Below, piece after piece: positions 1 through 62,973 of a stretch of 62,973 nucleotides of DNA; within the stretch, counting starts at the first letter, position 1, and each line of letters begins with the position of its first letter. Under the pieces are notes generated by a model. The model was not told the DNA's origin, made no database searches, and worked only from the letters and a program-made list of their open reading frames with translations. This stretch comes from a virus, in the IMG/VR virus record IMGVR_UViG_3300036761_000576, positions 1-62,973 of that record, one strand, 5' to 3'. Position numbers and translations under genes: made by a program.

Positions 1-11
1 GTCCGTCGGGG

Positions 12-84
12 GCGGTCATGGCTTGCTCCTTGCCGCGTCGATGGCGGCGTCAATGCGCCTGTCCATGTTGAATCCCTGACCGTG
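12..84. repeat. 73-bp terminal direct repeat, left copy
   Basis: This stretch is identical to 62901-62973. It codes (minus strand) for the C-terminus of the 16-546 gene and the ATGA junction with the next gene. Joining the ends through it makes one continuous minus-strand operon, so it is best read as an assembly overlap of a circular or circularly permuted genome. The 11 bases before it (1-11) do not match the bases before the right copy. They instead resemble 62183-62194, upstream of another gene start. Confidence 0.9.
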
Positions 85-546
85 CCAGCCGAGTCGTTGA
101 CAGAACGGCGTCCATGTTTTATCGCCAACATCGCGTAGCCACCGATATCTTTCCGCATCCTTCGCCAGCGTATCCCGCTCGGCCTCCAGCGCGGTGATGC
201 GCTCCAGCAGCATATCCCCGGCTTTTATCGCAGCACGTCGCGCCTCCCGCCAATGATCCCGGTCGGCCTCGGCCACTTCTGCGCGGCGATAAGCGTCAAG
301 ACGAACAGCGATATGTCCATCTATGGCTGCGATCCAGTCGGCATTCTCCGCCTCCAGCGCAGCGATGCGCCAGCGCAGTCCCCGCAAAGCAACTGCGGCG
401 TTTGACAGCAAGCGCATATCATTCAGGACGCTGCTATCTACGCCTGCTTTGGCAAACGCGACAGTCAATCTGCGCTCGGCGTCAACCAAGTGCTCGATCA
501 GCCCATCCAGATCATCCCTCGGCCTCGCGCCGCCTGCGTCGATCAT
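16..546 (-). CDS. Ead/Ea22-like phage coiled-coil protein
   Basis: A protein of 176 residues. The middle is heptad-like and rich in Ala, Glu and Arg (ALEAEN, ALEAERD), and the C-terminus has the DAERYRWLRD ... DAAIDAA signature of many accessory Ea22/Ead-type phage proteins. Their function is unknown. Its TGA overlaps an ATG (ATGA); across the contig junction that ATG belongs to the gene at 62696-62908. The N-terminus (DAGGARPRDDLDGLIEHL) is related to that of 61793-62200 (DAGGARPTSDVDALIERL), so the two genes share modules. It lies at the tail of the minus-strand early operon. Confidence 0.75.
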   Translation of the reverse strand: MIDAGGARPRDDLDGLIEHLVDAERRLTVAFAKAGVDSSVLNDMRLLSNAAVALRGLRWRIAALEAENADWIAAIDGHIAVRLDAYRRAEVAEADRDHWREARRAAIKAGDMLLERITALEAERDTLAKDAERYRWLRDVGDKTWTPFCQRLGWHGQGFNMDRRIDAAIDAARSKP

Positions 547-785
547 GGCTTCTCCTTCGCCATTTCCGCGGTCTCATCGTAGTAGTTTTGCTTCATGCGT
601 TCCAACCACTCGATCTTAATCATCTGCTCCGCGATCTTGGCGCGTGCAAGTGCCTCGGAGTCGCGTAATTGGACGAGCGCGGCGGCGGCAAGCCGAATGT
701 CGCTTAGGCTGTTGCCGGTTGTCGTCATGTCGGCCATGCGCCGCAGCCGCTCGACCAGATCATCTGGTGTTGCCATGGCCATCAT
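543..785 (-). CDS. small early protein, Ead-operon type
   Basis: An 80-residue protein, largely helical, with the stretch LAAAALVQLRDSEA that also appears in 61793-62200 (DAAAALVQLRDENA). The start overlaps the stop of 782-1348 as ATGA and has a GGGAGG ribosome site. A second in-frame ATG lies at 782 and a third at 776. It is one of a family of modular proteins in this operon; no biochemical role can be assigned. Confidence 0.65.
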   Translation of the reverse strand: MMAMATPDDLVERLRRMADMTTTGNSLSDIRLAAAALVQLRDSEALARAKIAEQMIKIEWLERMKQNYYDETAEMAKEKP

Positions 786-1348
786 GTTCCTCCCCGTATG
801 ATTCCTCGATCGACGAGCCGCGCGTCAAATTGCGCCAGCGCACGCACGCGCAACTCCTCCAGCTTGCGGTGGCAGTCATCACGTTTGTCGCGCACGACAT
901 TGGCATCGAGCTTGAACATCTCACGTAGCCGCCTCGAGCTTGGACGGCCCAGACAGAACTGCGTGACCAACTCGCGGTAGCCGCGGATGCGGTGCGTGCC
1001 GGTCCCGGCCTGGCCCATCAGCCACCACGCCACACCATGCACACCAAGGCGCCGCTCTTCGCCCCAGCGGTCGATTAGCACGAGGCCGCCGCCGGCTTGG
1101 CGCTCCTCTGACGGCTTCGGTAGGTAGAACGCGATCAGGAAGCAGCGCGACACAGGATCATCGAGCCGATCGACCTCGGCGCGGATCAGCGCGGCCTGCG
1201 CCCGGATCTCGAGCTTGGTCAGGTCGCTCTTCGCGGGTTGCGGCGACAGCATGAAACCGAAAATGCTCGGCACGGACATCTCTCGGGCGAGCATCCCGAA
1301 CGCCCAGCGCAGCGCGCCTTCGGCCGAGCGCTCCCACGGATCATTCAT
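782..1348 (-). CDS. conserved early phage protein, possible Q-type late regulator
   Basis: About 188 residues from the ATG at 1348 (MNDPWER). The reading frame is open further upstream, but that part overlaps 1378-1587 and lacks a good start. The C-terminal half has a basic, helix-rich region (SSRRLREMFKLDANVVRDKRDDCHRKLEELR) that could be a DNA-binding helix-turn-helix. There is no recognisable catalytic motif. It follows the Ref-like nuclease gene and, around the circle, precedes the late promoter at 61.17 kb. That is where lambdoid phages keep their Q antiterminator. The Q-like role is inference from position only. Confidence 0.6.
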   Translation of the reverse strand: MNDPWERSAEGALRWAFGMLAREMSVPSIFGFMLSPQPAKSDLTKLEIRAQAALIRAEVDRLDDPVSRCFLIAFYLPKPSEERQAGGGLVLIDRWGEERRLGVHGVAWWLMGQAGTGTHRIRGYRELVTQFCLGRPSSRRLREMFKLDANVVRDKRDDCHRKLEELRVRALAQFDARLVDRGIIRGGT

Positions 1349-1377
1349 CCCCACCACACCCTGCCAGACCAATTTGT

Positions 1378-1587
1378 TCAATCGTGGTCCGCATTCGCGC
1401 GTTGGCTCAACACAACTTGGCTCAACACAACTATAGCGCGCCGAACAATAGCCGCAGCACATCTGCAATCTTCGCCAAGCGGAGTTTTTGGTGCGCAATT
1501 TCCTAGTTCGACGAGGAATATTTCTAGAGCTTTCAACCGCCCGTAAATATTGCCGTCCTTGCGTTGAAGTCGGCGGCCCTCCCTCAT
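1378..1587 (-). CDS. small hypothetical protein with duplicated VVLSQ
   Basis: A 69-residue reading frame starting MREGRRLQRKD, whose ATG overlaps the TGA of 1584-1820 (ATGA). The overlap supports translation, because nearly every junction in this operon has that form. Near the C-terminus a 15-bp perfect tandem repeat (1402-1416 and 1417-1431) encodes VVLSQVVLSQ. No family is recognised. Confidence 0.5.
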   Translation of the reverse strand: MREGRRLQRKDGNIYGRLKALEIFLVELGNCAPKTPLGEDCRCAAAIVRRAIVVLSQVVLSQRANADHD

Positions 1588-1820
1588 TCCGGCTTCCCAG
1601 CGAGTCCGCAGTAGCCGACCGCCTGTTCTGTACCGGCGGCCAGGACGCCAGGCATGAAGCGCCAGTGGCAGCACGCGCTCGCTATGCAGGTCGAGAAGCC
1701 ATAGACAACGTGATCCATGTGCCCGGCCGCGGCGATGCGCCCCGTCTGCACCTGCGGGATCATTGCTGCCGGCGACGCGCGGCATTGCTTGGTCTTGGCC
1801 TGCTCCTCGGTGAGTCTCAC
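1584..1820 (-). CDS. small hypothetical protein, GTG start
   Basis: Seventy-eight residues. The GTG start at 1820 (VRLTEEQ) overlaps the TGA of the upstream Ref-like gene as GTGA, and its own stop overlaps the next ATG. It contains several Cys and His residues (ASACCHWRF) but no clear metal-binding pattern. It is called on translational coupling and on filling the gap between neighbours. Confidence 0.5.
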   Translation of the reverse strand: MRLTEEQAKTKQCRASPAAMIPQVQTGRIAAAGHMDHVVYGFSTCIASACCHWRFMPGVLAAGTEQAVGYCGLAGKPE

Positions 1821-2128
1821 GCTGCCCTCCGCTTTTGTTCCGCCACGCGCGTCTTGGTCAGCGCGACCAATTCCGATTCCGTAATGCCGTACCCGCGCTC
1901 GAACGCCTTGCGACCCACGCAATGCACGCCAGCAATACCTCGGTGGTGATGGAAGCACAATGGAATGACCTCGGAATGCGGCGCTCGCCGTGCCGCGCCT
2001 ACCCCGGTGCGGGGATGATGTAACTCTGCCGGCGTGCCACGATAGCCCATCAACTCGCACAGGATGCAGCCGCCTCGAGCCGCGGCATCCATGTACGCGC
2101 GTTCGGCCTTCGTTGGCGCTTTAGACAC
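1817..2128 (-). CDS. Ref/YbcO-type HNH nuclease
   Basis: A 103-residue protein with the layout of the P1 Ref / lambdoid YbcO family, RecA-associated nucleases in phage recombination and lysis-lysogeny modules. The zinc-knuckle-like pair GCILC is near residue 20, followed by ELHHPRTGVG, then IPLCFHHHRG and the GVHCVGRKAFERGYGI block typical of the family. It stands in the nin-like part of the early operon, between replication genes and the possible late regulator. The start ATG is preceded by a short gap from 2121-2279, whose end it overlaps. Confidence 0.82.
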   Translation of the reverse strand: MSKAPTKAERAYMDAAARGGCILCELMGYRGTPAELHHPRTGVGAARRAPHSEVIPLCFHHHRGIAGVHCVGRKAFERGYGITESELVALTKTRVAEQKRRAA

Positions 2129-2279
2129 CCATGACCCAGTACGCCAGCACTGCTATGCCAGCTCCGATGGTGAAGATGCCAACAACAACAAAGCCACCGA
2201 GGATCAGCACAACCCCCCCCACAAACAGCGCGAGGAACACGAGGCCCTGGGCGATCATAATTGCGGGTTCGTCATTCAT
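2121..2279 (-). CDS. small double-spanning membrane protein
   Basis: A 52-residue protein (MNDEPAIMIAQG...). It has two adjacent hydrophobic stretches, LVFLALFVGGVVLILGGFVV and IFTIGAGIAVLAYWVMGV, joined by a very short turn, so it should be a membrane hairpin. The ATG overlaps the previous stop as ATGA. It lies in the early operon away from the lysis genes, so a holin role is not supported. A membrane-modifying or exclusion role is possible but unproven. Confidence 0.65.
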   Translation of the reverse strand: MNDEPAIMIAQGLVFLALFVGGVVLILGGFVVVGIFTIGAGIAVLAYWVMGV

Positions 2280-2740
2280 TCCAATGACCTCAAGTGGCTC
2301 GCGTAGGGTTGGCGGATAAGTTCGTCGAAGACGGCTCCGGCGTCCGCATCCGTGTCCAGTTCGCGGCGCGATGCCACTCCACATAGGTTTCGCACCCCCT
2401 CCGCCGCGCCGTCTGGGTCTGGGCCCACCAGATGATTGATGACCATCCAATCCTGAAACTGTGGATCCTTGCACCACATCACGGCCAACTTGCAGCGCGG
2501 CCCGATCGGCTCGTGCGCGTGCTTGACGGCTTCTTCGTCGTTGCCGCCCGGCCCCGACCGCATTACCTGGTGCTGTCCGATCACCAGCGGCGCGATCGCC
2601 ACCGGCATATCGATCTCCGGGAACAGGCGGTGGAACGCAGCCTTGAAAGGAGGGTCGATATGGACGCTCAAGACCAGGGTCCCGTCGACCAATTCCTTGA
2701 CCTGGCGCCGCGTGCCCGGGATCGCGGTGACGTCGCTCAT
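2276..2740 (-). CDS. conserved early phage protein
   Basis: About 154 residues from MSDVTAIPGTRRQ at 2740, where the ATG has a GGAGAGGG ribosome site and overlaps the previous TGA. The frame stays open upstream, but without a better start. Features include an N-terminal beta-rich half (LVLSVHIDPPFKAAFHRLFPEIDMPVAIAPLV) and the stretch WCKDPQFQDWMVINH. No enzyme motif is recognised. Confidence 0.65.
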   Translation of the reverse strand: MSDVTAIPGTRRQVKELVDGTLVLSVHIDPPFKAAFHRLFPEIDMPVAIAPLVIGQHQVMRSGPGGNDEEAVKHAHEPIGPRCKLAVMWCKDPQFQDWMVINHLVGPDPDGAAEGVRNLCGVASRRELDTDADAGAVFDELIRQPYASHLRSLE

Positions 2741-2919
2741 GCCAACACCCTCTCCGCCGCAGCCTTGGCGGCTGCCGCCGAATCGAACACATCCACGGGC
2801 CGATTGCCGTCCCACAGCAGGTAGCGATGTTGGCCGCCGACCGTCGCCTTACTGATGGTCACGGCGCCGCTCTGGATCGCGTACTTGCCGATCCTCTTCC
2901 AGCCGTCGTTCTCGGCCAT
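2737..2919 (-). CDS. small hypothetical protein
   Basis: Sixty residues from the ATG at 2919 (MAENDGWKRIGKYA); two GTG codons just upstream are alternative starts. The ATG overlaps the preceding stop as TGATG. The sequence reads like one small beta-sheet with an Ala-rich helix at the end (DSAAAAKAAAERVL). No family assigned. Confidence 0.55.
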   Translation of the reverse strand: MAENDGWKRIGKYAIQSGAVTISKATVGGQHRYLLWDGNRPVDVFDSAAAAKAAAERVLA

Positions 2920-3026
2920 CACCACCCACGCTTACCCATCTTCTTGCCCGGGACCTTCTTCTTTGGTTGGATGGGGGGTGGTTTCCGCACCAACTGGGGG
3001 TACTCGAAGGTTTTCGCCTTGGCCAT
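2919..3026 (-). CDS. short basic peptide
   Basis: A 35-codon reading frame beginning MAKAKTFEYPQLVRKPPP, Lys- and Pro-rich (IQPKKKVPGKKMGKRGW), with an AAGGAGAAG ribosome site upstream. Its stop overlaps the next ATG (TGATG). It fills an otherwise empty gap between 2919 and 3055 and keeps the overlapping-gene pattern, so it is probably translated. Confidence 0.45.
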   Translation of the reverse strand: MAKAKTFEYPQLVRKPPPIQPKKKVPGKKMGKRGW

Positions 3027-3054
3027 GCTCTTCTCCTTGTGGTGGATGGGCGGC

Positions 3055-3264
3055 TCAGGGCCGCAATTTGGCAACGATCTTCGCCGCCGAAAGGTGGAAG
3101 ACGCGAGCGACGATGAAGAGATCGCGCAGCGTGGGCGCTACCAAGCCGCGCTCCAGGCGCGACAGGCGCGAGTAGTCGAGTTTGGCAACCAGGCCTAGGT
3201 CGCGGAGCGAGACGGTCCCGCGTTGCCGGCGGAGCCACTGTCCGAAGGTCGGCCGCGTCATCAT
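3055..3264 (-). CDS. XRE-type helix-turn-helix regulator
   Basis: Sixty-nine residues from MMTRPTFGQWLRRQR. The whole chain is one Cro/CI-like helix-turn-helix: SLRDLGLVAKLDYSRLSRLERGLVAPTLRDLFIVARVF. The SRLSRLERG segment is the usual recognition helix. The start ATGATGA overlaps the stop of 3261-3602. It is a third small DNA-binding regulator, separate from the divergent pair at 5.7-6.6 kb, sitting midway through the early operon. Confidence 0.75.
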   Translation of the reverse strand: MMTRPTFGQWLRRQRGTVSLRDLGLVAKLDYSRLSRLERGLVAPTLRDLFIVARVFHLSAAKIVAKLRP

Positions 3265-3602
3265 GTTGCCCGGTTGGCGGCCGACGCGCGCCAGATCGCA
3301 ACTCGATGGCCGTGGGTGCGTGGACTCGCGGCGCACTTGTAGCGGCCGGTGTGCTCGATCACCTTTTGCCTGTCGGCGTGCTTGAACAGCGCGCCCCAGA
3401 CCTTGTGGGTGTGGGGGTTGGGATTGCCGCGGCTGAGGAAGTCGACCCGGAATTGTTCGGCCGTAAACGCTCTGTGCTCGGCGGCATAGACGCGCAATTT
3501 AGCCATCGCCCACGCCTTCCACGCCGCGGGCTCGACGAGAAGCGTCTGCGCACAGCCGAGATCCCTGAGCCGCAGGCTGAGTTGTCGGTCAAGAACAATC
3601 AT
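3261..3602 (-). CDS. conserved phage early protein (DUF-type)
   Basis: A 113-residue protein. Its second half (GNPNPHTHKVWGALFKHADRQKVIEHTGRYKCAASPRTHGHRVAIWRAS) looks like a small winged-helix. The pattern VWGALFKHA ... IEHTGRY ... H..R...W is common in uncharacterised genes beside phage replication genes. It overlaps its neighbours at both ends. A DNA-binding accessory role in replication is a guess from context. Confidence 0.6.
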   Translation of the reverse strand: MIVLDRQLSLRLRDLGCAQTLLVEPAAWKAWAMAKLRVYAAEHRAFTAEQFRVDFLSRGNPNPHTHKVWGALFKHADRQKVIEHTGRYKCAASPRTHGHRVAIWRASAANRAT

Positions 3603-3973
3603 CAGAAGGCCTCATTCGCGGGCTCGTTTTGAATGGCTTCCCGCTCGAGCAGCTCTTCGGCGATCAGGCATACCGGGCGTGCCGTTGGCCGCCGGACTGC
3701 GTTCGCCCAGCCCGTGGGCGGGGGCGTGCGCACGCTTCCGTAGCCTCGCCCTCTGAACATCGGGAAATGTTGGTGGCAGTACCAGCGATCCGAGCCACGG
3801 GTGCTTTCGGTGAGCGTGCCTGGCTTGCTGCATCGATTGCCTTGAGCATCAGTGTCGGCACAACGCCACCAATTTTGGTCATGGCCTTTACTGGGTGCTG
3901 CCGGCTTCCCGGCTGCGCATTTCAGGCAGTACGGCCCATCAACCACGCTGCCACAAGTGGGGCAATCTTTCAT
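3602..3973 (-). CDS. zinc-ribbon protein
   Basis: A 123-residue protein opening with two CxxC pairs (CPTCGSVVDGPYCLKC), an N-terminal zinc ribbon. A second possible metal site follows (WWRCADTDAQGNRCSKPG ... WYCHQHFP). The C-terminal third is Pro/Arg-rich and ends in an acidic helix. It is translationally coupled to the DUF1376 initiator upstream, so a nucleic-acid-binding role in replication is likely but not shown. Confidence 0.65.
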   Translation of the reverse strand: MKDCPTCGSVVDGPYCLKCAAGKPAAPSKGHDQNWWRCADTDAQGNRCSKPGTLTESTRGSDRWYCHQHFPMFRGRGYGSVRTPPPTGWANAVRRPTARPVCLIAEELLEREAIQNEPANEAF

Positions 3974-4734
3974 CGCGTCGGCTCCATTTCAGCGCGTCGA
4001 ATCCACGTCCGCCAGACAGCCAGCCACTTGACTTTGGTGGCGTCCTTTCCGGCTTTGGCCGTCCAGTAATCTCGGAAGGTGATCGATTCACGGACAACAC
4101 CCTGCGAGGTCCAGTCGGGACGGATGGCGAGAGCTATCGCCTCCCAGTCGTCAGGCAGTCGCCAGTCATCAGGAAGGCGGGTCCCGCGAGCACTGCCGTT
4201 GAGTCCTTTGTCTTTTTTCTCCGGTTTTTGGGAAAGGGGGCTTTTTGGCAAAAAAGCACCAGGCTCTTGAACTGCTTTTGTTTTTAAGGCTTCTGGCTTC
4301 TGGCTACTGGCTAGCATTCCTCCCGCGCGAGCATTGCCATCGCTATGCGTTTGCATTGCGTTCGCATCAGCGTCGCATGTGCCTTCACATTGCCTTGGTA
4401 ATGCCATCGCATTGCGTTCGCTCCATCTGTGCTTTGCGGATTGACGGGCAGACGCACTGCGTTCGGACTGCGCCAGCAATTCAAGATCGGCCCGTTTCTG
4501 ATGCAGCCCATCCGCCTGCACGGTGAAATATCGCCCGACCACGTAATCCACCGCGACCTTGTCCGCTTTGCTGATGGCGCCGGCCATCCGATACCGTTCA
4601 CGTTGCTCGAGCGGGAGAGGCTTTTCGCTCGCGTAATACTGGTCGAGCAAGGCCGTGTAGGCTCCCCGCTCCGTGAGAGAGAGCCCTACGGTGTCGCGGA
4701 TGAAATCCCCGACATGACGCGGGTAATGATTCAC
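3970..4734 (-). CDS. DUF1376-type replication initiation protein
   Basis: About 254 residues from the GTG at 4734, which overlaps the previous TGA as GTGA (VNHYPRHVGDFIRDT). The first 90 residues are the DUF1376 domain (YPRHVGDFIRDTVGLSLTERGAYTALLDQYYASEKPLP), a winged-helix found in phage O/YdaU-type initiators. After a low-complexity linker, the C-terminal domain (LPDDWEAIALAIRPDW ... FRDYWTAKAGKDATKVKWLAVWRTWIRR) matches the C-termini of such proteins. It should bind the phage origin and recruit host helicase. No origin iterons are obvious by eye within the gene. Confidence 0.85.
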   Translation of the reverse strand: MNHYPRHVGDFIRDTVGLSLTERGAYTALLDQYYASEKPLPLEQRERYRMAGAISKADKVAVDYVVGRYFTVQADGLHQKRADLELLAQSERSASARQSAKHRWSERNAMALPRQCEGTCDADANAMQTHSDGNARAGGMLASSQKPEALKTKAVQEPGAFLPKSPLSQKPEKKDKGLNGSARGTRLPDDWRLPDDWEAIALAIRPDWTSQGVVRESITFRDYWTAKAGKDATKVKWLAVWRTWIRRAEMEPTR

Positions 4735-5072
4735 GCCGCCCCCAGCACTGGCTGCAAGGCTTGCATGAGCAGTAGGAGCGCCACCCCGTTGCGCAACTGG
4801 TCCGGTGTCACGTACAGCACGCGCCAACCGGCGAGCGCGGCGGCATTCATTTTTTCCATTTCCTTGAGTTGGCCGGCGCCGCGGGTGTGACGGCCTTGCA
4901 CCCAGATCCCACCATTGACTTCAAGGGCGAGCATGTGCAGCGGCCAGGCGTAGTCAAAACGCCACTTCCGCGTCGCGTGGAATTGGTACTCAGGGACCGG
5001 CTCCGGTAGCCGCGCAGCGCGACACAGGTTGACCAACGAGTAGATCGTCATCGCGTGCACGACCTGGTTCAT
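4731..5072 (-). CDS. PD-(D/E)XK-like small endonuclease
   Basis: A 113-residue protein (MNQVVHAMTIYSLVNLCR). The core KWRFDYAWPLHMLALEVNGG matches the restriction-like nuclease fold: a D after a beta-strand, then E-x-N/G on the next. GWRVLYVTPDQL fits the late strand of Vsr/DUF559-like enzymes. It is coupled at both ends (ATGA upstream, GTGA downstream). Between the cII-like and initiator genes it may act as a resolvase or repair nuclease. The family is inferred from motif order. Confidence 0.65.
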   Translation of the reverse strand: MNQVVHAMTIYSLVNLCRAARLPEPVPEYQFHATRKWRFDYAWPLHMLALEVNGGIWVQGRHTRGAGQLKEMEKMNAAALAGWRVLYVTPDQLRNGVALLLLMQALQPVLGAA

Positions 5073-5383
5073 TCCGCGTCTTCCTCGAACAGCAGTCCGC
5101 GCTCCGCAATGGCGCGGCGTGCGATCGTTTCGATGGCGTGCGCGAGATCGGCGTTCACGCACACACGGGTCTTGTCGACGGCTTTCAGATCCAGCGCATC
5201 GAGGAATTTCGGCAGGTCGTCGAGCCGCACACCGGACTCGCCGTTGAGGATCTTCGTGGTCCACGACTCGGCTTTGCCCATGGCCATGTCGATCGCCTCA
5301 CGCTTTGCCCTTCCCAGACGCAAGCGGATGATCCCCATCCCTGGGAGTGCACCCGTCGCTGTTGTAGTGGACAGTTCTGCCAT
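5069..5383 (-). CDS. CII-like regulator
   Basis: About 104 residues from the ATG at 5383 (MAELSTTT); a GTG at 5434 is an alternative. The body LGRAKREAIDMAMGKAESWTTKILNGESGVRLDDLPKFLDALDLKAVDK resembles lambda CII-family proteins: helix-turn-helix, then the LPxFLDALGLK segment. It ends in an acidic tail. It is second in the minus operon after the cro-like gene, exactly where lambda has cII, so it may activate establishment of the repressor. The domain call is moderate and the role is mainly positional. Confidence 0.7.
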   Translation of the reverse strand: MAELSTTTATGALPGMGIIRLRLGRAKREAIDMAMGKAESWTTKILNGESGVRLDDLPKFLDALDLKAVDKTRVCVNADLAHAIETIARRAIAERGLLFEEDAE

Positions 5384-5454
5384 GACATCAGGCGGCGCCC
5401 CCTCCCACGCGAAGATGCGTGTTCCTGCACACACCCAACATGGGAGGGTTTACC

Positions 5455-5694
5455 GTGGAAATAAGCGAAGCCGATTGGTACGATTTGGTCGCGCACACCG
5501 ACCTCGTACAAACGCTTGTCCTGCAATTGGTGCACCAGCACCCGCAGCGCGGCATGTTCATTTCCGGCCTCGCGCACGCGGTTCGGGACACTGCGGAAAA
5601 ATTACTCGCCATGCCTGTACCAGACGCACAAATAGCGGCGCTGGACCGGGAGGGTCAACGGTTACTCGCCTTGCTGAGAGCGCCAACAACGTAG
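5455..5694 (+). CDS. small protein on the opposite strand between cro-like and cII-like genes
   Basis: Seventy-nine residues from a GTG at 5455 with a GGGAGGG ribosome site seven bases upstream (VEISEADWYDLVAHTDL); an ATG at 5440 is less likely. The chain is helical, like a four-helix bundle. It reads plus while both neighbours read minus, so it would lie on any transcript running from a PRE-like promoter toward the repressor gene. It is the only plus-strand gene left of the repressor. Function unknown. Confidence 0.55.
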   Translation: MEISEADWYDLVAHTDLVQTLVLQLVHQHPQRGMFISGLAHAVRDTAEKLLAMPVPDAQIAALDREGQRLLALLRAPTT

Positions 5695-5727
5695 CCGTCA
5701 TCCGGCGGTTGAAATCGTCCTGGTCGC

Positions 5728-5979
5728 TCATGCCGCTTCCTTCGTCGGCATCGGCTTGCCCCGTATCACCGCCCAGTCGATGTCAGGTCGCAGCTCCTCG
5801 ACCGTCACCGCACCCTCAGTTACGCGCTCGATCTCAATGGCGCGATCCGTTGGCAGAGGTCTTGCCCCAGTGCACCACTGCGAAACCATAGAAACCGAAA
5901 CACCAAGGCGATTGGCAAGAGAGACCTGCGAACCAACTTCCCCGCAGGCTTTCCGGATTGCATCAATGGAGGCACTCAT
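5728..5979 (-). CDS. Cro/YdaS-like repressor, first gene of the early operon
   Basis: Eighty-three residues from the ATG at 5979 (MSASIDAIRKACGEVG). GSQVSLANRLGVSVSMVSQWCTGARPLPTDRAIEIERVT is a typical YdaS/Cro helix-turn-helix, with SVSMVSQW as the recognition helix. The C-terminus is a short dimer-type tail. There is no ribosome site before the ATG, and the best promoter (TTGACT 6012-6017, TACATT 5988-5993) puts the transcript start within a few bases of it, so the mRNA is probably leaderless. It is divergent from the repressor at 6059. Confidence 0.8.
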   Translation of the reverse strand: MSASIDAIRKACGEVGSQVSLANRLGVSVSMVSQWCTGARPLPTDRAIEIERVTEGAVTVEELRPDIDWAVIRGKPMPTKEAA

Positions 5980-6058
5980 GGAAACACAATGTACAGCATT
6001 GCTGACTGCCAAGTCAACTGCATTGCTGTTTCCTAGGAAACGGGCAGATTATTCAGCG
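5980..6058. promoter_or_regulatory. divergent operator/promoter region (OR-like)
   Basis: The 79-bp gap between the divergent regulators holds CAGCATTGCTG at 5994-6004 and CTGCATTGCTG at 6018-6028, plus a perfect 14-bp palindrome GTTTCCTAGGAAAC at 6028-6041. Minus promoter: TTGACT 6012-6017, 18 bp, TACATT 5988-5993. Plus promoter, weaker: TTGCTG 6023-6028, 18 bp, GATTAT 6047-6052. The operators lie in the spacer and beside the -35 of the minus promoter, so a bound repressor would block it. Both predicted transcripts start at or next to the start codon. Confidence 0.75.
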
Positions 6059-6622
6059 ATGCTTAAGCGCGACAACCACGCGGCGCGCAAGATCGAGTGG
6101 GCCCTGCAACAGCCGGGGATCACGCCCAATGGGTTACGACGACTAGCTAAACTCAAAAGCAAGTCAGCAGTTTCTGAATGGAAGCGCACCGGGCGAATTG
6201 CTAAGCATCACATCCCACTACTGGCCGCACGAACCAACACGATAGAGCGCTGGTGGCTTACCAAAGACGCCCCGATCCCGCCGACCGTTCAATGGACGAC
6301 AGCAAGAGAGCCGAACGCCACCATCGAGCCAGTTTCCGTCGGACACCGAACGTTGGCTGAGTTGTCGACGGCGCAGGCGAAATTACTCGAGGTTTGGGCG
6401 CGACTGACAAAGACCCAGCAGGCGTCGCAGATGGATCAACTCCAAGCAACGGCGGCGAGCAACATCGAGATTGCCGAGCACCTGGTTGGGCTTGGCATCA
6501 CCCGCGTCATCTCCGACAGTGAAGTCAAAGAAAAATTGCGCCCCGAGGCGGCTCTCCGCGAGGGGATCACCCCTGGGAGTGTTCTCCAGCAGAGCCGCAA
6601 AGAGGTGAGGAAAAAACCATGA
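6059..6622 (+). CDS. CI-type repressor without peptidase domain
   Basis: A 187-residue protein from the ATG at 6059 (MLKRDNHAARKIEWAL). The N-terminal 60 residues form a helix-turn-helix (ITPNGLRRLAKLKSKSAVSEWKRTGRIAKHHIPLLA). The rest, including TAQAKLLEVWARLTKTQQ, is helical and has no S24/LexA serine-lysine peptidase, so induction would not be by self-cleavage. It is divergent from the cro-like gene and coupled (ATGA) to the lipoprotein downstream. No ribosome site is seen, and the transcript from the weak GATTAT promoter would be leaderless, like lambda cI from PRM. Confidence 0.75.
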   Translation: MLKRDNHAARKIEWALQQPGITPNGLRRLAKLKSKSAVSEWKRTGRIAKHHIPLLAARTNTIERWWLTKDAPIPPTVQWTTAREPNATIEPVSVGHRTLAELSTAQAKLLEVWARLTKTQQASQMDQLQATAASNIEIAEHLVGLGITRVISDSEVKEKLRPEAALREGITPGSVLQQSRKEVRKKP

Positions 6623-7260
6623 ACATCACGGTGGTCGCCACGTGCGCAACGCTGTTGCTCGGAGCTTGTGCGGGAGCTAAACCTGCGAACACCCAACCGC
6701 TCAAACCAGGCGCATCGAACTACTGGGAAGTCGTTTTCGCTGAGTGTGAGGCGCTTGGATACCGTCCTAAGACACCGGAACTTACGGCCTGCGTCGACAG
6801 GCTGGATACAACGAAATACGCACACCGATACGCCCCCGAAGGGGCACCTATATCGCTTAGCCAAACACCGCCGCCCAAACCTCAACCCTCGGCTCAAGCG
6901 CCCGCGGCCGTCTCCGTCCAGGAGGAATGTCGCGTCGTCCCAAGCAGTCCATACGACGATCCCCGCTTGCTGCGCCAAATGGCCACCATTTACTTGAAGC
7001 ATGGCCTATCCGAAGGAACGGATTTCCTGCAACGCGCATCGAACGCGCAGCAAGAGATAGACCTCCAGGAACGCGCATGCGCGCTGTGCGCCAATGCTGG
7101 CCTTGCCAACGGTAGCTTGGAGCGAAGCAACTGCGTTGCCGATCAAGTCGCAAAGCATCGGCGACCAGAGCGCGCAGATCCGTCACCAGGCTTTCGACAA
7201 AAGAGCAGCGTGACGTGCCGAAAGAATGTGCTCGGCGACGTGACCTGCACCGAAGACTAA
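6619..7260 (+). CDS. lipoprotein in rex position, possible superinfection-exclusion factor
   Basis: A 213-residue protein. Residues 1-17 form a lipoprotein signal (MNITVVATCATLLLGAC) with lipobox LGAC, so the mature chain should be anchored by Cys17 to a membrane. A proline-rich stretch at about 75-95 follows. Residues 121-139 (MATIYLKHGLSEGTDFLQR) match residues 67-85 of the internal virion protein at 28526-29854 at 14 of 19 positions. The C-terminal part has several Cys pairs. It is coupled to the repressor gene, so it should be made in lysogens. Exclusion of DNA entry is inference from location, anchoring and the shared motif. Confidence 0.75.
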   Translation: MNITVVATCATLLLGACAGAKPANTQPLKPGASNYWEVVFAECEALGYRPKTPELTACVDRLDTTKYAHRYAPEGAPISLSQTPPPKPQPSAQAPAAVSVQEECRVVPSSPYDDPRLLRQMATIYLKHGLSEGTDFLQRASNAQQEIDLQERACALCANAGLANGSLERSNCVADQVAKHRRPERADPSPGFRQKSSVTCRKNVLGDVTCTED

Positions 7261-7264
7261 GCCT

Positions 7265-7519
7265 ATGGCCGACGAACCACTGATCCAATCGCTTGTCGAT
7301 CGCGTGAATCGACAGGAAGCAGAGTTCGCAGTCCTGCGCACGCTCCTCGTGCTCGTGGCGCGACAAGCATCAGACCGCGCCGCTCTACTGCGAGAATTCG
7401 ATCGCTCCATGGAGGACCAGACGGTCAGAACCATCTACGCCACCATGCCAGAAGAATTCCTCGAAGAGCTGCGAATCGCGGCGTCGGTGTTTCGAGAACA
7501 ATTACTCGACGACGGCTGA
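7265..7519 (+). CDS. small coiled-coil protein of the immunity region
   Basis: Eighty-four residues (MADEPLIQSLVDRVNRQEAEFAVLRTLLVLVARQ), predicted almost wholly helical with heptad-like spacing. It starts four bases after the lipoprotein stop and likely shares the repressor transcript. The 3' end overlaps (tail to tail) the possible minus-strand gene 7425-7769. No domain recognised. Confidence 0.65.
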   Translation: MADEPLIQSLVDRVNRQEAEFAVLRTLLVLVARQASDRAALLREFDRSMEDQTVRTIYATMPEEFLEELRIAASVFREQLLDDG

Positions 7520-7769
7520 TTTCCGCCGATGCGCGCACCAGGCGTATTACGAAATCCTCGCGCTCGCTCCCATCGCCCGCTGGCACAGCGGTGATCTGCG
7601 CGCTGTCGGGCATACCTTGCGGCCAATCGAAAGTGCCGCCGCCGGACTCAACTAACCTCACCGGGGCAGCCCCCCCGCCCCCATCGCCGCCTTTGAACAC
7701 GCCCATCTCGCCCACCATCACATATCCACCGTCGCGTCCGCCACCGCCACCCGCCCCGCAGTTCGTCAT
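7425..7769 (-). CDS. possible glycine-rich protein on the minus strand
   Basis: A 114-residue frame starting at 7769 after a strong GGAGAGGGCT ribosome site. The N-terminus is glycine-rich (GAGGGGGRDGGY) and the C-terminus ordinary (FDWPQGMPDSAQITAVPAG). It resembles the polyglycine pieces of the fibres at 31.6-33.5 kb. It overlaps 7265-7519 by 95 bp on the other strand, so both may not be expressed together. If it is not real, 7520-7982 holds only the terminator and promoter listed. Confidence 0.4.
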   Translation of the reverse strand: MTNCGAGGGGGRDGGYVMVGEMGVFKGGDGGGGAAPVRLVESGGGTFDWPQGMPDSAQITAVPAGDGSEREDFVIRLVRASAEISRRRVIVLETPTPRFAALRGILLAWWRRWF

Positions 7770-7810
7770 AGCCCTCTCCGTTAGGTAGTTCGCCGGCCCG
7801 CCCGGCCCCC

Positions 7811-7832
7811 AAACCCGCTCCGGCGGGTTTTT
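7811..7832 (+). terminator. rho-independent terminator
   Basis: AAACCCGC, a 4-base loop, then GCGGGTTT followed by TTCTT on the plus strand. It would end the repressor-lipoprotein transcript and shield the next promoter. The same style of hairpin recurs at 55087, 58634 and inside the giant gene at 19680. Confidence 0.8.
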
Positions 7833-7897
7833 CTTCGCCCATCGCCGGTTCTGAGACGGCTCAATAACGGCCAAGCGGCAGGCAAATGAAAGAATAT

Positions 7898-7937
7898 CAG
7901 CAATGCTGTTGACAGCATACCAGCATTGCTGTATTCT
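7898..7937 (+). promoter_or_regulatory. early leftward-type promoter with twin operators (PL/OL-like)
   Basis: TTGACA (7909-7914), a 17-bp spacer and TATTCT (7932-7937) form the best sigma-70 promoter seen here. Operators CAGCAATGCTG (7898-7908) and CAGCATTGCTG (7921-7931) flank and fill it. They are the same 11-mer, or its complement, as at 5994-6028, and are 23 bp apart versus 24 bp there. Repressor binding would shut down the recombination operon. Confidence 0.85.
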
Positions 7938-7982
7938 ACTCCCATCGACCTTTTCCATCCGCATCCAGCAGGAGCCGCACCA

Positions 7983-8288
7983 ATGCTCACCCGCAACCAA
8001 TTCCTTGGCGCCGCCTATGCCGCCCTTGTCATCGGGGGTGGCGCGCTCTGGGGCACGCGGCTCGAGCTGTCGGACGACGAGATCAACGCCGCGCTCGTCT
8101 CGGATCAGATCGCCAAGATAAAGCGCGACACGGTCCCCTGCCGTAAGCCAAAGGACAAAGAGCGCCTGACGGTCGAGTACGTCCATTTCCGCACCGACAA
8201 CACTGCGCAACTGCTGTGCGTATACACCGTCGGCGGCGGGTACGGCACCGTGCCGCAGACCGTGGCGGAAGTGTGGGGGCGGCCATGA
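7983..8288 (+). CDS. single-spanning membrane protein, first gene of the plus operon
   Basis: A 101-residue protein with AGGAG eight bases before the ATG. An N-terminal signal-anchor (FLGAAYAALVIGGGALWG, about residues 7-24) precedes a small soluble part (residues 30-101) with two cysteines and the motif YVHFRTDNTAQLLCVYTVGGGY. It is the first gene behind the operator-controlled promoter. Lambda has small host-interacting genes here; the function is not known. Confidence 0.65.
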   Translation: MLTRNQFLGAAYAALVIGGGALWGTRLELSDDEINAALVSDQIAKIKRDTVPCRKPKDKERLTVEYVHFRTDNTAQLLCVYTVGGGYGTVPQTVAEVWGRP

Positions 8289-8497
8289 CACCGCTACGCA
8301 AGCCTGTCTCGCGCGAGTCAACGGTCCGCGACGCTGGCCGCAACGTGATCGTCACGATCGGGCCGGGAGACATCATCAGCTTCCGCCTCAAAGGCTGCCG
8401 CAAGAGCGTGACCACAACGCTCGCGGCAACGTTCCACATGGCCGTCAAGGCCGAAGTGGCGGCCAAACGTGCCGCAAAGAAAGGAGCACGCAGATGA
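8285..8497 (+). CDS. small basic protein
   Basis: Seventy residues (MTPLRKPVSRESTVRDAGRN) with a compact beta core (NVIVTIGPGDIISFRLKGCRKSV) and a Lys/Arg/Ala-rich C-terminal helix. ATGA overlap with the gene before and with the HNH gene after. The beta core plus basic helix is common in small uncharacterised phage proteins. Confidence 0.6.
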   Translation: MTPLRKPVSRESTVRDAGRNVIVTIGPGDIISFRLKGCRKSVTTTLAATFHMAVKAEVAAKRAAKKGARR

Positions 8498-9009
8498 CAA
8501 GAGCCATCGCTGCCCTGCCGCATCGCAAGACCGGACCCAAACTACAGGATCTCTGCGATCGATTCTTTCGGTACGTCAACAAGACGGCCACCTGCTGGCT
8601 ATGGACAGCCGCTCGCAACCGCGATGGCTACGGCTCGCTCATGCGTCACGGGCGAGGCTCCCCACTCGCGCATCGCATTAGTTACGAAATCCACGTTGGC
8701 CCCATCCCCAACGGCCTACATGTGTTGCACCGCTGCGACGTTCCAGTGTGCGTGAACCCGGAGCATCTTTTCCTTGGCACGCAGGCTGAAAACAACGCCG
8801 ACATGCTTGCTAAGGAGCGCTACGCAAGAGGGAGAAAGTGCTGGCACGCGAAGCTCACCGAAGCCGATGTTGCGGAAATCCGACGGGTACACAGTTCCGC
8901 CCGACTCGGCAGCGCCGGAACTGGGTACACGCTTCTCGGCAGACGTTTCGGTGTCTCAGGCACAACGGTTCGCGCTGCCGTCACCCGCCGCACATGGAGG
9001 CACGTATGA
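8494..9009 (+). CDS. HNH endonuclease, homing type
   Basis: A 171-residue protein. TCWLWTAARNRDGYG and the core VLHRCDVPVCVNPEHLFLGTQAENNADM (residues 71-98) are the HNH_3 fold, with paired zinc-type residues and the HNH histidines. The C-terminal LTEADVAEIRRVHSS ... LGRRFGVSGTTVRAAVTRRTW is a NUMOD-like DNA-binding helix-turn-helix. Free-standing enzymes of this type move between phage genomes. It is nevertheless tightly coupled with its neighbours, so it is now part of the operon. Confidence 0.85.
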   Translation: MTRAIAALPHRKTGPKLQDLCDRFFRYVNKTATCWLWTAARNRDGYGSLMRHGRGSPLAHRISYEIHVGPIPNGLHVLHRCDVPVCVNPEHLFLGTQAENNADMLAKERYARGRKCWHAKLTEADVAEIRRVHSSARLGSAGTGYTLLGRRFGVSGTTVRAAVTRRTWRHV

Positions 9010-9374
9010 AGGTAGAGATTCAATTGAGTCCATTGGAAGGCAATGTGATCCACACGCTCTACAGGTTGTTGATGAACGGCAACGTAGTGCTCCAGCAGAT
9101 CAGCGCGATCGGCGCCTACGACGTCACCACCTGTTTGGAGAAGATGCGCTTGGGGGACCAGGTTGAGGATGCCCTGCGGCAGCTCAATTTGAGGCCCTGG
9201 GGCCGTTCTCCGACGGCGGCGAAGGAACAGGCCACGGCGCGGCCGCACTTCGCCCACGGCCGCGCAGGACGGCCGGCGAAGGCCCCTTACCCGCACCCCG
9301 CCGACGATCTACCGCAGCGCATTCCAGAAGAGCAGCTCGGGTCGATGGGCGCGATCCCGGAGGTGGCATCGTGA
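9006..9374 (+). CDS. hypothetical operon protein
   Basis: A 122-residue protein starting inside the HNH stop (ATGA). Residues 1-60 look folded (MKVEIQLSPLEGNVIHTLYRLLMNGNVVLQQIS), and the rest is Pro/Ala/Arg-rich and probably disordered. No family recognised. Coupled to the next gene by a GTGA overlap. Confidence 0.6.
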   Translation: MKVEIQLSPLEGNVIHTLYRLLMNGNVVLQQISAIGAYDVTTCLEKMRLGDQVEDALRQLNLRPWGRSPTAAKEQATARPHFAHGRAGRPAKAPYPHPADDLPQRIPEEQLGSMGAIPEVAS

Positions 9375-9577
9375 CCACGATTTTCCAGGACTACCCGGAG
9401 TACGCGGGCGTCGATACGTTCGTGGCCGAGCAGCAGCGCCCGTTGAGCGTGCTGCGCGACCGTTGCGTGCATTGCGGAGGCTTTGGCTCGATCGACTACA
9501 ACGACCAGTCGCAGCGGTGCGTGTTTTGCCACGGCTCCGGCTGGATCGAGTACACCAAACCACAGAGGAAGCCATGA
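9371..9577 (+). CDS. DnaJ-type zinc-finger small protein
   Basis: Sixty-eight residues with a GTG start at 9371 overlapping the previous stop. Two CxxCxGxG-like motifs, CVHCGGFGS and CVFCHGSGW, 20 residues apart form one zinc finger of the DnaJ central-domain type. Such lone fingers are common in phage early operons. The stop overlaps the ATG of the recombination protein. Confidence 0.7.
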   Translation: MTTIFQDYPEYAGVDTFVAEQQRPLSVLRDRCVHCGGFGSIDYNDQSQRCVFCHGSGWIEYTKPQRKP

Positions 9578-10485
9578 GTGACGTAGTCCAGTACCAGGGC
9601 ACCGCGATCGCCACTGTCGGCGAGATCGTGTCCCACACCCTGCGCGTGCAGGAGATATTGAAGTCGGTGATGAAACAAGACGTTCACTACGGGATCATCC
9701 CAGGCACGAAGAAGAACACGCTCTACAAGCCCGGCGCCGAGATCCTGTGCGTCACCTTCCGCATCGTGCCAACCTACGAAGTCAGTGAGGATCGGTTCGA
9801 TGACGGCGTGCGCTATCGCGTCACCTGCTCTGGCGTGCATCAGGGCACCGGTGCGATCGTCGCCACCGGCCTCGGATCCTGCTCCTCGCTGGAGGAAAAG
9901 TACAAGTGGTGCAAGGCGTCCAAGCGCGAATGGGAGGCGACGCAGATCGATCGTCGCCGCGTCCAGTTCGGGTACAGCCGCTCGACGAACACCGAATACG
10001 AGATCCAGCAGGTTCGAGTCGAGACCGCGGACATCGAGAACACGCTTCTCAAGATGGCGTGCAAGCGGGCGTTGATCGCAATGACCCTCAACGCTGTAGC
10101 GGCAAGCGACATTTTTGCGCAGGACATCGAGGATCTTTCGGCAAAGGCCCGTTCGATCGTCACTGACACGGAGACGGGCGAGATCGGTAGCGAGGCCAAG
10201 AAGGAGCCTGTCAAGCCACCGCAGGCGAAGTCGGCGCCGAAGGCGGAGACGAAGCCAGCCAACGGCAACGGGCAGGCCGACGCATCGGGCGGCACCGCCG
10301 GCCCAACGGATGCAGACGCAACCGCAGCCAGCAACGGCTTGGTGCAGCACGTTCGCAATCGCTTGGCCAACGCGCAGATCGACGAGGCCGTGTGTCTCAA
10401 GCATTTCGACCTCGAAACGCTTGCCGGGATCACGGTCGCGCAGGCCAACGCGATCCTTTCGTGGTCGAGAAATTCGGCTGCGTGA
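9574..10485 (+). CDS. putative single-strand annealing-type recombination protein
   Basis: A 303-residue protein from the ATG at 9574 (MSDVVQYQGTAIATVG). The conserved part runs to about residue 190, with VMKQDVHYGIIPGTKKNTLYKPGAE and LLKMACKRALIAMTLNAVAASDIFAQDIEDL. This pattern occurs in uncharacterised phage proteins beside exonucleases. After a Pro/Ala/Lys linker, the last 50 residues form a small helical domain. It lies directly before a PD-(D/E)XK exonuclease, as Bet/RecT pairs do. The recombinase role is inferred from that pairing. No RecA-type Walker motif is visible. Confidence 0.6.
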   Translation: MSDVVQYQGTAIATVGEIVSHTLRVQEILKSVMKQDVHYGIIPGTKKNTLYKPGAEILCVTFRIVPTYEVSEDRFDDGVRYRVTCSGVHQGTGAIVATGLGSCSSLEEKYKWCKASKREWEATQIDRRRVQFGYSRSTNTEYEIQQVRVETADIENTLLKMACKRALIAMTLNAVAASDIFAQDIEDLSAKARSIVTDTETGEIGSEAKKEPVKPPQAKSAPKAETKPANGNGQADASGGTAGPTDADATAASNGLVQHVRNRLANAQIDEAVCLKHFDLETLAGITVAQANAILSWSRNSAA

Positions 10486-11075
10486 TGCTGACGTTCGACC
10501 CCGTTGCTCACGCCTATTACTGGGGTGGCCAGCGTGTGCCAAATGTGACTTCCGTCCTGGAGAGCGTCGGGCTTACCGATTTCAGCGGTGTCAATGCGGA
10601 AGTGATGGCGCTGGCGCAGGCGCGCGGAAAGGCCGTACACCGGGCCTGCGAGCTGCACGATAACGACGACCTCGACGAGTCGACCGTAGACCCAGAGATC
10701 GTCGGCTATCTCGCTGCCTGGCGCCGATTTCGGAGAGAGACGCATCACGAGTGGGAGAACATCGAAAAGCGCGCCTACCACCCACGCTATCGCTATGCCG
10801 GCACTGCGGACAGGACGGGCAAGTTGTTTGGGAATCCTGCGCTGGTCGACATCAAGACCGGCGTGCCGCAACCGGCGACGGGTGCGCAGACGGCCGCATA
10901 CGCCAATCTGCATTGGCCGCCAGGCGACGCGGAGCGGAAGGTGCATCGCTACGCCGTGCACCTTGGTGCCAGCGGCATGTACCACTTGATCGAATACAAG
11001 GACCGCACCGATTTCGGTGTTTTTCTCTCTGCTCTGACAATTTTTAATTGGCTAGGAAATCATGGAAACCGTTGA
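10485..11075 (+). CDS. PD-(D/E)XK exonuclease (RecB/Cas4-like)
   Basis: A 196-residue protein. The ATG at 10485 shares a base with the previous stop (TGATG). HPRYRYAGTADRTGKLFGNPALVDIKTG (about residues 103-130) carries the catalytic GTxD and DIKTG core, and GAQTAAYANLHW supplies the following QxxxY motif of RecB-family nucleases. RGKAVHRACELH near residue 45 is the usual upstream helix. It should resect DNA ends for the recombinase made just upstream. Confidence 0.85.
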   Translation: MLTFDPVAHAYYWGGQRVPNVTSVLESVGLTDFSGVNAEVMALAQARGKAVHRACELHDNDDLDESTVDPEIVGYLAAWRRFRRETHHEWENIEKRAYHPRYRYAGTADRTGKLFGNPALVDIKTGVPQPATGAQTAAYANLHWPPGDAERKVHRYAVHLGASGMYHLIEYKDRTDFGVFLSALTIFNWLGNHGNR

Positions 11076-11877
11076 AAAAATCCGCTCCATTTCGTATCAA
11101 GCCCCGACTGCGGTGGAATTGCTGACGCCGGCGGAGGCCGCGTTGCGTGACGTCGAAGCCTTCATGGTCGACTGCCTGCCAATGCGCGACATTGCCACGC
11201 AGGAAATGAACGCCGCCAAGACGAAGGCGAAGCAGCTCGACGAGCGCGAAAAGCAGATCACGCGGCCGATTCTCGCTGGCCTGGACGAGATCCGGGATTT
11301 GTTCCGTGGTCCGAAGGAGCTGATGAAGAAAGTCGCTGATCTCTACGCGGTCAAGATCATCGACTTCAACCGCGAACAGGATCGGCGGCGCCGCATCGAA
11401 GAAGAGAAGCTGGCGGAAAGCGCCCGCAAGGAGCAGGCCAAGGTGCGCGAAGAGGCGGCGCGCGTAGCCGCCAAAGCTGCCGCCGACGCGGAGGTCTTGC
11501 GCCAGAAGGCTGCCGACGCCGCAGCCGCCGGCAATGCAGGCCAGGCTGCCCGGCTCGCGTTGCGGGCAGAAGCCACAGTCGAGGCCGGCGAGAACAAAGC
11601 GGCGGCGCTGAATGACATGGCCGACGCCGCGCCTATCGCGCCGGTGCTCGCCGCTGCGCCAAAGATGGACGGCGCGCACGAGACTGGCCGGTGGAGCGCG
11701 GAGGTCACGGACAAGGCCGCGCTGGTCGCGTTCGTTGCCGCGAACCCGATGTTTCTGCACCTGCTGGACGTCAACGCGATGGCGCTCAACGCGCAGGCAC
11801 GTTCGTTGAAGGATGCCTTCCAGATCCCTGGATGCCGCGCGATCAAGAAGGTCGGGCTGACATCAAGGGCAGCATGA
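11062..11877 (+). CDS. coiled-coil protein of the recombination operon
   Basis: A 271-residue protein. Residues 60-180 form a long charged, Ala-rich coiled coil (REQDRRRRIEEEKLAESARKE ...), followed by a small C-terminal domain (TDKAALVAFVAANPMFLHLLDVNAMALNAQARSLKDAFQIPGCRAIKKV). Proteins with this layout accompany phage recombination genes and may be structural or nuclease-partner factors. It overlaps the exonuclease by 14 bp. Confidence 0.7.
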   Translation: METVEKIRSISYQAPTAVELLTPAEAALRDVEAFMVDCLPMRDIATQEMNAAKTKAKQLDEREKQITRPILAGLDEIRDLFRGPKELMKKVADLYAVKIIDFNREQDRRRRIEEEKLAESARKEQAKVREEAARVAAKAAADAEVLRQKAADAAAAGNAGQAARLALRAEATVEAGENKAAALNDMADAAPIAPVLAAAPKMDGAHETGRWSAEVTDKAALVAFVAANPMFLHLLDVNAMALNAQARSLKDAFQIPGCRAIKKVGLTSRAA

Positions 11878-12062
11878 ACGCGAAGAAGTGCAAGGCGCTG
11901 CGCAAGCTCGCCCGTGAGCGCACGGTGGGGATGCCAGCACGCCGCTATGTGATCCACAGAGGCGGGAAATGCCTCATCAACGCGCCGGAGTCGACGCGCG
12001 GGGAATACCGCTCGCTCAAGAAGATCGCGCACACGATCACGTTCTCGAAGGCAAAGCCATGA
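11874..12062 (+). CDS. small basic hypothetical protein
   Basis: Sixty-two residues, strongly basic (MNAKKCKALRKLARERTVGMPARRYVI), coupled at both ends by ATGA overlaps. The sequence RGKYRSLKKIAHTI-like near the end is common in short phage proteins of unknown role. Confidence 0.6.
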   Translation: MNAKKCKALRKLARERTVGMPARRYVIHRGGKCLINAPESTRGEYRSLKKIAHTITFSKAKP

Positions 12063-12268
12063 AGATGCAGAAGGTGAAGTCCAGCTCGGTCGCCGCCTAC
12101 GGCTACGACGAGGCCACGCGCACGCTTGCGGTGCGCTTCCTCAACGGTGGCGTCTATCACTACGCCGATGTTCCGCCCGAGACTGCCACCGGCCTCGGCT
12201 CTGCGAAGTCGATCGGCAGCTACCTGCACGCGCATATCCGAGGAAAATTTGGACACCGCAAGCAATAA
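12059..12268 (+). CDS. KTSC-domain protein
   Basis: Sixty-nine residues that are one KTSC domain. Diagnostic parts are SSSVAAYGYDEATRTLAVRFLNGGVYHYADVPPETATGL and SIGSYLHAHIRGKF. KTSC domains occur alone in phages and fused to lysyl-tRNA synthetases and nucleases, and probably bind nucleic acid. The ATG at 12059 overlaps the previous stop. Confidence 0.88.
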   Translation: MKMQKVKSSSVAAYGYDEATRTLAVRFLNGGVYHYADVPPETATGLGSAKSIGSYLHAHIRGKFGHRKQ

Positions 12269-12455
12269 CTTTACTCCACGCGAGACCGCCATCGGCGCCT
12301 TGCTCGTGCATGGAGGGCTCACGAACAAGCAGATTGGCGGCGCGCTCGGCATGGCGGAGAAGACAGTCAAGGTGCATCTGCACAATATGTTCCTGAAACT
12401 GGGAGCCAAGAATCGGACCCAGGTCGCGCTGTTGCTGGCCAAGAGGACCCAATGA
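12249..12455 (+). CDS. LuxR-type helix-turn-helix regulator
   Basis: Sixty-eight residues if read from a TTG at 12249 (GAGGA four bases upstream), which gives MDTASNNFTPRETAIGALLVHGGLT. FTPRE ... GLTNKQIGGALGMAEKTVKVHLHNMFLKLGAKNRTQVALLLA is a complete GerE/LuxR DNA-binding domain with no sensor domain. It overlaps the KTSC gene end by 20 bp and precedes the excisionase. An unusual regulator type for a phage early operon; it may control excision or a host regulon. Confidence 0.75.
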   Translation: MDTASNNFTPRETAIGALLVHGGLTNKQIGGALGMAEKTVKVHLHNMFLKLGAKNRTQVALLLAKRTQ

Positions 12456-12718
12456 CCGACGCCATCGTAGAGCGCTTGGACGCGCTGATCGCGGCGACTC
12501 GTACCGCGCACCTTGATCGGTGGCTGACCGCCGAGGACGTCGGCGCATTGCTCGGGTACTCACCCGCGCAGATCCGCGAACGGATCGCGTGCCGGCCTGG
12601 ATTTCCTAAGCCCCTGCGTGTCGACGGCGGGCACCCACGGTGGAAGGCGAGCGAAATTCAGGCATGGGCAGAGGCAGAGCGGGAGCGGACAGGAGGAAGG
12701 AAGCGAAGAGCACCATGA
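12452..12718 (+). CDS. xis: AlpA/Xis-like excisionase
   Basis: Eighty-eight residues. LDRWLTAEDVGALLGYSPAQIRERIACRPGFPKPLRVDGGHPRWKASEIQAWAEAERE is a MerR-like winged helix of the AlpA/HTH_17 family, with the typical FPKPLR and RWKASEIQAW segments. Such proteins act as recombination directionality factors or prophage activators. It lies at the end of the plus operon facing the integrase gene. Confidence 0.82.
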   Translation: MTDAIVERLDALIAATRTAHLDRWLTAEDVGALLGYSPAQIRERIACRPGFPKPLRVDGGHPRWKASEIQAWAEAERERTGGRKRRAP

Positions 12719-12870
12719 CCGCGGACACGCGCCAGCGTCACGCCGTCCGCCGTGGCCTGTTGGATGATCACCGCCGGGGTCATATTTCGACCTCAACATG
12801 GTCGCCGGAATCGCCTGACGGTTGCCGAAGGTGCTCAACTTTCTCGAAGGTGCTCAAGTTATTTGTGTGA
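12715..12870 (+). CDS. possible short ORF after xis
   Basis: Fifty-one codons starting MTADTRQRHAVRRG with an ATGA overlap to the excisionase stop, which argues for translation. The sequence is low quality, with no fold suggested. The 3' end runs through the direct repeats 12826-12857 into the integrase terminus. Low confidence. Confidence 0.3.
   Translation: MTADTRQRHAVRRGLLDDHRRGHISTSTWSPESPDGCRRCSTFSKVLKLFV
12826..12857. repeat. two 13-bp direct repeats beside the integrase 3' end
   Basis: CGAAGGTGCTCAA occurs at 12826-12838 and exactly again at 12845-12857, 19 bp apart, straddling the last bases of the integrase gene. A related 13-mer (CGAAGATGCTCAT) lies on the minus strand at 12886-12898. 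Repeats of this spacing near int could be arm sites for integrase or excisionase in attP. Equally, they may mark the recombination that shortened the gene. Confidence 0.5.
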
Positions 12871-13800
12871 GCGTCTTCGGTGCCCGATGAGCATCTTCGC
12901 CAGCTCGAGCACGTCGAGCTTCCTCGATAGCCGAGTGATCGCGTTGGCCCGCGAATCGTGGAAGTGGACGCCGACGATGCCCGCGCGATCGCGGGCCGCC
13001 CGGAAGTGAACGTCGAGGGTTGCCGGGGCCAGGCCGAGGCCCTTGGGGACCAGCTCGAGCAGCGCGAGGGCCGTGGAGGACAGCGGAACCTGGCGCGCAT
13101 CGCCGTTTTTCGTGCGCGGCAGGGTCAGGAATCGGCCAGGAGCGTCGATGTCCTCGCGCTTGAGCCCACACAGCTCGCCCGCGCGCATCGCGGTTTCCAA
13201 GGCCAGCAGGAAGGCGACGGCGACGCGCTGCCCTGCCGTCTGCGCGGGTGTACCACGTTCGTAGCCCAGCGCCATGAGGATGCGCTCGATCTCGTCGTCG
13301 GAGAACAGGCGCTTCCGTGCCGGCGGGCTCGGCGGGCGCTTGACACTGGCCATCGGGTTGTCGTGGAGCCAGCCCCATTCGAGGCGGGCAACCTCGAATA
13401 CCTGCCGCAGCAGGCCCATTTCGCGGCGCACGGTGGCCGGCGCCAGCGTCAGGAGCGCGGCGTCGCGCCACTCCGCAACGTCGGCGCGCATCACCGCGGC
13501 GAGCATCTTGGCGCGGAACGGCAGCTCGCGCGCGAGCTTTGTGCAGCGCACCTTCTCCCAGCGCGCGCCCTTGTGCGTCGGGGCGACCTTCTCGGCGTAG
13601 GCGTCGAGGGCCTGCTTCACCGTTCGCGGTATGATCTTCCCGCGGCGGGTGTCGCGTAACTCGGTTTCCCGGCGCGCGGCCCAGGCGGAAGCCTCCGCCT
13701 TGGTGTCGAACGTCGCGGACTCGCGCGGGAAGCCCTTGAGATCAATGCGTGCGCGCCAGGTGGAGCGGCGTTTGCCGCGCTGGGGTTCGAAGGAGGCCAC
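12859..13800 (-). CDS. int: tyrosine recombinase (integrase), C-terminus truncated
   Basis: A 313-residue protein. The N-terminus is an arm-binding-type domain (STWRARIDLKGFPRESATFDTKAEASAWAARRE), followed by a SAM-like core-binding domain (residues 60-160). The catalytic domain has the first Arg (ETAMRAGELCGLKREDI), the catalytic lysine region and HFHDSRANAITRLS (H-x-x-R). The frame then stops after LIGHRRRSHK. The GH box is present, but the active-site Tyr expected about 9 residues later is absent, and neither other frame restores it. Either integration is defective or the 3' end is altered here. Confidence 0.85.
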   Translation of the reverse strand: MASFEPQRGKRRSTWRARIDLKGFPRESATFDTKAEASAWAARRETELRDTRRGKIIPRTVKQALDAYAEKVAPTHKGARWEKVRCTKLARELPFRAKMLAAVMRADVAEWRDAALLTLAPATVRREMGLLRQVFEVARLEWGWLHDNPMASVKRPPSPPARKRLFSDDEIERILMALGYERGTPAQTAGQRVAVAFLLALETAMRAGELCGLKREDIDAPGRFLTLPRTKNGDARQVPLSSTALALLELVPKGLGLAPATLDVHFRAARDRAGIVGVHFHDSRANAITRLSRKLDVLELAKMLIGHRRRSHK

Positions 13801-14010
13801 GGCGCCGGGGGCTTTTTGGGGGGTGCGGCGCTGGATAATGCGGCAAAAAACTGGGGATTGCTAGACTGTCGTATGTTCCACGTGGAACCCAACACCATGA
13901 TTTGCGTGGAAAAGATGGAAATTACTGGGATTTTCTGGAAACAGCCGTGGTGCCCAGGAAGGGACCGCAGTCCGCGGGCGTAGCTCCGCGTTTCGGCTAA
14001 TTTTCGACGA
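13801..14010. other. intergenic region upstream of the integrase
   Basis: These 210 bp contain no convincing ORF. They hold the integrase leader, a parS-like palindrome (13875-13888), a run CTTTTTGGGGGG near 13813, and the 3' flank of the late operon. No tRNA-like core that would mark a tRNA attP was seen. Confidence 0.6.
13875..13888. promoter_or_regulatory. parS-like 14-bp palindrome
   Basis: GTTCCACGTGGAAC is a perfect palindrome that fits the bacterial chromosomal parS consensus (TGTTNCACGTGNAACA) over its central 14 bases and differs from it at the outermost 3' base. It sits in the only sizeable non-coding gap next to the integrase. It may bind host ParB, or act as the operator of a phage regulator. 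Confidence 0.5.
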
Positions 14011-14265
14011 TTACGGCTTGAACAGACGATCGAGCATCTTCGCCACGTCGTCGAGGAACTTCGCCTTCCTGTCTTCCTCGCTCGGGACCCCGTGCCGCGC
14101 ATCGCGGATGCGAGCGCAATGCCGTGAGCAGCAGTCCCCAACACGCAAAGGGTGGTCAGGCGGGAACAGGATCTTGCACTCCGGGCACTCGTGCCAGTGC
14201 TTTGTCACCAAAGGATCAGCGCCGTCGGCGCTCGCGTACCGTGGTCGAGACGTGCTTCGCGGCAT
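14011..14265 (-). CDS. small Cys-rich zinc-binding protein
   Basis: Eighty-four residues from the ATG at 14265, which overlaps the previous gene by 50 bp. A GTG at 14208 (VTKHWHECPEC) is an alternative that removes the overlap. HECPECKILFPPDHPLRVGDCCSRHCARI supplies CxxC plus a C-C-H-C group, a likely zinc finger. It is the last gene of the late operon. Confidence 0.55.
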   Translation of the reverse strand: MPRSTSRPRYASADGADPLVTKHWHECPECKILFPPDHPLRVGDCCSRHCARIRDARHGVPSEEDRKAKFLDDVAKMLDRLFKP

Positions 14266-14338
14266 AGGCCGCGCTCACGAACAAACCGCTGATTGCGCTG
14301 CGAAAAACGTAGTAGAACTTGCTCTTGTGCTTCGCCAT
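14216..14338 (-). CDS. conserved 40-residue phage protein
   Basis: MAKHKSKFYYVFRSAISGLFVSAAYAAKHVSTTVRERRRR. The pattern FRSAxxGxFVSxxYAxxH..TTVxE is found in many short phage and bacterial proteins, sometimes mis-labelled as transporters. There is no membrane segment long enough for that. The ATG overlaps the TGA of the membrane-protein gene upstream. Function unknown. Confidence 0.65.
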   Translation of the reverse strand: MAKHKSKFYYVFRSAISGLFVSAAYAAKHVSTTVRERRRR

Positions 14339-14487
14339 CAGAGTCTCCTTCGGTCGTTGCGACGGTAGATGACCTCGAGGAACAGCGCCAACGCGGCGAC
14401 AACGATCCCGACCACGCCGAACACCAGAACCGCCTCGGGGTCGAGCAACAGTGCCAGGACCGTGATGCCGACCAGGAAGTAGCTCAT
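14338..14487 (-). CDS. small two-helix membrane protein
   Basis: Forty-nine residues (MSYFLVGITVLALLLDPEA) with two hydrophobic helices, FLVGITVLALLL and VLVFGVVGIVVAALALFLEVIY, and a very basic tail (RRNDRRRL). It is translationally coupled to the giant gene by ATGA. It may be a membrane partner for DNA entry or a holin-like protein. The position right behind the ejection protein favours the former, but this is inference. Confidence 0.6.
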   Translation of the reverse strand: MSYFLVGITVLALLLDPEAVLVFGVVGIVVAALALFLEVIYRRNDRRRL

Positions 14488-17400
14488 TGCAGCGCCTCTC
14501 TGACCGCTGGGCGCATACCCTTTGGCGCGGTCTTCGCAATCCGTTCCTCGCGCAGCGCCCGCATGGCCTTCACCCTCTGGTTCACGCCGGCCATGTCGAT
14601 GCGGATGCGGGAGTCGGGGTTCTTCTCGTTCCAGTCGACGAGATCCGCGCGCGCGCGCTCGACCTTCGATGGGTCGTTCTCGAACCGCCCTTCCGCCATG
14701 AGGCCGGCAATATCGCCCTGCACCCTCTTCGCAAGCCCGATGTCTTGCTGGATGTCGCGGGCCTTGCGGGAGGCCACGGCAACGCTTTGCGGTTGCAGGC
14801 CGATCGCCTTCGCCGCGGCGTCCGCGCCCGTGGTCTCGATGACGTTCCTGCCCTTGAAGTCGCGGTAGTGGCCCGTCTGCATCATGTCGATGGCCTTCAT
14901 GGCATTCTGCACCGCCGTCGGCGCCATGGACACGGCCACACCCCGCTTGTCGCCAGCTACCGCGGCGTCCCACGCCCTGCCGATGCCCTGCACAAAGCCG
15001 CCGATCGGCCCGAAGGCTTCGTTCACGTCGCGGGTCTTGTCAACCTCGGAGCGTTTGAGGATGGCCGTGCCGGGGACCATATTCCCGAAACCCAGCCGGC
15101 CAATATCCACCGGGAAGCCGGTCACGCCGGAAATCCCGTGCATCATGAAGTCGGGCGCGAGATCGTGCAGCCACCGCTTGCTGTTGGTGTTGTAGCCGAT
15201 GGCCTGGCCGATGGTGTCGACCAGATCCTCGAGGTCTTCGGCGAACGGCAAGCCTTGCAGCCCTGCCGCGAAGATCAGAATGGCGATGGCCAAGGCTTGC
15301 TCGCGCGGCGGGAGCCGCTTCACGAACTCGACGTAGGCGATGCTGAACTGCTTGAAGGTGAACAGCGTAGCCCCGACGCCGCTGCGCGCCCACACGGGGC
15401 GATTGGCGCGGCTGTAGACGCCCTGGGTGTCATGCACGGCCTTCTCGGCGAAGGCGTAGGCGTCCGTCACCCCTGCCTTCCTGAACTGCTCGGGCGTCAT
15501 GTCCTGCGCCGCGCGCCACGCCGCGATGAACGTGATCTTGCGGTTCCACGCCTCGGCCAGCGAGAAAAGCGAGCCCCACGCCCGCAGGAACTTCCGCGCC
15601 GGCAGCGAGCCCCCAAGCGTGCGGATCGACTCCGCGTACAGCGCGTGAATCTCGTGGGGCTCGGTGATCCCTTCCTTCTCGGCCTGGAGTAACGCGGCCC
15701 TCAACGCGGGCTCGTTGATCGGCCCGCCCGCCGCTGCTCGAGCTGCGCCCGTGAGCGCCTTGGCCGCGCCGGCGGGCCCCGTGAATTGCGACAGGTACGC
15801 CAAGGTCTGGGTGACCGGCTGAGTCATGTTGACCAGTGCAGAAGCGATGTTGCCGCCGAGGTAGTTGACGAACAGGAGGCCCCGAATAGCCGAAGCCTCC
15901 TCGGTCGGGTTCTGCACGTAGTCGAGGAGCTTGATGGCGTGATCTTTGACGTCGCCGCGGCCCAGTTCGTTGACCGCTTCCCGCATTTCGCCAAGGTGGT
16001 AATTCTTGCTGGCGAGCCGCGCGTTGCTGGTGACGAAGGTTGCCAGCACGCGCGTCACGTCCTGCTCGAAGCCGGGCGTGCCCTGCCGGTGCATCAGCCG
16101 CTTCAAGGCGGAGCGATTGTTGACCGCCAGACGAAGGTACTGCTGGAAGACCGCGGACTCCTCGGCGCCGATCGCGTGCGCGAACAGCTTGAGCGAGTCG
16201 AGCGAGATCCCGCCGTAGAGCTTGTACGCCTCCTTCGACATGATGTTGGTGTAAACCTCGGCGTCGGGGTACTCCTCCTTCATGCGCCGCTCCATTCGGC
16301 GCTGCTCGGCCTGGCTCTCGTACATGCCGAAGAAGATGGATTCCTTCGTCTCCGGGTCCTGCACGAACACCGTGTACTGCCCGAAGCGCATCAGCGGGGC
16401 GTAGCCCTCGGCCTTGAGCGTCTTGGCCCGGTCGAAGGTCTTGCTGACGTCGGAGAGCATCTTGGCCGAGATGTCACGGGTGGTTTCCCACGCTTTCACG
16501 GCGAAGTCGTGGCGGGCTTCCAGCTCGGCACGCTGCTCCTTCCGCGCGGCCTCCACCGTGAGCCGGCCGCCGGGGCCCTTCGCCGCCTTGAGGAGCGGCG
16601 CCGTGGCCTTGTCGAACGCCTTGAGTTCGGCCGTGCGCTTGTCCACCGCGCGCCGGTAGCCCGCTTGCTCCCTCTCGGCGATCGGCCGCAGGAAAGCATC
16701 ATAGATACCAGGAGCGCCGACGGGATCGGCCTTCGCCGCCTCGATCACGCTCCGCGACAGCGGTGTTCCGCGAACCTGCTGCGCGGCCGAGGACGCCGCC
16801 AGGTCGTCGAGCGAGCGGTCGAGCGCGGCCCGTGCTTGGCGGTACAAGTCCACTTGCTTCGCGGTCAACCCCTTCGCCGCGAGTTCCTCATCGGAGTACA
16901 CCTTCTTGTCTTCAAGCGTGCCGTCGAAGATCGCCTTCGCCACGGCGTCGAAGTCGGCGCGCGACGGAGCCTGCTTGTCCTTCGAGCGCAGGATGTTGGG
17001 CAGGACGTCCCGGATGTTCTTGAGCGTCGGCAGGAGATCCGGCGCGAGCTGCGCCGCGTCCATCGAGAACTGGTTGGTGTCGTTGATGTACTTCTGAGCG
17101 AGCCGGAACACCGGCTTGAACGCGGGCACCGTCTCGGCGATGTGGTACATCGTGCCGACGCTCTTGTGCCACCAGTTGAGGGTCTTGCTACTGTTCAGGA
17201 GGAAGGCGAGGCGGTCCTGAATGCCCTCGCGGGTGACGGGGCCGAGGCCAGGGATGGCGCGAGAGAACATCGGCATCCCCGCCAGAGCCTTCTCGCGCAT
17301 AGCCGGGGTGATGTCGAAGCCCTGTTGCTCGCCGACCTTCGCGGTCTGCACCAGTTTCCCGCCGAACAATTCAGCGAGGTTCGCGCTGCCGTGTTCTTGA

Positions 17401-20400
17401 ATAGCTGTGCGGAATGGCACTCCCTGCCCCATTGCCTCCACAACGCTGCGGAGTTGGCGCTCCAGCGTAGCGCCATGATCCTTCTCGTGGATCTTTTCGT
17501 GTACGTCTCGCGCCGTCGGTATTGGCCCCTCGTAGTGCTGGAACTGGACCCCGTTCTCCACCACGCCCTTGAACGTCCGGACGCGCTCACCACCTAATTT
17601 CTTGAGGATGTCGTTGGCGACGGAGGGGATGATGCGATCGTAGAAGCCGCGCATTCCTGAGCCGCCTATGTCGAGGCCCTCTCCTGAGAGTTCTCCCTTG
17701 TGCTTCGCGGCAATCTTCTCGGCCACCTCCTTGCCAAGCACTTCGTCGAGACCCTTGCCCACTAGGCGTTCAGCGTGGACGTTGGTGTGGTGGTCGACGA
17801 TCTTTCCGCCGTCTACGGTGAACCGGATCGAGCCGTGGCCGACCGTGGTGATCTTGACGTCCTGCTTCGTCGTGCCGATGACGGGATCCCACTTGATGCC
17901 GTCTACCTGCGATGACAGGGAGTACCGCTTGTTCTGCTGATCTCCCGTTGTCCACGCCACCGCATCCATGCCATTTTCGGACGCATAACGTATGGCGCGC
18001 TTGAGTGCCAGGGCGACCCAGGCTTCGGTCTTCTGGACAAAGGGGGCGGGAGGCGGGGCCGCTCCAAGTCGATCGTACTCAGGAGTAATTTCGTCCATGC
18101 GCGCCAGGTCTGCCGCGCCGGCATTGCGCATATCTCCACCGGATCGCGCTTGAATGGCAGCGCGCTCGGCCGCAAGTTTGGCGCGTTTGTCGTTGTCGTT
18201 GAATCCCTCCTTCCGCCCCTTCTGCGCCCAGTCGGATTGAATCTCCTCGATGAACAGCACCGGCTTGCCCTCGGCGTCGGTGCGCTCGTTCATCCGAACG
18301 TGCACCAGCACGTTGTCGGCAACGTCGGAGTAGTGGCCTTGGCGGAAGTCGCGGTTGCCGTTTGGCGTGTTCCGCATTTCCTCGACCAGTCGATCGCGCT
18401 GGCTGTCGCTCAGGTTTTCGAGGATTGACGTGCCAAATAGGCGCTTTGCCACATCGCCGGTCGTGGTTTCTCGACGCGGCAGCGTGATAAGCAGCTCGCG
18501 GTAGTTGCTGCCGCCGGGCTGCTGCCATTGGGCGTGCTTGGGTTCTCCCGGTCTAGGACCGGAATAGTTTGACTCGTTATCGCGTAGCTCGCCCAAGCGC
18601 GTTGCCGGCGCGGCAACATTGCTGTGCAGCGTTTCAACCGTGTCGCCTTCATCGGGCTCAGAGTCGGGATCGGCGTTTGTCCATTCCCGCGTCCCTTCAT
18701 CAAAGACGAAATACATATCGTCCCGATCGCGCGTGAGGCCCTGCAACCGGCTCTCGTAGTCGATGTCCGGTGTGTAGCCAAGATGGGCGAGTCGCGCCGT
18801 CAGGCTTTCAACGGTGTCGCCGTCGCTCTCCGCCTTCTTCTCGCCAAGCACCCTCTCATCCAGCCGCGTGCCGTTCTCGTCGAGGAAGGCGCCCACCTGG
18901 TCGCGCGTGACGCGGCGCTCGAGCTTGAGGAAGTCGGTCAGGCCGGACCATTCCAGCTCGTCTTTCTTGAACGTGCCGTCCTTGGTGCGGGCTTCGAGCC
19001 AGCGCGCGAGCTGGGGGCTGTCGATCACCCCAGCCTTGGAGAATGGAGCCTTCGCCGCGACGGACTCGGCGAGAGCGGAGCGCCAGATCGGGGCCTTGCG
19101 CGAAGCGGCCGCTTGGCGGTCGCCTGCCGGTCGCTCGGCGGTCGCTTGGCTACCGCGCAGCACGTCGTTGACGTAGGCAAGCGCCTCGGCGTCGGTGAAC
19201 CCCTCCATCGCATCCGCCATGCGCGTCAGGCCCATCTTCCGCAGCCAGGTCTGCACGGCCGCAAGGAAGCGGCCCAATCCCGTCAGATTCGCCCCGCGCT
19301 GGCCAAGATCGGCAAGCGCCTCCTCGTAGGATTGGAAGCGGTGCGCGAACTCTGAACGCCCGTCCCGGCCGTTCGCTGCGCGCCACGCCGCCGCGGCCTT
19401 GCGAAGATTGGGATTGATCGCCACCAGGCGGTCAAACTCCCCGCGGAGCGCGGGCTCGCGCTTGAGCTGGTCATGGAACAACTCGTGGAACGCGACGTGC
19501 TCGACGTCGACCGGGCTGAACAGATTGTCCGCGACGAAGTAGAGTTTGCCGCCGTGCGATGCCCCGCGGGTGTCGGGGCTGGCCTTGAACGGCAGATCGG
19601 CGACGTGCTGGACGACGACGCGCTCGGGCCATGCCTCGCTGGTGAAGGAATCGACTTGCGAGTGGACGCCAGAAGCGGAAAGCCCGCCAGAGGGGCGGGC
19701 TTCATTGGCGCGCGATTGCGCGGAACCGGGAGGCTCTACTTTTTCGGCAGGTTGAATGCCTTTTGCATGTAGGCGCGCGTCTCGTTCCCGTTCTGCCGCA
19801 CCCGCTCGATTTCTGAGGGAGTCAGCATCCCGGAAGCTGAGGATGTACCCCGCCTCCGCTGCGGTGAGGGCGGCGGGCTCGATGTTGAATATTTCGCGGA
19901 CGGCATCGCCATAGCGTTGTTCGACCTGGTTGATCTGCTGCTTAGACGCCTGCATTGTCGGCGTTCGGCTGGCGTCCGTCAACACGACCGTTCCGATGAC
20001 TTCGCCGCCCCCGGCCCGGATGTGGTCGCCCAACTCCGCCAGCGTGCCGCCCATCGTGCTCACGTCGTCGGCCAACACGTACCGCGCACCAGAGACAACT
20101 TCGCCGTCGAACACGGGTCTGGCGATAAGGCGCTCCATCGCCTTCGCGCCGGTGTGGAATGCGTGGTTCGTCTGCACGATCACCGGCGCCAAAGCGCCGT
20201 CGGTAGCCTCGGCGTAACGCGCCGCCAACGCTGCCGGCAGCGCGTTCAGACCACTTGCCTCTTCCGCGTGCGGCCACGCGAACAATGCACCACCCCCGAA
20301 CGCCTTGCGGGCCTCGTCGAGATCATCCTCGTTCACCAAGTCGCGAACCAGGCGCTCGGCCGCTTCCGGGTCGCCAGCCTTCGCCGCGATGTAGTCGGCG

Positions 20401-23400
20401 TGCCCTTTGAGCGCGTTAGTGTTGCGCGAGCTGGCGATCTGCTTGGTTTCCGCTGGCAGTCCTTCCCGCCTTGTGGCCCGCGAAAACATCGCCTCGCCTT
20501 GGTCTGGCGAGTAGGTCGCCTCTTGTTCCTTGGCGTACCAAGATGGCAAATCAGGCGACTTCCTGCCCGTCTTATCAATGCGGGAAACAGGAACCTTGCC
20601 GGGAGCCATGTCGCCACGCGCGGCCACGGAGTTCTCATCTCCGGCCGCAATGACGTCGCCGAAAACGCCAGATTTCCGCAGCAAGGCGTACTCGGGGCTC
20701 ATGGCGCTGGTAGGCGTTACCGCAAACAGGTAGCCGCCAGTACCGGCCTGCAACATGGCGCGGCGCACCGCCGCGAGCATTCTGATGCTTTCTGGCCGGG
20801 TCTTTGGTTGCAGCGAGGGCACCGGAATTTCGGTGACGAGCCCAATGAGTCCGCGCGGGCCGCCAGTAGCAATCACGGTCACGTAGCCGTCTCGCGTCTG
20901 GAGCTCCTTTGCTATGGCCACCATCTGGCTCGGGCCGGTGATTGGACGGCCGAGCATCGGGTGCGGAGCTTCGACATTGCTGCCAGCGAGCGCCTTGCTA
21001 TTGAGTTCCGGAGCCGGCACCGTGCTGTCCGTGCCGTCAGCGAGGATCTGGTGAAACTCGTTGTGGTCGATGATGACGTGGCCGACGAAACCGGGCACGT
21101 TTTGCTTGAGCATGTCCGTGAGGAAGCGGTCAGACCCGGACGCCTCCGCCAATCCCGACGGATGGTTGTGCAGGAGCCAGTACCGCACATGACCAAATTG
21201 CCCCTTGCCGAACCGGAGCTTGTCGGCCGCAACGTGCTGGTCAAGGTCCGCGGGAAGGTGAACCGCACCAGGAAGGCGCGACGAATACGTACCCTCGCCG
21301 ATGACTCGATCGGCGCTGTCGACGTAGAAAACGCGGAAGGTCTCGAACCGGGGATCGCGCAGCACTTGCGCGATCGTGGCGAGATCCTGCGGGCCCCGGA
21401 CTTGCTGCCCGACGAGCGTTACACCGCCGTCGGCGCGGAAGTCCTTGGAGATACGGCTACCAAGTAGGGCGGCGCCGTGCCGTCCAGAACCAGCGGGCCC
21501 GAAGATGCGCCTTTCCGCAGCAGCGAGAGCAGCTCGGCCGTCGTCCTTTTGCGCGTCGGTAGTGCCGGGGCGGGTTTTAAGTGGCTCATACGGGTCAGAG
21601 AAGGGGTCGGGTGGGGTTGGTTCGCCGGTCTTATTGTACGCCCCGTTGGGCTCGTAGAGCGCAATCCCCTTGTCGGTTTCCTTGGTCTGGATGACATTGA
21701 AGAGATCATCAAACGCCGCGTCGATCGCCGCACGCTCCGCGCCCTCGGGGTAGGGCTTCATGTCGAAGGCCGCGTAATACTTGTTTTCGACCGCGTGTAC
21801 CAGATAGTCGCTCTTCTTCTGCGCCGCCGCGAGCTGGTCGAAGATGTACGACTCGAACGCGCGGGCACCCATTTCGTGCCTGGTGCTCCAATAGTCAGAC
21901 GCACGCAGTCCGTCGATCTTATTCGCTTCGTTGAGGTACTCGGTCCCGGTTCTGCGCTCCTCGATCGTGCCCTTTTGCGCCGAGGCAACGCGGTCCTGCA
22001 TATCCTTCACGCTCTTGATGTGCCAATGCAGTCGCCGCCCTTGGGAATCGGGGTCGGCTCGGTCGAAACTGCGACCACGCACTTCCTTGTAGATCGCATT
22101 GAGCACGCGCACTACTTCCGACGATCCATAGCCGAATGAAAAACGCCCAGCGCCCTTCGGTGGCGGCACTTGGACGTCGGCCCCATTGTCGCCAGCCATC
22201 GCGCGCTCGGCCAACGCATCCCACGCCTTCAACTGCGCGGGCGTCGCGGCGCCTTTCTTCTGGCCGTATTCGGCCTTCTTGGCAATCTCGGAGCGAAGCC
22301 CGTCCAGGTTGTACTTGAGGCTCTCCTGCGCCGTGGTGAGGCGGCGCGTGGCTACGTTCTCATCGACGGCTACACCCTCCTTCTTGGCCGTCATCGTGTC
22401 GACCAGATGCTTGAACGCGGCGATCAGCTCAGGGCGCGCATCGGTGTTGTACGGGAAGCCGTAGGTGGCGTAGGGCCGCCCCTCTTTCAGCACCGTGCGG
22501 GCGCGCTGCGCCTTGGCATTGTCGGCGCTCTTGGTCAGGTAGTCGTCGAGCGCGTGGAACCACTCGTGAGCGAGGGAGCCGGCGCCCCTGATCTTCGTCA
22601 GGTTGATGACGACCTTATCGGGCCCGTAGTGCGCCGCTGCTGCGCCAACGCCTCCGGTCCCGCGTGCGCCGAAAGCCACCGCAAGCTCGCCGTTCAGGGA
22701 CAGAGCCTTGGCCGGCACGCCGATGGTGTCCGCCAGATCGTGCAGTGCGTCGTAGGCGTGATTGAGCGCCGCCTGGCCGTCGCTGCCCATATTCCAGTTG
22801 CCAAACTCACCAGCGCGGAAGCCGAACGCTTCCTGGAACATCTTGGTGGTGACGTCGCCCTTGCGTTTTGGCTCGCCTACGCGCTCGATGCGATCGAGCC
22901 AAGGCTTCTCGGGGAATTGAAACTTGTGTTCAATGATCGGCACGGGGTCGGACGCCATCGCTTTCATGGCATCTTCTTCCGTGGCGAATCCACCCTTCAC
23001 CAGCGCCCGCTTGCGCTCGCCGATTTGACGGAAAATCCCCTGCTTCTGCTCGCCGTCCTTGTCCTTGTACGAATAGACGCGGTGATTGCGCGCGACCTCG
23101 GCCAGCGGAATCGCGGCGAGCGCGTCCTCTTCGGTGTCAAACACCGTGCGCGAGGCGCGACTCACAGCGCCGCTGGCGCCGCGGTTGGCGCGCATCAGCT
23201 CCCACTTGCCGGTCTTCTTCGGTTGTTCCGCGTTCCGCATCGGGAACGAGTACGACGACGAACGCTCGAGCTGCTCCATAGCGATGTACGGACGCGCCCA
23301 TGCCGGGCGCTCGTCGACGACCTTCGAGATCGTGCCGCGCTTGCCAAGCGGAGTGGCCGTATCCTTGCGCGCGCCGCCGATCTTGGGCCCAAAATCAGCT

Positions 23401-26400
23401 ACAGACTCGCCCTTGCCGATGGTTTCGATCTCGGTGGCTGGATCGGCCAGCGCCGGTTCGATCGCCTCTACCTGCTTTGCGATTTCCGCGGCTTCGGCGG
23501 CCGGCGGCGTTTCGGCAGTCGGAAACTCGGCCTGCCCCGCAGCGGCGCCAACGTCGCGCTGGCGGCTCGATCCGGTGAGTTGGAACCCGCCGACGCCCTC
23601 GTCAATCGCATCCTTGGCGGCGGCGGCTTGCTTGGCGTCCTCGGCCGCTTTGGCCTTCTTCTCCGCCGCTACGATTTCGGCGTTGGTTTGGGCGGTAAGG
23701 GTGAACGTTTCCGGCGCAACCGTAGCATGGCCCGATGCTGGTGCAGGGCTCGCCTCGCTGCCTTGAGCAATGACTTTGGCGTGGGCATCTTCGTGATCCT
23801 TCAAGAATGCGCGGATCGCGGCCAGAAATCCAGCCTCGTCGTCCGCGTGCTGTATGGACAGGCGCTCTACGGCGCCGTCATCAATCGCCGCAGCCTGGGC
23901 CACCAGATCGACAGCCGCGAGATCGACCGGGCTGTGCGGGTCAAGGCCCGCGTCGCCAAAGAGCGCCTCCGGCGTGGCAATGCCCGCGAATTCGTCACCG
24001 GCGGCATGTGCTTGCGCTGCGGCCTCTTGCTCGAGGCCGATTTCCTCCCGGCGCTCCGCCAACTGCTCGAATTGAACTTCTTCGCCGCGGACCCCTCTGG
24101 CATAGGTTTTGTTGCCCGCCAGCTCGCGCTGAATCAGATCGACAAGGCGATTGGAGGCTCCGGTAACCTGGTCGGCGTCGTTCTCCGTCAGGTAGTTGTA
24201 GCCCTCCAGGACGCCGGCCATGTCGTCAAGGCCAAGACCGCCCTTTCTGAACAACGATCCAACAAACGGCAGGCGCGGATTGACGTTCTTCTCGCCGACG
24301 ACGTCTGCTCGGTACTCGTTGCTCAAGCCGCCGAGTTTGATGATCGCCGGGATAAGCGAATCGGTCTTCGGATACAGGATTTTCCGGTTCCGCCCCCTCT
24401 TGGCGAGTTCGGCGTCGCGGTCCAGTTGCTTTTCGGAACGCGGTTTGGACGCCTCCTGTTCCGCCAGCATTGCGTGCTGCTGATCCACGCGCATCCTGTC
24501 GCCGAGTCGCTCGGTGATGGCCGTCAGGGTGCCGTTCGGAAGACCTGACGCGCGGAGCTTTTTCACCAACTCGTCGACCGTGATCTTTCCGTTCAAGGCG
24601 TCGACAACGTTCATCTTCGCCTTGACCTCGGCGGCGGATTCGCCCTTCAACGGGGCGGCGTACTCGTAGCGAGTGGCCGGCTTTGTTTTCTCTCGCCCGT
24701 CCTCGGCCATCGTCTGACCAGCGGGCGGTGCAGCGTTGCCGGCCGCAACCCGCGCGCGTTCGGCCTCGCGCGGATCGCCTTCGGGCGGCACCTTGCTCGC
24801 GCGGCCCTGGGGATTGCTGTAGTCGAACTCCAACTCCGTGACGTGAACACGGATAACCGTCGGCTCTCCCTTGCGGACATAGATCGAACGCAACTCGACG
24901 TCAGCCTTTGCGGTCTCGGGGTCGATCGCTACGATCGTTCCCTTGAGACCGGAGTGATAGACACTGTGGCCTTCGGTGTCGTTGCTGATCGCGCCCATTG
25001 GGACGGTCCAATCTCCGACCTTCCATTCGGCAAGCGCATCAGCAACACGCTTCGCCTGTGCGGCAACGGACTTGTCGCGCGCCGCTACGATCGCCTTCTG
25101 CTCATCGGGCGGCAGCTTGCTCCACAGCACACCAGCCTTCTTTTTCGAGTCGACGCCAAGCAAGAAGTTGGTACGCGCATTCGATGACAGGCCAGCCCAC
25201 CACTGATCGAGCGCCTCACCCTGCGATTCGGCGGGTTTGTCAACCTTGGTGCCGTCTTCCTTGTCCCACACGCGCCCGTTGTACGAGATCCGTGCGACCA
25301 ACTTCCCGGTTTCGTCGGTGACGCGCACACCGTTGCCGACCTGAGATACGCCAGCGCCGCTCTTGTCGCGGAACTCCGTCCACTTCGCTTGCGCGTCGGC
25401 CACCGACTCGACCGGGTGCCGTTTGCTCCCCCATTCTGCATAGAGTTGCGTGCGCGGCGCCAACGCCGTTTTCGCAACCTCACCCTTCAACGGGATCTCC
25501 GTCACCTTCTCGTTCTGGTCGGAGAATTCCAGCGTCGAAATCTTGAACTCGCGGCCTTCGAGGGGATTCTTGCCGCCGGCCGTGAGCGTGCCGCGCTTGC
25601 CGTACCCCAGCGTGATGTGCGGCCGGTATTCGGGGAAGGTGTCCGTGTGCGGCAGGGACGCGATCTTGGCGTTCAGGCGATGAAGGTCCGGGCTGTCGAC
25701 CCGCGCCACCAGCACGTCGTAGTCCTTGCCCTCGGGCTGGAATACCTCGAGCTTGCCGATCGTGCCGGTGATCGGAGGCTCGCTCTCAATGAGCTTGCGG
25801 ACGGCCTCGGGGGCGTTTTCGTGCAGGCCGTACTTCACCGTGACGTGCGGGCGGTCCTCGAGCCCCTTCTCGGGATGGCGATCGGCCGGCGCGATCATGG
25901 CCTTCGCGGCGGTCTTGACGTCCTTGGCCAACCCGGACGGCAGCGCGACCTGGGTGGAGTTGAACTCCTGCGGGCCAGCCCCGGGCACCTCTTTCGCTGC
26001 CTCGACCTTGGCCGGAGCCTCACGCTTCTCGAGCTGGATCACCCCCTCGGGCTTGGTCGCCAGGGGCCGCCATTGCAGCGCGTGCGTGCCGTCGTCGGCA
26101 ACGAGGGAATGGGTCGCGGCATCGAAGGTGCCGGCGCCGAATGCCTTTTGGCGGGTCTTGGGAAGGGAGTCGCGCTCGGCGCGCAGGCGTGCTTCGAGAT
26201 CGGTGGTAACGGCAGGGATCTGTGCCTCTGGCGCGGCGGGAGCGGCAGGGATCTGTGCTTGCTCAGTACCCTTCGGCCGGATCACGAACGCCTTGTCGCC
26301 GATCTCCGCAACCGCGTGCGTATCGCCGAGCCCTTGAAGCTCCATGCGGTTGCCGGCCGCCTTCCGCGCCGCGAACGGCAGGCCATCGTTGGGGCGCCCG

Positions 26401-28529
26401 ATGTCGCCGGGCAGCATCCCCGGCGCAGGCGGCGCTACTTCACCGGCGGGAGCAACCGTTGGTATCGCTTCGGCTTGGCCGGGGACTGCGGGGCCCGTGG
26501 CGGCAGGCTCATTCCCTTGCTGGCCCGGTTCCACTCGTCCACTGATACTCCCTGGCTCGCCAGTTTGTCCCGGTTCGCGTTGAAGTACCTCTCCTGTGCC
26601 ATGCTCTTGTAGGGCATTGGGTATCTCCTCGGTTGGTGTCTTCGGCCGCAGTACCCAACCTGTGCCGACCTGTGCAATATCGTGGCTGTCCTCGAGGCCC
26701 AAGCGCTTGATCGCGTTGAGGGCCGGGAGCTTCGCCAAGAACGGGTTGCCGTCGGCTCGGCCAACGTCTCCCGTCTGCATTCCGGCCGGCAATGGCGGCC
26801 CTGTGGGCGCCGCTTCCGGCGCGGCGGGCGTGACGGCAGGCGGAGCGCCCGGTGGCGTCTCCTGCGGCCCGGCAGCGGGCGGCGGTTGCGTTCCTGGAGC
26901 CTGCGGCGGCTTGAATTCGGTCTGCTTTCCACCTTCGTGACCACGAGACACCGCTCCGCCAGCGAGGCCCATACCGAGCCCGGCCGCAGCGCCGCCGAAT
27001 GTCTGGTGCCATACGTCGCGCATCGTGTCGATGCTGGGATCGGCCGCTTGTGCGGATACATTCTCGCCAAGTTGCTGCAACGGATTTTGGACAAGCTCCT
27101 CGCCGGTTTCCACTCCTCCGGTCTTGAGCATCCGCACGAACCGATTTCCGGCCACCTTGCCGCGGAACGCGCTGAATATCATCGCGTCGCCCAGTCCGGC
27201 GAAGGGCATCGTGCCAATGAAGGCGAGCACCGCCGCCTGCGTTCCTTGATTCTTGGCCAAGGCTGCTTTTGCGGCTTCACGATCGCCGCCGTAGCCGTCG
27301 ACGAGTTCCCGGAATGCTGCCGACTTCTCATACAGCATTCCGGTATCCATCTTCTCGATCTCTTCGCGCACGCTACGGTAACTTTGGCCCGCAGCGAAGG
27401 CCCCCTCTCCACCGCCGCCGCCTAACCAGTTCCCGATCTTGGCGGCAGTTTCAACGGAGGGCGTAGCTGCCACAATCTCTTTCGCCGCCGCAGCCTGCGC
27501 CGCTTCTACGGTCAATCCCTTGGCGACGCCAGCACGTGTTGCTTGGGCCAGCACTCCGCTACGCGCCGCTCCCTCAAGCGCAGTCTTCGCCGCCATCTTC
27601 GCCGCGATGGACCCAGCCGCCATCGACGGCACCATGCCAAGCACCATTTCCGGCGCCGAACCGAGGATGCCAATCGCCCACGATTTCGGGTCGGCTGCTG
27701 CGGCACCCTCTTCCCACGGGAACAGGTCCCATCGTTTTTCTGCGGCCGCAGCCCACTCTGGCGTGCGTGCAGCTATCTGCTTCTCTCGCATTGCGTCAAG
27801 CGACGGCATCCCCATCACTTCGCCGAGCTTTTCGATGCCCCATACCACGTTGTCGCCCAACGTCATTTGAAGCAGCGAACGCACGTCCTCGCCGGGGGCG
27901 ATCCAGCCCCCATAGAACTCGTTGCCGATCTTGGAGAAGATGCTGGGTTCCGCTTTCGGCGTTGCGGCCGTCCAGTCGATCGGCAAAGGCGCACCGAGCC
28001 GCGACTCCCAATCCTTCCCGAATTGCCCTGTCGCCGGCAACGCGCGACGCGGGACCAGAGGCTCTCCGGCGTCTGTCGTTGTCGTCGAGTTCGGCGCGAG
28101 GACCCGGGCGGCGGGCGGTCCTGCCTCGCCCATCACCTTCCGCACATAGTCTGGCGTGCGCGTGATCCCGTCTGAGTTGTCGGGAATCCCATTGCCGCCA
28201 GCGTTGAGATCTGCCTGAACGTTGCCAGGGCCGGTATGAAATGCGGCGATACCAACGGGCAATGATCCGAATTTGTTGATCTGCTTCGAGAGATACCCAA
28301 CGCCCATCGAGATATTGCTGCGCCAGTCGAGCGGATCCCCGCCGCCCATTTCCTCGACCGTGGCTGGCATCAACTGCATCATCCCCTTGGCGTTCTTGTA
28401 TGAAACGGCCAAAGGATCACCACGCGATTCGACGCCGATCAATTTCTCGGCGATTGGGCGCGGGACGTTGGGAAATTGCGAAAGGACGTCGGTCAGGTGC
28501 GCGCTGAGTTCTTCCGGGGTCGGCATCAA
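14484..28529 (-). CDS. giant polyvalent ejection-type protein (4681 aa, PLxRFG)
   Basis: One uninterrupted frame, the largest gene here. Visible parts in order: lytic transglycosylase (about 10-110; KLIGVESRGDP, KGMMQLMPAT); hydrophobic patches near 300 and 520; Pro-rich linkers (530-750); 2H phosphoesterase pair HVTVKYG (893) and HITLGYG (973); LPD-type region FGFRAGEFGNW with metalloprotease-like AHEWFHALD (1986); RadC/JAB motif LLHNHPSG with SD downstream (2451); phosphoribosyltransferase loop VLADDVSTMGGT (2818); second HELFHD (3013); NYRELLITLP and FIEEIQSDW block (3350-3430); PLMRFGQ (4046); C-terminal membrane helix (about 4415). Such proteins are packaged and injected with DNA to cut the wall and disarm defences. 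Enzyme activities are inferred from motifs. Confidence 0.92.
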   Translation of the reverse strand: MMPTPEELSAHLTDVLSQFPNVPRPIAEKLIGVESRGDPLAVSYKNAKGMMQLMPATVEEMGGGDPLDWRSNISMGVGYLSKQINKFGSLPVGIAAFHTGPGNVQADLNAGGNGIPDNSDGITRTPDYVRKVMGEAGPPAARVLAPNSTTTTDAGEPLVPRRALPATGQFGKDWESRLGAPLPIDWTAATPKAEPSIFSKIGNEFYGGWIAPGEDVRSLLQMTLGDNVVWGIEKLGEVMGMPSLDAMREKQIAARTPEWAAAAEKRWDLFPWEEGAAAADPKSWAIGILGSAPEMVLGMVPSMAAGSIAAKMAAKTALEGAARSGVLAQATRAGVAKGLTVEAAQAAAAKEIVAATPSVETAAKIGNWLGGGGGEGAFAAGQSYRSVREEIEKMDTGMLYEKSAAFRELVDGYGGDREAAKAALAKNQGTQAAVLAFIGTMPFAGLGDAMIFSAFRGKVAGNRFVRMLKTGGVETGEELVQNPLQQLGENVSAQAADPSIDTMRDVWHQTFGGAAAGLGMGLAGGAVSRGHEGGKQTEFKPPQAPGTQPPPAAGPQETPPGAPPAVTPAAPEAAPTGPPLPAGMQTGDVGRADGNPFLAKLPALNAIKRLGLEDSHDIAQVGTGWVLRPKTPTEEIPNALQEHGTGEVLQREPGQTGEPGSISGRVEPGQQGNEPAATGPAVPGQAEAIPTVAPAGEVAPPAPGMLPGDIGRPNDGLPFAARKAAGNRMELQGLGDTHAVAEIGDKAFVIRPKGTEQAQIPAAPAAPEAQIPAVTTDLEARLRAERDSLPKTRQKAFGAGTFDAATHSLVADDGTHALQWRPLATKPEGVIQLEKREAPAKVEAAKEVPGAGPQEFNSTQVALPSGLAKDVKTAAKAMIAPADRHPEKGLEDRPHVTVKYGLHENAPEAVRKLIESEPPITGTIGKLEVFQPEGKDYDVLVARVDSPDLHRLNAKIASLPHTDTFPEYRPHITLGYGKRGTLTAGGKNPLEGREFKISTLEFSDQNEKVTEIPLKGEVAKTALAPRTQLYAEWGSKRHPVESVADAQAKWTEFRDKSGAGVSQVGNGVRVTDETGKLVARISYNGRVWDKEDGTKVDKPAESQGEALDQWWAGLSSNARTNFLLGVDSKKKAGVLWSKLPPDEQKAIVAARDKSVAAQAKRVADALAEWKVGDWTVPMGAISNDTEGHSVYHSGLKGTIVAIDPETAKADVELRSIYVRKGEPTVIRVHVTELEFDYSNPQGRASKVPPEGDPREAERARVAAGNAAPPAGQTMAEDGREKTKPATRYEYAAPLKGESAAEVKAKMNVVDALNGKITVDELVKKLRASGLPNGTLTAITERLGDRMRVDQQHAMLAEQEASKPRSEKQLDRDAELAKRGRNRKILYPKTDSLIPAIIKLGGLSNEYRADVVGEKNVNPRLPFVGSLFRKGGLGLDDMAGVLEGYNYLTENDADQVTGASNRLVDLIQRELAGNKTYARGVRGEEVQFEQLAERREEIGLEQEAAAQAHAAGDEFAGIATPEALFGDAGLDPHSPVDLAAVDLVAQAAAIDDGAVERLSIQHADDEAGFLAAIRAFLKDHEDAHAKVIAQGSEASPAPASGHATVAPETFTLTAQTNAEIVAAEKKAKAAEDAKQAAAAKDAIDEGVGGFQLTGSSRQRDVGAAAGQAEFPTAETPPAAEAAEIAKQVEAIEPALADPATEIETIGKGESVADFGPKIGGARKDTATPLGKRGTISKVVDERPAWARPYIAMEQLERSSSYSFPMRNAEQPKKTGKWELMRANRGASGAVSRASRTVFDTEEDALAAIPLAEVARNHRVYSYKDKDGEQKQGIFRQIGERKRALVKGGFATEEDAMKAMASDPVPIIEHKFQFPEKPWLDRIERVGEPKRKGDVTTKMFQEAFGFRAGEFGNWNMGSDGQAALNHAYDALHDLADTIGVPAKALSLNGELAVAFGARGTGGVGAAAAHYGPDKVVINLTKIRGAGSLAHEWFHALDDYLTKSADNAKAQRARTVLKEGRPYATYGFPYNTDARPELIAAFKHLVDTMTAKKEGVAVDENVATRRLTTAQESLKYNLDGLRSEIAKKAEYGQKKGAATPAQLKAWDALAERAMAGDNGADVQVPPPKGAGRFSFGYGSSEVVRVLNAIYKEVRGRSFDRADPDSQGRRLHWHIKSVKDMQDRVASAQKGTIEERRTGTEYLNEANKIDGLRASDYWSTRHEMGARAFESYIFDQLAAAQKKSDYLVHAVENKYYAAFDMKPYPEGAERAAIDAAFDDLFNVIQTKETDKGIALYEPNGAYNKTGEPTPPDPFSDPYEPLKTRPGTTDAQKDDGRAALAAAERRIFGPAGSGRHGAALLGSRISKDFRADGGVTLVGQQVRGPQDLATIAQVLRDPRFETFRVFYVDSADRVIGEGTYSSRLPGAVHLPADLDQHVAADKLRFGKGQFGHVRYWLLHNHPSGLAEASGSDRFLTDMLKQNVPGFVGHVIIDHNEFHQILADGTDSTVPAPELNSKALAGSNVEAPHPMLGRPITGPSQMVAIAKELQTRDGYVTVIATGGPRGLIGLVTEIPVPSLQPKTRPESIRMLAAVRRAMLQAGTGGYLFAVTPTSAMSPEYALLRKSGVFGDVIAAGDENSVAARGDMAPGKVPVSRIDKTGRKSPDLPSWYAKEQEATYSPDQGEAMFSRATRREGLPAETKQIASSRNTNALKGHADYIAAKAGDPEAAERLVRDLVNEDDLDEARKAFGGGALFAWPHAEEASGLNALPAALAARYAEATDGALAPVIVQTNHAFHTGAKAMERLIARPVFDGEVVSGARYVLADDVSTMGGTLAELGDHIRAGGGEVIGTVVLTDASRTPTMQASKQQINQVEQRYGDAVREIFNIEPAALTAAEAGYILSFRDADSLRNRAGAAERERDARLHAKGIQPAEKVEPPGSAQSRANEARPSGGLSASGVHSQVDSFTSEAWPERVVVQHVADLPFKASPDTRGASHGGKLYFVADNLFSPVDVEHVAFHELFHDQLKREPALRGEFDRLVAINPNLRKAAAAWRAANGRDGRSEFAHRFQSYEEALADLGQRGANLTGLGRFLAAVQTWLRKMGLTRMADAMEGFTDAEALAYVNDVLRGSQATAERPAGDRQAAASRKAPIWRSALAESVAAKAPFSKAGVIDSPQLARWLEARTKDGTFKKDELEWSGLTDFLKLERRVTRDQVGAFLDENGTRLDERVLGEKKAESDGDTVESLTARLAHLGYTPDIDYESRLQGLTRDRDDMYFVFDEGTREWTNADPDSEPDEGDTVETLHSNVAAPATRLGELRDNESNYSGPRPGEPKHAQWQQPGGSNYRELLITLPRRETTTGDVAKRLFGTSILENLSDSQRDRLVEEMRNTPNGNRDFRQGHYSDVADNVLVHVRMNERTDAEGKPVLFIEEIQSDWAQKGRKEGFNDNDKRAKLAAERAAIQARSGGDMRNAGAADLARMDEITPEYDRLGAAPPPAPFVQKTEAWVALALKRAIRYASENGMDAVAWTTGDQQNKRYSLSSQVDGIKWDPVIGTTKQDVKITTVGHGSIRFTVDGGKIVDHHTNVHAERLVGKGLDEVLGKEVAEKIAAKHKGELSGEGLDIGGSGMRGFYDRIIPSVANDILKKLGGERVRTFKGVVENGVQFQHYEGPIPTARDVHEKIHEKDHGATLERQLRSVVEAMGQGVPFRTAIQEHGSANLAELFGGKLVQTAKVGEQQGFDITPAMREKALAGMPMFSRAIPGLGPVTREGIQDRLAFLLNSSKTLNWWHKSVGTMYHIAETVPAFKPVFRLAQKYINDTNQFSMDAAQLAPDLLPTLKNIRDVLPNILRSKDKQAPSRADFDAVAKAIFDGTLEDKKVYSDEELAAKGLTAKQVDLYRQARAALDRSLDDLAASSAAQQVRGTPLSRSVIEAAKADPVGAPGIYDAFLRPIAEREQAGYRRAVDKRTAELKAFDKATAPLLKAAKGPGGRLTVEAARKEQRAELEARHDFAVKAWETTRDISAKMLSDVSKTFDRAKTLKAEGYAPLMRFGQYTVFVQDPETKESIFFGMYESQAEQRRMERRMKEEYPDAEVYTNIMSKEAYKLYGGISLDSLKLFAHAIGAEESAVFQQYLRLAVNNRSALKRLMHRQGTPGFEQDVTRVLATFVTSNARLASKNYHLGEMREAVNELGRGDVKDHAIKLLDYVQNPTEEASAIRGLLFVNYLGGNIASALVNMTQPVTQTLAYLSQFTGPAGAAKALTGAARAAAGGPINEPALRAALLQAEKEGITEPHEIHALYAESIRTLGGSLPARKFLRAWGSLFSLAEAWNRKITFIAAWRAAQDMTPEQFRKAGVTDAYAFAEKAVHDTQGVYSRANRPVWARSGVGATLFTFKQFSIAYVEFVKRLPPREQALAIAILIFAAGLQGLPFAEDLEDLVDTIGQAIGYNTNSKRWLHDLAPDFMMHGISGVTGFPVDIGRLGFGNMVPGTAILKRSEVDKTRDVNEAFGPIGGFVQGIGRAWDAAVAGDKRGVAVSMAPTAVQNAMKAIDMMQTGHYRDFKGRNVIETTGADAAAKAIGLQPQSVAVASRKARDIQQDIGLAKRVQGDIAGLMAEGRFENDPSKVERARADLVDWNEKNPDSRIRIDMAGVNQRVKAMRALREERIAKTAPKGMRPAVREALQ
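19680..19702 (-). other. terminator-like hairpin inside the giant gene
   Basis: AAGCCCGCC, 5-base loop, GGCGGGCTT: a perfect 9-bp GC-rich stem, followed on the minus strand by TTTCC. It has the same build as the real terminators at 7811, 55087 and 58634, but lies within codons for a low-complexity linker (EARPSGGLSAS) between the phosphoribosyltransferase and second HExxH modules. It may attenuate the transcript or be the relic of a former gene boundary. Confidence 0.6.
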
Positions 28530-29854
28530 CGGACCTGTGACATTGCCGCGTTGAGTTCGCGCAGTTGCGACGGAGAAAGGTTACCGCGTTGTGCGTCATA
28601 CTTCTGTGCCAAGGCCAGCGGCGCGAGGGTGGTCTTGTCGGCGTCGAATGCGGCCTGAACCGCCTTCGGGCCTTCGTCCGCTGCGGATTGCATGGCGAGC
28701 TTGCGCGCCTGAAAACCTTGTCTTCCAGCAACCGAGAATCGGCTCGGCGGCAATGGTGCGACAGGCCCCGCCGGTTGGTCCGGTGGCGGTTCAGGCAACG
28801 TGCGCTGGCCTACCTTCAATTTCGTGGGGGCAGCGGCCCCCGGAGGCAGATTCTTGCCGCTGATGTAGGCGAGCTTCGCCGCATTCGCCGTCTCCCTGTC
28901 GGGATAGGAGCCCACAGGTTGCCACTTGCCGGGCCCACCCATCTTGTCGACCAGAAGGAATCCGTTGCCATCCGGATTCTGGTGCACGTCGACGAACTGG
29001 AAGCGCGTCAACTTGTCGGCCAGCTCAATTGCCTTGCTGGGGTCGGCGCTTGTGTCCAGATTCTTCACCAGGTCTTCCACGATTTTCTTGCGCACCGCGA
29101 CGGGACTTCCTCTCATTTCAGCGATCTCGCGTGCCGAATCTGCCTTGACGCCAGCGACTTCAAGTGCGCTGGAGAAACGATCTTGCTTCTGTTGAGCCAA
29201 CAGATCGTTGCGCTGCCCCATCAACAGGGCGCGCTCTTCCGCTGCCGCGGCCTGCGTTTTTAGCGCTTCGCCGTGCGCCTTCTGATACCCGGCGAGCGAT
29301 TCTTGGCCAGCGGACAGAATCCGGTTGTGCTCCTTCTGCACGCCGATGCTCTGCTCGTGCTGCTGCTGCGCGAAGTAGTCCTTGTACGACAGGAGAGACT
29401 TCCGCATAGCGTCAGGATTGAACGTCGCCGGAGGGCCGTTAGCACGGTTCGCTGTGATGGTCCCGTCGTCGTTTTTTACAATATCCGTCACGTCGTTGAA
29501 GCGCCCCGACCTGTTGAACGCTTGCGCAGCTCCAGCCATGTCACCGGCGTCCACACGGCCGAGAGCTTCGAACACGTTTTCCTTCGCCGCTTCGCGCCCT
29601 CGATTGAGCCAGTCCAAACCTTCCGACAGGCCGTGCTTGTAGTAGATCTGCGCCATCTTGTACATCTGGTCGGGGTTGCTAAAGAACTCGTGCGCAATCG
29701 CGAGATTCGGCAACTTAGGACCGTATTGCGCTCCCTGGTCTTGGCCTCCACCACCAGAAGCAGATGAGCCGCCTTGCGGGACCTCATTGAAGCCGCCAGG
29801 AGGCGCCGCAGGAGGCTCCGTCGGCGTGGCATCAGCGAACGTTTTCGGATCCAT
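28526..29854 (-). CDS. internal virion (ejection) protein with KHGLSEG motif
   Basis: A 442-residue protein, overlapping the giant gene start by 4 bp. Residues 1-45 are disordered (Pro/Gly/Ser). Residues 67-85 contain MAQIYYKHGLSEGLDWLNR, shared with the lipoprotein at 6619. The middle is a long helical, Gln/Glu-rich part (SIGVQKEHNRILSAGQESLAGYQKAHGEALKTQAAAAEERALL), followed by a beta domain (FVDVHQNPDGNGFLLVDKMGG). Position, helical makeup and coupling match internal core proteins that form the podovirus ejection conduit. Confidence 0.7.
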   Translation of the reverse strand: MDPKTFADATPTEPPAAPPGGFNEVPQGGSSASGGGGQDQGAQYGPKLPNLAIAHEFFSNPDQMYKMAQIYYKHGLSEGLDWLNRGREAAKENVFEALGRVDAGDMAGAAQAFNRSGRFNDVTDIVKNDDGTITANRANGPPATFNPDAMRKSLLSYKDYFAQQQHEQSIGVQKEHNRILSAGQESLAGYQKAHGEALKTQAAAAEERALLMGQRNDLLAQQKQDRFSSALEVAGVKADSAREIAEMRGSPVAVRKKIVEDLVKNLDTSADPSKAIELADKLTRFQFVDVHQNPDGNGFLLVDKMGGPGKWQPVGSYPDRETANAAKLAYISGKNLPPGAAAPTKLKVGQRTLPEPPPDQPAGPVAPLPPSRFSVAGRQGFQARKLAMQSAADEGPKAVQAAFDADKTTLAPLALAQKYDAQRGNLSPSQLRELNAAMSQVR

Positions 29855-29855
29855 A

Positions 29856-30230
29856 TCAGCTCAATGTCCAGTCGTAGACAGACGGCAGCGTTCTCGGCAC
29901 GCGCTTCTGAGTCACGAATGGTGTCGGCTCCGTCGGTTGCTGCGCCTCAAGACCAGGCGGTTGCGTGAACATCGGCGTTGGCGGCTGCGCACCAAGGGGA
30001 TTTGGATCTACGGCTTCGGCAGCGGGATTTCGATTTCCAATAAGAGAGGCTTGCGCATCGCGTCGAGCCATCCAATCCTGTTGAAACTTCTCTTGGAAAT
30101 CTTTCACGCTAATACCAGCTTCCTTGTTCGCATTGATCTTGTTGAGCAGTGACCCCGCTTCGAGGCCGCCTCTGAAACCAGACGCCGCGCCACCGGCCAC
30201 GTATCCAATCTGCGAAAGTAGTCTAGCCAT
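29856..30230 (-). CDS. small internal virion protein
   Basis: A 124-residue protein (MARLLSQIGYVAGGAASGFRGGLEAGSLL). The N-terminus is an amphipathic, Gly/Ala-rich helix that could touch membrane, followed by a Gln-rich helix and a Pro-rich tail. The gene sits between the S74 protein and the other ejection proteins and overlaps the S74 gene by 8 bp. A core or ejection role is inferred from context. Confidence 0.6.
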   Translation of the reverse strand: MARLLSQIGYVAGGAASGFRGGLEAGSLLNKINANKEAGISVKDFQEKFQQDWMARRDAQASLIGNRNPAAEAVDPNPLGAQPPTPMFTQPPGLEAQQPTEPTPFVTQKRVPRTLPSVYDWTLS

Positions 30231-31110
30231 GTCGTTTCTCCAGTTTGGTCACCTTCTTGTCGAGTTGCTGCACCGCGCCGAGTGTCAAACCCGCTATATC
30301 CTGGTGCGCGATCATCTTTCCATCGCCGATGCCGGTGGCCGCTTGCATGTCTTCGGCCATCGGTCCAACGTGCTGACCAGGCAGCATCCCAAGGCCGCGC
30401 TTGTACTTGTAGGTCTGCACCGGCATCTTTCGCGTCGCCTCCAACGCGCCCGTCGCCAGACGGCGCTGCGTTTTCAATTTCTTCGACGAGAATCCGCCCA
30501 ACGCAGCATAAACTCCGAGTCCAGTTCCGAATGCAGAGCCAAGCCCCGCAAGACCAGAATTGTCTTGCGCCTGTTGGTCAAGTTGATTTCTCTGCTGCGC
30601 TATCGCATTGGTGACACCGTAGTTGTATTGCTGGCCACCGGCAGTGGCCGCGCCGATCGCCTGGCCCACCTTTGCATCCCCGCGTCCAGAGAGCCCTACC
30701 AAAGTGTCGTAGGCGAGCTGGCGCGTGTTTTGGCGCGACGTCGTCCCCGCCGCCGCCGTAGCCAAGCCCTGCGCGGCATCGAGCCCACGGTTGACGTAGC
30801 TGTAGCGCCCGCTGTTCGGATTAACGCCCAGGCTGGCAAGATTGGCATCGGACGCCGTCTTGGCCTCTCCGAATTTCCGCGACACGTCCGCTTGCGCTAG
30901 ACCCGCCTGTTCGTTGGCGTAAGCCGGCGTCTGCCACTGCTGCACCGACTGCACCGCCTGATCTTCCAGTGGATTGAAGACCGCCGTCGCCCGGTTCTGC
31001 CGCTCCTTGGCGATCTCCGCCAAAGTGGTCATAAAGATGTTGTCGGCAGGAGCCGGCACGTTCGGCGCCGGCGCCGAGGAACCGCTACCGCCACAAAGAT
31101 CGCACCCCAT
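30223..31110 (-). CDS. S74 intramolecular-chaperone tail/virion protein
   Basis: About 295 residues from the ATG at 31110, which has AAGGAG six bases upstream (MGCDLCGGSG). The N-terminal half is Ala/Gln-rich and helical, with repeated QQ and GLAQADVSRKF segments. The last 90 residues match the peptidase S74 endosialidase chaperone: FSSKKLKTQRR, then MPVQTYKYKRG, HVGPMAEDMQAATG and LTLGAVQQLDKKVTKLEK. S74 domains trimerise fibres and may self-cleave at the SxK/D start. The helical N-terminus is unusual for a fibre and closer to an internal protein. Confidence 0.78.
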   Translation of the reverse strand: MGCDLCGGSGSSAPAPNVPAPADNIFMTTLAEIAKERQNRATAVFNPLEDQAVQSVQQWQTPAYANEQAGLAQADVSRKFGEAKTASDANLASLGVNPNSGRYSYVNRGLDAAQGLATAAAGTTSRQNTRQLAYDTLVGLSGRGDAKVGQAIGAATAGGQQYNYGVTNAIAQQRNQLDQQAQDNSGLAGLGSAFGTGLGVYAALGGFSSKKLKTQRRLATGALEATRKMPVQTYKYKRGLGMLPGQHVGPMAEDMQAATGIGDGKMIAHQDIAGLTLGAVQQLDKKVTKLEKRHG

Positions 31111-31600
31111 CACGCACTCCTTCTCGTGTTGCTGTCTCTGTCCTAAGATTGTCCAGGTAGCCGACGAATCCTTCGTCATGCACCCACTCGCGGAGCTTGC
31201 CGCCCTGCTCCACGCCCCATTCCACGCCGCCGATCAAGGTCGCGCTCATCGTAGCCAGGTCGACATAGGAACTTCGCGTTATGAACGCGATCATCAGCGC
31301 ACCAGCATCAGGGGATTCCATGCGCTCGATGTTGTTGGCGATGCGCCAGTTGACGATGGCGTTGACCAGAATCGGCTGCAACACCGAGCGATGCGTCGCG
31401 TAGAAGGCGTTGTTCGGGATCGCAATCAAGGTCAGCCAAAACGCCTCGTGAATATCCTCGTCGGTGAGCTGCTTGTCCTTGTCGACGAGGTCATCCCACA
31501 CGTGAAGCACCCGCGCGATATCGTGCAGGAACTCGATCGCGCTTGCGTTACCTTGCACGGCGCGCGCGACCAGCGGATCGGTTATAGGCTCATTCATCAT
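31085..31600 (-). CDS. conserved phage protein of unknown function
   Basis: A 171-residue, all-helical protein (MMNEPITDPLVARAVQGNASAIEFLHDIARVLHVWDDLVDKDK). The acidic cluster WDDLVDKDKQLTDEDI and the segment AFWLTLIAIPNNAFYATHRSVLQPIL are regular in unassigned proteins beside phage tail genes. Likely a bundle of long helices. It overlaps the S74 gene start by 26 bp. No enzyme is claimed. Confidence 0.6.
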   Translation of the reverse strand: MMNEPITDPLVARAVQGNASAIEFLHDIARVLHVWDDLVDKDKQLTDEDIHEAFWLTLIAIPNNAFYATHRSVLQPILVNAIVNWRIANNIERMESPDAGALMIAFITRSSYVDLATMSATLIGGVEWGVEQGGKLREWVHDEGFVGYLDNLRTETATREGVRDGVRSLWR

Positions 31601-32475
31601 TCAAACCAAGAAAGCAAAACGTAGCCATGGCCGCCACGAGCCCCCTCGTTTCCCAGGGTAATGACGCCGGGGCGTACTTCCGTATTTCCGCCCGCCCCTC
31701 CTCCACCGGCCCCGTGGGAAGACACGAATGGGCCAGACGAGTCATTTCCCCCACCATCGCCACCAGGCCCATAGTTGCTGGCTGCGCCGCCGCCGCCGGC
31801 ATTGGCGCCGGAATGATTGACTCCTTTAGCTCCGCCAGCCCAAGGGCCGAGAGGAGCGCCGTTCCCGCCAGAACCAGGAGTGAGCGCATTGTTGCCGGTG
31901 CCTCCGCCGGAGCCGGGCCAAAAACGCCCACAACATTTTCTGAGCGCAAAGAAGCCATCCAACGGTGCATCGGAAAAATTTATCGGTGCGGTCGATCCAA
32001 GTTGGCCGGGATTCTGCCCGGTCTGTCCAGCCGAAACGCCACCACCCATAGAACCGTGATTCGCCCCTGATCCGCCGCCAGTTCCGCCCCACCCGCCGCG
32101 CAGCCGGATAGTAGTAGTCGGCCCCGTAATGACGGTGTCGTCCCCACCCTCACCAAAGAGATTGGGGCCGGCAAATGAGTTGTAGGTTATGGCTTGAAAG
32201 ACGTTATGTACGGGGACTGGCCGGATGTCACCAGGATGCCCACCCTTACCAACGTCAATTAAAACGCTGCCCAAAGGCGTGACGGCCATGCGCACCCCAG
32301 AACATGACTCACCAGAGCCACCCGCCCCGCTTCCCATCGGCCAACCTTTTTGGCTAGAACCTCCTCCCCCGCCGCCAGCTACGGCGGTGACAAAGATCCA
32401 GGTCGTAGTTGCTGGCACATTAAATGTCACCTGGACGCCGACGGTGAAAAAAAATTCCTGGGCGCGAAAAATCAT
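31597..32475 (-). CDS. glycine-rich tail fibre/adhesin 2
   Basis: A 292-residue protein. The N-terminal 40 residues (TVGVQVTFNVPATTTWIFVTAVAGGGGGG) are beta-rich, and most of the rest is poly-glycine with Ser, Asn and Ala in a motif like GAGGSGES. It ends in a beta-strand closing with YVLLSWFE. This matches the glycine-rich, polyglycine-II-helix adhesins of phage fibres, where short loops between Gly runs contact the receptor. It is similar in plan to 32479-33480 next door. Adjacent duplicates suggest receptor switching. Confidence 0.8.
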   Translation of the reverse strand: MIFRAQEFFFTVGVQVTFNVPATTTWIFVTAVAGGGGGGSSQKGWPMGSGAGGSGESCSGVRMAVTPLGSVLIDVGKGGHPGDIRPVPVHNVFQAITYNSFAGPNLFGEGGDDTVITGPTTTIRLRGGWGGTGGGSGANHGSMGGGVSAGQTGQNPGQLGSTAPINFSDAPLDGFFALRKCCGRFWPGSGGGTGNNALTPGSGGNGAPLGPWAGGAKGVNHSGANAGGGGAASNYGPGGDGGGNDSSGPFVSSHGAGGGGAGGNTEVRPGVITLGNEGARGGHGYVLLSWFE

Positions 32476-32478
32476 AGG

Positions 32479-33480
32479 TCAGGAAGGCGCTGTCCAAGTT
32501 CCTGAACCAGCGGTCTTTACTTCAAATGAGCCGCCAATGTAGGTGACTAGAAGGTAGCCGTTGGTGCCAGCACCACCAGGCATTCCTCCCGCCCTGCCGC
32601 CGCCTCCGCCGCCGCCGCAACCGTAAGCTGTGGCCGCTGCCGACGACCCCGCCGCACCGCCAGCGCCGGCGTCACCACCGATGCCGTAGATGGTCGCCGC
32701 ACCACCGCCACCACCAGCCGACGAACCCGCCAACGCCCCACCGGCGCCGCCGACCAGTTGCCCGCCACCGCCGCCTCCTGGCCCGCCGGGAGAACTGGTT
32801 GAGAAACCGCCACCACCACCTCCGGATCCACCAAAATAGGTCGCCGTTTCAGGATTACCGAAGCCGCCTGTTGCCCCAGGGTTACTACCTACCCCGCCGA
32901 CACCGCCACGTGCTCCACCTCCTACTCCGCCCGTGGTCGATGACCCAGTTTTTCCGGCGCGGCAGGCCAATATGCTGAATGTGCTGTCGCCTCCATTTTG
33001 GGCGGCAGCTCCCCCGGCCCCCACTGACCACGATACCGTCGCGCCCGGAGCGATGTAGATCAACTCGCCCTCGACCGATTCTCCTGAGCCGCCGCCGCCG
33101 CCCCCAGCAGCCGCCGCGGTTGACGTATTGCCACCACCCCCCCCGGCGACCATCGTCACCCATACCGTACCACCGAAGCCGATGACCCCCGGAGGGCCTT
33201 GCGGCCCAGGTGGACCTACGGCTCCTCCGTGTACATTGACCACGTCCGACATTTCTGTCGGTTTGATCGGCTTGTTGATAATCGTCGTCTGTGACGCGAG
33301 AAGCTCGTCGTGTGTTACCAGCGTGTAGCCATTGATGCCGTTATAGCCAAGGCGGTTCTCGAGCACACCCCACAGTTTTGCCAATTCCTTGCGCGTGGCA
33401 TCATCGGCAATGGACCCAAGGGGCCCGCGTGCCTCATCTAAATTCGGCGTCGGCCTAGCGGCGTCTGGATTGGTCGGCAT
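32479..33480 (-). CDS. glycine-rich tail fibre/adhesin 1 with collagen-like stretch
   Basis: About 333 residues from the ATG at 33480 (MPTNPDAARPTPNL); the upstream frame is inside the nozzle gene. The first 110 residues look like a tail-anchoring helix and spacer (RKELAKLWGVLENRLGYN). A collagen-like GPPGPQGPPG follows, then about 190 residues with long glycine runs, and a terminal beta-strand (NGYLLVTYIGGSFEVK). Its last residues resemble the last part of fibre 2. Likely the receptor-binding fibre. Confidence 0.82.
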   Translation of the reverse strand: MPTNPDAARPTPNLDEARGPLGSIADDATRKELAKLWGVLENRLGYNGINGYTLVTHDELLASQTTIINKPIKPTEMSDVVNVHGGAVGPPGPQGPPGVIGFGGTVWVTMVAGGGGGNTSTAAAAGGGGGGSGESVEGELIYIAPGATVSWSVGAGGAAAQNGGDSTFSILACRAGKTGSSTTGGVGGGARGGVGGVGSNPGATGGFGNPETATYFGGSGGGGGGFSTSSPGGPGGGGGGQLVGGAGGALAGSSAGGGGGAATIYGIGGDAGAGGAAGSSAAATAYGCGGGGGGGRAGGMPGGAGTNGYLLVTYIGGSFEVKTAGSGTWTAPS

Positions 33481-33482
33481 TG

Positions 33483-35357
33483 CTACACAGTGGCCAACTC
33501 GGACATCGTGGAAGCTAGATACGCTTCGCGCACAACCTGATCGGCTCCTGACCCGAACCGCAAGCGCCACCGCCGCGCTTTGAATCCATTAGGCAGGCGG
33601 AAACTGTATGCCTGCGAATTCGCTGCGGACAAGCCGGTCGCAGGAAATATCATCGATAACTGAAACCGCAGTACTCCATCCCCGAAAACCTGCACCAGTA
33701 GCGGCGCTGACTGGATTGCTGGATCTCCGTACCCGACAATTTGCAGAGCCCCGAAGTTGACGGGTTGCGGTACGATCACGTCGCGCGTCGAATAGCCAAA
33801 CTGGACTCGAAACATGGTTTCGTCGCCAAAGCGCGCAATCGTCGAGCCCGTGATCCCGGAAGTCACTACGTACAGGCTATCGTCATGCGGCAAAATAAAA
33901 TCGCTCACTGTCGTTGCCGTTAGGATAAGTTCCGTCATCTGCGTGTCTGGATCAACGACATTGATGAGGAAGCCCGTGGCGCCGTTGCTGAAATAGCAGA
34001 TCAGATGCCCGTCGGAGTACGCCAGGCGCATGGCCGTGAAAAACGCCTTATAGCGAAGATCCCACTCCTCGCGCGTGAACAGCGCGCGCCCAAGAGGACG
34101 CGCCCTACCGCTTGCGATGAGCCAAAGACCATCGTGCGTCCCGTAGATCACGCCTGCCGGGCTTCGTACCACGGCTCGACTCGGGTTCGTGAATCCTCCG
34201 GCATTCGGTGCGGTTGCCAGACCAGCCTCGACGTTCTGCAATTTCTCGTAGGTGGCGTTCGAGGGATGCGACCCCGTGATGACGTAGGGCTCGCGATCGG
34301 TGATGACAAGCAGCGCGTTTTCGTCGACGGTCAGGGCCAGGATCTTGAACGGTATCGCGATGATGTACTTCTGTGGCCAAGCCGACGGCCTGAACGGCTC
34401 GCAAAAGTAGATCAGGTTGTTGTCAAAAGCCACCATCATGCCGTTGCGCCACGCTGTAAGCCCCATCAACTTGCGTGCCGGAGGCGGATCCCAGTCGAGA
34501 GAGGGCAACGTCTCCAGAAGGTCCGTCGCCCTAGCGTTGTCGGTGAATTTCCATCCAAACAAGTCGGTGTACGGGTTCGGAGTCGAGCGCACCGGAAACG
34601 GGAAGTACGCAGTGATGAGCGATATTTTATTCGGCTCCACGCTGGCCGTGTTTCCGGTCACGGTCGCGGTTTCTATCGTTTTCGGCACAACCTGGTACAC
34701 CGCTTGACCGCTTGCGGTCACATTCGATCGATAGACGTTAAAGTATGCGATTGGGACATAGAACGCTGATGCCAGCGGCGCCGGAGACTTGAATTTCCCG
34801 GACAACTCGACGCCGTGCATGAAGGAAACATCAATCGACGCCGGAGGGCAAGGGATCGACTCTTCGCCGAAGTCGTTGACCTGCGTTAAAAGGTAGGTGC
34901 GGGTCTCCACGGTCCCGTAGTTCATCTTGAACCCGAGCCACGTAGTCAGGTAGTCAATCCCGGCCACTGGGGGCGCCGTCTTCCATAGAGTGAAGAGGCC
35001 GTTATAGGGCCCGGCATCCGTAAGGTTGCCTTGGAAATTGAACATTTCGATCCACATGCCACCGGGCACGGAATCAGTGACGTTCTTCCCTGTTTGGCGC
35101 GAGTTGGTCGAGTAACAGGTGAATATCTGACGGTTCTCGTGATCTGGATCGTAGCCTTCTACTTTCACGCAGCGCTTGAGTTCGTTCGACGAATACGTCA
35201 CGCCACCGGCAGATTGCAGAATCGCGCCCGGAGTCGTATCTGTGCCATCGAGCTGGTGAATGTTGGTAACGTCGAGATAGACCAGCCCGTTGTAGCGGAT
35301 CGACGTCGCGTTGATGATCTCGAAACTTTTTCCGGGCGGGATCAGGAGCGTGCTCAT
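33483..35357 (-). CDS. tail nozzle/stabilisation protein, C-terminal part
   Basis: A 624-residue, beta-rich protein. LPSLDWDPPPARKLMGLTAWRNGMMVAFDNNLIYFCEPFRPSAWP (about residues 270-330) is the beta-propeller core of podovirus tail nozzle proteins (P22 gp10/T7 gp12-like). NVYRSN resembles an Fn3-like strand. The start overlaps the stop of the smaller upstream protein, which carries the usual N-terminal region of this family, so the nozzle is split into two polypeptides here. Confidence 0.75.
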   Translation of the reverse strand: MSTLLIPPGKSFEIINATSIRYNGLVYLDVTNIHQLDGTDTTPGAILQSAGGVTYSSNELKRCVKVEGYDPDHENRQIFTCYSTNSRQTGKNVTDSVPGGMWIEMFNFQGNLTDAGPYNGLFTLWKTAPPVAGIDYLTTWLGFKMNYGTVETRTYLLTQVNDFGEESIPCPPASIDVSFMHGVELSGKFKSPAPLASAFYVPIAYFNVYRSNVTASGQAVYQVVPKTIETATVTGNTASVEPNKISLITAYFPFPVRSTPNPYTDLFGWKFTDNARATDLLETLPSLDWDPPPARKLMGLTAWRNGMMVAFDNNLIYFCEPFRPSAWPQKYIIAIPFKILALTVDENALLVITDREPYVITGSHPSNATYEKLQNVEAGLATAPNAGGFTNPSRAVVRSPAGVIYGTHDGLWLIASGRARPLGRALFTREEWDLRYKAFFTAMRLAYSDGHLICYFSNGATGFLINVVDPDTQMTELILTATTVSDFILPHDDSLYVVTSGITGSTIARFGDETMFRVQFGYSTRDVIVPQPVNFGALQIVGYGDPAIQSAPLLVQVFGDGVLRFQLSMIFPATGLSAANSQAYSFRLPNGFKARRWRLRFGSGADQVVREAYLASTMSELATV

Positions 35358-36421
35358 GCCGAGTCTCCGCCGTCGCCAGTGCCGTCGCTGTCACCAACGT
35401 CACCACCCGCCGGATCGGTAGAGCCACCTCCGCCTACTGCGCTGCCACCGTCTGACGCGCCGCTTCCTTGGCCGCCACCTGGGTCTGGCGGCAGGGGCGT
35501 CGGATCTGCCACGGGCGTCGAACCATAGGTGAGGATGATATCGGCGGCCGCGCTGTTGTTGACGATGATAACCGTGCGCGCGATTGGTACAGTGTCCAGA
35601 TCAGGCGGGATGAAGAAGTAGTATTTGTACGGCCGCTGAGTCGCGCCAAGCGAACTCAGCAAGTCTTGGATCTTATATTGCCGCAACGCATTGGGGTAGC
35701 CGACGTTGGTAACGAACACGTTATTGTGTACCCATGGCACATGCGGGATGTTGTCCGCAGGATTGGGCCGATTTGCGGTTTCGTTATTGCTGATGTCTAG
35801 CTGGGCGACGATCTGTCCGGTAGGGTTTTCAAGGAAATACATGACCCGGAGCGAAAGCCGCGGGATGCCTGGCCACTCTGGAAGATCGGACAGCGTGATC
35901 TCGAGTTTGTCGGTGTCGGCGACGCCTTGCACGCGTGGCGGCGGTACCCCAAGCACCCAGGAGTCTGGCCCCCCTGGCCCCGCTATCCCGACTGGCGGCG
36001 GATTGGAGTTTTCCGGCGGCTGGTAGTTGCCAAGAACGGCGGAAGTTCCGATGAGCTTAGTTGGCGGATTGACCGAGTCGTTGCGCCATGTACGCGCGAC
36101 CTTGATGATCGGCCCATCATCGAGTACCTGGGTGTAGAAGACTCGGTAGAACTTATCGTCGACTACCTGGCTTTTGACCGCGTAGGTGTCGTAGGCCCAA
36201 GCGAAATAGTCGACGCCGTCCTCGGTGTAGACGCTAGTAATCGCCCGGCCCTGAATGGCAGTGACTAGATTGCTGGCCAAAGTCTTGTTGCTGCGCAGCC
36301 CGCGCAGGTCGCCGTGCGCGAGATCGCAGTTAGTCGCGTCTTGCGAGGCCCCTTCTGGCAGCAGATGCGCCGGCAGACGTGGAATCTCGCCGCCAAAGGA
36401 TCGGAAAACGATTTTGCTCAT
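35354..36421 (-). CDS. tail nozzle protein, N-terminal part
   Basis: A 355-residue protein starting MSKIVFRSFGGEIPRLPAHLLPEGASQDATNCDLAHGDLRGLR. That is the typical opening of podovirus nozzle proteins (GEIPR.....LP..AQ.A.N..L..G.LR). The end is a low-complexity Gly/Asp/Ser/Pro tail (GGGQGSGASDGGSAVGGGG), unlike a folded domain. The tail is followed by a 4-bp overlap with 33483-35357. Confidence 0.7.
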   Translation of the reverse strand: MSKIVFRSFGGEIPRLPAHLLPEGASQDATNCDLAHGDLRGLRSNKTLASNLVTAIQGRAITSVYTEDGVDYFAWAYDTYAVKSQVVDDKFYRVFYTQVLDDGPIIKVARTWRNDSVNPPTKLIGTSAVLGNYQPPENSNPPPVGIAGPGGPDSWVLGVPPPRVQGVADTDKLEITLSDLPEWPGIPRLSLRVMYFLENPTGQIVAQLDISNNETANRPNPADNIPHVPWVHNNVFVTNVGYPNALRQYKIQDLLSSLGATQRPYKYYFFIPPDLDTVPIARTVIIVNNSAAADIILTYGSTPVADPTPLPPDPGGGQGSGASDGGSAVGGGGSTDPAGGDVGDSDGTGDGGDSA

Positions 36422-37158
36422 TATTTTATGATTAACCAGAAGTCGTCTGACAATCCGCGACTACTCACGTAGTCATAGGGCATAGTGCAATAACCATTGA
36501 GGCCCCAATGCTTGCCCCAGGAGTTGCGTACAGTCACCCTCTGAGTCGCGTTGTCGTAGCCAACGCACAGTGCCGCGTGACCGCCCAGCAATTTCTCTCC
36601 CTTGGTCGGCATTGGCACGACGCCGGTGCTGGCGACCTTGCTGGACTCGAAGGAGGCGTACACCGAAAAACCGAACACGACAGGAAGTTTGTTTGCCAGC
36701 GCCGCCTGCAAGTTGTCGAAACCGATGACGCGCTGATATTCCGTTATACGACGCAAACGCGCATCGGCGTAGGCGCGTTTCCCTGGCTCTTTGCGGTAAT
36801 CGACGATGCGGTACGGCCAGTACGCTTCGGAACAGACACCGAACTTGGCGCACACCTTCACGCCATCGCGTATTTGCGCCCCCGCGTCGTAGCCAACCGT
36901 GCCCTCGATCTTGCGTTCCTGCCAGTACACGAAGAGGCGAGAGAGATTGAGCTTCGCTCCGCCGTCTATCCCTTCCAGGTACTCGAGCGCGCCGACGATC
37001 GCATTCCCGGTACAGGATCCGAGATTGCCTTGGTCTTCAACGGGAGAGCAGTGCTGGCGCAGATCAACACTTTCTGGCAGCCGTTTCCCGTTTGCCTTGA
37101 AGACGTGATCGCGTAAGGCATCGGGTACGTCTGGACGCCAGGTGTAGCAGCGGGCCAT
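36421..37158 (-). CDS. papain-like (C1) cysteine protease
   Basis: About 245 residues from the ATG at 37158 (MARCYTWRPDVPDALRDHVF). VDLRQHCSPVEDQGNLGSCTGNAIVGALEYLE gives the oxyanion Gln and nucleophile Cys (QGNLGSC), GGHAALCVGYDN the catalytic His, and VRNSWGKHWGLNGY the Asn. No signal peptide and only a short propeptide. It is coupled with a small membrane protein and lies between lysis and tail genes. A virion-borne protease acting on the host surface or in assembly is possible, but the substrate is unknown. Confidence 0.88.
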   Translation of the reverse strand: MARCYTWRPDVPDALRDHVFKANGKRLPESVDLRQHCSPVEDQGNLGSCTGNAIVGALEYLEGIDGGAKLNLSRLFVYWQERKIEGTVGYDAGAQIRDGVKVCAKFGVCSEAYWPYRIVDYRKEPGKRAYADARLRRITEYQRVIGFDNLQAALANKLPVVFGFSVYASFESSKVASTGVVPMPTKGEKLLGGHAALCVGYDNATQRVTVRNSWGKHWGLNGYCTMPYDYVSSRGLSDDFWLIIK

Positions 37159-37301
37159 CAGCGGTGAAAGAACACGAAACCGAGGATGAGGCCACCCAGC
37201 ACTCCGGCCAATACCGCCGCCGCCTTGCGATGCGTGTTTCCCCACTCGAAGGCTGCGCTGGCGCCGTCCTTCAAGTGCTGTGCGAACTCGTATCTATTCA
37301 C
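37158..37301 (-). CDS. small membrane protein
   Basis: Forty-seven residues from a GTG at 37301, overlapping the previous TGA as GTGA. MNRYEFAQHLKDGASAAFEW is amphipathic, then one transmembrane helix (AAAVLAGVLGGLILGFVFFHR). It overlaps the protease start by one base. Candidate lysis accessory or virion membrane protein. Confidence 0.6.
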   Translation of the reverse strand: MNRYEFAQHLKDGASAAFEWGNTHRKAAAVLAGVLGGLILGFVFFHR

Positions 37302-37933
37302 TGGACCGCTCCTTTTGCCATGGCCGCGAGATAACCGTCTTCGCGGTCCCGGCAGGTCTTCCAGAGGCCGTAAGCATCGGCATACGCTGCCGTGCTACCC
37401 ACGAAGTACACGGCTAACTCGCGTTCGTCGTAGATACCGCCCGCGGTTGCGGCGGAGTCGGGTACGGGATCGGCTCCCGCTTTTGTTCCGGAGTCAGGAC
37501 GGGCGCTGTTGGCTGCACTGGCGGATTCGATGAGCAGCCGAGCAAGTTCATTATCAAGCTGCACGCCAGGACCAGAGGCAACGCCTGTCGCGCGTTGTTG
37601 TAGCGCAGAAAATGTCGCATCTTTGGTCGCCTCCGCTTTCTTCGCCGCATCCATCGCGGCCATGAGTTTCCCCGACAGTTCGAGCGTCAGTTCCGTCGTG
37701 CGCCGGATCCGCTCCGCCTTGTCCGCATCCCACTTCACCTGTACCTCTGCGCTCCCTCGGGCCTCGTACTCGTGCGCGACCGCCGAGCACAGCAGCATTG
37801 CCGCTCCCGCCAAGGCCACGTAGATCGCAAGCTGGAAGGCGCGAAGCAGCCAGACAATGAGGCCGGCGGCCACGAACAAGCTCGCCCCGAGTGCCGCCAT
37901 TACCCACGGCTCAGGCAGGAAGTGCAGCATCAC
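37298..37933 (-). CDS. Rz: inner-membrane spanin (Rz-like)
   Basis: A 211-residue protein. Residues 10-55 hold two or three hydrophobic segments (VMAALGASLFVAAGLIVWLL and LAIYVALAGAAMLLCSAVA), followed by a periplasmic coiled coil (WDADKAERIRRTTELTLELSGKLMAAMDAAKKAEATKDATFSAL) and a soluble C-terminus with one Cys. Its gene contains a second lipoprotein gene in another frame, the Rz/Rz1 arrangement. It should disrupt the outer membrane with Rz1. Longer than classical Rz. Confidence 0.72.
   Translation of the reverse strand: MMLHFLPEPWVMAALGASLFVAAGLIVWLLRAFQLAIYVALAGAAMLLCSAVAHEYEARGSAEVQVKWDADKAERIRRTTELTLELSGKLMAAMDAAKKAEATKDATFSALQQRATGVASGPGVQLDNELARLLIESASAANSARPDSGTKAGADPVPDSAATAGGIYDERELAVYFVGSTAAYADAYGLWKTCRDREDGYLAAMAKGAVQ
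37414..37620 (-). CDS. Rz1: outer-membrane spanin (Rz1), embedded out of frame
   Basis: Sixty-eight residues from the ATG at 37620 with a GGAGG site about nine bases upstream, wholly inside the Rz gene in another frame. QALPLVLACSLIMNLLGCSSN is a lipoprotein signal with lipobox LLGC. The mature part is proline-rich (PPVQPTAPVLTPEQKREPIPYPTPPQP), the hallmark of Rz1. Confidence 0.85.
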   Translation of the reverse strand: MRHFLRYNNARQALPLVLACSLIMNLLGCSSNPPVQPTAPVLTPEQKREPIPYPTPPQPRAVSTTNAS

Positions 37934-38346
37934 TTCCCGGCTTTCATGCGGTCCAACAATTGCTTCTTCGCCGAGAGGTCGATGCCCGCATCCCGGATGT
38001 CGGTACCGATGCGTTCCATTTCCTTCTTTCTGTCCTGCGTGACCGGCCCCTGCGCGAAAGTGATCTGCGAAAGATTGGCCCGGAGGAGTTGTATCTTCAA
38101 GTTCAACGTCTCAACTTCGGTGGTGAGACGGTTGATCTCCTGGCCGCTGGTGAGGTCGGCGCGCATCTGCCGCATGTCCGTCGCGTGGGCATACCGATCC
38201 TCTACGAAGTACACCGCAGCCACGAACACTGAGAGCGTGCCTATGGATACCCATGAGACGACAGACCGCACCGGGCTCTTGGCGAAGGCCAGCAGCCGTT
38301 GCGCTCGTGACTCAGCGGCGGGCTTTGGCTTTTTTGCGGCGGGCAT
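37930..38346 (-). CDS. membrane-anchored coiled-coil lysis-region protein
   Basis: A 138-residue protein with a basic start (MPAAKKPKPAAESRAQRLLAF). One transmembrane helix (VVSWVSIGTLSVFVAAVYFV) is followed by a long coiled coil (LTTEVETLNLKIQLLRANLSQI). It overlaps the holin-like gene upstream by 35 bp. It may be a second spanin-like protein or a holin regulator. Confidence 0.6.
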   Translation of the reverse strand: MPAAKKPKPAAESRAQRLLAFAKSPVRSVVSWVSIGTLSVFVAAVYFVEDRYAHATDMRQMRADLTSGQEINRLTTEVETLNLKIQLLRANLSQITFAQGPVTQDRKKEMERIGTDIRDAGIDLSAKKQLLDRMKAGK

Positions 38347-38677
38347 AGGGAGTCAAACTCAGAGGAGGCAGAACGGAAGGAAGGAGGTCTGGCGCGACAC
38401 TTGGCGCCACTGACGGATGCGGTTTGTCGCCCATGCGGAAGGCGCCGACAGCACCAACCGCGACGCCAAAGCCGGTGCAAACGCTGCCGATACCAATGCC
38501 TATCGCTTGCACATCGAACGAGTGGGCGGCGTCGAGGACCATCTTGACCGTAGCGACGACCAACAGGAGCGGAATTGCGGTGATGACGGCCACCATGATC
38601 CAGAACAAAGCCAGATACCCGGCGTCCACTTCGCCGTCGGCACCTTTGACCGCCGAGCGAAAGATCGAACCATTCAT
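38312..38677 (-). CDS. holin-like membrane protein
   Basis: About 121 residues from the ATG at 38677 with AGGAG upstream (MNGSIFRSAVKGADGEVDAG). Two transmembrane helices: LALFWIMVAVITAIPLLLVVATV and IGIGIGSVCTGFGVAVGAVGAF. The C-terminus is Pro-rich and then strongly basic (RRKKAKARR), as in class II holins. It immediately follows the endolysin gene in the operon. Confidence 0.7.
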   Translation of the reverse strand: MNGSIFRSAVKGADGEVDAGYLALFWIMVAVITAIPLLLVVATVKMVLDAAHSFDVQAIGIGIGSVCTGFGVAVGAVGAFRMGDKPHPSVAPSVAPDLLPSVLPPLSLTPYARRKKAKARR

Positions 38678-38688
38678 GATCGCTCCTG

Positions 38689-39084
38689 TTACGGGTAGAA
38701 CCATCTGCGTTTGCCAGGCACCCATGAGGCATACGGAACAATTTGGCAGTGAAACCATCCTTTCGTGCTGCCGGGAAACTCCTGCCACAGCCCGATCAAG
38801 TCGAGAATCGGGTTATCCAGCGCCCAGTCGTCCAAGTTCCCATCGTGGTCCTCGAGGTCGCAGGCTTGGCAGGTCATGTGCTTCGAATGCTGTGCGGCGC
38901 CTGGCGTGGTTGCGTTCACCAATGCCGGGCGCCAGCCCGATGTGACTTCCCGTTCCGCGCCGAACTTTGCCAGCAGCGCGTTGACACGATCGACGGTGAT
39001 CTGCGCGTTCGCGCGCAACGTGTCCGTCAACTCGCTCGCATAAGCAACGTCGCGGCCCATGTAATAGTCGCTAAGGCCGATCAT
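38689..39084 (-). CDS. endolysin, M15-type peptidase
   Basis: A 131-residue protein. TSGWRPALVNATTPGAAQHSKHMTCQACDLED and GWFHCQ give the zinc ligands His-Asp-His of the M15 D-Ala-D-Ala/L-Ala-D-Glu peptidase family (SxHxxGxAxD-like, here QHSKHMTCQACDL). The catalytic region fills the chain, and no signal peptide is present, so it needs the holin. It ends at the holin gene leader. Confidence 0.85.
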   Translation of the reverse strand: MIGLSDYYMGRDVAYASELTDTLRANAQITVDRVNALLAKFGAEREVTSGWRPALVNATTPGAAQHSKHMTCQACDLEDHDGNLDDWALDNPILDLIGLWQEFPGSTKGWFHCQIVPYASWVPGKRRWFYP

Positions 39085-39410
39085 CGAGAGCGATTTCTGC
39101 CGACTTCCTGTGACGCCTCGAGGGACGAAAGTCGGCGTTCGTGTTCCCCGGCTCGCTGCCGCTGCACTTCTAACATCTGCATCAGCAATTCACGATCGCG
39201 TCGGCCATCGTCCTTGGTGTAGCGTTCCAGCTTGATTTCCCTGATCGTCTCCACCAGGTTGTCAACCTTGTTCGACAGGCTGGAAAGCGACCAGATGAAG
39301 CCCCCCGTCTGGACGACCACGGCCGCGATGAGCGCCAGTGGAATCTCTTTCCCGACGTGCCAGAACTGCATCGATTGCGTTTCCTGATCTGTTTTATCCT
39401 CGATCGCCAT
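39081..39410 (-). CDS. small membrane coiled-coil protein (holin/antiholin candidate)
   Basis: About 109 residues from the ATG at 39410 (MAIEDKTDQETQSM). One hydrophobic segment (IPLALIAAVVVQTGGFIWSL) precedes a basic coiled coil (KVDNLVETIREIKLERYTKDDGRRDRELLMQMLEVQRQR). This layout is typical of small holins or holin partners. It precedes the endolysin gene with an ATGA overlap. Confidence 0.65.
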   Translation of the reverse strand: MAIEDKTDQETQSMQFWHVGKEIPLALIAAVVVQTGGFIWSLSSLSNKVDNLVETIREIKLERYTKDDGRRDRELLMQMLEVQRQRAGEHERRLSSLEASQEVGRNRSR

Positions 39411-39411
39411 G

Positions 39412-40218
39412 TCAAGCCCTCGTCGCAACTACGCGCTGATGTTTGTCAATGGCCACGATCCGAGCGGAGAGCACATCGCCGGTAGCATCGATTGGGGTGG
39501 ACAGCCAGACCAATCCCGCCGTGGCCGAGGCCGCAGCGCCCGCGTTGATGGGAGTCAAGGTGCCGGCGAGGTAACCCACGGCTTGCGCTTTCGCTCGTCC
39601 GACCGCGCCAAGTTGAATTCCCGTCGTCAGCGCAGCAGCACCCACCGCATTGGCGGTTCCAAGCGCCACCGTGAAGCCGTTGTAGAGGCTCGCGGCCCCG
39701 ACGACCGTCACGGTGCCAAAGGCGTTGTAGAACCCGCCGTAGAGGCTCGCCAGGCCTATTGCCGAGGCCGTCGGTGCGATTACCAGAGGGATTTGCGTGA
39801 ACAGCGCCCCCATGCCGATCGCCTTGAAAAACGCGCCATCGGCCGCGATCTTGAGTGGGATCTGCACGGCCCCAAAGCCGATCGCCGAGACCGTGGGCGC
39901 CGCCGCCAGGTTGATGCCGGTGGTGATCGCGCCAGCACCGATGGCCGACGTAACCGCGTTGGCATTGAGGATCGAGAACGAGTTGTAGCCAATGCCAGAC
40001 GCCGTCCCCGCCGCCGCCAAATTGATCGCCGTCAACAATGACGGCGTGTTGGCAGTGGCACTCGCCGCGGGGACATTGCTGGCAAGGTAGATCGGGACGT
40101 AGAGGGGGTTGGCCCCGGCCGTAGCCGAGGCCGTTGCCACTGCAACGCAGCGAATCAGCGCCGTCAGTGCTGCGAACGGCGTCGCCGACGCCGTTCCCGC
40201 TCCGACCATGTCGGTCAT
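39412..40218 (-). CDS. repeat protein of ~20-residue beta-type units
   Basis: A 268-residue protein without charged surface runs, built from about eight imperfect repeats of 20-21 residues with the consensus T-x-x-A-I-G-x-G-A-L-x-x-x-I-x-L-A-A. Examples are TSAIGAGAITTGINLAAAP, SAIGFGAVQIPLKIAADG and SAIGLASLYGGFYNAFG. No known domain is recognised. A solenoid or stacked-strand structure is plausible. It lies between tail and lysis genes, so a virion or surface-interacting role is likely but unproven. Confidence 0.7.
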   Translation of the reverse strand: MTDMVGAGTASATPFAALTALIRCVAVATASATAGANPLYVPIYLASNVPAASATANTPSLLTAINLAAAGTASGIGYNSFSILNANAVTSAIGAGAITTGINLAAAPTVSAIGFGAVQIPLKIAADGAFFKAIGMGALFTQIPLVIAPTASAIGLASLYGGFYNAFGTVTVVGAASLYNGFTVALGTANAVGAAALTTGIQLGAVGRAKAQAVGYLAGTLTPINAGAAASATAGLVWLSTPIDATGDVLSARIVAIDKHQRVVATRA

Positions 40219-40225
40219 GGCGAAC

Positions 40226-40660
40226 CTACGCGAACGTCATCGTGAAGCTGCCCGCCGTGAAGCTCGGCGCTGCGTCGCCGTTATTGATGGTCTTGTTCGC
40301 TTGCAGCGCGCCCTCGAACAGCATGTTGCCGGCCGAGGCAGCATCCATGATGGCCCACGAAACAGCCGTGCCCCAGTTCGCCGTTGGCGCGGGGAAGGTG
40401 ATCGCCACCGCGTTACTGATGACGCCGGACGTACCGCTCGAGGCGCCCGTGGTATTGCCGTGCGTGCCGTTGAAGTTGGTATCGTTGACGGTCACCGCCA
40501 CGCGGGCATAGGAGCCGCCCGTGACTTCCGTGCCGCCGCCGGCATCGGACGGGGCCACGGTGAACAGGGCGTAATACAGCGTTGCAGGCTTGCTGTAGGA
40601 GGTCGCCCGGAAAAGGTGGTCGGCGATCTTGTTTTCCAGAAAGTCGGTCATCGAGGACAT
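40226..40660 (-). CDS. phage tail/fibre-associated protein
   Basis: About 144 residues from MSSMTDFLENKIADHLF (ATG 40660, AAGGAG eight bases upstream). SKPATLYYALFTVAPSDAGGGTEVTGGSYARVAVTVNDTNF and the C-terminus (FEGALQANKTINNGDAAPSF) match a widespread beta-rich phage structural family of unknown exact place. It is shared by siphoviruses and podoviruses. Confidence 0.8.
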   Translation of the reverse strand: MSSMTDFLENKIADHLFRATSYSKPATLYYALFTVAPSDAGGGTEVTGGSYARVAVTVNDTNFNGTHGNTTGASSGTSGVISNAVAITFPAPTANWGTAVSWAIMDAASAGNMLFEGALQANKTINNGDAAPSFTAGSFTMTFA

Positions 40661-40733
40661 GCCATTTTCTCCTTGGGGAAAAGGCACTCCTGCGCCCGGG
40701 GGTAGCGCCGCTCATGCGGCGCATGGGGAACAA

Positions 40734-41063
40734 CTAGGCCAACACGTTGAGGTTGGCAGACCGAGCTACGGTCTGCACTCTGCCGCCAACGTGGTACAGC
40801 GTGATTCGTCCTTCGTAGCGCCCAACCGCGAGCGAGTCCAGGCCGCCGAACGGCCACACGAAACGAACATAGCCGCCGGTGAATGGGTTTTCCGGCGCAC
40901 CTGGCACCGTCAACAAGACCGTGATCGTGCCTGGCATTCGCACCAGCATCGCCGCGCTTGAGACATCGGTCAGGTCGATCGGCAGCGAAGTATCGCCGTC
41001 GACCAGGGCGAAGCGGAGATCGGGCAGCGTGTCGCCCTTCACCACGTCGATAATTGAACTCAT
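40734..41063 (-). CDS. BppU-N-like structural protein
   Basis: A 109-residue protein (MSSIIDVVKGDTLPDLRFALVDGDTSLPIDLTDVSSAAMLVRM). The first strands and the pattern of a short ligand-binding beta sandwich agree with the N-terminal domain of baseplate upper proteins (BppU/DUF2479-type). It is coupled to the last of the four paralogues by ATGA. After its stop, 40661-40733 has only an imperfect GCGCCGCTCATGCGGCGC palindrome. Confidence 0.65.
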   Translation of the reverse strand: MSSIIDVVKGDTLPDLRFALVDGDTSLPIDLTDVSSAAMLVRMPGTITVLLTVPGAPENPFTGGYVRFVWPFGGLDSLAVGRYEGRITLYHVGGRVQTVARSANLNVLA

Positions 41064-41671
41064 GCTTTGCTCCCTTGGCCAAAGACGGAGGTGCGGCGCT
41101 CGCGGGCCCTGGTGATGGCGTTCGCCGCCACCGCGGCATACGCCAGCCCTTGCTGCGGATCCGCCCAGATCGTTCCGCGCATCAGCAGCAGCCGAGCCTT
41201 GGCCCCAGAACACAGCGCGTCGTAGTAGTCGTTGAACAGGAAATCAGGCCCCTGCGTCGAGTCACGTGTCGGGCCCAGGATGACGGTGAGAATGAGTTGC
41301 GTCGTCACTGTCGGTTGCGGCAAAACGCAGAATTCTTCCGGCTGCATTTGCGTGACCGCCTCGGGTGTGCCGGCAAGACCCAACCGCCAGCCGTGGAACA
41401 GGCGATCGCACGTCTCTGGCGTGAGCACGCCCAGCTCTCTCCCCGCCACCTGAGCCTCGACGATCTGGTAGACACGCGTGCCAGCGTCGGCCTCGAGCGG
41501 ATAGGACACCAGCCCCGGGGTCAGGAAATAGGCCGGCTGGACCTCTTGCCAAATCTTGCTCTCGGCACAGAAGTCGATCGCCGTGTCGCGGATCGCCTGA
41601 ATAGCGATCGGCGGAGGACAGGCCGCAACCTCTGGTTGCACGCTCGGCAGAAATAGAGTCCAGTCTTTCAC
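41060..41671 (-). CDS. connector-like protein, paralogue 4 of 4
   Basis: A 203-residue protein (MKDWTLFLPSVQPEVAACPPPIAIQAIRDTAIDFCAESKIWQEV). It shares with the next three genes the N-terminal LPxVxPEVxxCPxxxAxxAIRDxAIxFCxxSxIWQE block, the central RLFHGWRLG-type segment and the ATRDSTQGPDFLFNDYYD C-terminal block. Members of this fold join head and tail in podoviruses, usually as one copy. It is the last and most divergent at the C-terminus. Confidence 0.75.
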   Translation of the reverse strand: MKDWTLFLPSVQPEVAACPPPIAIQAIRDTAIDFCAESKIWQEVQPAYFLTPGLVSYPLEADAGTRVYQIVEAQVAGRELGVLTPETCDRLFHGWRLGLAGTPEAVTQMQPEEFCVLPQPTVTTQLILTVILGPTRDSTQGPDFLFNDYYDALCSGAKARLLLMRGTIWADPQQGLAYAAVAANAITRARERRTSVFGQGSKA

Positions 41672-42291
41672 GCCGCGTTCCCCGCTCCACGCAGCTCGAA
41701 TACGTTCTGGTTGCGGTCTTTGGCATCACGTGCATCCTTGCCGAACATCATCGTGTAGACCGCCGCCTGTTGGGGATTCGACCACTTCGCACCGGCCATC
41801 AGCATCAGCGTGGCCTTTGCTTTGGCGCAGATCGTCTCGTAGTAGTCGGCGAACAAGAAGTCGGGTCCGTCGATCGAATCGCGCGTGGGCTGCAAGGCCA
41901 CGGTCAAGATCAGGGACGAACTGCTCGTTGGTTGCGGGATCACTGAGAACTTGTCCGTCTGCACCTGTGAGACAGCTTCGGGTCTCGCCACCACGCCGTT
42001 ACGCCAGCCGTAGAACAGCCGATCCGCCGTTTCCGGAGCGATGACCGCCAATTCCCGGCTGGAAATCTGCGCCTCGACAATCCGCGATACACGGGATCCG
42101 GCCGTCACCACGAAGGCGATCAATACCGGGGTCGAAGTGACGGTGTAGGGCGCTTGCGTCTCCTGCCAGATTTCCGACTCGGTGCAGAAGCGGATGACCG
42201 CGTCCCGAATCGCCCAGGTGGCGAGCGGCAGCGGGCACGCCTCGACCTCGGGCAGCACGTTGGGAAGGTAAGACGTCCACGGCGTTGTCAT
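41668..42291 (-). CDS. connector-like protein, paralogue 3 of 4
   Basis: A 207-residue protein (MTTPWTSYLPNVLPEVEACPLPLATWAIRDAVIRFCTESEIWQETQAPYTVTSTPV). The same blocks as its neighbours; RLFYGWRNG and LQPTRDSIDGPDFLFADYYE are nearly identical to paralogues 1 and 2. Overlaps its neighbours by 4 bp. Confidence 0.78.
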   Translation of the reverse strand: MTTPWTSYLPNVLPEVEACPLPLATWAIRDAVIRFCTESEIWQETQAPYTVTSTPVLIAFVVTAGSRVSRIVEAQISSRELAVIAPETADRLFYGWRNGVVARPEAVSQVQTDKFSVIPQPTSSSSLILTVALQPTRDSIDGPDFLFADYYETICAKAKATLMLMAGAKWSNPQQAAVYTMMFGKDARDAKDRNQNVFELRGAGNAA

Positions 42292-42920
42292 AGGAATTGC
42301 CCTCGCACTCGCGTCACTGCTCGTCCAAACGCGCGGTTTCTACGAGAGCGCGCCTGCACCAGTTGATCGGCCGCCATCTCGCCGTAGATCGCGGCCAGGC
42401 GCGGATTTGCCCACTCTGCTTCGTTCATCAGCATCAACCTGGACTTAGCACCCAGACAGATCGTTTCGTAGTAGTCGTCGAACAAGAAGTCCGGGCCATC
42501 AATGGCATCGCGCGTCGGCTGGAGAGCCACCATCAGCAGCAAGGACGTGGTGGCAACAGGTTGCGGCACGACACTGAATGCATCGGGCCCGATCTGCGTC
42601 ACCGCTTCGATCGTGCCGGTCCGTCCGGTTCTCCAATTCTGGTAGACCTCGTCGCAACGCTCTGGCGTCAGGATGTCGAGTTCCAGGCCATTGACCTGCG
42701 CCGCCATGATCTGTGCCACGCGCGACCCGGTCGCCGTTACAAACTCGTAACTGAGCGGGGTGGACGTAATCGTGTATGGCGCTTGCGTCTCCTGCCAGAT
42801 CTTCGTGTCGGCCAGGAATTTGATCGCCGTTTCCCGTACCGCCCATTGCGCCACCAACATCGGGCACGTTTCGACCTCGGGCAAGATGCCGGGCAGGAAA
42901 GACGTCCAGTTGGCTGCCAT
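42288..42920 (-). CDS. connector-like protein, paralogue 2 of 4
   Basis: About 210 residues from the ATG at 42920 (MAANWTSFLPGILPEVETCPMLVAQWAVRETAIKFLADTKIWQETQAPYTI); the ATG overlaps the preceding TAA by one base. The central motif differs (VYQNWRTG) from its partners (LFYGWRNG). The C-terminal tail (RSRRNRAFGRAVTRVRGQ) is more basic, so subunits could contact DNA or different partners. Confidence 0.78.
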   Translation of the reverse strand: MAANWTSFLPGILPEVETCPMLVAQWAVRETAIKFLADTKIWQETQAPYTITSTPLSYEFVTATGSRVAQIMAAQVNGLELDILTPERCDEVYQNWRTGRTGTIEAVTQIGPDAFSVVPQPVATTSLLLMVALQPTRDAIDGPDFLFDDYYETICLGAKSRLMLMNEAEWANPRLAAIYGEMAADQLVQARSRRNRAFGRAVTRVRGQFL

Positions 42921-43531
42921 TACGCCTTCTTGCGCACGAAGACCGACTTGTTGCGCTCCCGCGCTTCTTGCGAGCGGAGATGAGCCGTCGCCGCATAGAT
43001 CGCTCCCTGTTGGGGATTGGCCCATTCCGCTTCCGGCATGAGCATCAACCGCGACTTAGCACCCGCAGCTAGGTCTTCGTAGTAATCGTCGAACAGGAAG
43101 TCGGGCCCCTGGGTCGAATCGCGGGTGGGCTGCAAGGCCACGGTCAGAATGAGCGAGGCAGTTCCCGTCGGCCGTGGAACGACCGCAAATTTGGTCGTCT
43201 CGACCTGCGCCACGGTGTCGGGCGTGCCCGTGATCCCGTTGCGCCAACCGTAGAACAAGCGGTCAAGGCTCTCTGGCGTAAGCACGGTAATCTGACGTGC
43301 AGAAATTTGTGCCTGGACGATCTTCGCCACGCGAGACCCTGACGTCGTGACGAAATCGTAGGTGATCGGACTCGACGTCAGGTTGTAGGGCGTCTGCGTT
43401 TCCTGCCAGATCAGGCTGTCGACACAGAAGCGAATCGCGGTATCGCGCACGGCCCACAACGCCAGCACCAAGGGACAGGTGCTCACTTCCGGCAGCACAT
43501 CAGGCAGAAAGGTCGACCAGTCTTTGCTCAT
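42920..43531 (-). CDS. connector-like protein, paralogue 1 of 4
   Basis: A 203-residue protein (MSKDWSTFLPDVLPEVSTCPLVLALWAVRDTAIRFCVDSLIWQETQTPYNL). It is the first of the four tandem copies and directly follows the adaptor gene with a 4-bp overlap. The conserved LQPTRDSTQGPDFLFDDYYEDLA block near residue 150 identifies it with paralogues 2-4. Confidence 0.78.
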   Translation of the reverse strand: MSKDWSTFLPDVLPEVSTCPLVLALWAVRDTAIRFCVDSLIWQETQTPYNLTSSPITYDFVTTSGSRVAKIVQAQISARQITVLTPESLDRLFYGWRNGITGTPDTVAQVETTKFAVVPRPTGTASLILTVALQPTRDSTQGPDFLFDDYYEDLAAGAKSRLMLMPEAEWANPQQGAIYAATAHLRSQEARERNKSVFVRKKA

Positions 43532-44148
43532 TGCTTCACCATTTCACTGGCAGCACCAGTGCCGAGTGATGTTTCAAAAGCGGCGCGGAAGAGTGCGGCT
43601 CGCGGCGTCACCACAAACTCGTCGTCCTTCGATTCTGCGCGGAAGATCACGTAGGACTCCAAGGCGGGCTCGTACTGCTCGTTGAGGGGGATGGTGCTGT
43701 TGATGGTCAGAGCGGTGGTGTTCAACTCTGTCCACGAAGCGTCGAGGAGCTGGCCGGCGAGGCTCTTGGGATAGACGTAGAACCTGTTGTTCGGTTGCTT
43801 GCTGGCATCAGCCGGAAAGCGCATCCAGTGCACCGCGGGCCCGGCTGGGTCCGTGCGCCAGCCGGCCCGGTAGGCACGAAAGGTGTCGAAGTCGGCGTAA
43901 GTGATGGCGCCCCCGTTCTGGACCCCATAGACGTCGATCACGAACCAGCCATTCGGGACAATCGTTTGCTCGACGCCCGCCACACAGGTTATGGCACCCG
44001 TGACCGTGAACAGATCAGGCCGCAGCACGCAGGTCTCGCGCAGTCCATCTAGCGCATAGGCCAACAGTTCAGGATCGGGATAGCGAACCTTGTCGGTGTC
44101 GTTCAGCGTCGGCCGCAGCCGGTCGAGAACGGCCTGGAACGTAGCCAT
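43528..44148 (-). CDS. head-tail adaptor (DUF6682-like)
   Basis: A 206-residue protein (MATFQAVLDRLRPTLNDTDKVRYPDPELLAYALDGLRETCVLRPDLF). PDPELLAYALDGLRE, the central beta domain and the C-terminal PLNEQYEPALESYVIFRAESKDDEF correspond to podovirus adaptor proteins that bind under the portal. It is not closely similar to the four paralogues downstream. The position between capsid and connector genes supports the call. Confidence 0.8.
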   Translation of the reverse strand: MATFQAVLDRLRPTLNDTDKVRYPDPELLAYALDGLRETCVLRPDLFTVTGAITCVAGVEQTIVPNGWFVIDVYGVQNGGAITYADFDTFRAYRAGWRTDPAGPAVHWMRFPADASKQPNNRFYVYPKSLAGQLLDASWTELNTTALTINSTIPLNEQYEPALESYVIFRAESKDDEFVVTPRAALFRAAFETSLGTGAASEMVKQ

Positions 44149-44498
44149 CAGTCGTCAACCGTGGTCGCTTTCTTCGCCGCCTTGGCCGCGCGCGCTGCTG
44201 CCATGCGATCGGTCTTGATGGCCTCTACACCGTTGCTCCTGGTCTCGGCCGCCGTGCGCAACGCGGTATCGGCGTCGATCCGCGCTTGCACCGCTGCCGC
44301 CGCGGCCTCTGTCCTGATGTCGGAATAGGGCCTATAACCGGCGCCAATCGACAGAATGGCGTCGTAGTGTTGCTCGTCGGAAACCTCGGCCACGTAGTCC
44401 CCGAGTTCGTTCGGCAAGAAGTGGTAAAACTTGCCGCCATAGGTCATCTTGGTGCCGCCCTTGAACGGCGACACAGTCTGAATGAAACGCGCACGCAT
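44148..44498 (-). CDS. small head-region protein
   Basis: A 116-residue protein (MRARFIQTVSPFKGGTKMTYGGKFYHFLPNELGDYVAEVSDEQHYDAILSI). The N-terminal half is a compact beta domain found in short proteins near phage capsid genes. The C-terminal half is an Ala/Arg/Glu-rich helix. The AKKATTVDD tail runs into the adaptor gene start. Confidence 0.65.
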   Translation of the reverse strand: MRARFIQTVSPFKGGTKMTYGGKFYHFLPNELGDYVAEVSDEQHYDAILSIGAGYRPYSDIRTEAAAAAVQARIDADTALRTAAETRSNGVEAIKTDRMAAARAAKAAKKATTVDD

Positions 44499-44514
44499 GG
44501 GCTACCTCATCCGT

Positions 44515-44543
44515 AAAAAATGGACCGACCAGAAGGCCAGTCC
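44515..44543 (-). terminator. rho-independent terminator after decoration gene 2
   Basis: GGACTGGCC, TTCT loop, GGTCGGTCC followed by TTTTTT on the minus strand; the stem has two G-T pairs. It lies after the second copy of the duplicated gene (44564-45097) and before 44148-44498. Confidence 0.8.
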
Positions 44544-44563
44544 AATTACGTTACCAAGACCGC

Positions 44564-45097
44564 TTAGGCGCCGTACCGCGCTGCCCGATAGAAGAGCTGG
44601 AAGTCGATGCGCCTGATCGTTGCCGGATTGGTCGCCGCGGACGCCACAATGCCCAAACCGATCGAGCGATCCACCAAGGTGGAGGGCGCGATTTGCTGGA
44701 ATGTAGCCAGTGCGCAGCGCGTGTAGGCAGGAGCCTGCAACAGCGTGCTGCCAGAGGCGATGCCTTCCACCCCCACTGTCGCTAACACTCGACCCGCATC
44801 GCCGACCGTTCCCGTCATCAGACCGAGCTTGATGGTGATCGTCGGCGTGCCGTTAGAGTCGAAATCATCATTGGAAAGGATGAAATCGACCGGCACGTGG
44901 TCAGCAGGAAGCACCGCCAACTCGATTAAGTCGTTGATCGCCGGATTGACGCCGGACGCAAAGATGATCGTCCCGGTAACCTCCACCAGATCGCCCGCTT
45001 CGGTGGAGATTACCGACGAATGCCGAAGGGTCTGAATGCCCGTCAGTGCGACGGCGGTCGTCGAGCCCGTTATTTCATTGGTTGCGTAGTACGCCAT
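44564..45097 (-). CDS. decoration-like head protein, tandem copy 2
   Basis: A 177-residue beta-rich protein nearly identical to 45126-45650 over its full length (MAYYATNEITGSTTAVALTGIQTLRHSSVISTEAGD). Differences cluster in short segments (DLVEV versus DVESV, SNGTPTITIK versus SAALITIK). Position behind the major capsid protein and small size suggest a capsid decoration or stabilisation protein; it could assemble as mixed trimers. Function is inferred. Confidence 0.72.
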   Translation of the reverse strand: MAYYATNEITGSTTAVALTGIQTLRHSSVISTEAGDLVEVTGTIIFASGVNPAINDLIELAVLPADHVPVDFILSNDDFDSNGTPTITIKLGLMTGTVGDAGRVLATVGVEGIASGSTLLQAPAYTRCALATFQQIAPSTLVDRSIGLGIVASAATNPATIRRIDFQLFYRAARYGA

Positions 45098-45125
45098 TCG
45101 TTTTCTCCTTCAAGCCGCTGACTGC

Positions 45126-45650
45126 TTAGGCGCCGTACCGCGCTGCCCGATAGAAGAGCTGGAAGTCCAAGCGCCTGATGGTCGCCGGATTGGTCGGTGC
45201 CGCCACGATTCCTATGCCGATCGAGCGATCCGCGGTAGTGCTCGGCGCGATTTGCTGGAAGGTCGCCAGTGCGCAGCGGGTGTAAGCCGCCGCCTGCAAC
45301 AGCGTAGAACCGGAGGCGATGCCTTCCACCCCGACCGTGCCGATCGCGCGCCCAGCGTCACCCACCGCGCCCGTCATCAGACCGAGCTTGATGGTGATGA
45401 GGGCGGCACTGTCGAAGTCGTCGTTCGACAAGATGAAGTCGAGCGGCACGTGGTCGGCCGGCAGCACGGCCAGTTCGATCACATCATTGATCGCCAGGTT
45501 GACGCCGGACGCGAAGATGATCGTCCCGGTCACGGACTCGACATCGCCCGCTTCCGTGGAAATCACCGAAGAATGCCGGAGCGCCTGAATGCCCGTGAGA
45601 GCGGCGGCAGCCGTGCTGCCCGTGATCTCGTTCGTTGCGTAGTACGCCAT
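45126..45650 (-). CDS. decoration-like head protein, tandem copy 1
   Basis: A 174-residue paralogue of the gene at 44564-45097, with a spacer of 28 bp between them. It is the first gene after the capsid terminator. Residues SVISTEAGDVESVTGTIIFASGVN and VGVEGIASGSTLLQAAAYTRCALATFQQIAPST are shared. High DNA similarity implies recent duplication or gene conversion. Confidence 0.72.
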   Translation of the reverse strand: MAYYATNEITGSTAAAALTGIQALRHSSVISTEAGDVESVTGTIIFASGVNLAINDVIELAVLPADHVPLDFILSNDDFDSAALITIKLGLMTGAVGDAGRAIGTVGVEGIASGSTLLQAAAYTRCALATFQQIAPSTTADRSIGIGIVAAPTNPATIRRLDFQLFYRAARYGA

Positions 45651-45677
45651 GATGAAACTCCTTTCGGTGCTGGAATG

Positions 45678-45703
45678 AAAACGGTCGCCCGAGAGCGACC
45701 GTT
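45678..45703 (-). terminator. rho-independent terminator after the capsid gene
   Basis: AACGGTCGC, 6-base loop, GCGACCGTT then TTTCAT on the minus strand: a perfect 9-bp stem with a short U-run between the capsid gene and the first decoration copy. It could set a step-down of expression after the most abundant protein. Confidence 0.78.
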
Positions 45704-45723
45704 GCCGTCAGTACAACCCGAGA

Positions 45724-46833
45724 TCAGCCCGGATCGGCCGCTGCGGACTCGACCGCGATCACTCCGTAGTCCTTGGAGTTGAACGTGGTCTTCTTCATGC
45801 CGCAGATGGTGGACGTCGAGATCACGACCTGGTTGCCGTTGTCCCGCGTTTCCTCGTGCCAGTCGAAGCGCAGACCCGTCCCCGGTGAGCCGAAGGCGCA
45901 CACCGCCGCCTGTTCGCCCAGGAACAGCGACCGACTGGCGGCGAGGTTGGCGCCGGCCCCATAGTCGGTGAAGCGGATCACCGCCTTGTGCTGATGCAGG
46001 ACCACGTTGTTGTACATGGCGAGGCCGCCCTTGAAGATCGGGGAATCGAGGCCGGTCTTGGTCGCCGCCGCCTTCTGGATGTCGAGCCACTGGCCGGTCG
46101 ATGTTGACGTGCGCAGGTTGAACGCATCCCACGGCGTCATGCAGAGCACGTAATGCTCTTCGCCATCGACCATGATCGGCTGGATCTGCGGCGTGCCCTG
46201 CACGCCACCGCCCATCATGTTGGCCTTGGCCACCAAGCGGTCGATCGAGGCCAGAGAGAGCTTGTCGCCGACAACCAAAGTAGCCTTCGACGTGGCCGCA
46301 CCGGAATACAGGATGTGATCCGGAGAATCCGGCGCCACCAGCGAATTGTTGGCAAAGCCGGTGTAGGTCAGCGGAAAGATGTAGTCCGAATTGACGCCAC
46401 GCGCGCCAGACAGGTACATGAAGAACAGCTCATCGAACGCCCTGGCCCACAACTCCGATTCGCGCCGCTTGGCGATCTGGCGCAGATCGTACAGCGTTTT
46501 CTTGCGCGACATGCGTCCACCGGTGTTGACGCCGACCCGCAGTTGGTCGATGTAGACCTGGTCCGTGTAAAACTTTAGGTCCTCTTCTTGGCTTTCCAGC
46601 ACTTGATCGCCTTCGATCGGCTGCATCCGCAGTTGCACGGAGAGATCGTAGGTGATCTGTTCGCCAGCATCGCTCTCCAGTTGCGTGAGCACCTGGATTG
46701 GCATGGACGATGTTTCGCCAACGCCCATGAACTTCTTGTTGAAATACGACTTGCGGGCCATGTCTACGGCCAGCATTCCGCTGAACCGCTTGACAGCTTT
46801 CGGATCATTTAGACCGATGACAGTCTTTGCCAT
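45724..46833 (-). CDS. major capsid protein (N4-gp56-like/DUF4043)
   Basis: A 369-residue protein. The family features are the N-arm (MARKSYFNKKFMG), QITYDLSVQLRMQPIEGDQVLESQEEDLKFYTDQVYIDQLR, RMSRKKTLYDLRQIAKRRESELWARAFDELFFMYLSG and the HYVLCMTPWDAFNLRT domain. These match the HK97-fold N4-gp56 capsid proteins. It comes after the scaffold gene and before the decoration genes, as expected. A hairpin (46884-46899) and 63 untranslated bases precede it, ending in an AAGGAG-type site. Confidence 0.9.
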   Translation of the reverse strand: MAKTVIGLNDPKAVKRFSGMLAVDMARKSYFNKKFMGVGETSSMPIQVLTQLESDAGEQITYDLSVQLRMQPIEGDQVLESQEEDLKFYTDQVYIDQLRVGVNTGGRMSRKKTLYDLRQIAKRRESELWARAFDELFFMYLSGARGVNSDYIFPLTYTGFANNSLVAPDSPDHILYSGAATSKATLVVGDKLSLASIDRLVAKANMMGGGVQGTPQIQPIMVDGEEHYVLCMTPWDAFNLRTSTSTGQWLDIQKAAATKTGLDSPIFKGGLAMYNNVVLHQHKAVIRFTDYGAGANLAASRSLFLGEQAAVCAFGSPGTGLRFDWHEETRDNGNQVVISTSTICGMKKTTFNSKDYGVIAVESAAADPG

Positions 46834-46896
46834 GTGAGTGCTCCTTCGCTAGTGAACGAAGTCGCACTCCTGCGCGACACCAAGCCTCTTTAGAGG

Positions 46897-47091
46897 CTAC
46901 TCGGGCCTGCCCAATTGCCTACGCACAAACGACGTGGGCGGTGGTATTGCGGCAAGCCGCCGAATTTGAACCTCCTTCATCGCCTCGAAACTGAGACGAG
47001 TTTTCTGCCCCGACTTGCTTTCTACGCGGACGATGACACGACCGGAGTCGATGTCTACCCCCTCGCCCACGCGCAAATCGAGCTTTAGCAC
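46897..47091 (-). CDS. CsrA-like RNA-binding protein
   Basis: Sixty-four residues (MLKLDLRVGEGVDIDSGRVIVRVESKSGQKTRLSFEAMKEVQIRRLA). It aligns along its whole first 48 residues with CsrA/RsmA: ML-x-L at the start, RVGE at 7-10, a Gly-Gln before the third strand, and KEVxxxR with the key late Arg. CsrA binds GGA in 5' leaders. Translation control of phage or host mRNAs is plausible; the capsid-gene leader right behind it has GGAG. Similarity is by eye and modest, and the C-terminal 15 residues are unrelated. Confidence 0.55.
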   Translation of the reverse strand: MLKLDLRVGEGVDIDSGRVIVRVESKSGQKTRLSFEAMKEVQIRRLAAIPPPTSFVRRQLGRPE

Positions 47092-47095
47092 CGAC

Positions 47096-47989
47096 TTACG
47101 CTCTCGTTCTCAGATACGCTTCCTCATCAGCGGAACCAAACTTGGCCAGCTCATTTTCAAGCGGGATGCCCGTGAGCTTGTCGAGATGCGCGAAGCGATC
47201 GCCGCCGACATCTGGCAAATCCGCCGCCGGGATCTCGCCCAACGTCTTCGGTGCCATCGCACGCGCCTTGTCCTCGCCCGCCTTCTTGGGTGGTGTGTCG
47301 TCTTTCACAACGGTTGCGCCAGGCGGGTTCTGGCCGTATTCCATCATCACTCGCTTGTGTGAGCGTTCGAGCAGCTCATCGCCGGTAAGATCATCAACGC
47401 CGTCTATCTGCCCTTCCAGAAGCACCGCCTGCATCAGACCTGCATACAGCAAACTTCCTTGTTTGTACTGTCCATGCGTCTTGAAAAAACGCTTCTGTTC
47501 ATGTGCCCAGATTCCATCCTGAACAGCCTTGTTGATGGCCTCCGCATTCACGAATTGACTCTGTGCGACGGAGATATCGCGCATGATCTTGTGATAGGTA
47601 GCTTCTTCCAACTCACCTTCTTCGTATTTCTTGACCGTCGCTGCTGCTTCGGCGTCGTAATCGCGGGCTTCTCCGGTAGGCATGTTCAGCACAAATCCCC
47701 GGTCCTTAGCTTCTGCATCGACCGCGTGGTCAACCTTGGCCGTGGACTCTGCTTTGGCCTTGTCGGTTGCGACTTTTGCGTCAGCCGGTTCGGCCTCGCC
47801 CGCATCGCCGGCTGCGGCAGCTTCTACCGCCTCTTCTTCGTCATCAATTACGTCACCCTCGGCCGCCAACGCAGCCTTCTTCTCCGCGTCGTCTATCTGC
47901 GCGGCGTCGGTCGTTGTGTCTTCGAGTGCCGCGCGTTCCTCTGGGGTAAGTAGCGAGACTTCCGCGTCCGACATACCTTCAATTGACAT
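47096..47989 (-). CDS. scaffolding protein
   Basis: A 297-residue, acidic, helical protein. Residues 1-85 are Asp/Glu/Ala-rich and disordered (DVIDDEEEAVEAAAAGDAGEAEPADAKV). The middle contains long helices (YDAEAAATVKKYEEGELEEATYHKIMRDIS) and the C-terminus has a Lys/Arg-rich part plus short helices. The acidic N-half, helical core and position before the capsid gene are those of podovirus scaffolds. Confidence 0.82.
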   Translation of the reverse strand: MSIEGMSDAEVSLLTPEERAALEDTTTDAAQIDDAEKKAALAAEGDVIDDEEEAVEAAAAGDAGEAEPADAKVATDKAKAESTAKVDHAVDAEAKDRGFVLNMPTGEARDYDAEAAATVKKYEEGELEEATYHKIMRDISVAQSQFVNAEAINKAVQDGIWAHEQKRFFKTHGQYKQGSLLYAGLMQAVLLEGQIDGVDDLTGDELLERSHKRVMMEYGQNPPGATVVKDDTPPKKAGEDKARAMAPKTLGEIPAADLPDVGGDRFAHLDKLTGIPLENELAKFGSADEEAYLRTRA

Positions 47990-48007
47990 GCTTTTTCTCC
48001 TTAAAAG

Positions 48008-48127
48008 TCAGCCCAACCAGTCGCGCATGAACTCGCCTAAGAAGTGGATCGAAGCCGCTGCGCCAACATAGACGGCGACCATGACCCACAGTAGCGACAG
48101 CGCATGGAGCGTTACCGGATCGATCAT
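48008..48127 (-). CDS. 39-residue membrane protein
   Basis: MIDPVTLHALSLLWVMVAVY and the rest of one transmembrane helix (VGAAASIHFLGEFMRDWLG). The ATG overlaps the stop of 48124-48768 (ATGA), and a strong AAGGAG for the scaffold gene follows its stop. Small single-helix proteins at this place are seen in other phages. Function unknown. Confidence 0.6.
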   Translation of the reverse strand: MIDPVTLHALSLLWVMVAVYVGAAASIHFLGEFMRDWLG

Positions 48128-48768
48128 CTCTTGTGATCGTTCTTGTGCTTGTTTTGTTGCGATTGGCGCCCCATCGACCCAAGCTGGAGACCGTAGTGCA
48201 TCAATTTCTCTTCTATTTTTAGAATATGGTGGTAAGGAACCGCCTGGATCAATATCGGATTACTAGCGACAACGACCCCGCCGGCATCCGAGTCGACGGC
48301 GATAAAATCGAGTGACACGTTGTAGGCCTTGCCGGGCGCCCCAGCTCCAGTTTTGACAAGACCGGCAATGTCATTCAGGCCTCTCTGGAACACCGCCAAT
48401 CCATTTGCGTCGATTCCGGCGAAGGTATTGGCGCCCTTGTAAAACAGGCGCCCATCTTGCTTTTTGATTTCGCAGTACATCGTCAGGTCGTTTGCCATCG
48501 CTTGTTCCTTTGGTTGCCCTACCGTTACCCTGCGCACCTTGCCGTCACCTATCCGCTCCCACACTGCGCGAGTGATCCCCATTCCCCGCAGGGATTCGTC
48601 TATGGCCCGGTAGATTTCTGGCGTGAAAGTGCCTTGTGCGCACGAAATGTGAGCTTCTTCGCCGTGGAAGCAACACGTGCAAGAAAACGCGAAAGAGTCG
48701 CCATAATCTCCGACGCCACCGTGGTAGCGGAGTAGCGCGACCAGCGGCTCGACGCTAATCCGCCCCAC
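48124..48768 (-). CDS. fused or dual-start head-region protein
   Basis: A 214-residue frame with two unlike halves. Residues 1-90 (MGRISVEPLVALLRYHGGVGDYGDSFAFSC ... ESLRGMGITRAVWERIGDGKVRR) resemble the acetyltransferase-like short proteins of phage head regions. From an internal in-frame ATG with AAAGGA eight bases upstream (MANDLTMYCEIKKQDGRLFYKGA) a second, beta-rich domain begins. One fused protein, or two made from separate starts, are both possible. Confidence 0.6.
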   Translation of the reverse strand: MGRISVEPLVALLRYHGGVGDYGDSFAFSCTCCFHGEEAHISCAQGTFTPEIYRAIDESLRGMGITRAVWERIGDGKVRRVTVGQPKEQAMANDLTMYCEIKKQDGRLFYKGANTFAGIDANGLAVFQRGLNDIAGLVKTGAGAPGKAYNVSLDFIAVDSDAGGVVVASNPILIQAVPYHHILKIEEKLMHYGLQLGSMGRQSQQNKHKNDHKR

Positions 48769-48778
48769 GGGTCAAACA

Positions 48779-49228
48779 TCAAGGGTTTGGGACCGGCGCG
48801 CCAGCGGCAACGCCCATGCTGACGGTCTCGCCGGCAACGACTTCGATGTCGATGGTCCCGGATACCGGCTTGATACCGTCACCCATGTCCGCATCGGCGG
48901 TTGCGCTGATTTGCACCGAGCCCACCTTGCCGACCGGCAGCACGTCACATGAGAGCGAGTCGGCCGAAGGCACAACCGTTGCCACCGTTTCATCCGAGGA
49001 AGCCCACACGGCAGCACCGTCAATGGTTGCCGGGTTGCCGAACTTGTCGACCGGGGCGACAAAGAGAGTTACCTTGAAATCATCTCGCAGCAGCATTTTC
49101 GTTACTCCTTTGAATGTGCTACCCCTATAGGCAGCGTTGAACGTCAACTCACCGTTATCCATCTCTGGATAGAGACAGACGCGCGGCCCGTTGAAATCTA
49201 TGACGACGTGTACTTTCGGCAGCTTCAT
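48779..49228 (-). CDS. BIG2/Ig-like structural protein with internal start
   Basis: A 149-residue protein from the ATG at 49228 (MKLPKVHVVIDFNGPRVC) with GGAGG upstream. Residues 45-149 (MLLRDDFKVTLFVAPVDKFGNPATIDGAAVWASSDETVATVVPSAD ... VSGTIDIEVVAGE) form a bacterial Ig-like fold. Just before that part, an in-frame ATG at 49097 has a stronger AAAGGAG, so a shorter Ig-only product may dominate. Ig-like proteins decorate many phage heads and bind carbohydrates or cells. Confidence 0.72.
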   Translation of the reverse strand: MKLPKVHVVIDFNGPRVCLYPEMDNGELTFNAAYRGSTFKGVTKMLLRDDFKVTLFVAPVDKFGNPATIDGAAVWASSDETVATVVPSADSLSCDVLPVGKVGSVQISATADADMGDGIKPVSGTIDIEVVAGETVSMGVAAGAPVPNP

Positions 49229-49248
49229 GCGCCGCCTCCTGGTTGAGA

Positions 49249-51132
49249 TCAAAGCAGTGTCAGGAGCACTTTGAGTGCTTCGACGTTGTGTTCCAGCACG
49301 GCAATCTTCTCTAGCAGCGCATCGCGTTCTTCCTTGAGCGCCGCGATCTCAGTCGCCGCGGCGAGCGCCGATCCACTGTCGACGCTCGCCGGAGCGTACT
49401 TCTCGGCGGGGGGTATCTGTTTCTGCTTCTTCGGTGGCTTCGCCTTCTCCGCCTTGGCATCGGCCTCGGCCAGTCGTTTGGCGATGTCGTAGGTCGTGTC
49501 CCGCGACAGCCCAAGCTCGAGCGCGTGTCGCGGCTTGCCGCCAGGTATCGCTCGGCCATCGCGTTTGCGCGGGGTCGGCTCTCCGCCACCGCCTGCTGGT
49601 GCGGGCTCAGGCAGAGGCGGCGGAATTACGGCCGGCGCTGCCTCGTCGAAGATGATCGGCGACCAATCGTCAGTCGCCTCTTCTTCCTCGATCGGCTCGT
49701 CTATTCCTTGCTCGACGTAGTCGAAGTAGACCGGCGCATCGAGCAGCGGTCCCGTCGTCCAATCGTCGGTGGACTCTTCATCCTCGATCGGATCGGCATC
49801 CGTCGTTTGGATGACGTCGATGGACGGATCGAAGATCGTCGGCCACCAGTCGTCGGTGGCTTCTTCTTCGTCAAGCAGCTCCTCGAAGACGAAGGCGATC
49901 GGGTCAATCGCCGGGATCGGGGCCGGCTCGAATATTTGCGCAGCGAAGCCTTCGTCGTCCTCTGGCTCGTCACCTTCGTCGGCAGCGGTAGCCGGCGGCG
50001 CAAACTCGTCGAAGACCGGATCCTGCCTCCAATCTTCCGTCCCCTCTTCCTCATCCAGCTCTTCGCCGCTGGTCGTGGAGATCGCGTCGACCGTGGAGAA
50101 ATCGTCTGGAAGCGCCGCTATCCAGTCATCGGCAGCCTCATCGCCTTCATCTTCGTCGGCGATCGTGGACGCGATCGGGTCGTTCAGATCGGGCGGGGTG
50201 CCTTGCGCCCAATCTTCCGTGCTTTCTTCTTCGTCCTGTTCGTCACTAAGCGTTGCTACGACAACATCCTGAACCGCAGCGACTACGCCCTCGACTCTGC
50301 CGGTCCAGTCTTCCGCTGTTTCTTCCGCCTCATCTTCATCGGCCGAAACACAGGCCATGAAGTCAGGTTGCGGGCCCGCAGGATCGATCCAGACGCTTTG
50401 CGCGTCCTCGGTGGACTCTTCCTCATCCTGCTCATCGCCCAACGTCGTGCTGATGACGTCCTGCGCCGCCGCGACGACCTGCTCGACCCAACCTACCCAA
50501 TCTTCGGTTGCCTCGTCTTCGTCGGCATCGTCGCCAATGGTCGCGGTTACGAAATCAGCCGCGGCGCCAGCAACGTCCTCGACGCGGCCGATCCAATCTT
50601 CGGTCGCTTCTTCGTCTTCTGCCGGATCCTCCTGTGGCGCGGCGATTGCGTCGACGGTCGATAACGGATCGAAAACGGCGGCCGTAGCGTCTTCGGACTC
50701 GCTTTCGGCGTCAAACTCGTCATCACCAATGCTGGCAACGATGGGGAACGGATCGAAGATCGGCGACTGCGCCCAATCTTCGGTGCTTTCCTCCTCGTCG
50801 ATCTCGTCGTTGACGAAAGCGGCGATGGCATCTACCGTCGACCACGGATCGAATAGCTGCGGCGTCCAGGCGTCGGTTTCTTCCGGTTCTGGCTCTTCTT
50901 CGGCCTCGGCTACAGGAGGAATGTAGTCAACGGCCGCCGCAACGGCTGCGTCGAAGATCAAACTACCCTGGCATGGTTCCGTTTCCTCTTCTTCTTGCCA
51001 CTCCGTATCATCTGGATAGGTGTGGAAGAGGCTGCCTTCCGCTGACGCCGGATCCGGTATCGGTACACCGAGTTGGATCCATGTGACCCGCCCTACGCGC
51101 GGATAGTAGAGCGACAGCAGCGCGAGAAGCAT
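49249..51132 (-). CDS. extreme acidic repeat protein (EEESTEDW repeats)
   Basis: A 627-residue protein. Residues 1-40 are ordinary (MLLALLSLYYPRVGRVTWIQL). Residues 45-510 are about 15 units of 30-35 residues with an acidic core like DEEESTEDW or DEEEATDDW followed by hydrophobic IFDP- or RVEDV-type residues. Eleven units are clear and four degenerate. Residues 515-580 are basic and Pro/Lys-rich (PTPRKRDGRAIPGGKPRHA), and the end is a coiled coil (IAALKEERDALLEKIAVLEHNVEALKVLLTLL). No family recognised. It lies in the head region beside Ig-like and portal-block genes. Confidence 0.72.
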   Translation of the reverse strand: MLLALLSLYYPRVGRVTWIQLGVPIPDPASAEGSLFHTYPDDTEWQEEEETEPCQGSLIFDAAVAAAVDYIPPVAEAEEEPEPEETDAWTPQLFDPWSTVDAIAAFVNDEIDEEESTEDWAQSPIFDPFPIVASIGDDEFDAESESEDATAAVFDPLSTVDAIAAPQEDPAEDEEATEDWIGRVEDVAGAAADFVTATIGDDADEDEATEDWVGWVEQVVAAAQDVISTTLGDEQDEEESTEDAQSVWIDPAGPQPDFMACVSADEDEAEETAEDWTGRVEGVVAAVQDVVVATLSDEQDEEESTEDWAQGTPPDLNDPIASTIADEDEGDEAADDWIAALPDDFSTVDAISTTSGEELDEEEGTEDWRQDPVFDEFAPPATAADEGDEPEDDEGFAAQIFEPAPIPAIDPIAFVFEELLDEEEATDDWWPTIFDPSIDVIQTTDADPIEDEESTDDWTTGPLLDAPVYFDYVEQGIDEPIEEEEATDDWSPIIFDEAAPAVIPPPLPEPAPAGGGGEPTPRKRDGRAIPGGKPRHALELGLSRDTTYDIAKRLAEADAKAEKAKPPKKQKQIPPAEKYAPASVDSGSALAAATEIAALKEERDALLEKIAVLEHNVEALKVLLTLL

Positions 51133-51160
51133 GGGTTTATGCCCTCACGCTAGATGAAAC

Positions 51161-51832
51161 TCAGGCCGGAACTTCTTCCCACATCAGCCGAGAAGTGACG
51201 CTGTGCGTGGTCACTGACGTTGTGTTGAGCAGCGCCAGCACGCCACCGGGCGGCACAATCAGCGAGCCATCAAAAAACTGCACGCCGACGACGCTCGGGG
51301 TAGGCGTGGCTACGGCAACCGTAGTCGTGAGCAGTCCGGACGCCACGGGGAAGTCGGCACCCTCGAACACCACGAGACTGTTGGTCAAGCCGGTGAGGGC
51401 AACGCCTCCGGGGAACGCCTTCGCCGAAGAGCCGGCGGCGACGAGGGTACGTCGGTTGAACGGCGCGCTGCCCGTCGTGATCGCGCCATTACCGCCAGAC
51501 GCCGCCCAGACGAAGCCCCCTAGATCGACCGACGTAATGTTATTGATGCGATCCGTCAAACTCGCTTGGAGGATCACGAGATTGACCAGTGACGTCGACG
51601 GATTCCACACGCCAACAATGGGTGTCGTCGTCGACGTCAGGGTAATCGTGTTGGCAGACAGGGCCGTGACGCCGGAACCAGTGCTGTACAGTCCACCGCG
51701 CAAAGTTTGCTCAAAATACCTGCCGTGCAGTTGGCTTGAAATCAGTTCCGCGGAGCGGCCCTGACGCAGCGTTTGAACCGCGCCGTCTTGAAGTTGCTGG
51801 ACGCCAACTTGCCCTTGGATGGGGATGCCCAT
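51161..51832 (-). CDS. beta-rich structural protein
   Basis: A 223-residue protein (MGIPIQGQVGVQQLQDGAVQTLRQGRSAELISSQLHGRYFEQTLRGGLYS). The rest is a Thr/Val/Ser-rich beta-sandwich (TITLTSTTTPIVGVWNPSTSLVNLVILQASLTD). It resembles unassigned podovirus head-proximal proteins. It comes last in the portal-proximal block, just before the acidic repeat gene. Confidence 0.65.
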   Translation of the reverse strand: MGIPIQGQVGVQQLQDGAVQTLRQGRSAELISSQLHGRYFEQTLRGGLYSTGSGVTALSANTITLTSTTTPIVGVWNPSTSLVNLVILQASLTDRINNITSVDLGGFVWAASGGNGAITTGSAPFNRRTLVAAGSSAKAFPGGVALTGLTNSLVVFEGADFPVASGLLTTTVAVATPTPSVVGVQFFDGSLIVPPGGVLALLNTTSVTTHSVTSRLMWEEVPA

Positions 51833-51841
51833 GTGTTTCTC

Positions 51842-52141
51842 CTAGTTGAAAATGTCTATTGCAGCAGCCGGATCGTACATTGTCTGTCCCGACATGAGCG
51901 ACAACTGAAGGTTCATTAGGCGCAGTTGCCCGAGAATCTGTGACAACACTGTTAGCAGCGCGTCGGAGTGGACCTGTAGATTACCACTCAGGTCTACATT
52001 CGCCAACGCGGACGGCAGGGATGCGTCGCCCAGCACCACCCGCTGCCGCTCCACCACGACGCCGTCACTGCGCGTGATCTCGCTGACCTCGATCTTTTTG
52101 CCACTGCTGTCCGGGGATACCTGGACATACTGATCTGCCAT
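51842..52141 (-). CDS. small structural protein
   Basis: A 99-residue protein (MADQYVQVSPDSSGKKIEVSEITRSDGVVVERQRVV). A beta N-half (a short strand-turn-strand ending VVLGD) and a leucine-rich amphipathic helix at the end (LLTVLSQILGQLRLMNLQLSLM) suggest a trimerising or chaperone-like protein. It starts 3 bases from the end of 52145-53104 and precedes 51161-51832. Confidence 0.65.
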   Translation of the reverse strand: MADQYVQVSPDSSGKKIEVSEITRSDGVVVERQRVVLGDASLPSALANVDLSGNLQVHSDALLTVLSQILGQLRLMNLQLSLMSGQTMYDPAAAIDIFN

Positions 52142-52144
52142 CGA

Positions 52145-53104
52145 CTACTCCCGCGCCGTCCCGCGCACACGCAGGTCAGCGAAATTTGCGATTGGATCAA
52201 CGATTGCCGAGGCCACTGTCCGAGTGCGAGTAACCGCGCCCTGTGCCGGTGTCACAAGTTCAGTCCATGAGTCGCGCACCGTCGTCCCTTCCAGCAAGTT
52301 CAAGTCGAAATAGGTGTCCAGATTTACCGCTTGCAGGCGCACATTCGCTGTCATGCTGCTCCCTGCGGCTGGTTTGTTGGTTGCGCTAAGCAACACTTCA
52401 AACTGTTGCGCACTTGGGGCAAGGCTTACCTGAGCGCCCCAAAAGTAAACGCCGGAAACGTTGTCCCCGGTAATGTTTTTTGTGTAGAAGTAGTCGGCCG
52501 CCGCCCCTCCGACCTGAGTCCGCACCGTCCATGTGCACCGATACCACCCGCTTCCAACTGCCGTCATGGAAGCCGATCCCTTGCCGGACGTGGCATAGAT
52601 GCCATTGGTCAAGTCGAATGTGGCGGTTGCCAAAAAAGAGCCAGCATCCATTGTGGCAAGGCTGCATATATCGTACTCGGCAGCTTTGGCGTACATTGAG
52701 TTGGTGTAGTAGGTGCTCCCTGTTTTCGTTACGTCCTGCCTGAGATAGTAACCGCCGGCTGAAAAAGTATTGTCCGGGCATACCTTATCTGCGGTCATGG
52801 AACCATCAGGAGCAACAGCAACATTGGAATAGACAACCGTGTGGTTTGCGAGCCACACAGCATCGTCAAACGCATTTGAAGCGGTCAGCAAATTGACCGC
52901 AGCGGCAGGATTCTCCGAGGAATAGATGTAATCCGCATCGTCCGCAGCGGCCTCGTCAATCATCGCGTACAGATCGACTCCGGTACTCGGCAACCACCCG
53001 CCCGCCGCAATGTCAGATGCAGGACGAGCGTACTGGTAGACGGCCGCAGCGACCGGGTGCGAAGCAAGAGGCGCACCGGCGAGCGGCCTATAGCCGAGCG
53101 CCAT
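52145..53104 (-). CDS. virion protein with carbohydrate-binding-like fold
   Basis: A 319-residue protein. The middle (VNLLTASNAFDDAVWLANHTVVYSNVAVAPDGSMTADKVCPDNTFSAGGYYLRQDVTKTGSTYYTNSMYAKAAEY and SGWYRCTWTVRTQ) resembles the jelly-roll segments common in phage fibres and appendages (NLLxxSxxF...W, ...YTxSxYAK). It may be a receptor- or glycan-binding appendage placed near the portal genes. Function inferred. Confidence 0.7.
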   Translation of the reverse strand: MALGYRPLAGAPLASHPVAAAVYQYARPASDIAAGGWLPSTGVDLYAMIDEAAADDADYIYSSENPAAAVNLLTASNAFDDAVWLANHTVVYSNVAVAPDGSMTADKVCPDNTFSAGGYYLRQDVTKTGSTYYTNSMYAKAAEYDICSLATMDAGSFLATATFDLTNGIYATSGKGSASMTAVGSGWYRCTWTVRTQVGGAAADYFYTKNITGDNVSGVYFWGAQVSLAPSAQQFEVLLSATNKPAAGSSMTANVRLQAVNLDTYFDLNLLEGTTVRDSWTELVTPAQGAVTRTRTVASAIVDPIANFADLRVRGTARE

Positions 53105-53491
53105 TTACTCCGCCGTCGCGGCGATCTTCGCCTTGATCGCGTTTACTACCTGCGCCGTAGTGCGGGCCGTGAGCGCCGGTATCACCGCCGCGCGGAGAAT
53201 ATTCACTTCGTCCAACACGACGAGCGCGAGAGCACGAATCAGCCGCTCTTCCATGCTGCCACCGATCAACTGGCCGTTGTCGATGCCCGCCGTTGCCGCA
53301 GTCTTGGCTTGTTGCGCCCCAAAGGTCGCATCGGAGGCAGCAGACCCATCGAAGGCATCAATCGTCGGCTGCGCCGCTGCCTGCAATGAAGGCGGCGTAA
53401 CTTCTCCTGCGATGGATACCCCAGAGATCACAACGCCTGCCGCAACAATCGCGGTATGCAAACGCGCTAGATTGGTTTCGGTAATTGCCAT
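53105..53491 (-). CDS. small helical structural protein
   Basis: A 128-residue protein (MAITETNLARLHTAIVAAGVVISGVSIAGEVTPPSL). Helices dominate (SMEERLIRALALVVLDEVNILRAAVIPALTARTTAQVVNAIKAKI). Overlaps or abuts both neighbours. No family assigned. Confidence 0.6.
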   Translation of the reverse strand: MAITETNLARLHTAIVAAGVVISGVSIAGEVTPPSLQAAAQPTIDAFDGSAASDATFGAQQAKTAATAGIDNGQLIGGSMEERLIRALALVVLDEVNILRAAVIPALTARTTAQVVNAIKAKIAATAE

Positions 53492-54603
53492 TACTGAGGC
53501 ACCCCAATAAATATACTGATAAAAGCAAAGGTGCTGACAAGCGCCGATGACTCTTGCTCAAGCGCCTGAATGAAACTGAAACCAAGCGGTAGAACAGAAT
53601 GACCACCCCCTCCAAAAGCAAATGCAAGGGCGGTGGCGGCATTATTTATCGTTTTTGTTGGCGAATCAAACGCAGTAGTGGAGTTAATCCCCATGCCCGT
53701 AGCTTGGGCGCCATTTGCAGCGGTAGTGTTGTTGATTCGCGTCGCCACTGCCGCAGCCTTGCTGAATGAACATATGATCTGGCACCTTGCGGTAGACGTA
53801 TTGTTCCATGATCGTACCGTTGCACTATTGTACGTGTGGGATGTGTTATCGGTAACTGTGCAGCGCCTAAGAACCGTGTTGTAAATGTTGTCTACAAGAC
53901 GATTCTTCTCACTGTCCTCCGTGGTCGTCGTTGCCGTCGTGTAGAACGTGCCCAACAACAAGCGCGTCTTGTCTCCGGATTTGCAGTAGCGCCCGTCCTG
54001 AAACGTCACCGCTGTTGCGCGTGCCGTGTCGCTCGTCCATGCCAGCAATTCGGTATTCAGCGCCCCCGCATTCAAGAAACCGAACACATCGTATGGCTTG
54101 GCACTGGTAAGCGTGCCGAGTGCCAACGTCACTTCGCTGAACGTAATGCATTTCCAAATGTTGCCGTCCCACAAATTGATGATGTTGTGGACGTAGGGCG
54201 TATAGAAAATACTCGTCTTTGCGGCCTGATCCGTCGTCGAAACTGGGACGCCGGTTTCGAGAGTCAACCGCCCGCCCGGAGTGATCGCCTGCGCGGCAAG
54301 GTTCGCGGTATCCGCAATGTTGCTGACCAGATCGACGAACAGGTTTTCCGCGCCGCTGCAACTGATCGCAGCGCCCGTGCTGGAATCTGTCCGCGTCGTG
54401 CGTGCGAACAAAGTCCCGGCGTGCGTGTACGTCCCGTACCCCGTCTCCCACGCCGTCCCGTCCTCGATCACATACGCGAACAACTTCGCATCATCACCCG
54501 CCGCGAACGTCTGAAATCCAGACGCAGCCGCGCCGAGCGTAAGCGTGCCAGTGCCGGTCGTCGCAGAGGCGACCTTGATCCGGTCCTTCCAAGCGAGCGG
54601 CAC
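53491..54603 (-). CDS. tail-fibre-type structural protein
   Basis: A 370-residue protein. The N-terminus RIKVASATTGTGTLTLGAAASGFQTFAAGDDAKLFAYVIEDGTAWETGYGTYTHAGTLFARTT is a very common phage structural motif found at the start of fibres and appendages. The remaining beta-rich part is unassigned. It lies beside 52145-53104, so the two could form one appendage. Confidence 0.75.
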   Translation of the reverse strand: MPLAWKDRIKVASATTGTGTLTLGAAASGFQTFAAGDDAKLFAYVIEDGTAWETGYGTYTHAGTLFARTTRTDSSTGAAISCSGAENLFVDLVSNIADTANLAAQAITPGGRLTLETGVPVSTTDQAAKTSIFYTPYVHNIINLWDGNIWKCITFSEVTLALGTLTSAKPYDVFGFLNAGALNTELLAWTSDTARATAVTFQDGRYCKSGDKTRLLLGTFYTTATTTTEDSEKNRLVDNIYNTVLRRCTVTDNTSHTYNSATVRSWNNTSTARCQIICSFSKAAAVATRINNTTAANGAQATGMGINSTTAFDSPTKTINNAATALAFAFGGGGHSVLPLGFSFIQALEQESSALVSTFAFISIFIGVPQ

Positions 54604-54615
54604 ACCCTACCCTTG

Positions 54616-55068
54616 TCAATCTTCTTCGAAGATCGCGCTTACCGAGCAGGCTTGGTACGTCACCCCGGAAGTAAGTGCACGCAGGGAAAGGAATTCAGCG
54701 TTGCGCGCCTCAAACTTATTGCCGCCAGCCGGCGCATTCCAGATGATCGAGCCGCCAAGTGCATTCCAGCCGAGGACCACGTAATTGGTGCCCATCGTCG
54801 GTTGCGCCGACCAGGTCGTGTTGACCACGGTGACGGCTGCCGGCTGATCGTTGTGTTCGAACTTGTCCGGGACGATCGGGCCGCCCGGCGTGGTGCCGCC
54901 AGTGGCGCGCCCCAGGAGGAACTGTTGCGCGGCCGAAGACGAGCCCAGGCCACCAATGCTGACCTGGATCATCCGCATCCGGCGTGAAGCCAGGCTGAGG
55001 AATTGAAAAACGTCATTCGCTGCCGTCGGCGTGATGTTTTGCCGTGCTACCACATAGCGATTGCCCAT
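54616..55068 (-). CDS. small beta-rich structural protein
   Basis: A 150-residue protein (MGNRYVVARQNITPTAANDVFQFLSLASRRMRMIQVSIGGLGSSSAAQQF). It folds as a beta-sandwich with SQ/PT-rich loops and is similar in type to phage neck or head-fibre proteins. It is the first gene after the portal terminator. Confidence 0.62.
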   Translation of the reverse strand: MGNRYVVARQNITPTAANDVFQFLSLASRRMRMIQVSIGGLGSSSAAQQFLLGRATGGTTPGGPIVPDKFEHNDQPAAVTVVNTTWSAQPTMGTNYVVLGWNALGGSIIWNAPAGGNKFEARNAEFLSLRALTSGVTYQACSVSAIFEED

Positions 55069-55086
55069 GGTTCGGTCTCCGAAATG

Positions 55087-55108
55087 AAAAAACCCGCCGG
55101 AGCGGGTT
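55087..55108 (-). terminator. rho-independent terminator downstream of the portal gene
   Basis: AACCCGC, 4-base loop, GCGGGTT followed by TTTTTT on the minus strand. A strong hairpin that separates portal transcription from the 51-55 kb structural block, although the late transcript must read through it, so antitermination is implied. Confidence 0.85.
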
Positions 55109-55148
55109 CATGGAATGCGCCACTGGCGCCCGGTTGCTACTTCGTCAG

Positions 55149-57815
55149 TCAGGCTTTCGAGCCTGCTTTTGGCGGTTTCCCACCAGCCTTCTTCTCCGTC
55201 ATCGAAGCCCCTTTGATCTTCCCGTCTGGGCCCGTCTGAAACTCGATCTGCCGGTGCGTCTCGCCGCCGTTTTCTGATGGCAGGACGATCACCGTGGGCG
55301 CCGGCTGCGTCGGCATAGCCTGCGCCGCGCTTTCCTTGGCCGCCGCCGCTTCCTGCACACGCCTGTCCGCGGTTGCAGCGATGTCCTTCATCTGTTGCTG
55401 GGCCTCGTTCTTGGCGGCGCCCATGGCTTGCAACTCGACCCGCAGAATCCCCAGTTCGCCCTGCAAGGCCTCGAGCTTGGTGCGGTTGTCAGCTTCGAGC
55501 GCGGCGATCTTCTCCGCACTTTCCGCGCGCAGGCGTTCGCGCTCGAGTTCAGCGTCGGCATTCACTTCGGCCACACGCACCTTGCCGTCAGCATCAGCCG
55601 CAGAGACGGCAATGTCGGCCTTGACCTTGGCGTCGATCTCAGCCGAACGGTCAGCGGCCTTCATCTGCGCCTGCCGCACCTGGTCTGTGAGATTGGCGAT
55701 CAGCTTGGCGGTGTCAGTGCGGATCTGCTGCACCTTCTGCTCCATCTGCGCCTTGACTTCGCTGTTGGCCCCAACGGCACTGGCTTGCGCCATGATCTCG
55801 TCGGCCTCGGCGTTGAGCTTCTTCACCGTGGCGGCCTGAGTCTCGACTGTAAGCAGCGCTTGCTTGACCGCCAACTGCTCGGCGAAGGCCTGTTTCTGGG
55901 CCTGCTGCTGCTTCTGTGCCTGTATCTGGGCCTCTTCCTCGGGCGTGAGTTGCTTGTCGCGCGGCGGCTTGCCGTTGATCTCGCGGATGGTCTGGATGAT
56001 CGCTTCCGCGCCAGGCAGGTCGGCGAACTCGAGCACATCGTCAAGCAGCTTGATGGCGATCTCCGGTGGAAGTTTCGTCACCATGTCCATCATGCGGTCG
56101 TAGGCTGCCTGTCTTGCCGACTCGCGGAAGTCCTGGGAGCTGACGACGAAATCGGCCTGGTCTTTGGTGATGTCGTTCAGCAACGTTGGCTGGCCGGTGT
56201 TCTTGTCGATGCCCGGTTCGTTGATGGTCAGGAAGTCGTAGCCCTTGCGCTCGCCGATGACGCGAATGTCTTTCTTCTCGGTGTAGAACTGCTCGGCCAG
56301 CGAGAGCACTTTCTGCCCGTGGAGCTGGACCGCGAGCCGCAGGGCGTCGAAGTAGTCGGTAGTGACCGTCGAGCCTTGGTCCTGCCTGGCCTCGATCGCC
56401 TTGCCCGAGATCGCATTGGTCTTGCGTCCCATCAACTCGTCGACGACGCCCGACGTGTCCTGAATCATGCGTTCGTCGATGCGCGAATACTCCAAGTGCG
56501 CCTCGGCGATGTCGATGTCCGTGTGCAACTCGAACCGGGCCCCTGGTTTGATCTCGAACACCGGATCGGGCCTTGCCGCTTCTTCCCGAATCACTTCCAG
56601 GTCTTCGTGCGCGCCCCGGTCCATGATGACGCGCCGGGCCGAGAGCGAGAACAGGGCCTTGCTCATCCGCCGGTTGAAGTCCTCCTGCGGGTCGCGCATC
56701 CCCCGGATCATCCCGTAGGGCGCGTTGTCGAGCCCGCGACGGTTGCCCCAGATAGGCGTGAACGGGAACTCGTTGTGCCGGTACGGGCTCATCACGTCCT
56801 GCAACAGCGTGCCGCGGACGAAAATCGCGCAACGCACGCGCATCGACACCCGCTCGATGACGCTGGCCGCCCGCTGCTGCATCAGCCACACGTGGTAATC
56901 GTCGTTCGGATCGAAAATCGTGCCGTGCAGACCGCTGCCTACGATCAGCGAGCACTTGCAGGGCATCCGATACCAAGCTTCGATCAGGCGCACCCGCGAG
57001 CGACGGTTGAAGCTGCTCGCCGTGGAATCAACGAACGTGCGGCGCCCAATCGCGGCCGATAGGCCATCCGGCTGGCGCGCGCTGAGATACTGGCCCATGT
57101 ACCACAGATCGTTTTCTTGCCAATCGACCATGTCCGAGTAGGTCGAAGCGGCCCGAATGGCTTCCACCGTCTCCGGGAAGAGCAATTCGGCCACGTCGAG
57201 GTCAACGTGCTTCTGCCTGAACACGTACCGCCAGTCGGTGCCGTCAGTTTCGATGCCGTGTGAGTCGTACAACAGGTTTCGCCACGATTCGTGCCGGTCG
57301 AAGATCAATTCCTTGGTCGGATCGGCCCGCAGACCGCATTCCAGCCATCCCAGGCCAACTTTGACGGCATCAGCGAAAGCCCGCGACCGCGCGTACTGGC
57401 TTTTGTTGACGTCAGCGATGTATTTCAGAACCTTGGTCTTGTTCTCGGCCCCGTTGCGATCATTCGACGAGCGTGGGAACACCTTGAAATCGATCCGCGT
57501 GCGCTTTTCGGTCCCCGTCACCCACCGAATCGCGGGCGCGATCTTGTTGTAGACCAGCGGTGCCTGACCGCGGCTTATCAGCGCTTCGGCGTCGTCGTCC
57601 GAGATTTGCAGGTTGTCGTAGAAATCCTCGTCTATCGCCATCTGGTAGCGATTCGGCGCCTGCCGGATCTGCTCAACTTCCAGCCACTCCTCGAGCTGCC
57701 GCAGCCGCTTCTGCGCCGGCTCGCTTTCCAGCGCCGTCGACGTGCGCGTGTTGGCCGTACCGGCCATGATGTCGAGCGAGGCCGTGCGCGGGCCGGGGCC
57801 AGTATTCTCGATCAA
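55149..57815 (-). CDS. portal protein (P22-like)
   Basis: An 888-residue protein. Residues 1-570 carry the P22 portal core: NRYQMAIDEDFYDNLQISDDDAEALISRGQAPLVYNKIAPAIRWVTGTEKRTRIDFKVFPRS, SQYARSRAFADAVKVGLGWLE and the DVMSPYRHNEFPFTPIWGNRRG loop, plus DPQEDFNRRMSKALFSLSARR. The C-terminal 250 residues are a long Gln/Ala/Lys-rich coiled coil (barrel or crown), followed by a short tail with QMKDIAATADRRVQEAAAAKE. The portal ring is the motor dock for the terminase. Confidence 0.88.
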   Translation of the reverse strand: MIENTGPGPRTASLDIMAGTANTRTSTALESEPAQKRLRQLEEWLEVEQIRQAPNRYQMAIDEDFYDNLQISDDDAEALISRGQAPLVYNKIAPAIRWVTGTEKRTRIDFKVFPRSSNDRNGAENKTKVLKYIADVNKSQYARSRAFADAVKVGLGWLECGLRADPTKELIFDRHESWRNLLYDSHGIETDGTDWRYVFRQKHVDLDVAELLFPETVEAIRAASTYSDMVDWQENDLWYMGQYLSARQPDGLSAAIGRRTFVDSTASSFNRRSRVRLIEAWYRMPCKCSLIVGSGLHGTIFDPNDDYHVWLMQQRAASVIERVSMRVRCAIFVRGTLLQDVMSPYRHNEFPFTPIWGNRRGLDNAPYGMIRGMRDPQEDFNRRMSKALFSLSARRVIMDRGAHEDLEVIREEAARPDPVFEIKPGARFELHTDIDIAEAHLEYSRIDERMIQDTSGVVDELMGRKTNAISGKAIEARQDQGSTVTTDYFDALRLAVQLHGQKVLSLAEQFYTEKKDIRVIGERKGYDFLTINEPGIDKNTGQPTLLNDITKDQADFVVSSQDFRESARQAAYDRMMDMVTKLPPEIAIKLLDDVLEFADLPGAEAIIQTIREINGKPPRDKQLTPEEEAQIQAQKQQQAQKQAFAEQLAVKQALLTVETQAATVKKLNAEADEIMAQASAVGANSEVKAQMEQKVQQIRTDTAKLIANLTDQVRQAQMKAADRSAEIDAKVKADIAVSAADADGKVRVAEVNADAELERERLRAESAEKIAALEADNRTKLEALQGELGILRVELQAMGAAKNEAQQQMKDIAATADRRVQEAAAAKESAAQAMPTQPAPTVIVLPSENGGETHRQIEFQTGPDGKIKGASMTEKKAGGKPPKAGSKA

Positions 57816-58207
57816 TGGAACACCAGGCTAACGTGCTTGTCGCGCACAGCGACCTCCGCCTTGTCTTCGGGCTTGGCCTCGATCGGCTCGGGCTGCATCG
57901 TCAGCAGCTCAATAAGCATGTCCTGGATGAACGAGGCGATGCGATAGGCCGAAAACTTCGAGCGGCCAAAGCCCATGACTTTGGCGAACTTGGTCGACTG
58001 CCGCACCAGGTAGTCGTCTTCCGTGTACTTGTACGCAGCCGAGAGCCCTATCACCACCGCACCATCGTTCCTGAGCGCCAAGGGGCTGCCGAGCGCGCCG
58101 AGCCGCCATAGGCACAGGCTTTCCTCGCCGTTGACGTACTGGAAGGACGCGACCATGTCCCCGCGCGTGATCTGCTTGCGCGCGTTCTTGCCGAATTCGA
58201 TGCCCAT
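57812..58207 (-). CDS. small hypothetical protein upstream of the portal gene
   Basis: A 131-residue protein (MGIEFGKNARKQITRGDMVASFQYVNGEESLCLWRLGALGSPLALRNDGAVVIGLSAAYKY). Its compact beta N-terminus and helical middle are seen in similar unassigned proteins near phage terminases. It overlaps the portal gene start by 4 bp. Confidence 0.6.
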   Translation of the reverse strand: MGIEFGKNARKQITRGDMVASFQYVNGEESLCLWRLGALGSPLALRNDGAVVIGLSAAYKYTEDDYLVRQSTKFAKVMGFGRSKFSAYRIASFIQDMLIELLTMQPEPIEAKPEDKAEVAVRDKHVSLVFH

Positions 58208-58615
58208 TTATTTCACCGTGGCCCAGTCATGCATTTTATCTAGCTCGCGCGCATAAACGACGCGCGTTCTGGCGTAGCGCTTGGCGCCCCTGGCTCGCTC
58301 GCGGTCCTGCGCGCGATCACGGCTAAGCACAGGCGTTGTCATCAACAGCGCCGCCTTCTTCTCATCGCCATCGAACAAGGCGTCCGAGGCCAGCCGCGAT
58401 TTATTGGCTACCAGATAGCGCACCGTTGCCTTTGAACTAAAGCCTTGCACGCGCGGCCAAAGCTTGTTGGTTTCCGCTTCGATCGAGGCAAATTGATCGT
58501 TGGTCAAACGCTCGCTTGGCCACGCTCCGGCCGCGATACGTAGCGCCCAACCAACGGTCTTGTTGCCCTGCCATCCCGCCAGCAGGATCGCGGTCCATTC
58601 GCGTTGCGTCAGCAT
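58208..58615 (-). CDS. small hypothetical protein after the tRNA
   Basis: A 135-residue protein (MLTQREWTAILLAGWQGNKTVGWALRIAAGAWPSERLTNDQFASIEAETNKLWPRV). Largely helical with a positively charged end (RGAKRYARTRVVYARELDKMHDW). It begins just after the tRNA terminator and ends directly at 57812-58207. Function unknown. Confidence 0.58.
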   Translation of the reverse strand: MLTQREWTAILLAGWQGNKTVGWALRIAAGAWPSERLTNDQFASIEAETNKLWPRVQGFSSKATVRYLVANKSRLASDALFDGDEKKAALLMTTPVLSRDRAQDRERARGAKRYARTRVVYARELDKMHDWATVK

Positions 58616-58633
58616 TACTGGCTCCAGAAATGG

Positions 58634-58656
58634 AAAACCCAGCCGGAGCTGGGTTT
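58634..58656 (-). terminator. rho-independent terminator after tRNA-Met
   Basis: AAACCCAGC, CGGA-type loop, GCTGGGTTT, then a short T-run on the minus strand. It ends the transcript after the tRNA and before 58208-58615. A second weaker stem-loop (GCCCC/GGGGC, 58747-58761) lies between the terminase gene and the tRNA and may guide tRNA processing. Confidence 0.8.
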
Positions 58657-58665
58657 CGATAGGGT

Positions 58666-58735
58666 TGCAGGGACGCGAATTGAACGCGCTATCTTCGGGT
58701 TATGAGCCCGACGACTTACCGGCCGTCTCCCCTGC
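58666..58735 (-). tRNA. tRNA-Met (anticodon CAT)
   Basis: The minus strand folds into a cloverleaf: acceptor GCAGGGG/TCCCTGC with discriminator A, a short D stem, an anticodon stem TCGGG/CCCGA closing CTCATAA (anticodon CAT, 58702-58704), and a GCGCG/CGCGT T-stem with loop TTCAATT. No CCA is encoded. At 70 nt it is short and could be Met or lysidine-type Ile. It lies between terL and 58208-58615. Confidence 0.85.
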
Positions 58736-58836
58736 TGCAAAATTGGGCCCCTTACGGGGGCGAGTCGCTACAGCCGCATCCGGCCGCTACGGATCACTCT
58801 GCCGAATCACTCCGTGCTTCGCCGGGCGGAGCAGAG

Positions 58837-60276
58837 TCACATTGTCCTCCAGTTTGGCTGGCGCTCGATCCGTTTCTTGTCTGACGGCTTCACGGTCGCA
58901 AAGCGCCGGCACATGAAGGCGTAGCGCGACGCCGAGATCGCGTCGTCGTCGATCTTGTTGATGATGCCGTCCTGCCGGTGGTACAGCCGCTTCTCGTCCA
59001 TCCACGCGGTCAGGTGCCGAAAGACCTTCCACCGGCCGCTCTGCATCATTTCCAGCATCCCGGTAATCCCGGGCTCGACGTTGTTGGTACCGTCCTCGAA
59101 CGTCGCCTTCTCCGGCAGCAGGTTCAGCCCTTGATCGCGGTACTGTTGGGCGAGCTGGATGCCGCTGCCCTTATCGTGCTGGAGGCCGTCGTGGGGCCAG
59201 GCAATCGGCAGCCAGGTGCCCCAAGCTTTAACCGTAGGGGCGAACATCAGCGGCGTGGCCTCGCGCATCTTGTGCACGCTAGTCACGTAGTAGGCGTCGT
59301 TATCGCGGTCAATGGCGAGCCGCGTCGCCGCGCTGGGGTGATCCCAACCGAAGTCGAGGCCAGCGATCTGCGCCCAGTGCCGCGGGATCTCGAACTGGTC
59401 ACACGTGATCTGGTGATCGGACACCGGGAACACGGCCCCGGAACCCATGACGGGCACGCCGTAGGCTCGCGCCTCCCGCTCGTGCTCAGGGTAGCCGTCG
59501 ATGATCCGCTCGCGATCCTCTTCGCTGTAATGCGCGGCCTCTGCGATCCCCATCTGGACCATCACGGTGCCGCGCACCTTCTCGACCATGAATCGCAACA
59601 CCACCCCGGACATGCCTTTCAACGGCGTGAATGTCAGGAAGGTGATGCCGTGCGTCGTATTGGTCCGCGTCACGCCCTCGGAGTAGATCGCGTAGTCGGG
59701 CTCCTCGTCGAACCAGACCAGGTCTAGGGTTTCCGCCTGAAACTTTTCTCTACCTTGGTCGTAGGACTTGAAGCCGATGATAGACTCACCGCGCTGCACG
59801 TCGCCCCCGCCGCCGTGCCAGACGACGATGGTCTCAAGCGCGTCCTTCGCGCCATGCGCGCGCCGCTGGACCTCTTTCACCCTAGTAGCCGGGATCGCGC
59901 CGGTGCCCCACGCATTCGCACGGCCCATGAGGATCCGCTGCGGCCCGTCGCGCGTCAGCTCGCCGGAGACCCCGGCGACCCAGCCGACGATCGCCTTGTC
60001 GAAAACCTTGCCTTGCCACCAGTCTGGATATTCCCCAGTGGCGTGCATCGCATATTCCATGCCCCCTGCCAGCGTTTTGCCGAGCTGATTGCCGGCGGCA
60101 AACAGCCGCTCTCGGAATTCCGCTCCTAGTGCGTGGAAAAGCGCCTGCTTAGGGTAGGGCGCGTAGTCGTACAACCGGCCCTGCGCCAGCTTGCGCACGA
60201 TCTTAATGCGTAGCGCGGCCTGGGCCTCGGGCGGCATTGTTTCGTACAGCAGGCGAACGGGCTGCATCTGACTCAT
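58837..60276 (-). CDS. terL: terminase large subunit
   Basis: A 479-residue protein. Walker A is AGNQLGKT (about residue 60), Walker B LDLVWFDEEPD (about 190), and the coupling motif TFTPLKG follows. The nuclease half has GLDFGWDHPSA (first Asp) and later acidic residues (EKATFEDGTNN, WMDEKRLY, INKIDDDAISAS). It fits the P22/Sf6-type terminases that package by headful, which agrees with a circularly permuted genome. It overlaps terS by 74 bp; the internal ATG at 60237 is an alternative start. Confidence 0.9.
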   Translation of the reverse strand: MSQMQPVRLLYETMPPEAQAALRIKIVRKLAQGRLYDYAPYPKQALFHALGAEFRERLFAAGNQLGKTLAGGMEYAMHATGEYPDWWQGKVFDKAIVGWVAGVSGELTRDGPQRILMGRANAWGTGAIPATRVKEVQRRAHGAKDALETIVVWHGGGGDVQRGESIIGFKSYDQGREKFQAETLDLVWFDEEPDYAIYSEGVTRTNTTHGITFLTFTPLKGMSGVVLRFMVEKVRGTVMVQMGIAEAAHYSEEDRERIIDGYPEHEREARAYGVPVMGSGAVFPVSDHQITCDQFEIPRHWAQIAGLDFGWDHPSAATRLAIDRDNDAYYVTSVHKMREATPLMFAPTVKAWGTWLPIAWPHDGLQHDKGSGIQLAQQYRDQGLNLLPEKATFEDGTNNVEPGITGMLEMMQSGRWKVFRHLTAWMDEKRLYHRQDGIINKIDDDAISASRYAFMCRRFATVKPSDKKRIERQPNWRTM

Positions 60277-60823
60277 CCATCAACTCGAGCAGTTCTTTGA
60301 CCTGCGCGTGCGTCAGGGCATCGAGGGGGTCGCTGATGTTGCGCCGGGTCTCGATGAACATGCCCCGTTCCTTGCCCAACAGCTCGAGCGCGCGGTTGAC
60401 GGCGGCCAAGTTGGCAGAGCGCACTTCGCCCGTTGGCGTCCCTTCCTTGTCGCAAATTGTCTCGTCGGACAGCCCGTTTTTGACCACTGTAATCAAGTTT
60501 GCCTCGATCCAGGCCTTGTCGACAATGGTCTGCTCGAGGGCGGCGGCGGCCCTCATGTCCACCGCTACCTGCGGCGTGGTTGCGACCGCGCTCTCGATGA
60601 GCAGTTTGTCGACCTTTTTCCGAACCAGGTGCTTGAGAGAGGCGATGCGCGCCTTCACGTGCGGCAGCTTGGCGAGGTCGGCGGCATCGTGGTGCACGCT
60701 GACGACGTCCCGCTGCCGGCCCACATCGTAGGCTGCTCGGTAGGCTCCAGACAACGACATCCCTTTGGCGAGACCCAGGCAGAACTCCTCCTGCTTTTCC
60801 GTGAGCTTGCGGAGCTTTGCCAT
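60203..60823 (-). CDS. terS: terminase small subunit
   Basis: A 206-residue protein. LTEKQEEFCLGLAKGMSLSGAYRAAYD is the N-terminal helix-turn-helix of Terminase_2 proteins. A long helix follows (HVKARIASLKHLVRKKVDKLLIESAV), then ALTHAQVKELLELMDESD at the C-terminus. It recognises the pac site and regulates TerL. The gene directly follows 60824-61027. Confidence 0.85.
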   Translation of the reverse strand: MAKLRKLTEKQEEFCLGLAKGMSLSGAYRAAYDVGRQRDVVSVHHDAADLAKLPHVKARIASLKHLVRKKVDKLLIESAVATTPQVAVDMRAAAALEQTIVDKAWIEANLITVVKNGLSDETICDKEGTPTGEVRSANLAAVNRALELLGKERGMFIETRRNISDPLDALTHAQVKELLELMDESDAARSPAVRNNAARGPGRATH

Positions 60824-61027
60824 TCAGCGCCCTAACACCGCGTTCGCCTTGGCGTCGATCGTCGCCTTCTGAGCGGCGGTCAGGTTGCCCCGCTTGCGCT
60901 GCTGCGTGGCCCGAGCTTTGGCGTTGGCAGCGTGAGCCCGATCTGGAAGCGGATACTTGCGCTCTGCCGACAGGCCAAACTCGACCGGCGGCAAGGTGCG
61001 CCGTATCCGTGCTGTCAGTTCGCCCAT
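60824..61027 (-). CDS. DUF6582-like small protein
   Basis: Sixty-seven residues. The end (AERKYPLPDRAHAANAKARATQQRKRGNLTAAQKATIDAKANAVLG) is the usual pattern of short proteins placed before phage terminases (KYPIPDKAHARNALARVSQ...G.LS). It is one base from terS. First gene after the late promoter/leader. Confidence 0.72.
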   Translation of the reverse strand: MGELTARIRRTLPPVEFGLSAERKYPLPDRAHAANAKARATQQRKRGNLTAAQKATIDAKANAVLGR

Positions 61028-61111
61028 TGGCGTGCTCCAAGGTGGGGGCCGGCCCGCTTACCCTCGCCAAATGGAGGGGCCAAAGCACGGCGAGATGGCA
61101 TAGAAACGAAA

Positions 61112-61134
61112 GCGGCCCACACGCAAGTGAGCCG
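61112..61134 (-). promoter_or_regulatory. terminator-like leader hairpin of the late operon
   Basis: GCGGCTCAC, loop, GTGGGCCGC followed by TTTCGTTTC on the minus strand, 9 bp with one G-T pair. It starts about 28 bases after the predicted start of the late transcript (61162). A terminator this near a late promoter is the layout of Q-dependent antitermination in lambdoid phages. Confidence 0.62.
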
Positions 61135-61161
61135 CGCGCGGGGATAGTCTCCCACGTTATG

Positions 61162-61197
61162 AAAAAGGACTGTAGCAGCGTCATTCTGGAAAAGCAA
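61162..61197 (-). promoter_or_regulatory. late promoter
   Basis: On the minus strand TTGCTT (61192-61197), a 17-bp spacer and TACAGT (61169-61174). The 183-bp gap 61028-61210 between the last early gene and the first late gene contains only this and the hairpin above. Predicted transcription start near 61162. Confidence 0.7.
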
Positions 61198-61210
61198 GCG
61201 CTGCCGGGGG

Positions 61211-61741
61211 TCAGGCGGGGGGATTGATTAGCGCCCGGATCGCCTCGGCAATCTGCTCTGCGCTAAAGTGCTCGCGCATGATGTAGGCTTGCGCTTTGCT
61301 TTCAGCATCCCGCGCAGCCCCCGCAGCATCCCGCGCATCCCCCGCAGCAGCCTCCGCAGCCTCCGCAGCCCCCGCAGCCCCCGCAGCCCACGCAGCAGCC
61401 CACGCAGCAGCCCACGCAGCAGCCCGCGCAGCCCCCGCAGCCCACGCAGCAGCCTCCGCAGCAGCCACCGCAGCCCCTCTTTCATCGTCGTCGGCACCGC
61501 GCCGCGCACAGTCAATCGCCCACGCGCACGCGAGTTGCGATTCAGGCTCAACCAGGTGCCATACACGCTCGGCCATGTCGGACGCAGCCGCCAGCGAGTC
61601 CAATCCAAGCTCCCGCGTGAACCACGCCATCCAATCGCCGTTCTGGCACTCAGTCCATGCCTGCTCAAGTGTACGTTTACCTACCCATTCGACGGCCTCG
61701 GGGCAGGCGTCCATTTTGCGGAGTTGGTCAGCGAAGGTCAT
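61211..61741 (-). CDS. Ala/Trp-rich repeat protein, early operon end
   Basis: A 176-residue protein. The N-terminal 90 residues (KMDACPEAVEWVGKRTLEQAWTECQNGDWMAWFTRELGLDS) match a common family of phage/actinobacterial unassigned proteins. A central tract of about 45 residues is almost pure Ala/Trp/Gly (AAWAAAWAAAWAAGAAGAA), encoded by short tandem repeats. It ends EQIAEAIRALINPPA. It is the last gene of the early operon and is likely cut off from the late promoter. Confidence 0.65.
   Translation of the reverse strand: MTFADQLRKMDACPEAVEWVGKRTLEQAWTECQNGDWMAWFTRELGLDSLAAASDMAERVWHLVEPESQLACAWAIDCARRGADDDERGAAVAAAEAAAWAAGAARAAAWAAAWAAAWAAGAAGAAEAAEAAAGDARDAAGAARDAESKAQAYIMREHFSAEQIAEAIRALINPPA
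61387..61422. repeat. 12-bp tandem repeats in the Ala-rich gene
   Basis: Three perfect copies of CCCACGCAGCAG (61387-61398, 61399-61410, 61411-61422), preceded and followed by imperfect CGCAGCCCC-type units over about 61315-61475. The period is a multiple of three, so gain or loss of units changes the number of AAWA motifs without breaking the frame. Confidence 0.8.
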
Positions 61742-61845
61742 TTCTGCTCCTTGTCCAGCGCGGCTAGGGCGGCGTCGAGGATCGCAATGGCTTCATCCGT
61801 GTTCATCATCCGCGCAGCTTTGGATGCCTCGATCACCCGCAGCAT
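61738..61845 (-). CDS. short C-terminal-type fragment (Ead family)
   Basis: Thirty-five residues from the ATG at 61845 (MLRVIEASKAARMM). The frame continues upstream as PERVLAMLRVIEASKAAR, homologous to PERVLQLLDVIEAAKAMR in 62391-62699, but that part overlaps the end of 61793-62200 in another frame. A frameshift near 61870 may have split one ancestral gene. Low confidence as an independent gene. Confidence 0.4.
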   Translation of the reverse strand: MLRVIEASKAARMMNTDEAIAILDAALAALDKEQK

Positions 61846-62200
61846 TGCAAGGACGCGCTCGGGGGACCCACTTGTTGTTGATCTTGATGAGGTCTGCCCG
61901 CTCGGCCTCAAGGGCGGCGATGCGTTCAGCGGCGAGCCTTGAGTAGTATTCGACCGCGCGTGCCACCATCCCACGCCATGCTTGATGACGTTCGTTCAGG
62001 GTCGCTTCCACCCGCGCATTCTCATCGCGCAGTTGGACGAGCGCGGCGGCGGCGTCGTGAATGGCCTGCGAATAGTCCCGCTGCGAGGCAATCGTCCTGT
62101 CCGGCGGATTGAATCCTTGCAGCCGCTCGATCAGCGCGTCCACATCGCTCGTTGGCCTCGCGCCGCCTGCGTCACGCAAAAGTCCGTCGGGGGTGGTCAT
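61793..62200 (-). CDS. Ead/Ea22-like early protein, MTTPDG family
   Basis: A 135-residue protein (MTTPDGLLRDAGGARPTSDVDALIERLQGFNPPDR). The N-terminal module matches 16-546, and DAAAALVQLRDENARVEATLNERH matches 543-785. A coiled coil follows (LAAERIAALEAERADLIKINNK). After NNK the frame leaves the family sequence. The ATG overlaps the previous stop; nucleotides 62183-62194 before it resemble the first 11 bases of the window. Confidence 0.65.
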   Translation of the reverse strand: MTTPDGLLRDAGGARPTSDVDALIERLQGFNPPDRTIASQRDYSQAIHDAAAALVQLRDENARVEATLNERHQAWRGMVARAVEYYSRLAAERIAALEAERADLIKINNKWVPRARPCNAAGDRGIQSCADDEHG

Positions 62201-62391
62201 GGCTTGTCCCACCCGATGCGTTTGCTCGCGCTAACATGATCGGATGTAGCCCGACGTTCGCTCATCACTTTGGCGTAGTAACTTCCTGTGTCCCCTTGGA
62301 ACATGGCGTCACCAACGGGAGCAAATCGCCAGCGTCGCAGCAGCGCTTCGTAGTCGGCCTCGTCAATCCATTTGCGTTCCGAGTCAGTCAT
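62197..62391 (-). CDS. small early protein
   Basis: Sixty-four residues from MTDSERKWIDEADYEALLRRWRFAPVGDAMFQGDTGSYYAKVMSERRA. RRWRFAPVGDxxFxGDTGxYYxKVM is a well-conserved pattern of small phage early proteins. Overlaps both neighbours by 4 bases or fewer. Confidence 0.7.
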   Translation of the reverse strand: MTDSERKWIDEADYEALLRRWRFAPVGDAMFQGDTGSYYAKVMSERRATSDHVSASKRIGWDKP

Positions 62392-62699
62392 CACTTCTCC
62401 TCCAACGCGGCCAGCTTGGCGTCGAATGTCGCAAATCCGCAAGTGTCCCAATGTTCTTTATCGGGGTTACGAAGCTTTCCGTTGTCACACATCGGGCAAT
62501 CCTTACCTTTCCGCATCGCCTTCGCCGCCTCGATCACATCCAGCAGTTGCAGGACGCGCTCGGGATGTGCCTCGTCGTGGAAGTCATCAAGGGCGTCCTG
62601 CCATATCTGCATCTTGACGGAGGACAATTTGCTGTGATCTGACGGTTCGTGAGTGATTGCCGCCCGCGCCAGCCGTTCGAGGTCGGTGATGGTCATCAT
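62391..62699 (-). CDS. Ead/Ea22-like early protein with CxxC
   Basis: A 102-residue protein (MMTITDLERLARAAITHEPSDHSKLSSVKMQIWQDALDDFHDE). HPERVLQLLDVIEAAKAMRKGKDCPMCDNGKL is the shared module. A CxxC and a later Cys may bind zinc. Overlaps its neighbours by ATGA-type contacts. Confidence 0.68.
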   Translation of the reverse strand: MMTITDLERLARAAITHEPSDHSKLSSVKMQIWQDALDDFHDEAHPERVLQLLDVIEAAKAMRKGKDCPMCDNGKLRNPDKEHWDTCGFATFDAKLAALEEK

Positions 62700-62908
62700 A
62701 ATTCCTTGATGATTTTGTCTGCTTCCGCGAGCATACGTTGGCGCTCGCCTTCGTCTAACCTGTCGCGCTCGGCTGCTCTACCGGCGAGCCATATCTCATA
62801 GTAAAAGTCCGATGACCTCGCGCCGGGACTGAACAGGGTTCCGGTCATTTTCTCGCACCATTCATTAAATTCTTTGCGTAACGCGAATACATCGTGGTCA
62901 GCGGTCAT
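62696..62908 (-). CDS. small early protein
   Basis: Seventy residues (MTADHDVFALRKEFNEWCEKMTGTLFSPGARSSDFYYEIWLAGRAAERDRLDEGERQR). The WxxEIWLAGRxAER segment occurs in many short phage Ea-type proteins. The ATG overlaps the TGA of the gene that continues across the contig junction. Confidence 0.68.
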   Translation of the reverse strand: MTADHDVFALRKEFNEWCEKMTGTLFSPGARSSDFYYEIWLAGRAAERDRLDEGERQRMLAEADKIIKEL

Positions 62909-62973
62909 GGCTTGCTCCTTGCCGCGTCGATGGCGGCGTCAATGCGCCTGTCCATGTTGAATCCCTGACCGTG
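62901..62973. repeat. 73-bp terminal direct repeat, right copy
   Basis: Identical to 12-84. Its first base (62901) matches position 12; the preceding base (62900) differs from position 11, so the identity starts exactly there. It encodes the C-terminus and stop of the Ead-type protein found intact at 16-546. Confidence 0.9.
62905..62973 (-). CDS. partial gene: C-terminal end of the Ead-type protein (copy of 16-546)
   Basis: This frame reads HGQGFNMDRRIDAAIDAARSKP then stop, identical to the last residues of 16-546. It is cut by the window end. It is the same gene seen again, confirming that the contig ends are adjacent in the genome. Confidence 0.88.
   Translation of the reverse strand, partial: HGQGFNMDRRIDAAIDAARSKP

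Follow-up and report, generated by a model that had tools for sequence, protein, structure and literature searches.

Four tandem head-to-tail adaptor genes in a GP4/Bcep22-like podophage and a proposed stack of neck rings

How short-tailed phages alter the length and the contents of their tails is poorly known. In podophages of Gram-negative bacteria, one to three dodecameric adaptors are typical (PMC11784390). The adaptor of phage T7, gp11, is a monomer when isolated and forms rings only on the portal; its C-terminal helix embraces the portal stem, which is contacted by R196 (PMC6702177). In P22 the long C-terminal helix of gp4 lies on the portal (PMC6702177), and C-terminal embracing elements contact the portal clip domains in SU10 gp11 (PMC9509320) and in P-SCSP1u gp22 (PMC10575957). 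At the other end of the neck, the nozzle platform of SU10 meets the adaptor.

In crAss001, five stacked dodecameric rings are built from four paralogous genes (PMC10172136). The crAss phages have three or four ring genes, and the authors of the crAss001 study noted that other podoviruses had been seen only with one ring of one protein (PMC10172136). Our literature search for duplicated adaptors in other podophages turned up a crAss review and nothing else. The system closest to the locus reported here is that of Ralstonia podophage GP4, whose gp81 (PDB 8jov) belongs to the same family, phrog_437, as gp54 of BcepIL02 and the other Lessievirus/Bcep22-like adaptors. Paralogous adaptor rings are already known from crAss phages; what is new here is the tandem array of their genes, in phages that otherwise carry one or two adaptor genes.

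The adaptor array and its neighbours

The window, which is the whole stretch of DNA analysed here, is a virus record of 62,973 bases. Four consecutive intact genes occupy 41060-43531 on the minus strand, between the capsid/phrog_399 genes and the tail genes, and they are transcribed in the direction from copy 1 to copy 4. The features that concern us are listed below, where "arm" means a basic-aromatic C-terminus of the adaptor family.

43528-44148, minus strand: second adaptor type, 206 residues, phrog_399; homologous to the second 12-copy adaptor in the GP4 complex (8jov chain 2, E 1e-15); lacks the arm
42920-43531, minus strand: adaptor copy 1, 203 residues, phrog_437; core intact, C-terminal arm lost, ends ...NKSVFVRKKA
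42288-42920, minus strand: adaptor copy 2, 210 residues from ATG, phrog_437; the sole copy with the C-terminal arm of the family (...GRAVTRVRGQFL)
42291-42326, minus strand: codons of the C-terminal arm of copy 2, GRAVTRVRGQFL, putatively portal-gripping
41668-42291, minus strand: adaptor copy 3, 207 residues, phrog_437; arm lost; an intact core fold is predicted (pLDDT 93)
41060-41671, minus strand: adaptor copy 4, 203 residues, GTG start, phrog_437; match to PF24175 SU10_adaptor (E 9e-7); arm lost
35354-36421, minus strand: N-terminal part of the nozzle, 355 residues; the first ~110 residues correspond to residues 1-103 of BcepIL02 gp63; C-terminus rich in Gly
33483-35357, minus strand: remainder of the nozzle, 624 residues; matches residues 126-580 of BcepIL02 gp63 and the GP4 nozzle (8jov chain A, 6 copies, E 1e-26)

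At all junctions, those with both flanking genes included, the stop codon of one gene overlaps the start codon of the next by 1-4 bases. The junction sequences are ATGA between the upstream gene and copy 1, TAATG between copies 1 and 2, ATGA between copies 2 and 3, GTGA between copies 3 and 4, and ATGA between copy 4 and the next gene. These overlaps at every junction make the array and its flanking genes look like one translationally coupled operon. Pairwise protein identity among the four copies is 50-58%, and 66 alignment columns are invariant in all four. Since tblastn between any two copies gave E values of ~1e-62 or lower, chance similarity of the copies is excluded. The same four genes recur on L009 (2 mismatches over 3.7 kb) and on L010 (3 mismatches over 4.75 kb), two short IMG/VR contigs that come from different samples than the window; an assembly or collapse artefact is ruled out by these two independent contigs. 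The original prediction of four tandem genes, each overlapping the next, was thus borne out. The shared sequence blocks that it quoted are present in the copies, and so are its two loop variants, LFYGWRNG in copies 1 and 3 and VYQNWRTG in copy 2; copy 4 has LFHGWRLG. The net charge of the four copies was also computed and was uninformative.

All four copies match phrog_437 over most of the protein (E 2e-30 to 3e-32), and the profile of the family matches GP4 gp81, which is present as 12 chains in 8jov (chain G; E 5e-59). The AF2 model of copy 2 had a pLDDT of 93, and its top structural match was again 8jov chain G (Foldseek E 9e-18; VIA Z 21.0, 203 residues). The next structural matches to this model were the adaptors of A4, KHP30, N4-like phages, SU10 and T7, followed by the crAss001 rings. 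The adaptor fold, a helix bundle with a beta-domain, was predicted for copies 2 and 3, which were the two copies modelled (pLDDT 93 each). We conclude that the products of the four genes are neck ring proteins, namely, head-to-tail adaptors of the GP4/SU10/T7 type. The description "connector-like", which had been given to these proteins earlier, is right and can be sharpened to homologues of the dodecameric head-to-tail adaptor gp81.

The phrog_399 gene lies directly upstream of copy 1, and its product is ~18% identical to copy 1. The phrog_399 and phrog_437 profiles match each other, and the two families thus represent one fold class. This distant fifth adaptor-type protein had escaped the original prediction, as had the presence of the arm in copy 2 alone. 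As for the nozzle, we take the six-chain protein of 8jov (chain A) to be the nozzle from its copy number and its place. The two nozzle genes of the window (33483-36421) overlap by 4 bases; the nozzle is a single gene in those relatives in which BLAST recognised it. Because the matches of phrog_437, phrog_399 and the nozzle all point to the GP4 complex, the region is the head-to-tail adaptor region of a GP4/Bcep22-like podophage.

Several other genes of this neighbourhood may be recorded here, all on the minus strand. A papain-family cysteine protease (36421-37245; PF00112, E 1e-18; phrog_16701) is encoded amid the tail gene cluster. Near the array, at 39412-40218, is the gene of a repetitive protein of 268 residues rich in Ala, Thr and Gly, with no family match. 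A giant open frame of 4681 codons (14484-28529) resembles the DarB-like 14-kb gene of BcepIL02 (gp70) in both size and position.

Copy number in relatives and age of the copies

The relatives recovered in our searches were Bcep22/Lessievirus-like and GP4-like phages, for which reason the window phage is not assigned to Crassvirales here. By tblastn, one phrog_437 place was found in each of 33-34 phage records. A capsid-anchored scan gave 80 IMG/VR loci, and the distinct loci among them were read through for adaptor counts. Of the latter, 28 had one phrog_437-type and one phrog_399 gene, and 22 had a single complete adaptor. Among the related loci (about 50) and the phage records (34), none had a second phrog_437-type gene. 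No further arrays turned up when copies 2 and 4 and the phrog_399 protein were used as scan queries, a scan of bacterial genome contigs for related prophages found none, and a scan of plasmids gave a single distant match.

These counts bear on two points of the original prediction. Its statement that podoviruses usually have one such gene holds for the phrog_437 type in every relative counted, but many relatives add a phrog_399 gene, and in crAss phages the ring genes number three or four (PMC10172136). It had also named extra copies that come and go among relatives as evidence against its reading; these were looked for, and no relative with an extra copy was seen.

Two variations among the relatives were observed in passing. 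The order of the phrog_399 and phrog_437 genes is swapped between one set of loci (L011, L014, L018 and others) and another (L005, L013 and others). In three relatives (L053:10078-11427, L051:4720-5823 and L028:9325-10368), the single adaptor has 348-450 residues and matches the profile in two parts, as if a large insertion interrupted the middle of the protein.

The nearest relative having the region, L013, has a capsid protein 76% identical to that of the window and one adaptor copy, with 38% identity. As suggested in the original prediction, a phylogeny of the four copies against relatives was made. In this tree of 30 sequences, the four copies form one clade with support of 100/99, and L013 is the sister of the clade. 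The import of the copies from different phages is ruled out by this single clade against 26 relatives. Taken together with the single-copy state of the relatives, the clade indicates that the amplification is, as judged from the tree and the gene counts, specific to this phage lineage. When the arm columns were removed, the branching order of the four copies was not resolved; a clade of copies 1, 3 and 4 is absent from the best tree and is not rejected (p-AU 0.175). Against the profile of the single-copy relatives, copy 2 scored best (191 bits versus 166-175 for the others), and it was still best with its arm removed. This score suggests that copy 2 is nearest to the single-copy state.

Pairwise dN was 0.34-0.46 and dS was 1.2-2.9; dS is near saturation, which makes the exact dN/dS ratio unreliable. 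Near-saturated dS with intact frames means that the amplification is old and has been maintained, and by these substitution estimates purifying selection acts on the copies. These values also bear on the explanation that the array is redundant, with copy 2 working and the others being dosage copies or passengers. This explanation can point to another tandem duplicate in the same genome, the decoration-like genes at 44564-45650 on the minus strand. However, all four adaptor genes are intact, their dN is well below their near-saturating synonymous divergence, the loss of the arm is specific while the core is kept, and in no relative examined do copies come and go. We therefore think that redundancy is highly improbable. 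As for the decoration-like genes themselves, their proteins are 86% identical (dN 0.11, dS 0.71), one such gene is present in the relatives compared, and by these distances this duplication is younger than the adaptor array.

The C-terminal arm and a proposed arrangement of the copies

In the single-copy relatives, the arm is of the type R-[VTS]-[RK]-x-x-[FYW]-F, and it is present in 22 of 22 complete phrog_437-like proteins of one-adaptor relatives. In the relatives with two adaptors, an arm of the type R-x-[RK]-x-x-F was found in 24 of the 26 complete phrog_437-type proteins (the other two end in variants) and in none of the 28 phrog_399 proteins. In the window array, the arm (RVRGQFL) is present in copy 2 only; copies 1, 3 and 4 end 5-9 residues past the last helix. 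These counts suggest a rule of one arm-bearing adaptor per phage, be it a one-adaptor or a two-adaptor phage, and the window array obeys it. Such a rule would be expected if the arm docks the adaptor on the portal.

The gp81 protein of GP4 ends RTRAQFF and was aligned, and hence is modelled, to residue 205/206 in the virion complex (8jov); the counterpart of this arm in copy 2 had low confidence in the AF2 monomer. By analogy with the C-termini of T7, P22, SU10 and P-SCSP1u, we infer that the arm grips the portal in GP4-like phages and would do so in the window phage. Copies 1, 3 and 4 belong to the phrog_437/gp81 type by homology but probably not in the portal-docking role. The suggestion in the original prediction that the copies are paralogues specialised for different contacts is thus supported, in that one copy kept the portal-type arm and three lost it.

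We think that the best explanation of the whole is that copy 2 forms the portal-docking ring and that copies 1, 3 and 4 form extra rings stacked with it, and we give this a probability of roughly 60%. According to this proposal, a single ancestral adaptor gene would have been duplicated in tandem in this lineage, and the copies would have split the work. Copy 2 would keep the ancestral role as a dodecameric ring under the portal, with its C-terminal arms wedged into the portal. Copies 1, 3 and 4 would have lost the arm and retained the core that forms rings; stacked below the ring of copy 2, they would make further 12-fold rings. The order would then be the portal, the copy 2 ring, the rings of copies 1, 3 and 4 in one order or another, the phrog_399 ring and the nozzle. 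Such a neck would be a barrel with about five rings, the tail would be longer, and this state would have been reached independently of crAss001. We infer that the virion contains the arm-less copies, that these make up rings of their own and that the rings follow this order. The adaptor of T7 needs the portal in order to form rings, so subunits without the arm plausibly depend on another ring as their template. We would also guess that the splitting of the nozzle gene is functional and linked to the extra rings.

The copies were also compared segment by segment. The loop between alpha1 and alpha2, which faces the nozzle in T7, is among the segments best conserved between the copies (71-79%). 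The last helix, alpha4, extends to the portal side and, if the tail is left aside, diverges more than any other long segment (33-42%). We count this combination of a conserved nozzle-facing loop and a divergent portal-side helix in favor of stacking. In contrast, the order of the genes, in which the arm-bearing copy is second, does not match the proposed order of the rings and counts against the model, as does the best tree without the arm columns, which lacks a clade of copies 1, 3 and 4.

The original prediction had also offered a mixed-subunit ring. In such a ring, as considered here, all four proteins would be in a single dodecamer, for example three of each, and would give varied docking sites on the neck for fibres or the capsid. 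Translationally coupled genes would yield the proteins in similar amounts, cores that are 50-58% identical could have compatible lateral contacts, and the adaptors of SU10 and T7 take alternating conformations to contact fibres or the nozzle (PMC9509320, PMC6702177). However, three of every four subunits would be without the arm kept by nearly all complete single-copy homologues, which would leave most portal clefts empty, and it is stacked paralogous rings that have been described, in crAss001 (PMC10172136). Stacked rings fit these facts better, and we regard a mixed ring as unlikely. We know of no mixed adaptor ring that has been described.

The conserved core bears as well on the explanation that the arm-less copies, instead of forming rings below the portal, are fibre-specific adaptors or build a different assembly of the neck or for fibre docking, which might surround the tail. 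It is true that adaptor beta-domains dock fibres in T7 and SU10 (PMC6702177, PMC9509320) and that the loop at 86-106 in copy 2 is unlike that of the other copies. But every copy has conserved the ring-forming helix bundle and the downward-facing loop, as would suit a ring of the same kind, and among the fibre genes, which are partly annotated, no matching expansion was identified. Such an assembly therefore seems quite doubtful to us.

Comparison with known adaptor systems

If the copies are stacked as proposed, tandem duplication would have led a podophage outside the crAss group, by convergence, to a barrel of about five rings. The arm-bearing ring would be the dock, the arm-less rings would be spacers, the nozzle would consist of two proteins, and the longer barrel may also hold ejection cargo. 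We put this wider reading forward tentatively, at somewhat less than an even chance. The five rings of crAss001 span 23 nm, or about 4.6 nm each, and by this measure the neck would be about 14 nm longer than that of two-ring relatives. A lineage with four tandem copies of this identity, one of them arm-bearing, would be an intermediate between phages with one or two rings and the diverged barrels of crAss phages. The suggested rule of one arm-bearing adaptor per virion may allow portal-docking rings to be separated from spacer rings by sequence alone, and the lengthening of a tail by gene duplication becomes testable by electron microscopy.

The adaptor of SU10, gp11, gives its name to the family SU10_adaptor (PF24175), which was matched by 14 of 27 members of the family studied here, copy 4 included; copies 1-3 fell under Pfam detection. 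SU10 has a single adaptor, and its C-terminal embracing loop grips the portal.

The window resembles GP4 in sequence (profile E 5e-59), in predicted fold (Z 21), in the adjoining phrog_399 adaptor and in the downstream homologue of the nozzle. The phrog_399 partner, called "virion associated protein" in GP4 and gp53 in BcepIL02, is present as 12 chains in GP4 and is arm-less, and it occurs once in the window as in the relatives. In contrast, gp81 has an arm and each Bcep22-like record searched has one phrog_437 gene, whereas the window has four in tandem, of which three are arm-less. The nozzle also differs, being encoded by one gene in BcepIL02 and by two in the window.

With the rings R1-R5 of crAss001 (gp43, gp40, gp35 and gp34), the window shares the adaptor fold class (Z ~8) and the presence of several paralogous ring genes in one genome, namely, four of phrog_437 and one of phrog_399; the multi-ring barrel of the window is our proposal from the genes. 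In crAss001 the C-terminus of the portal-end ring protein, gp43, is longer than those of gp34 and gp35, and a longer C-terminus at the portal end is likewise what we propose for copy 2. The crAss rings, however, are 15-31% identical and their genes are partly dispersed among other genes, whereas the copies of the window array are 50-58% identical, strictly tandem and found in one lineage among Bcep22/GP4-like phages.
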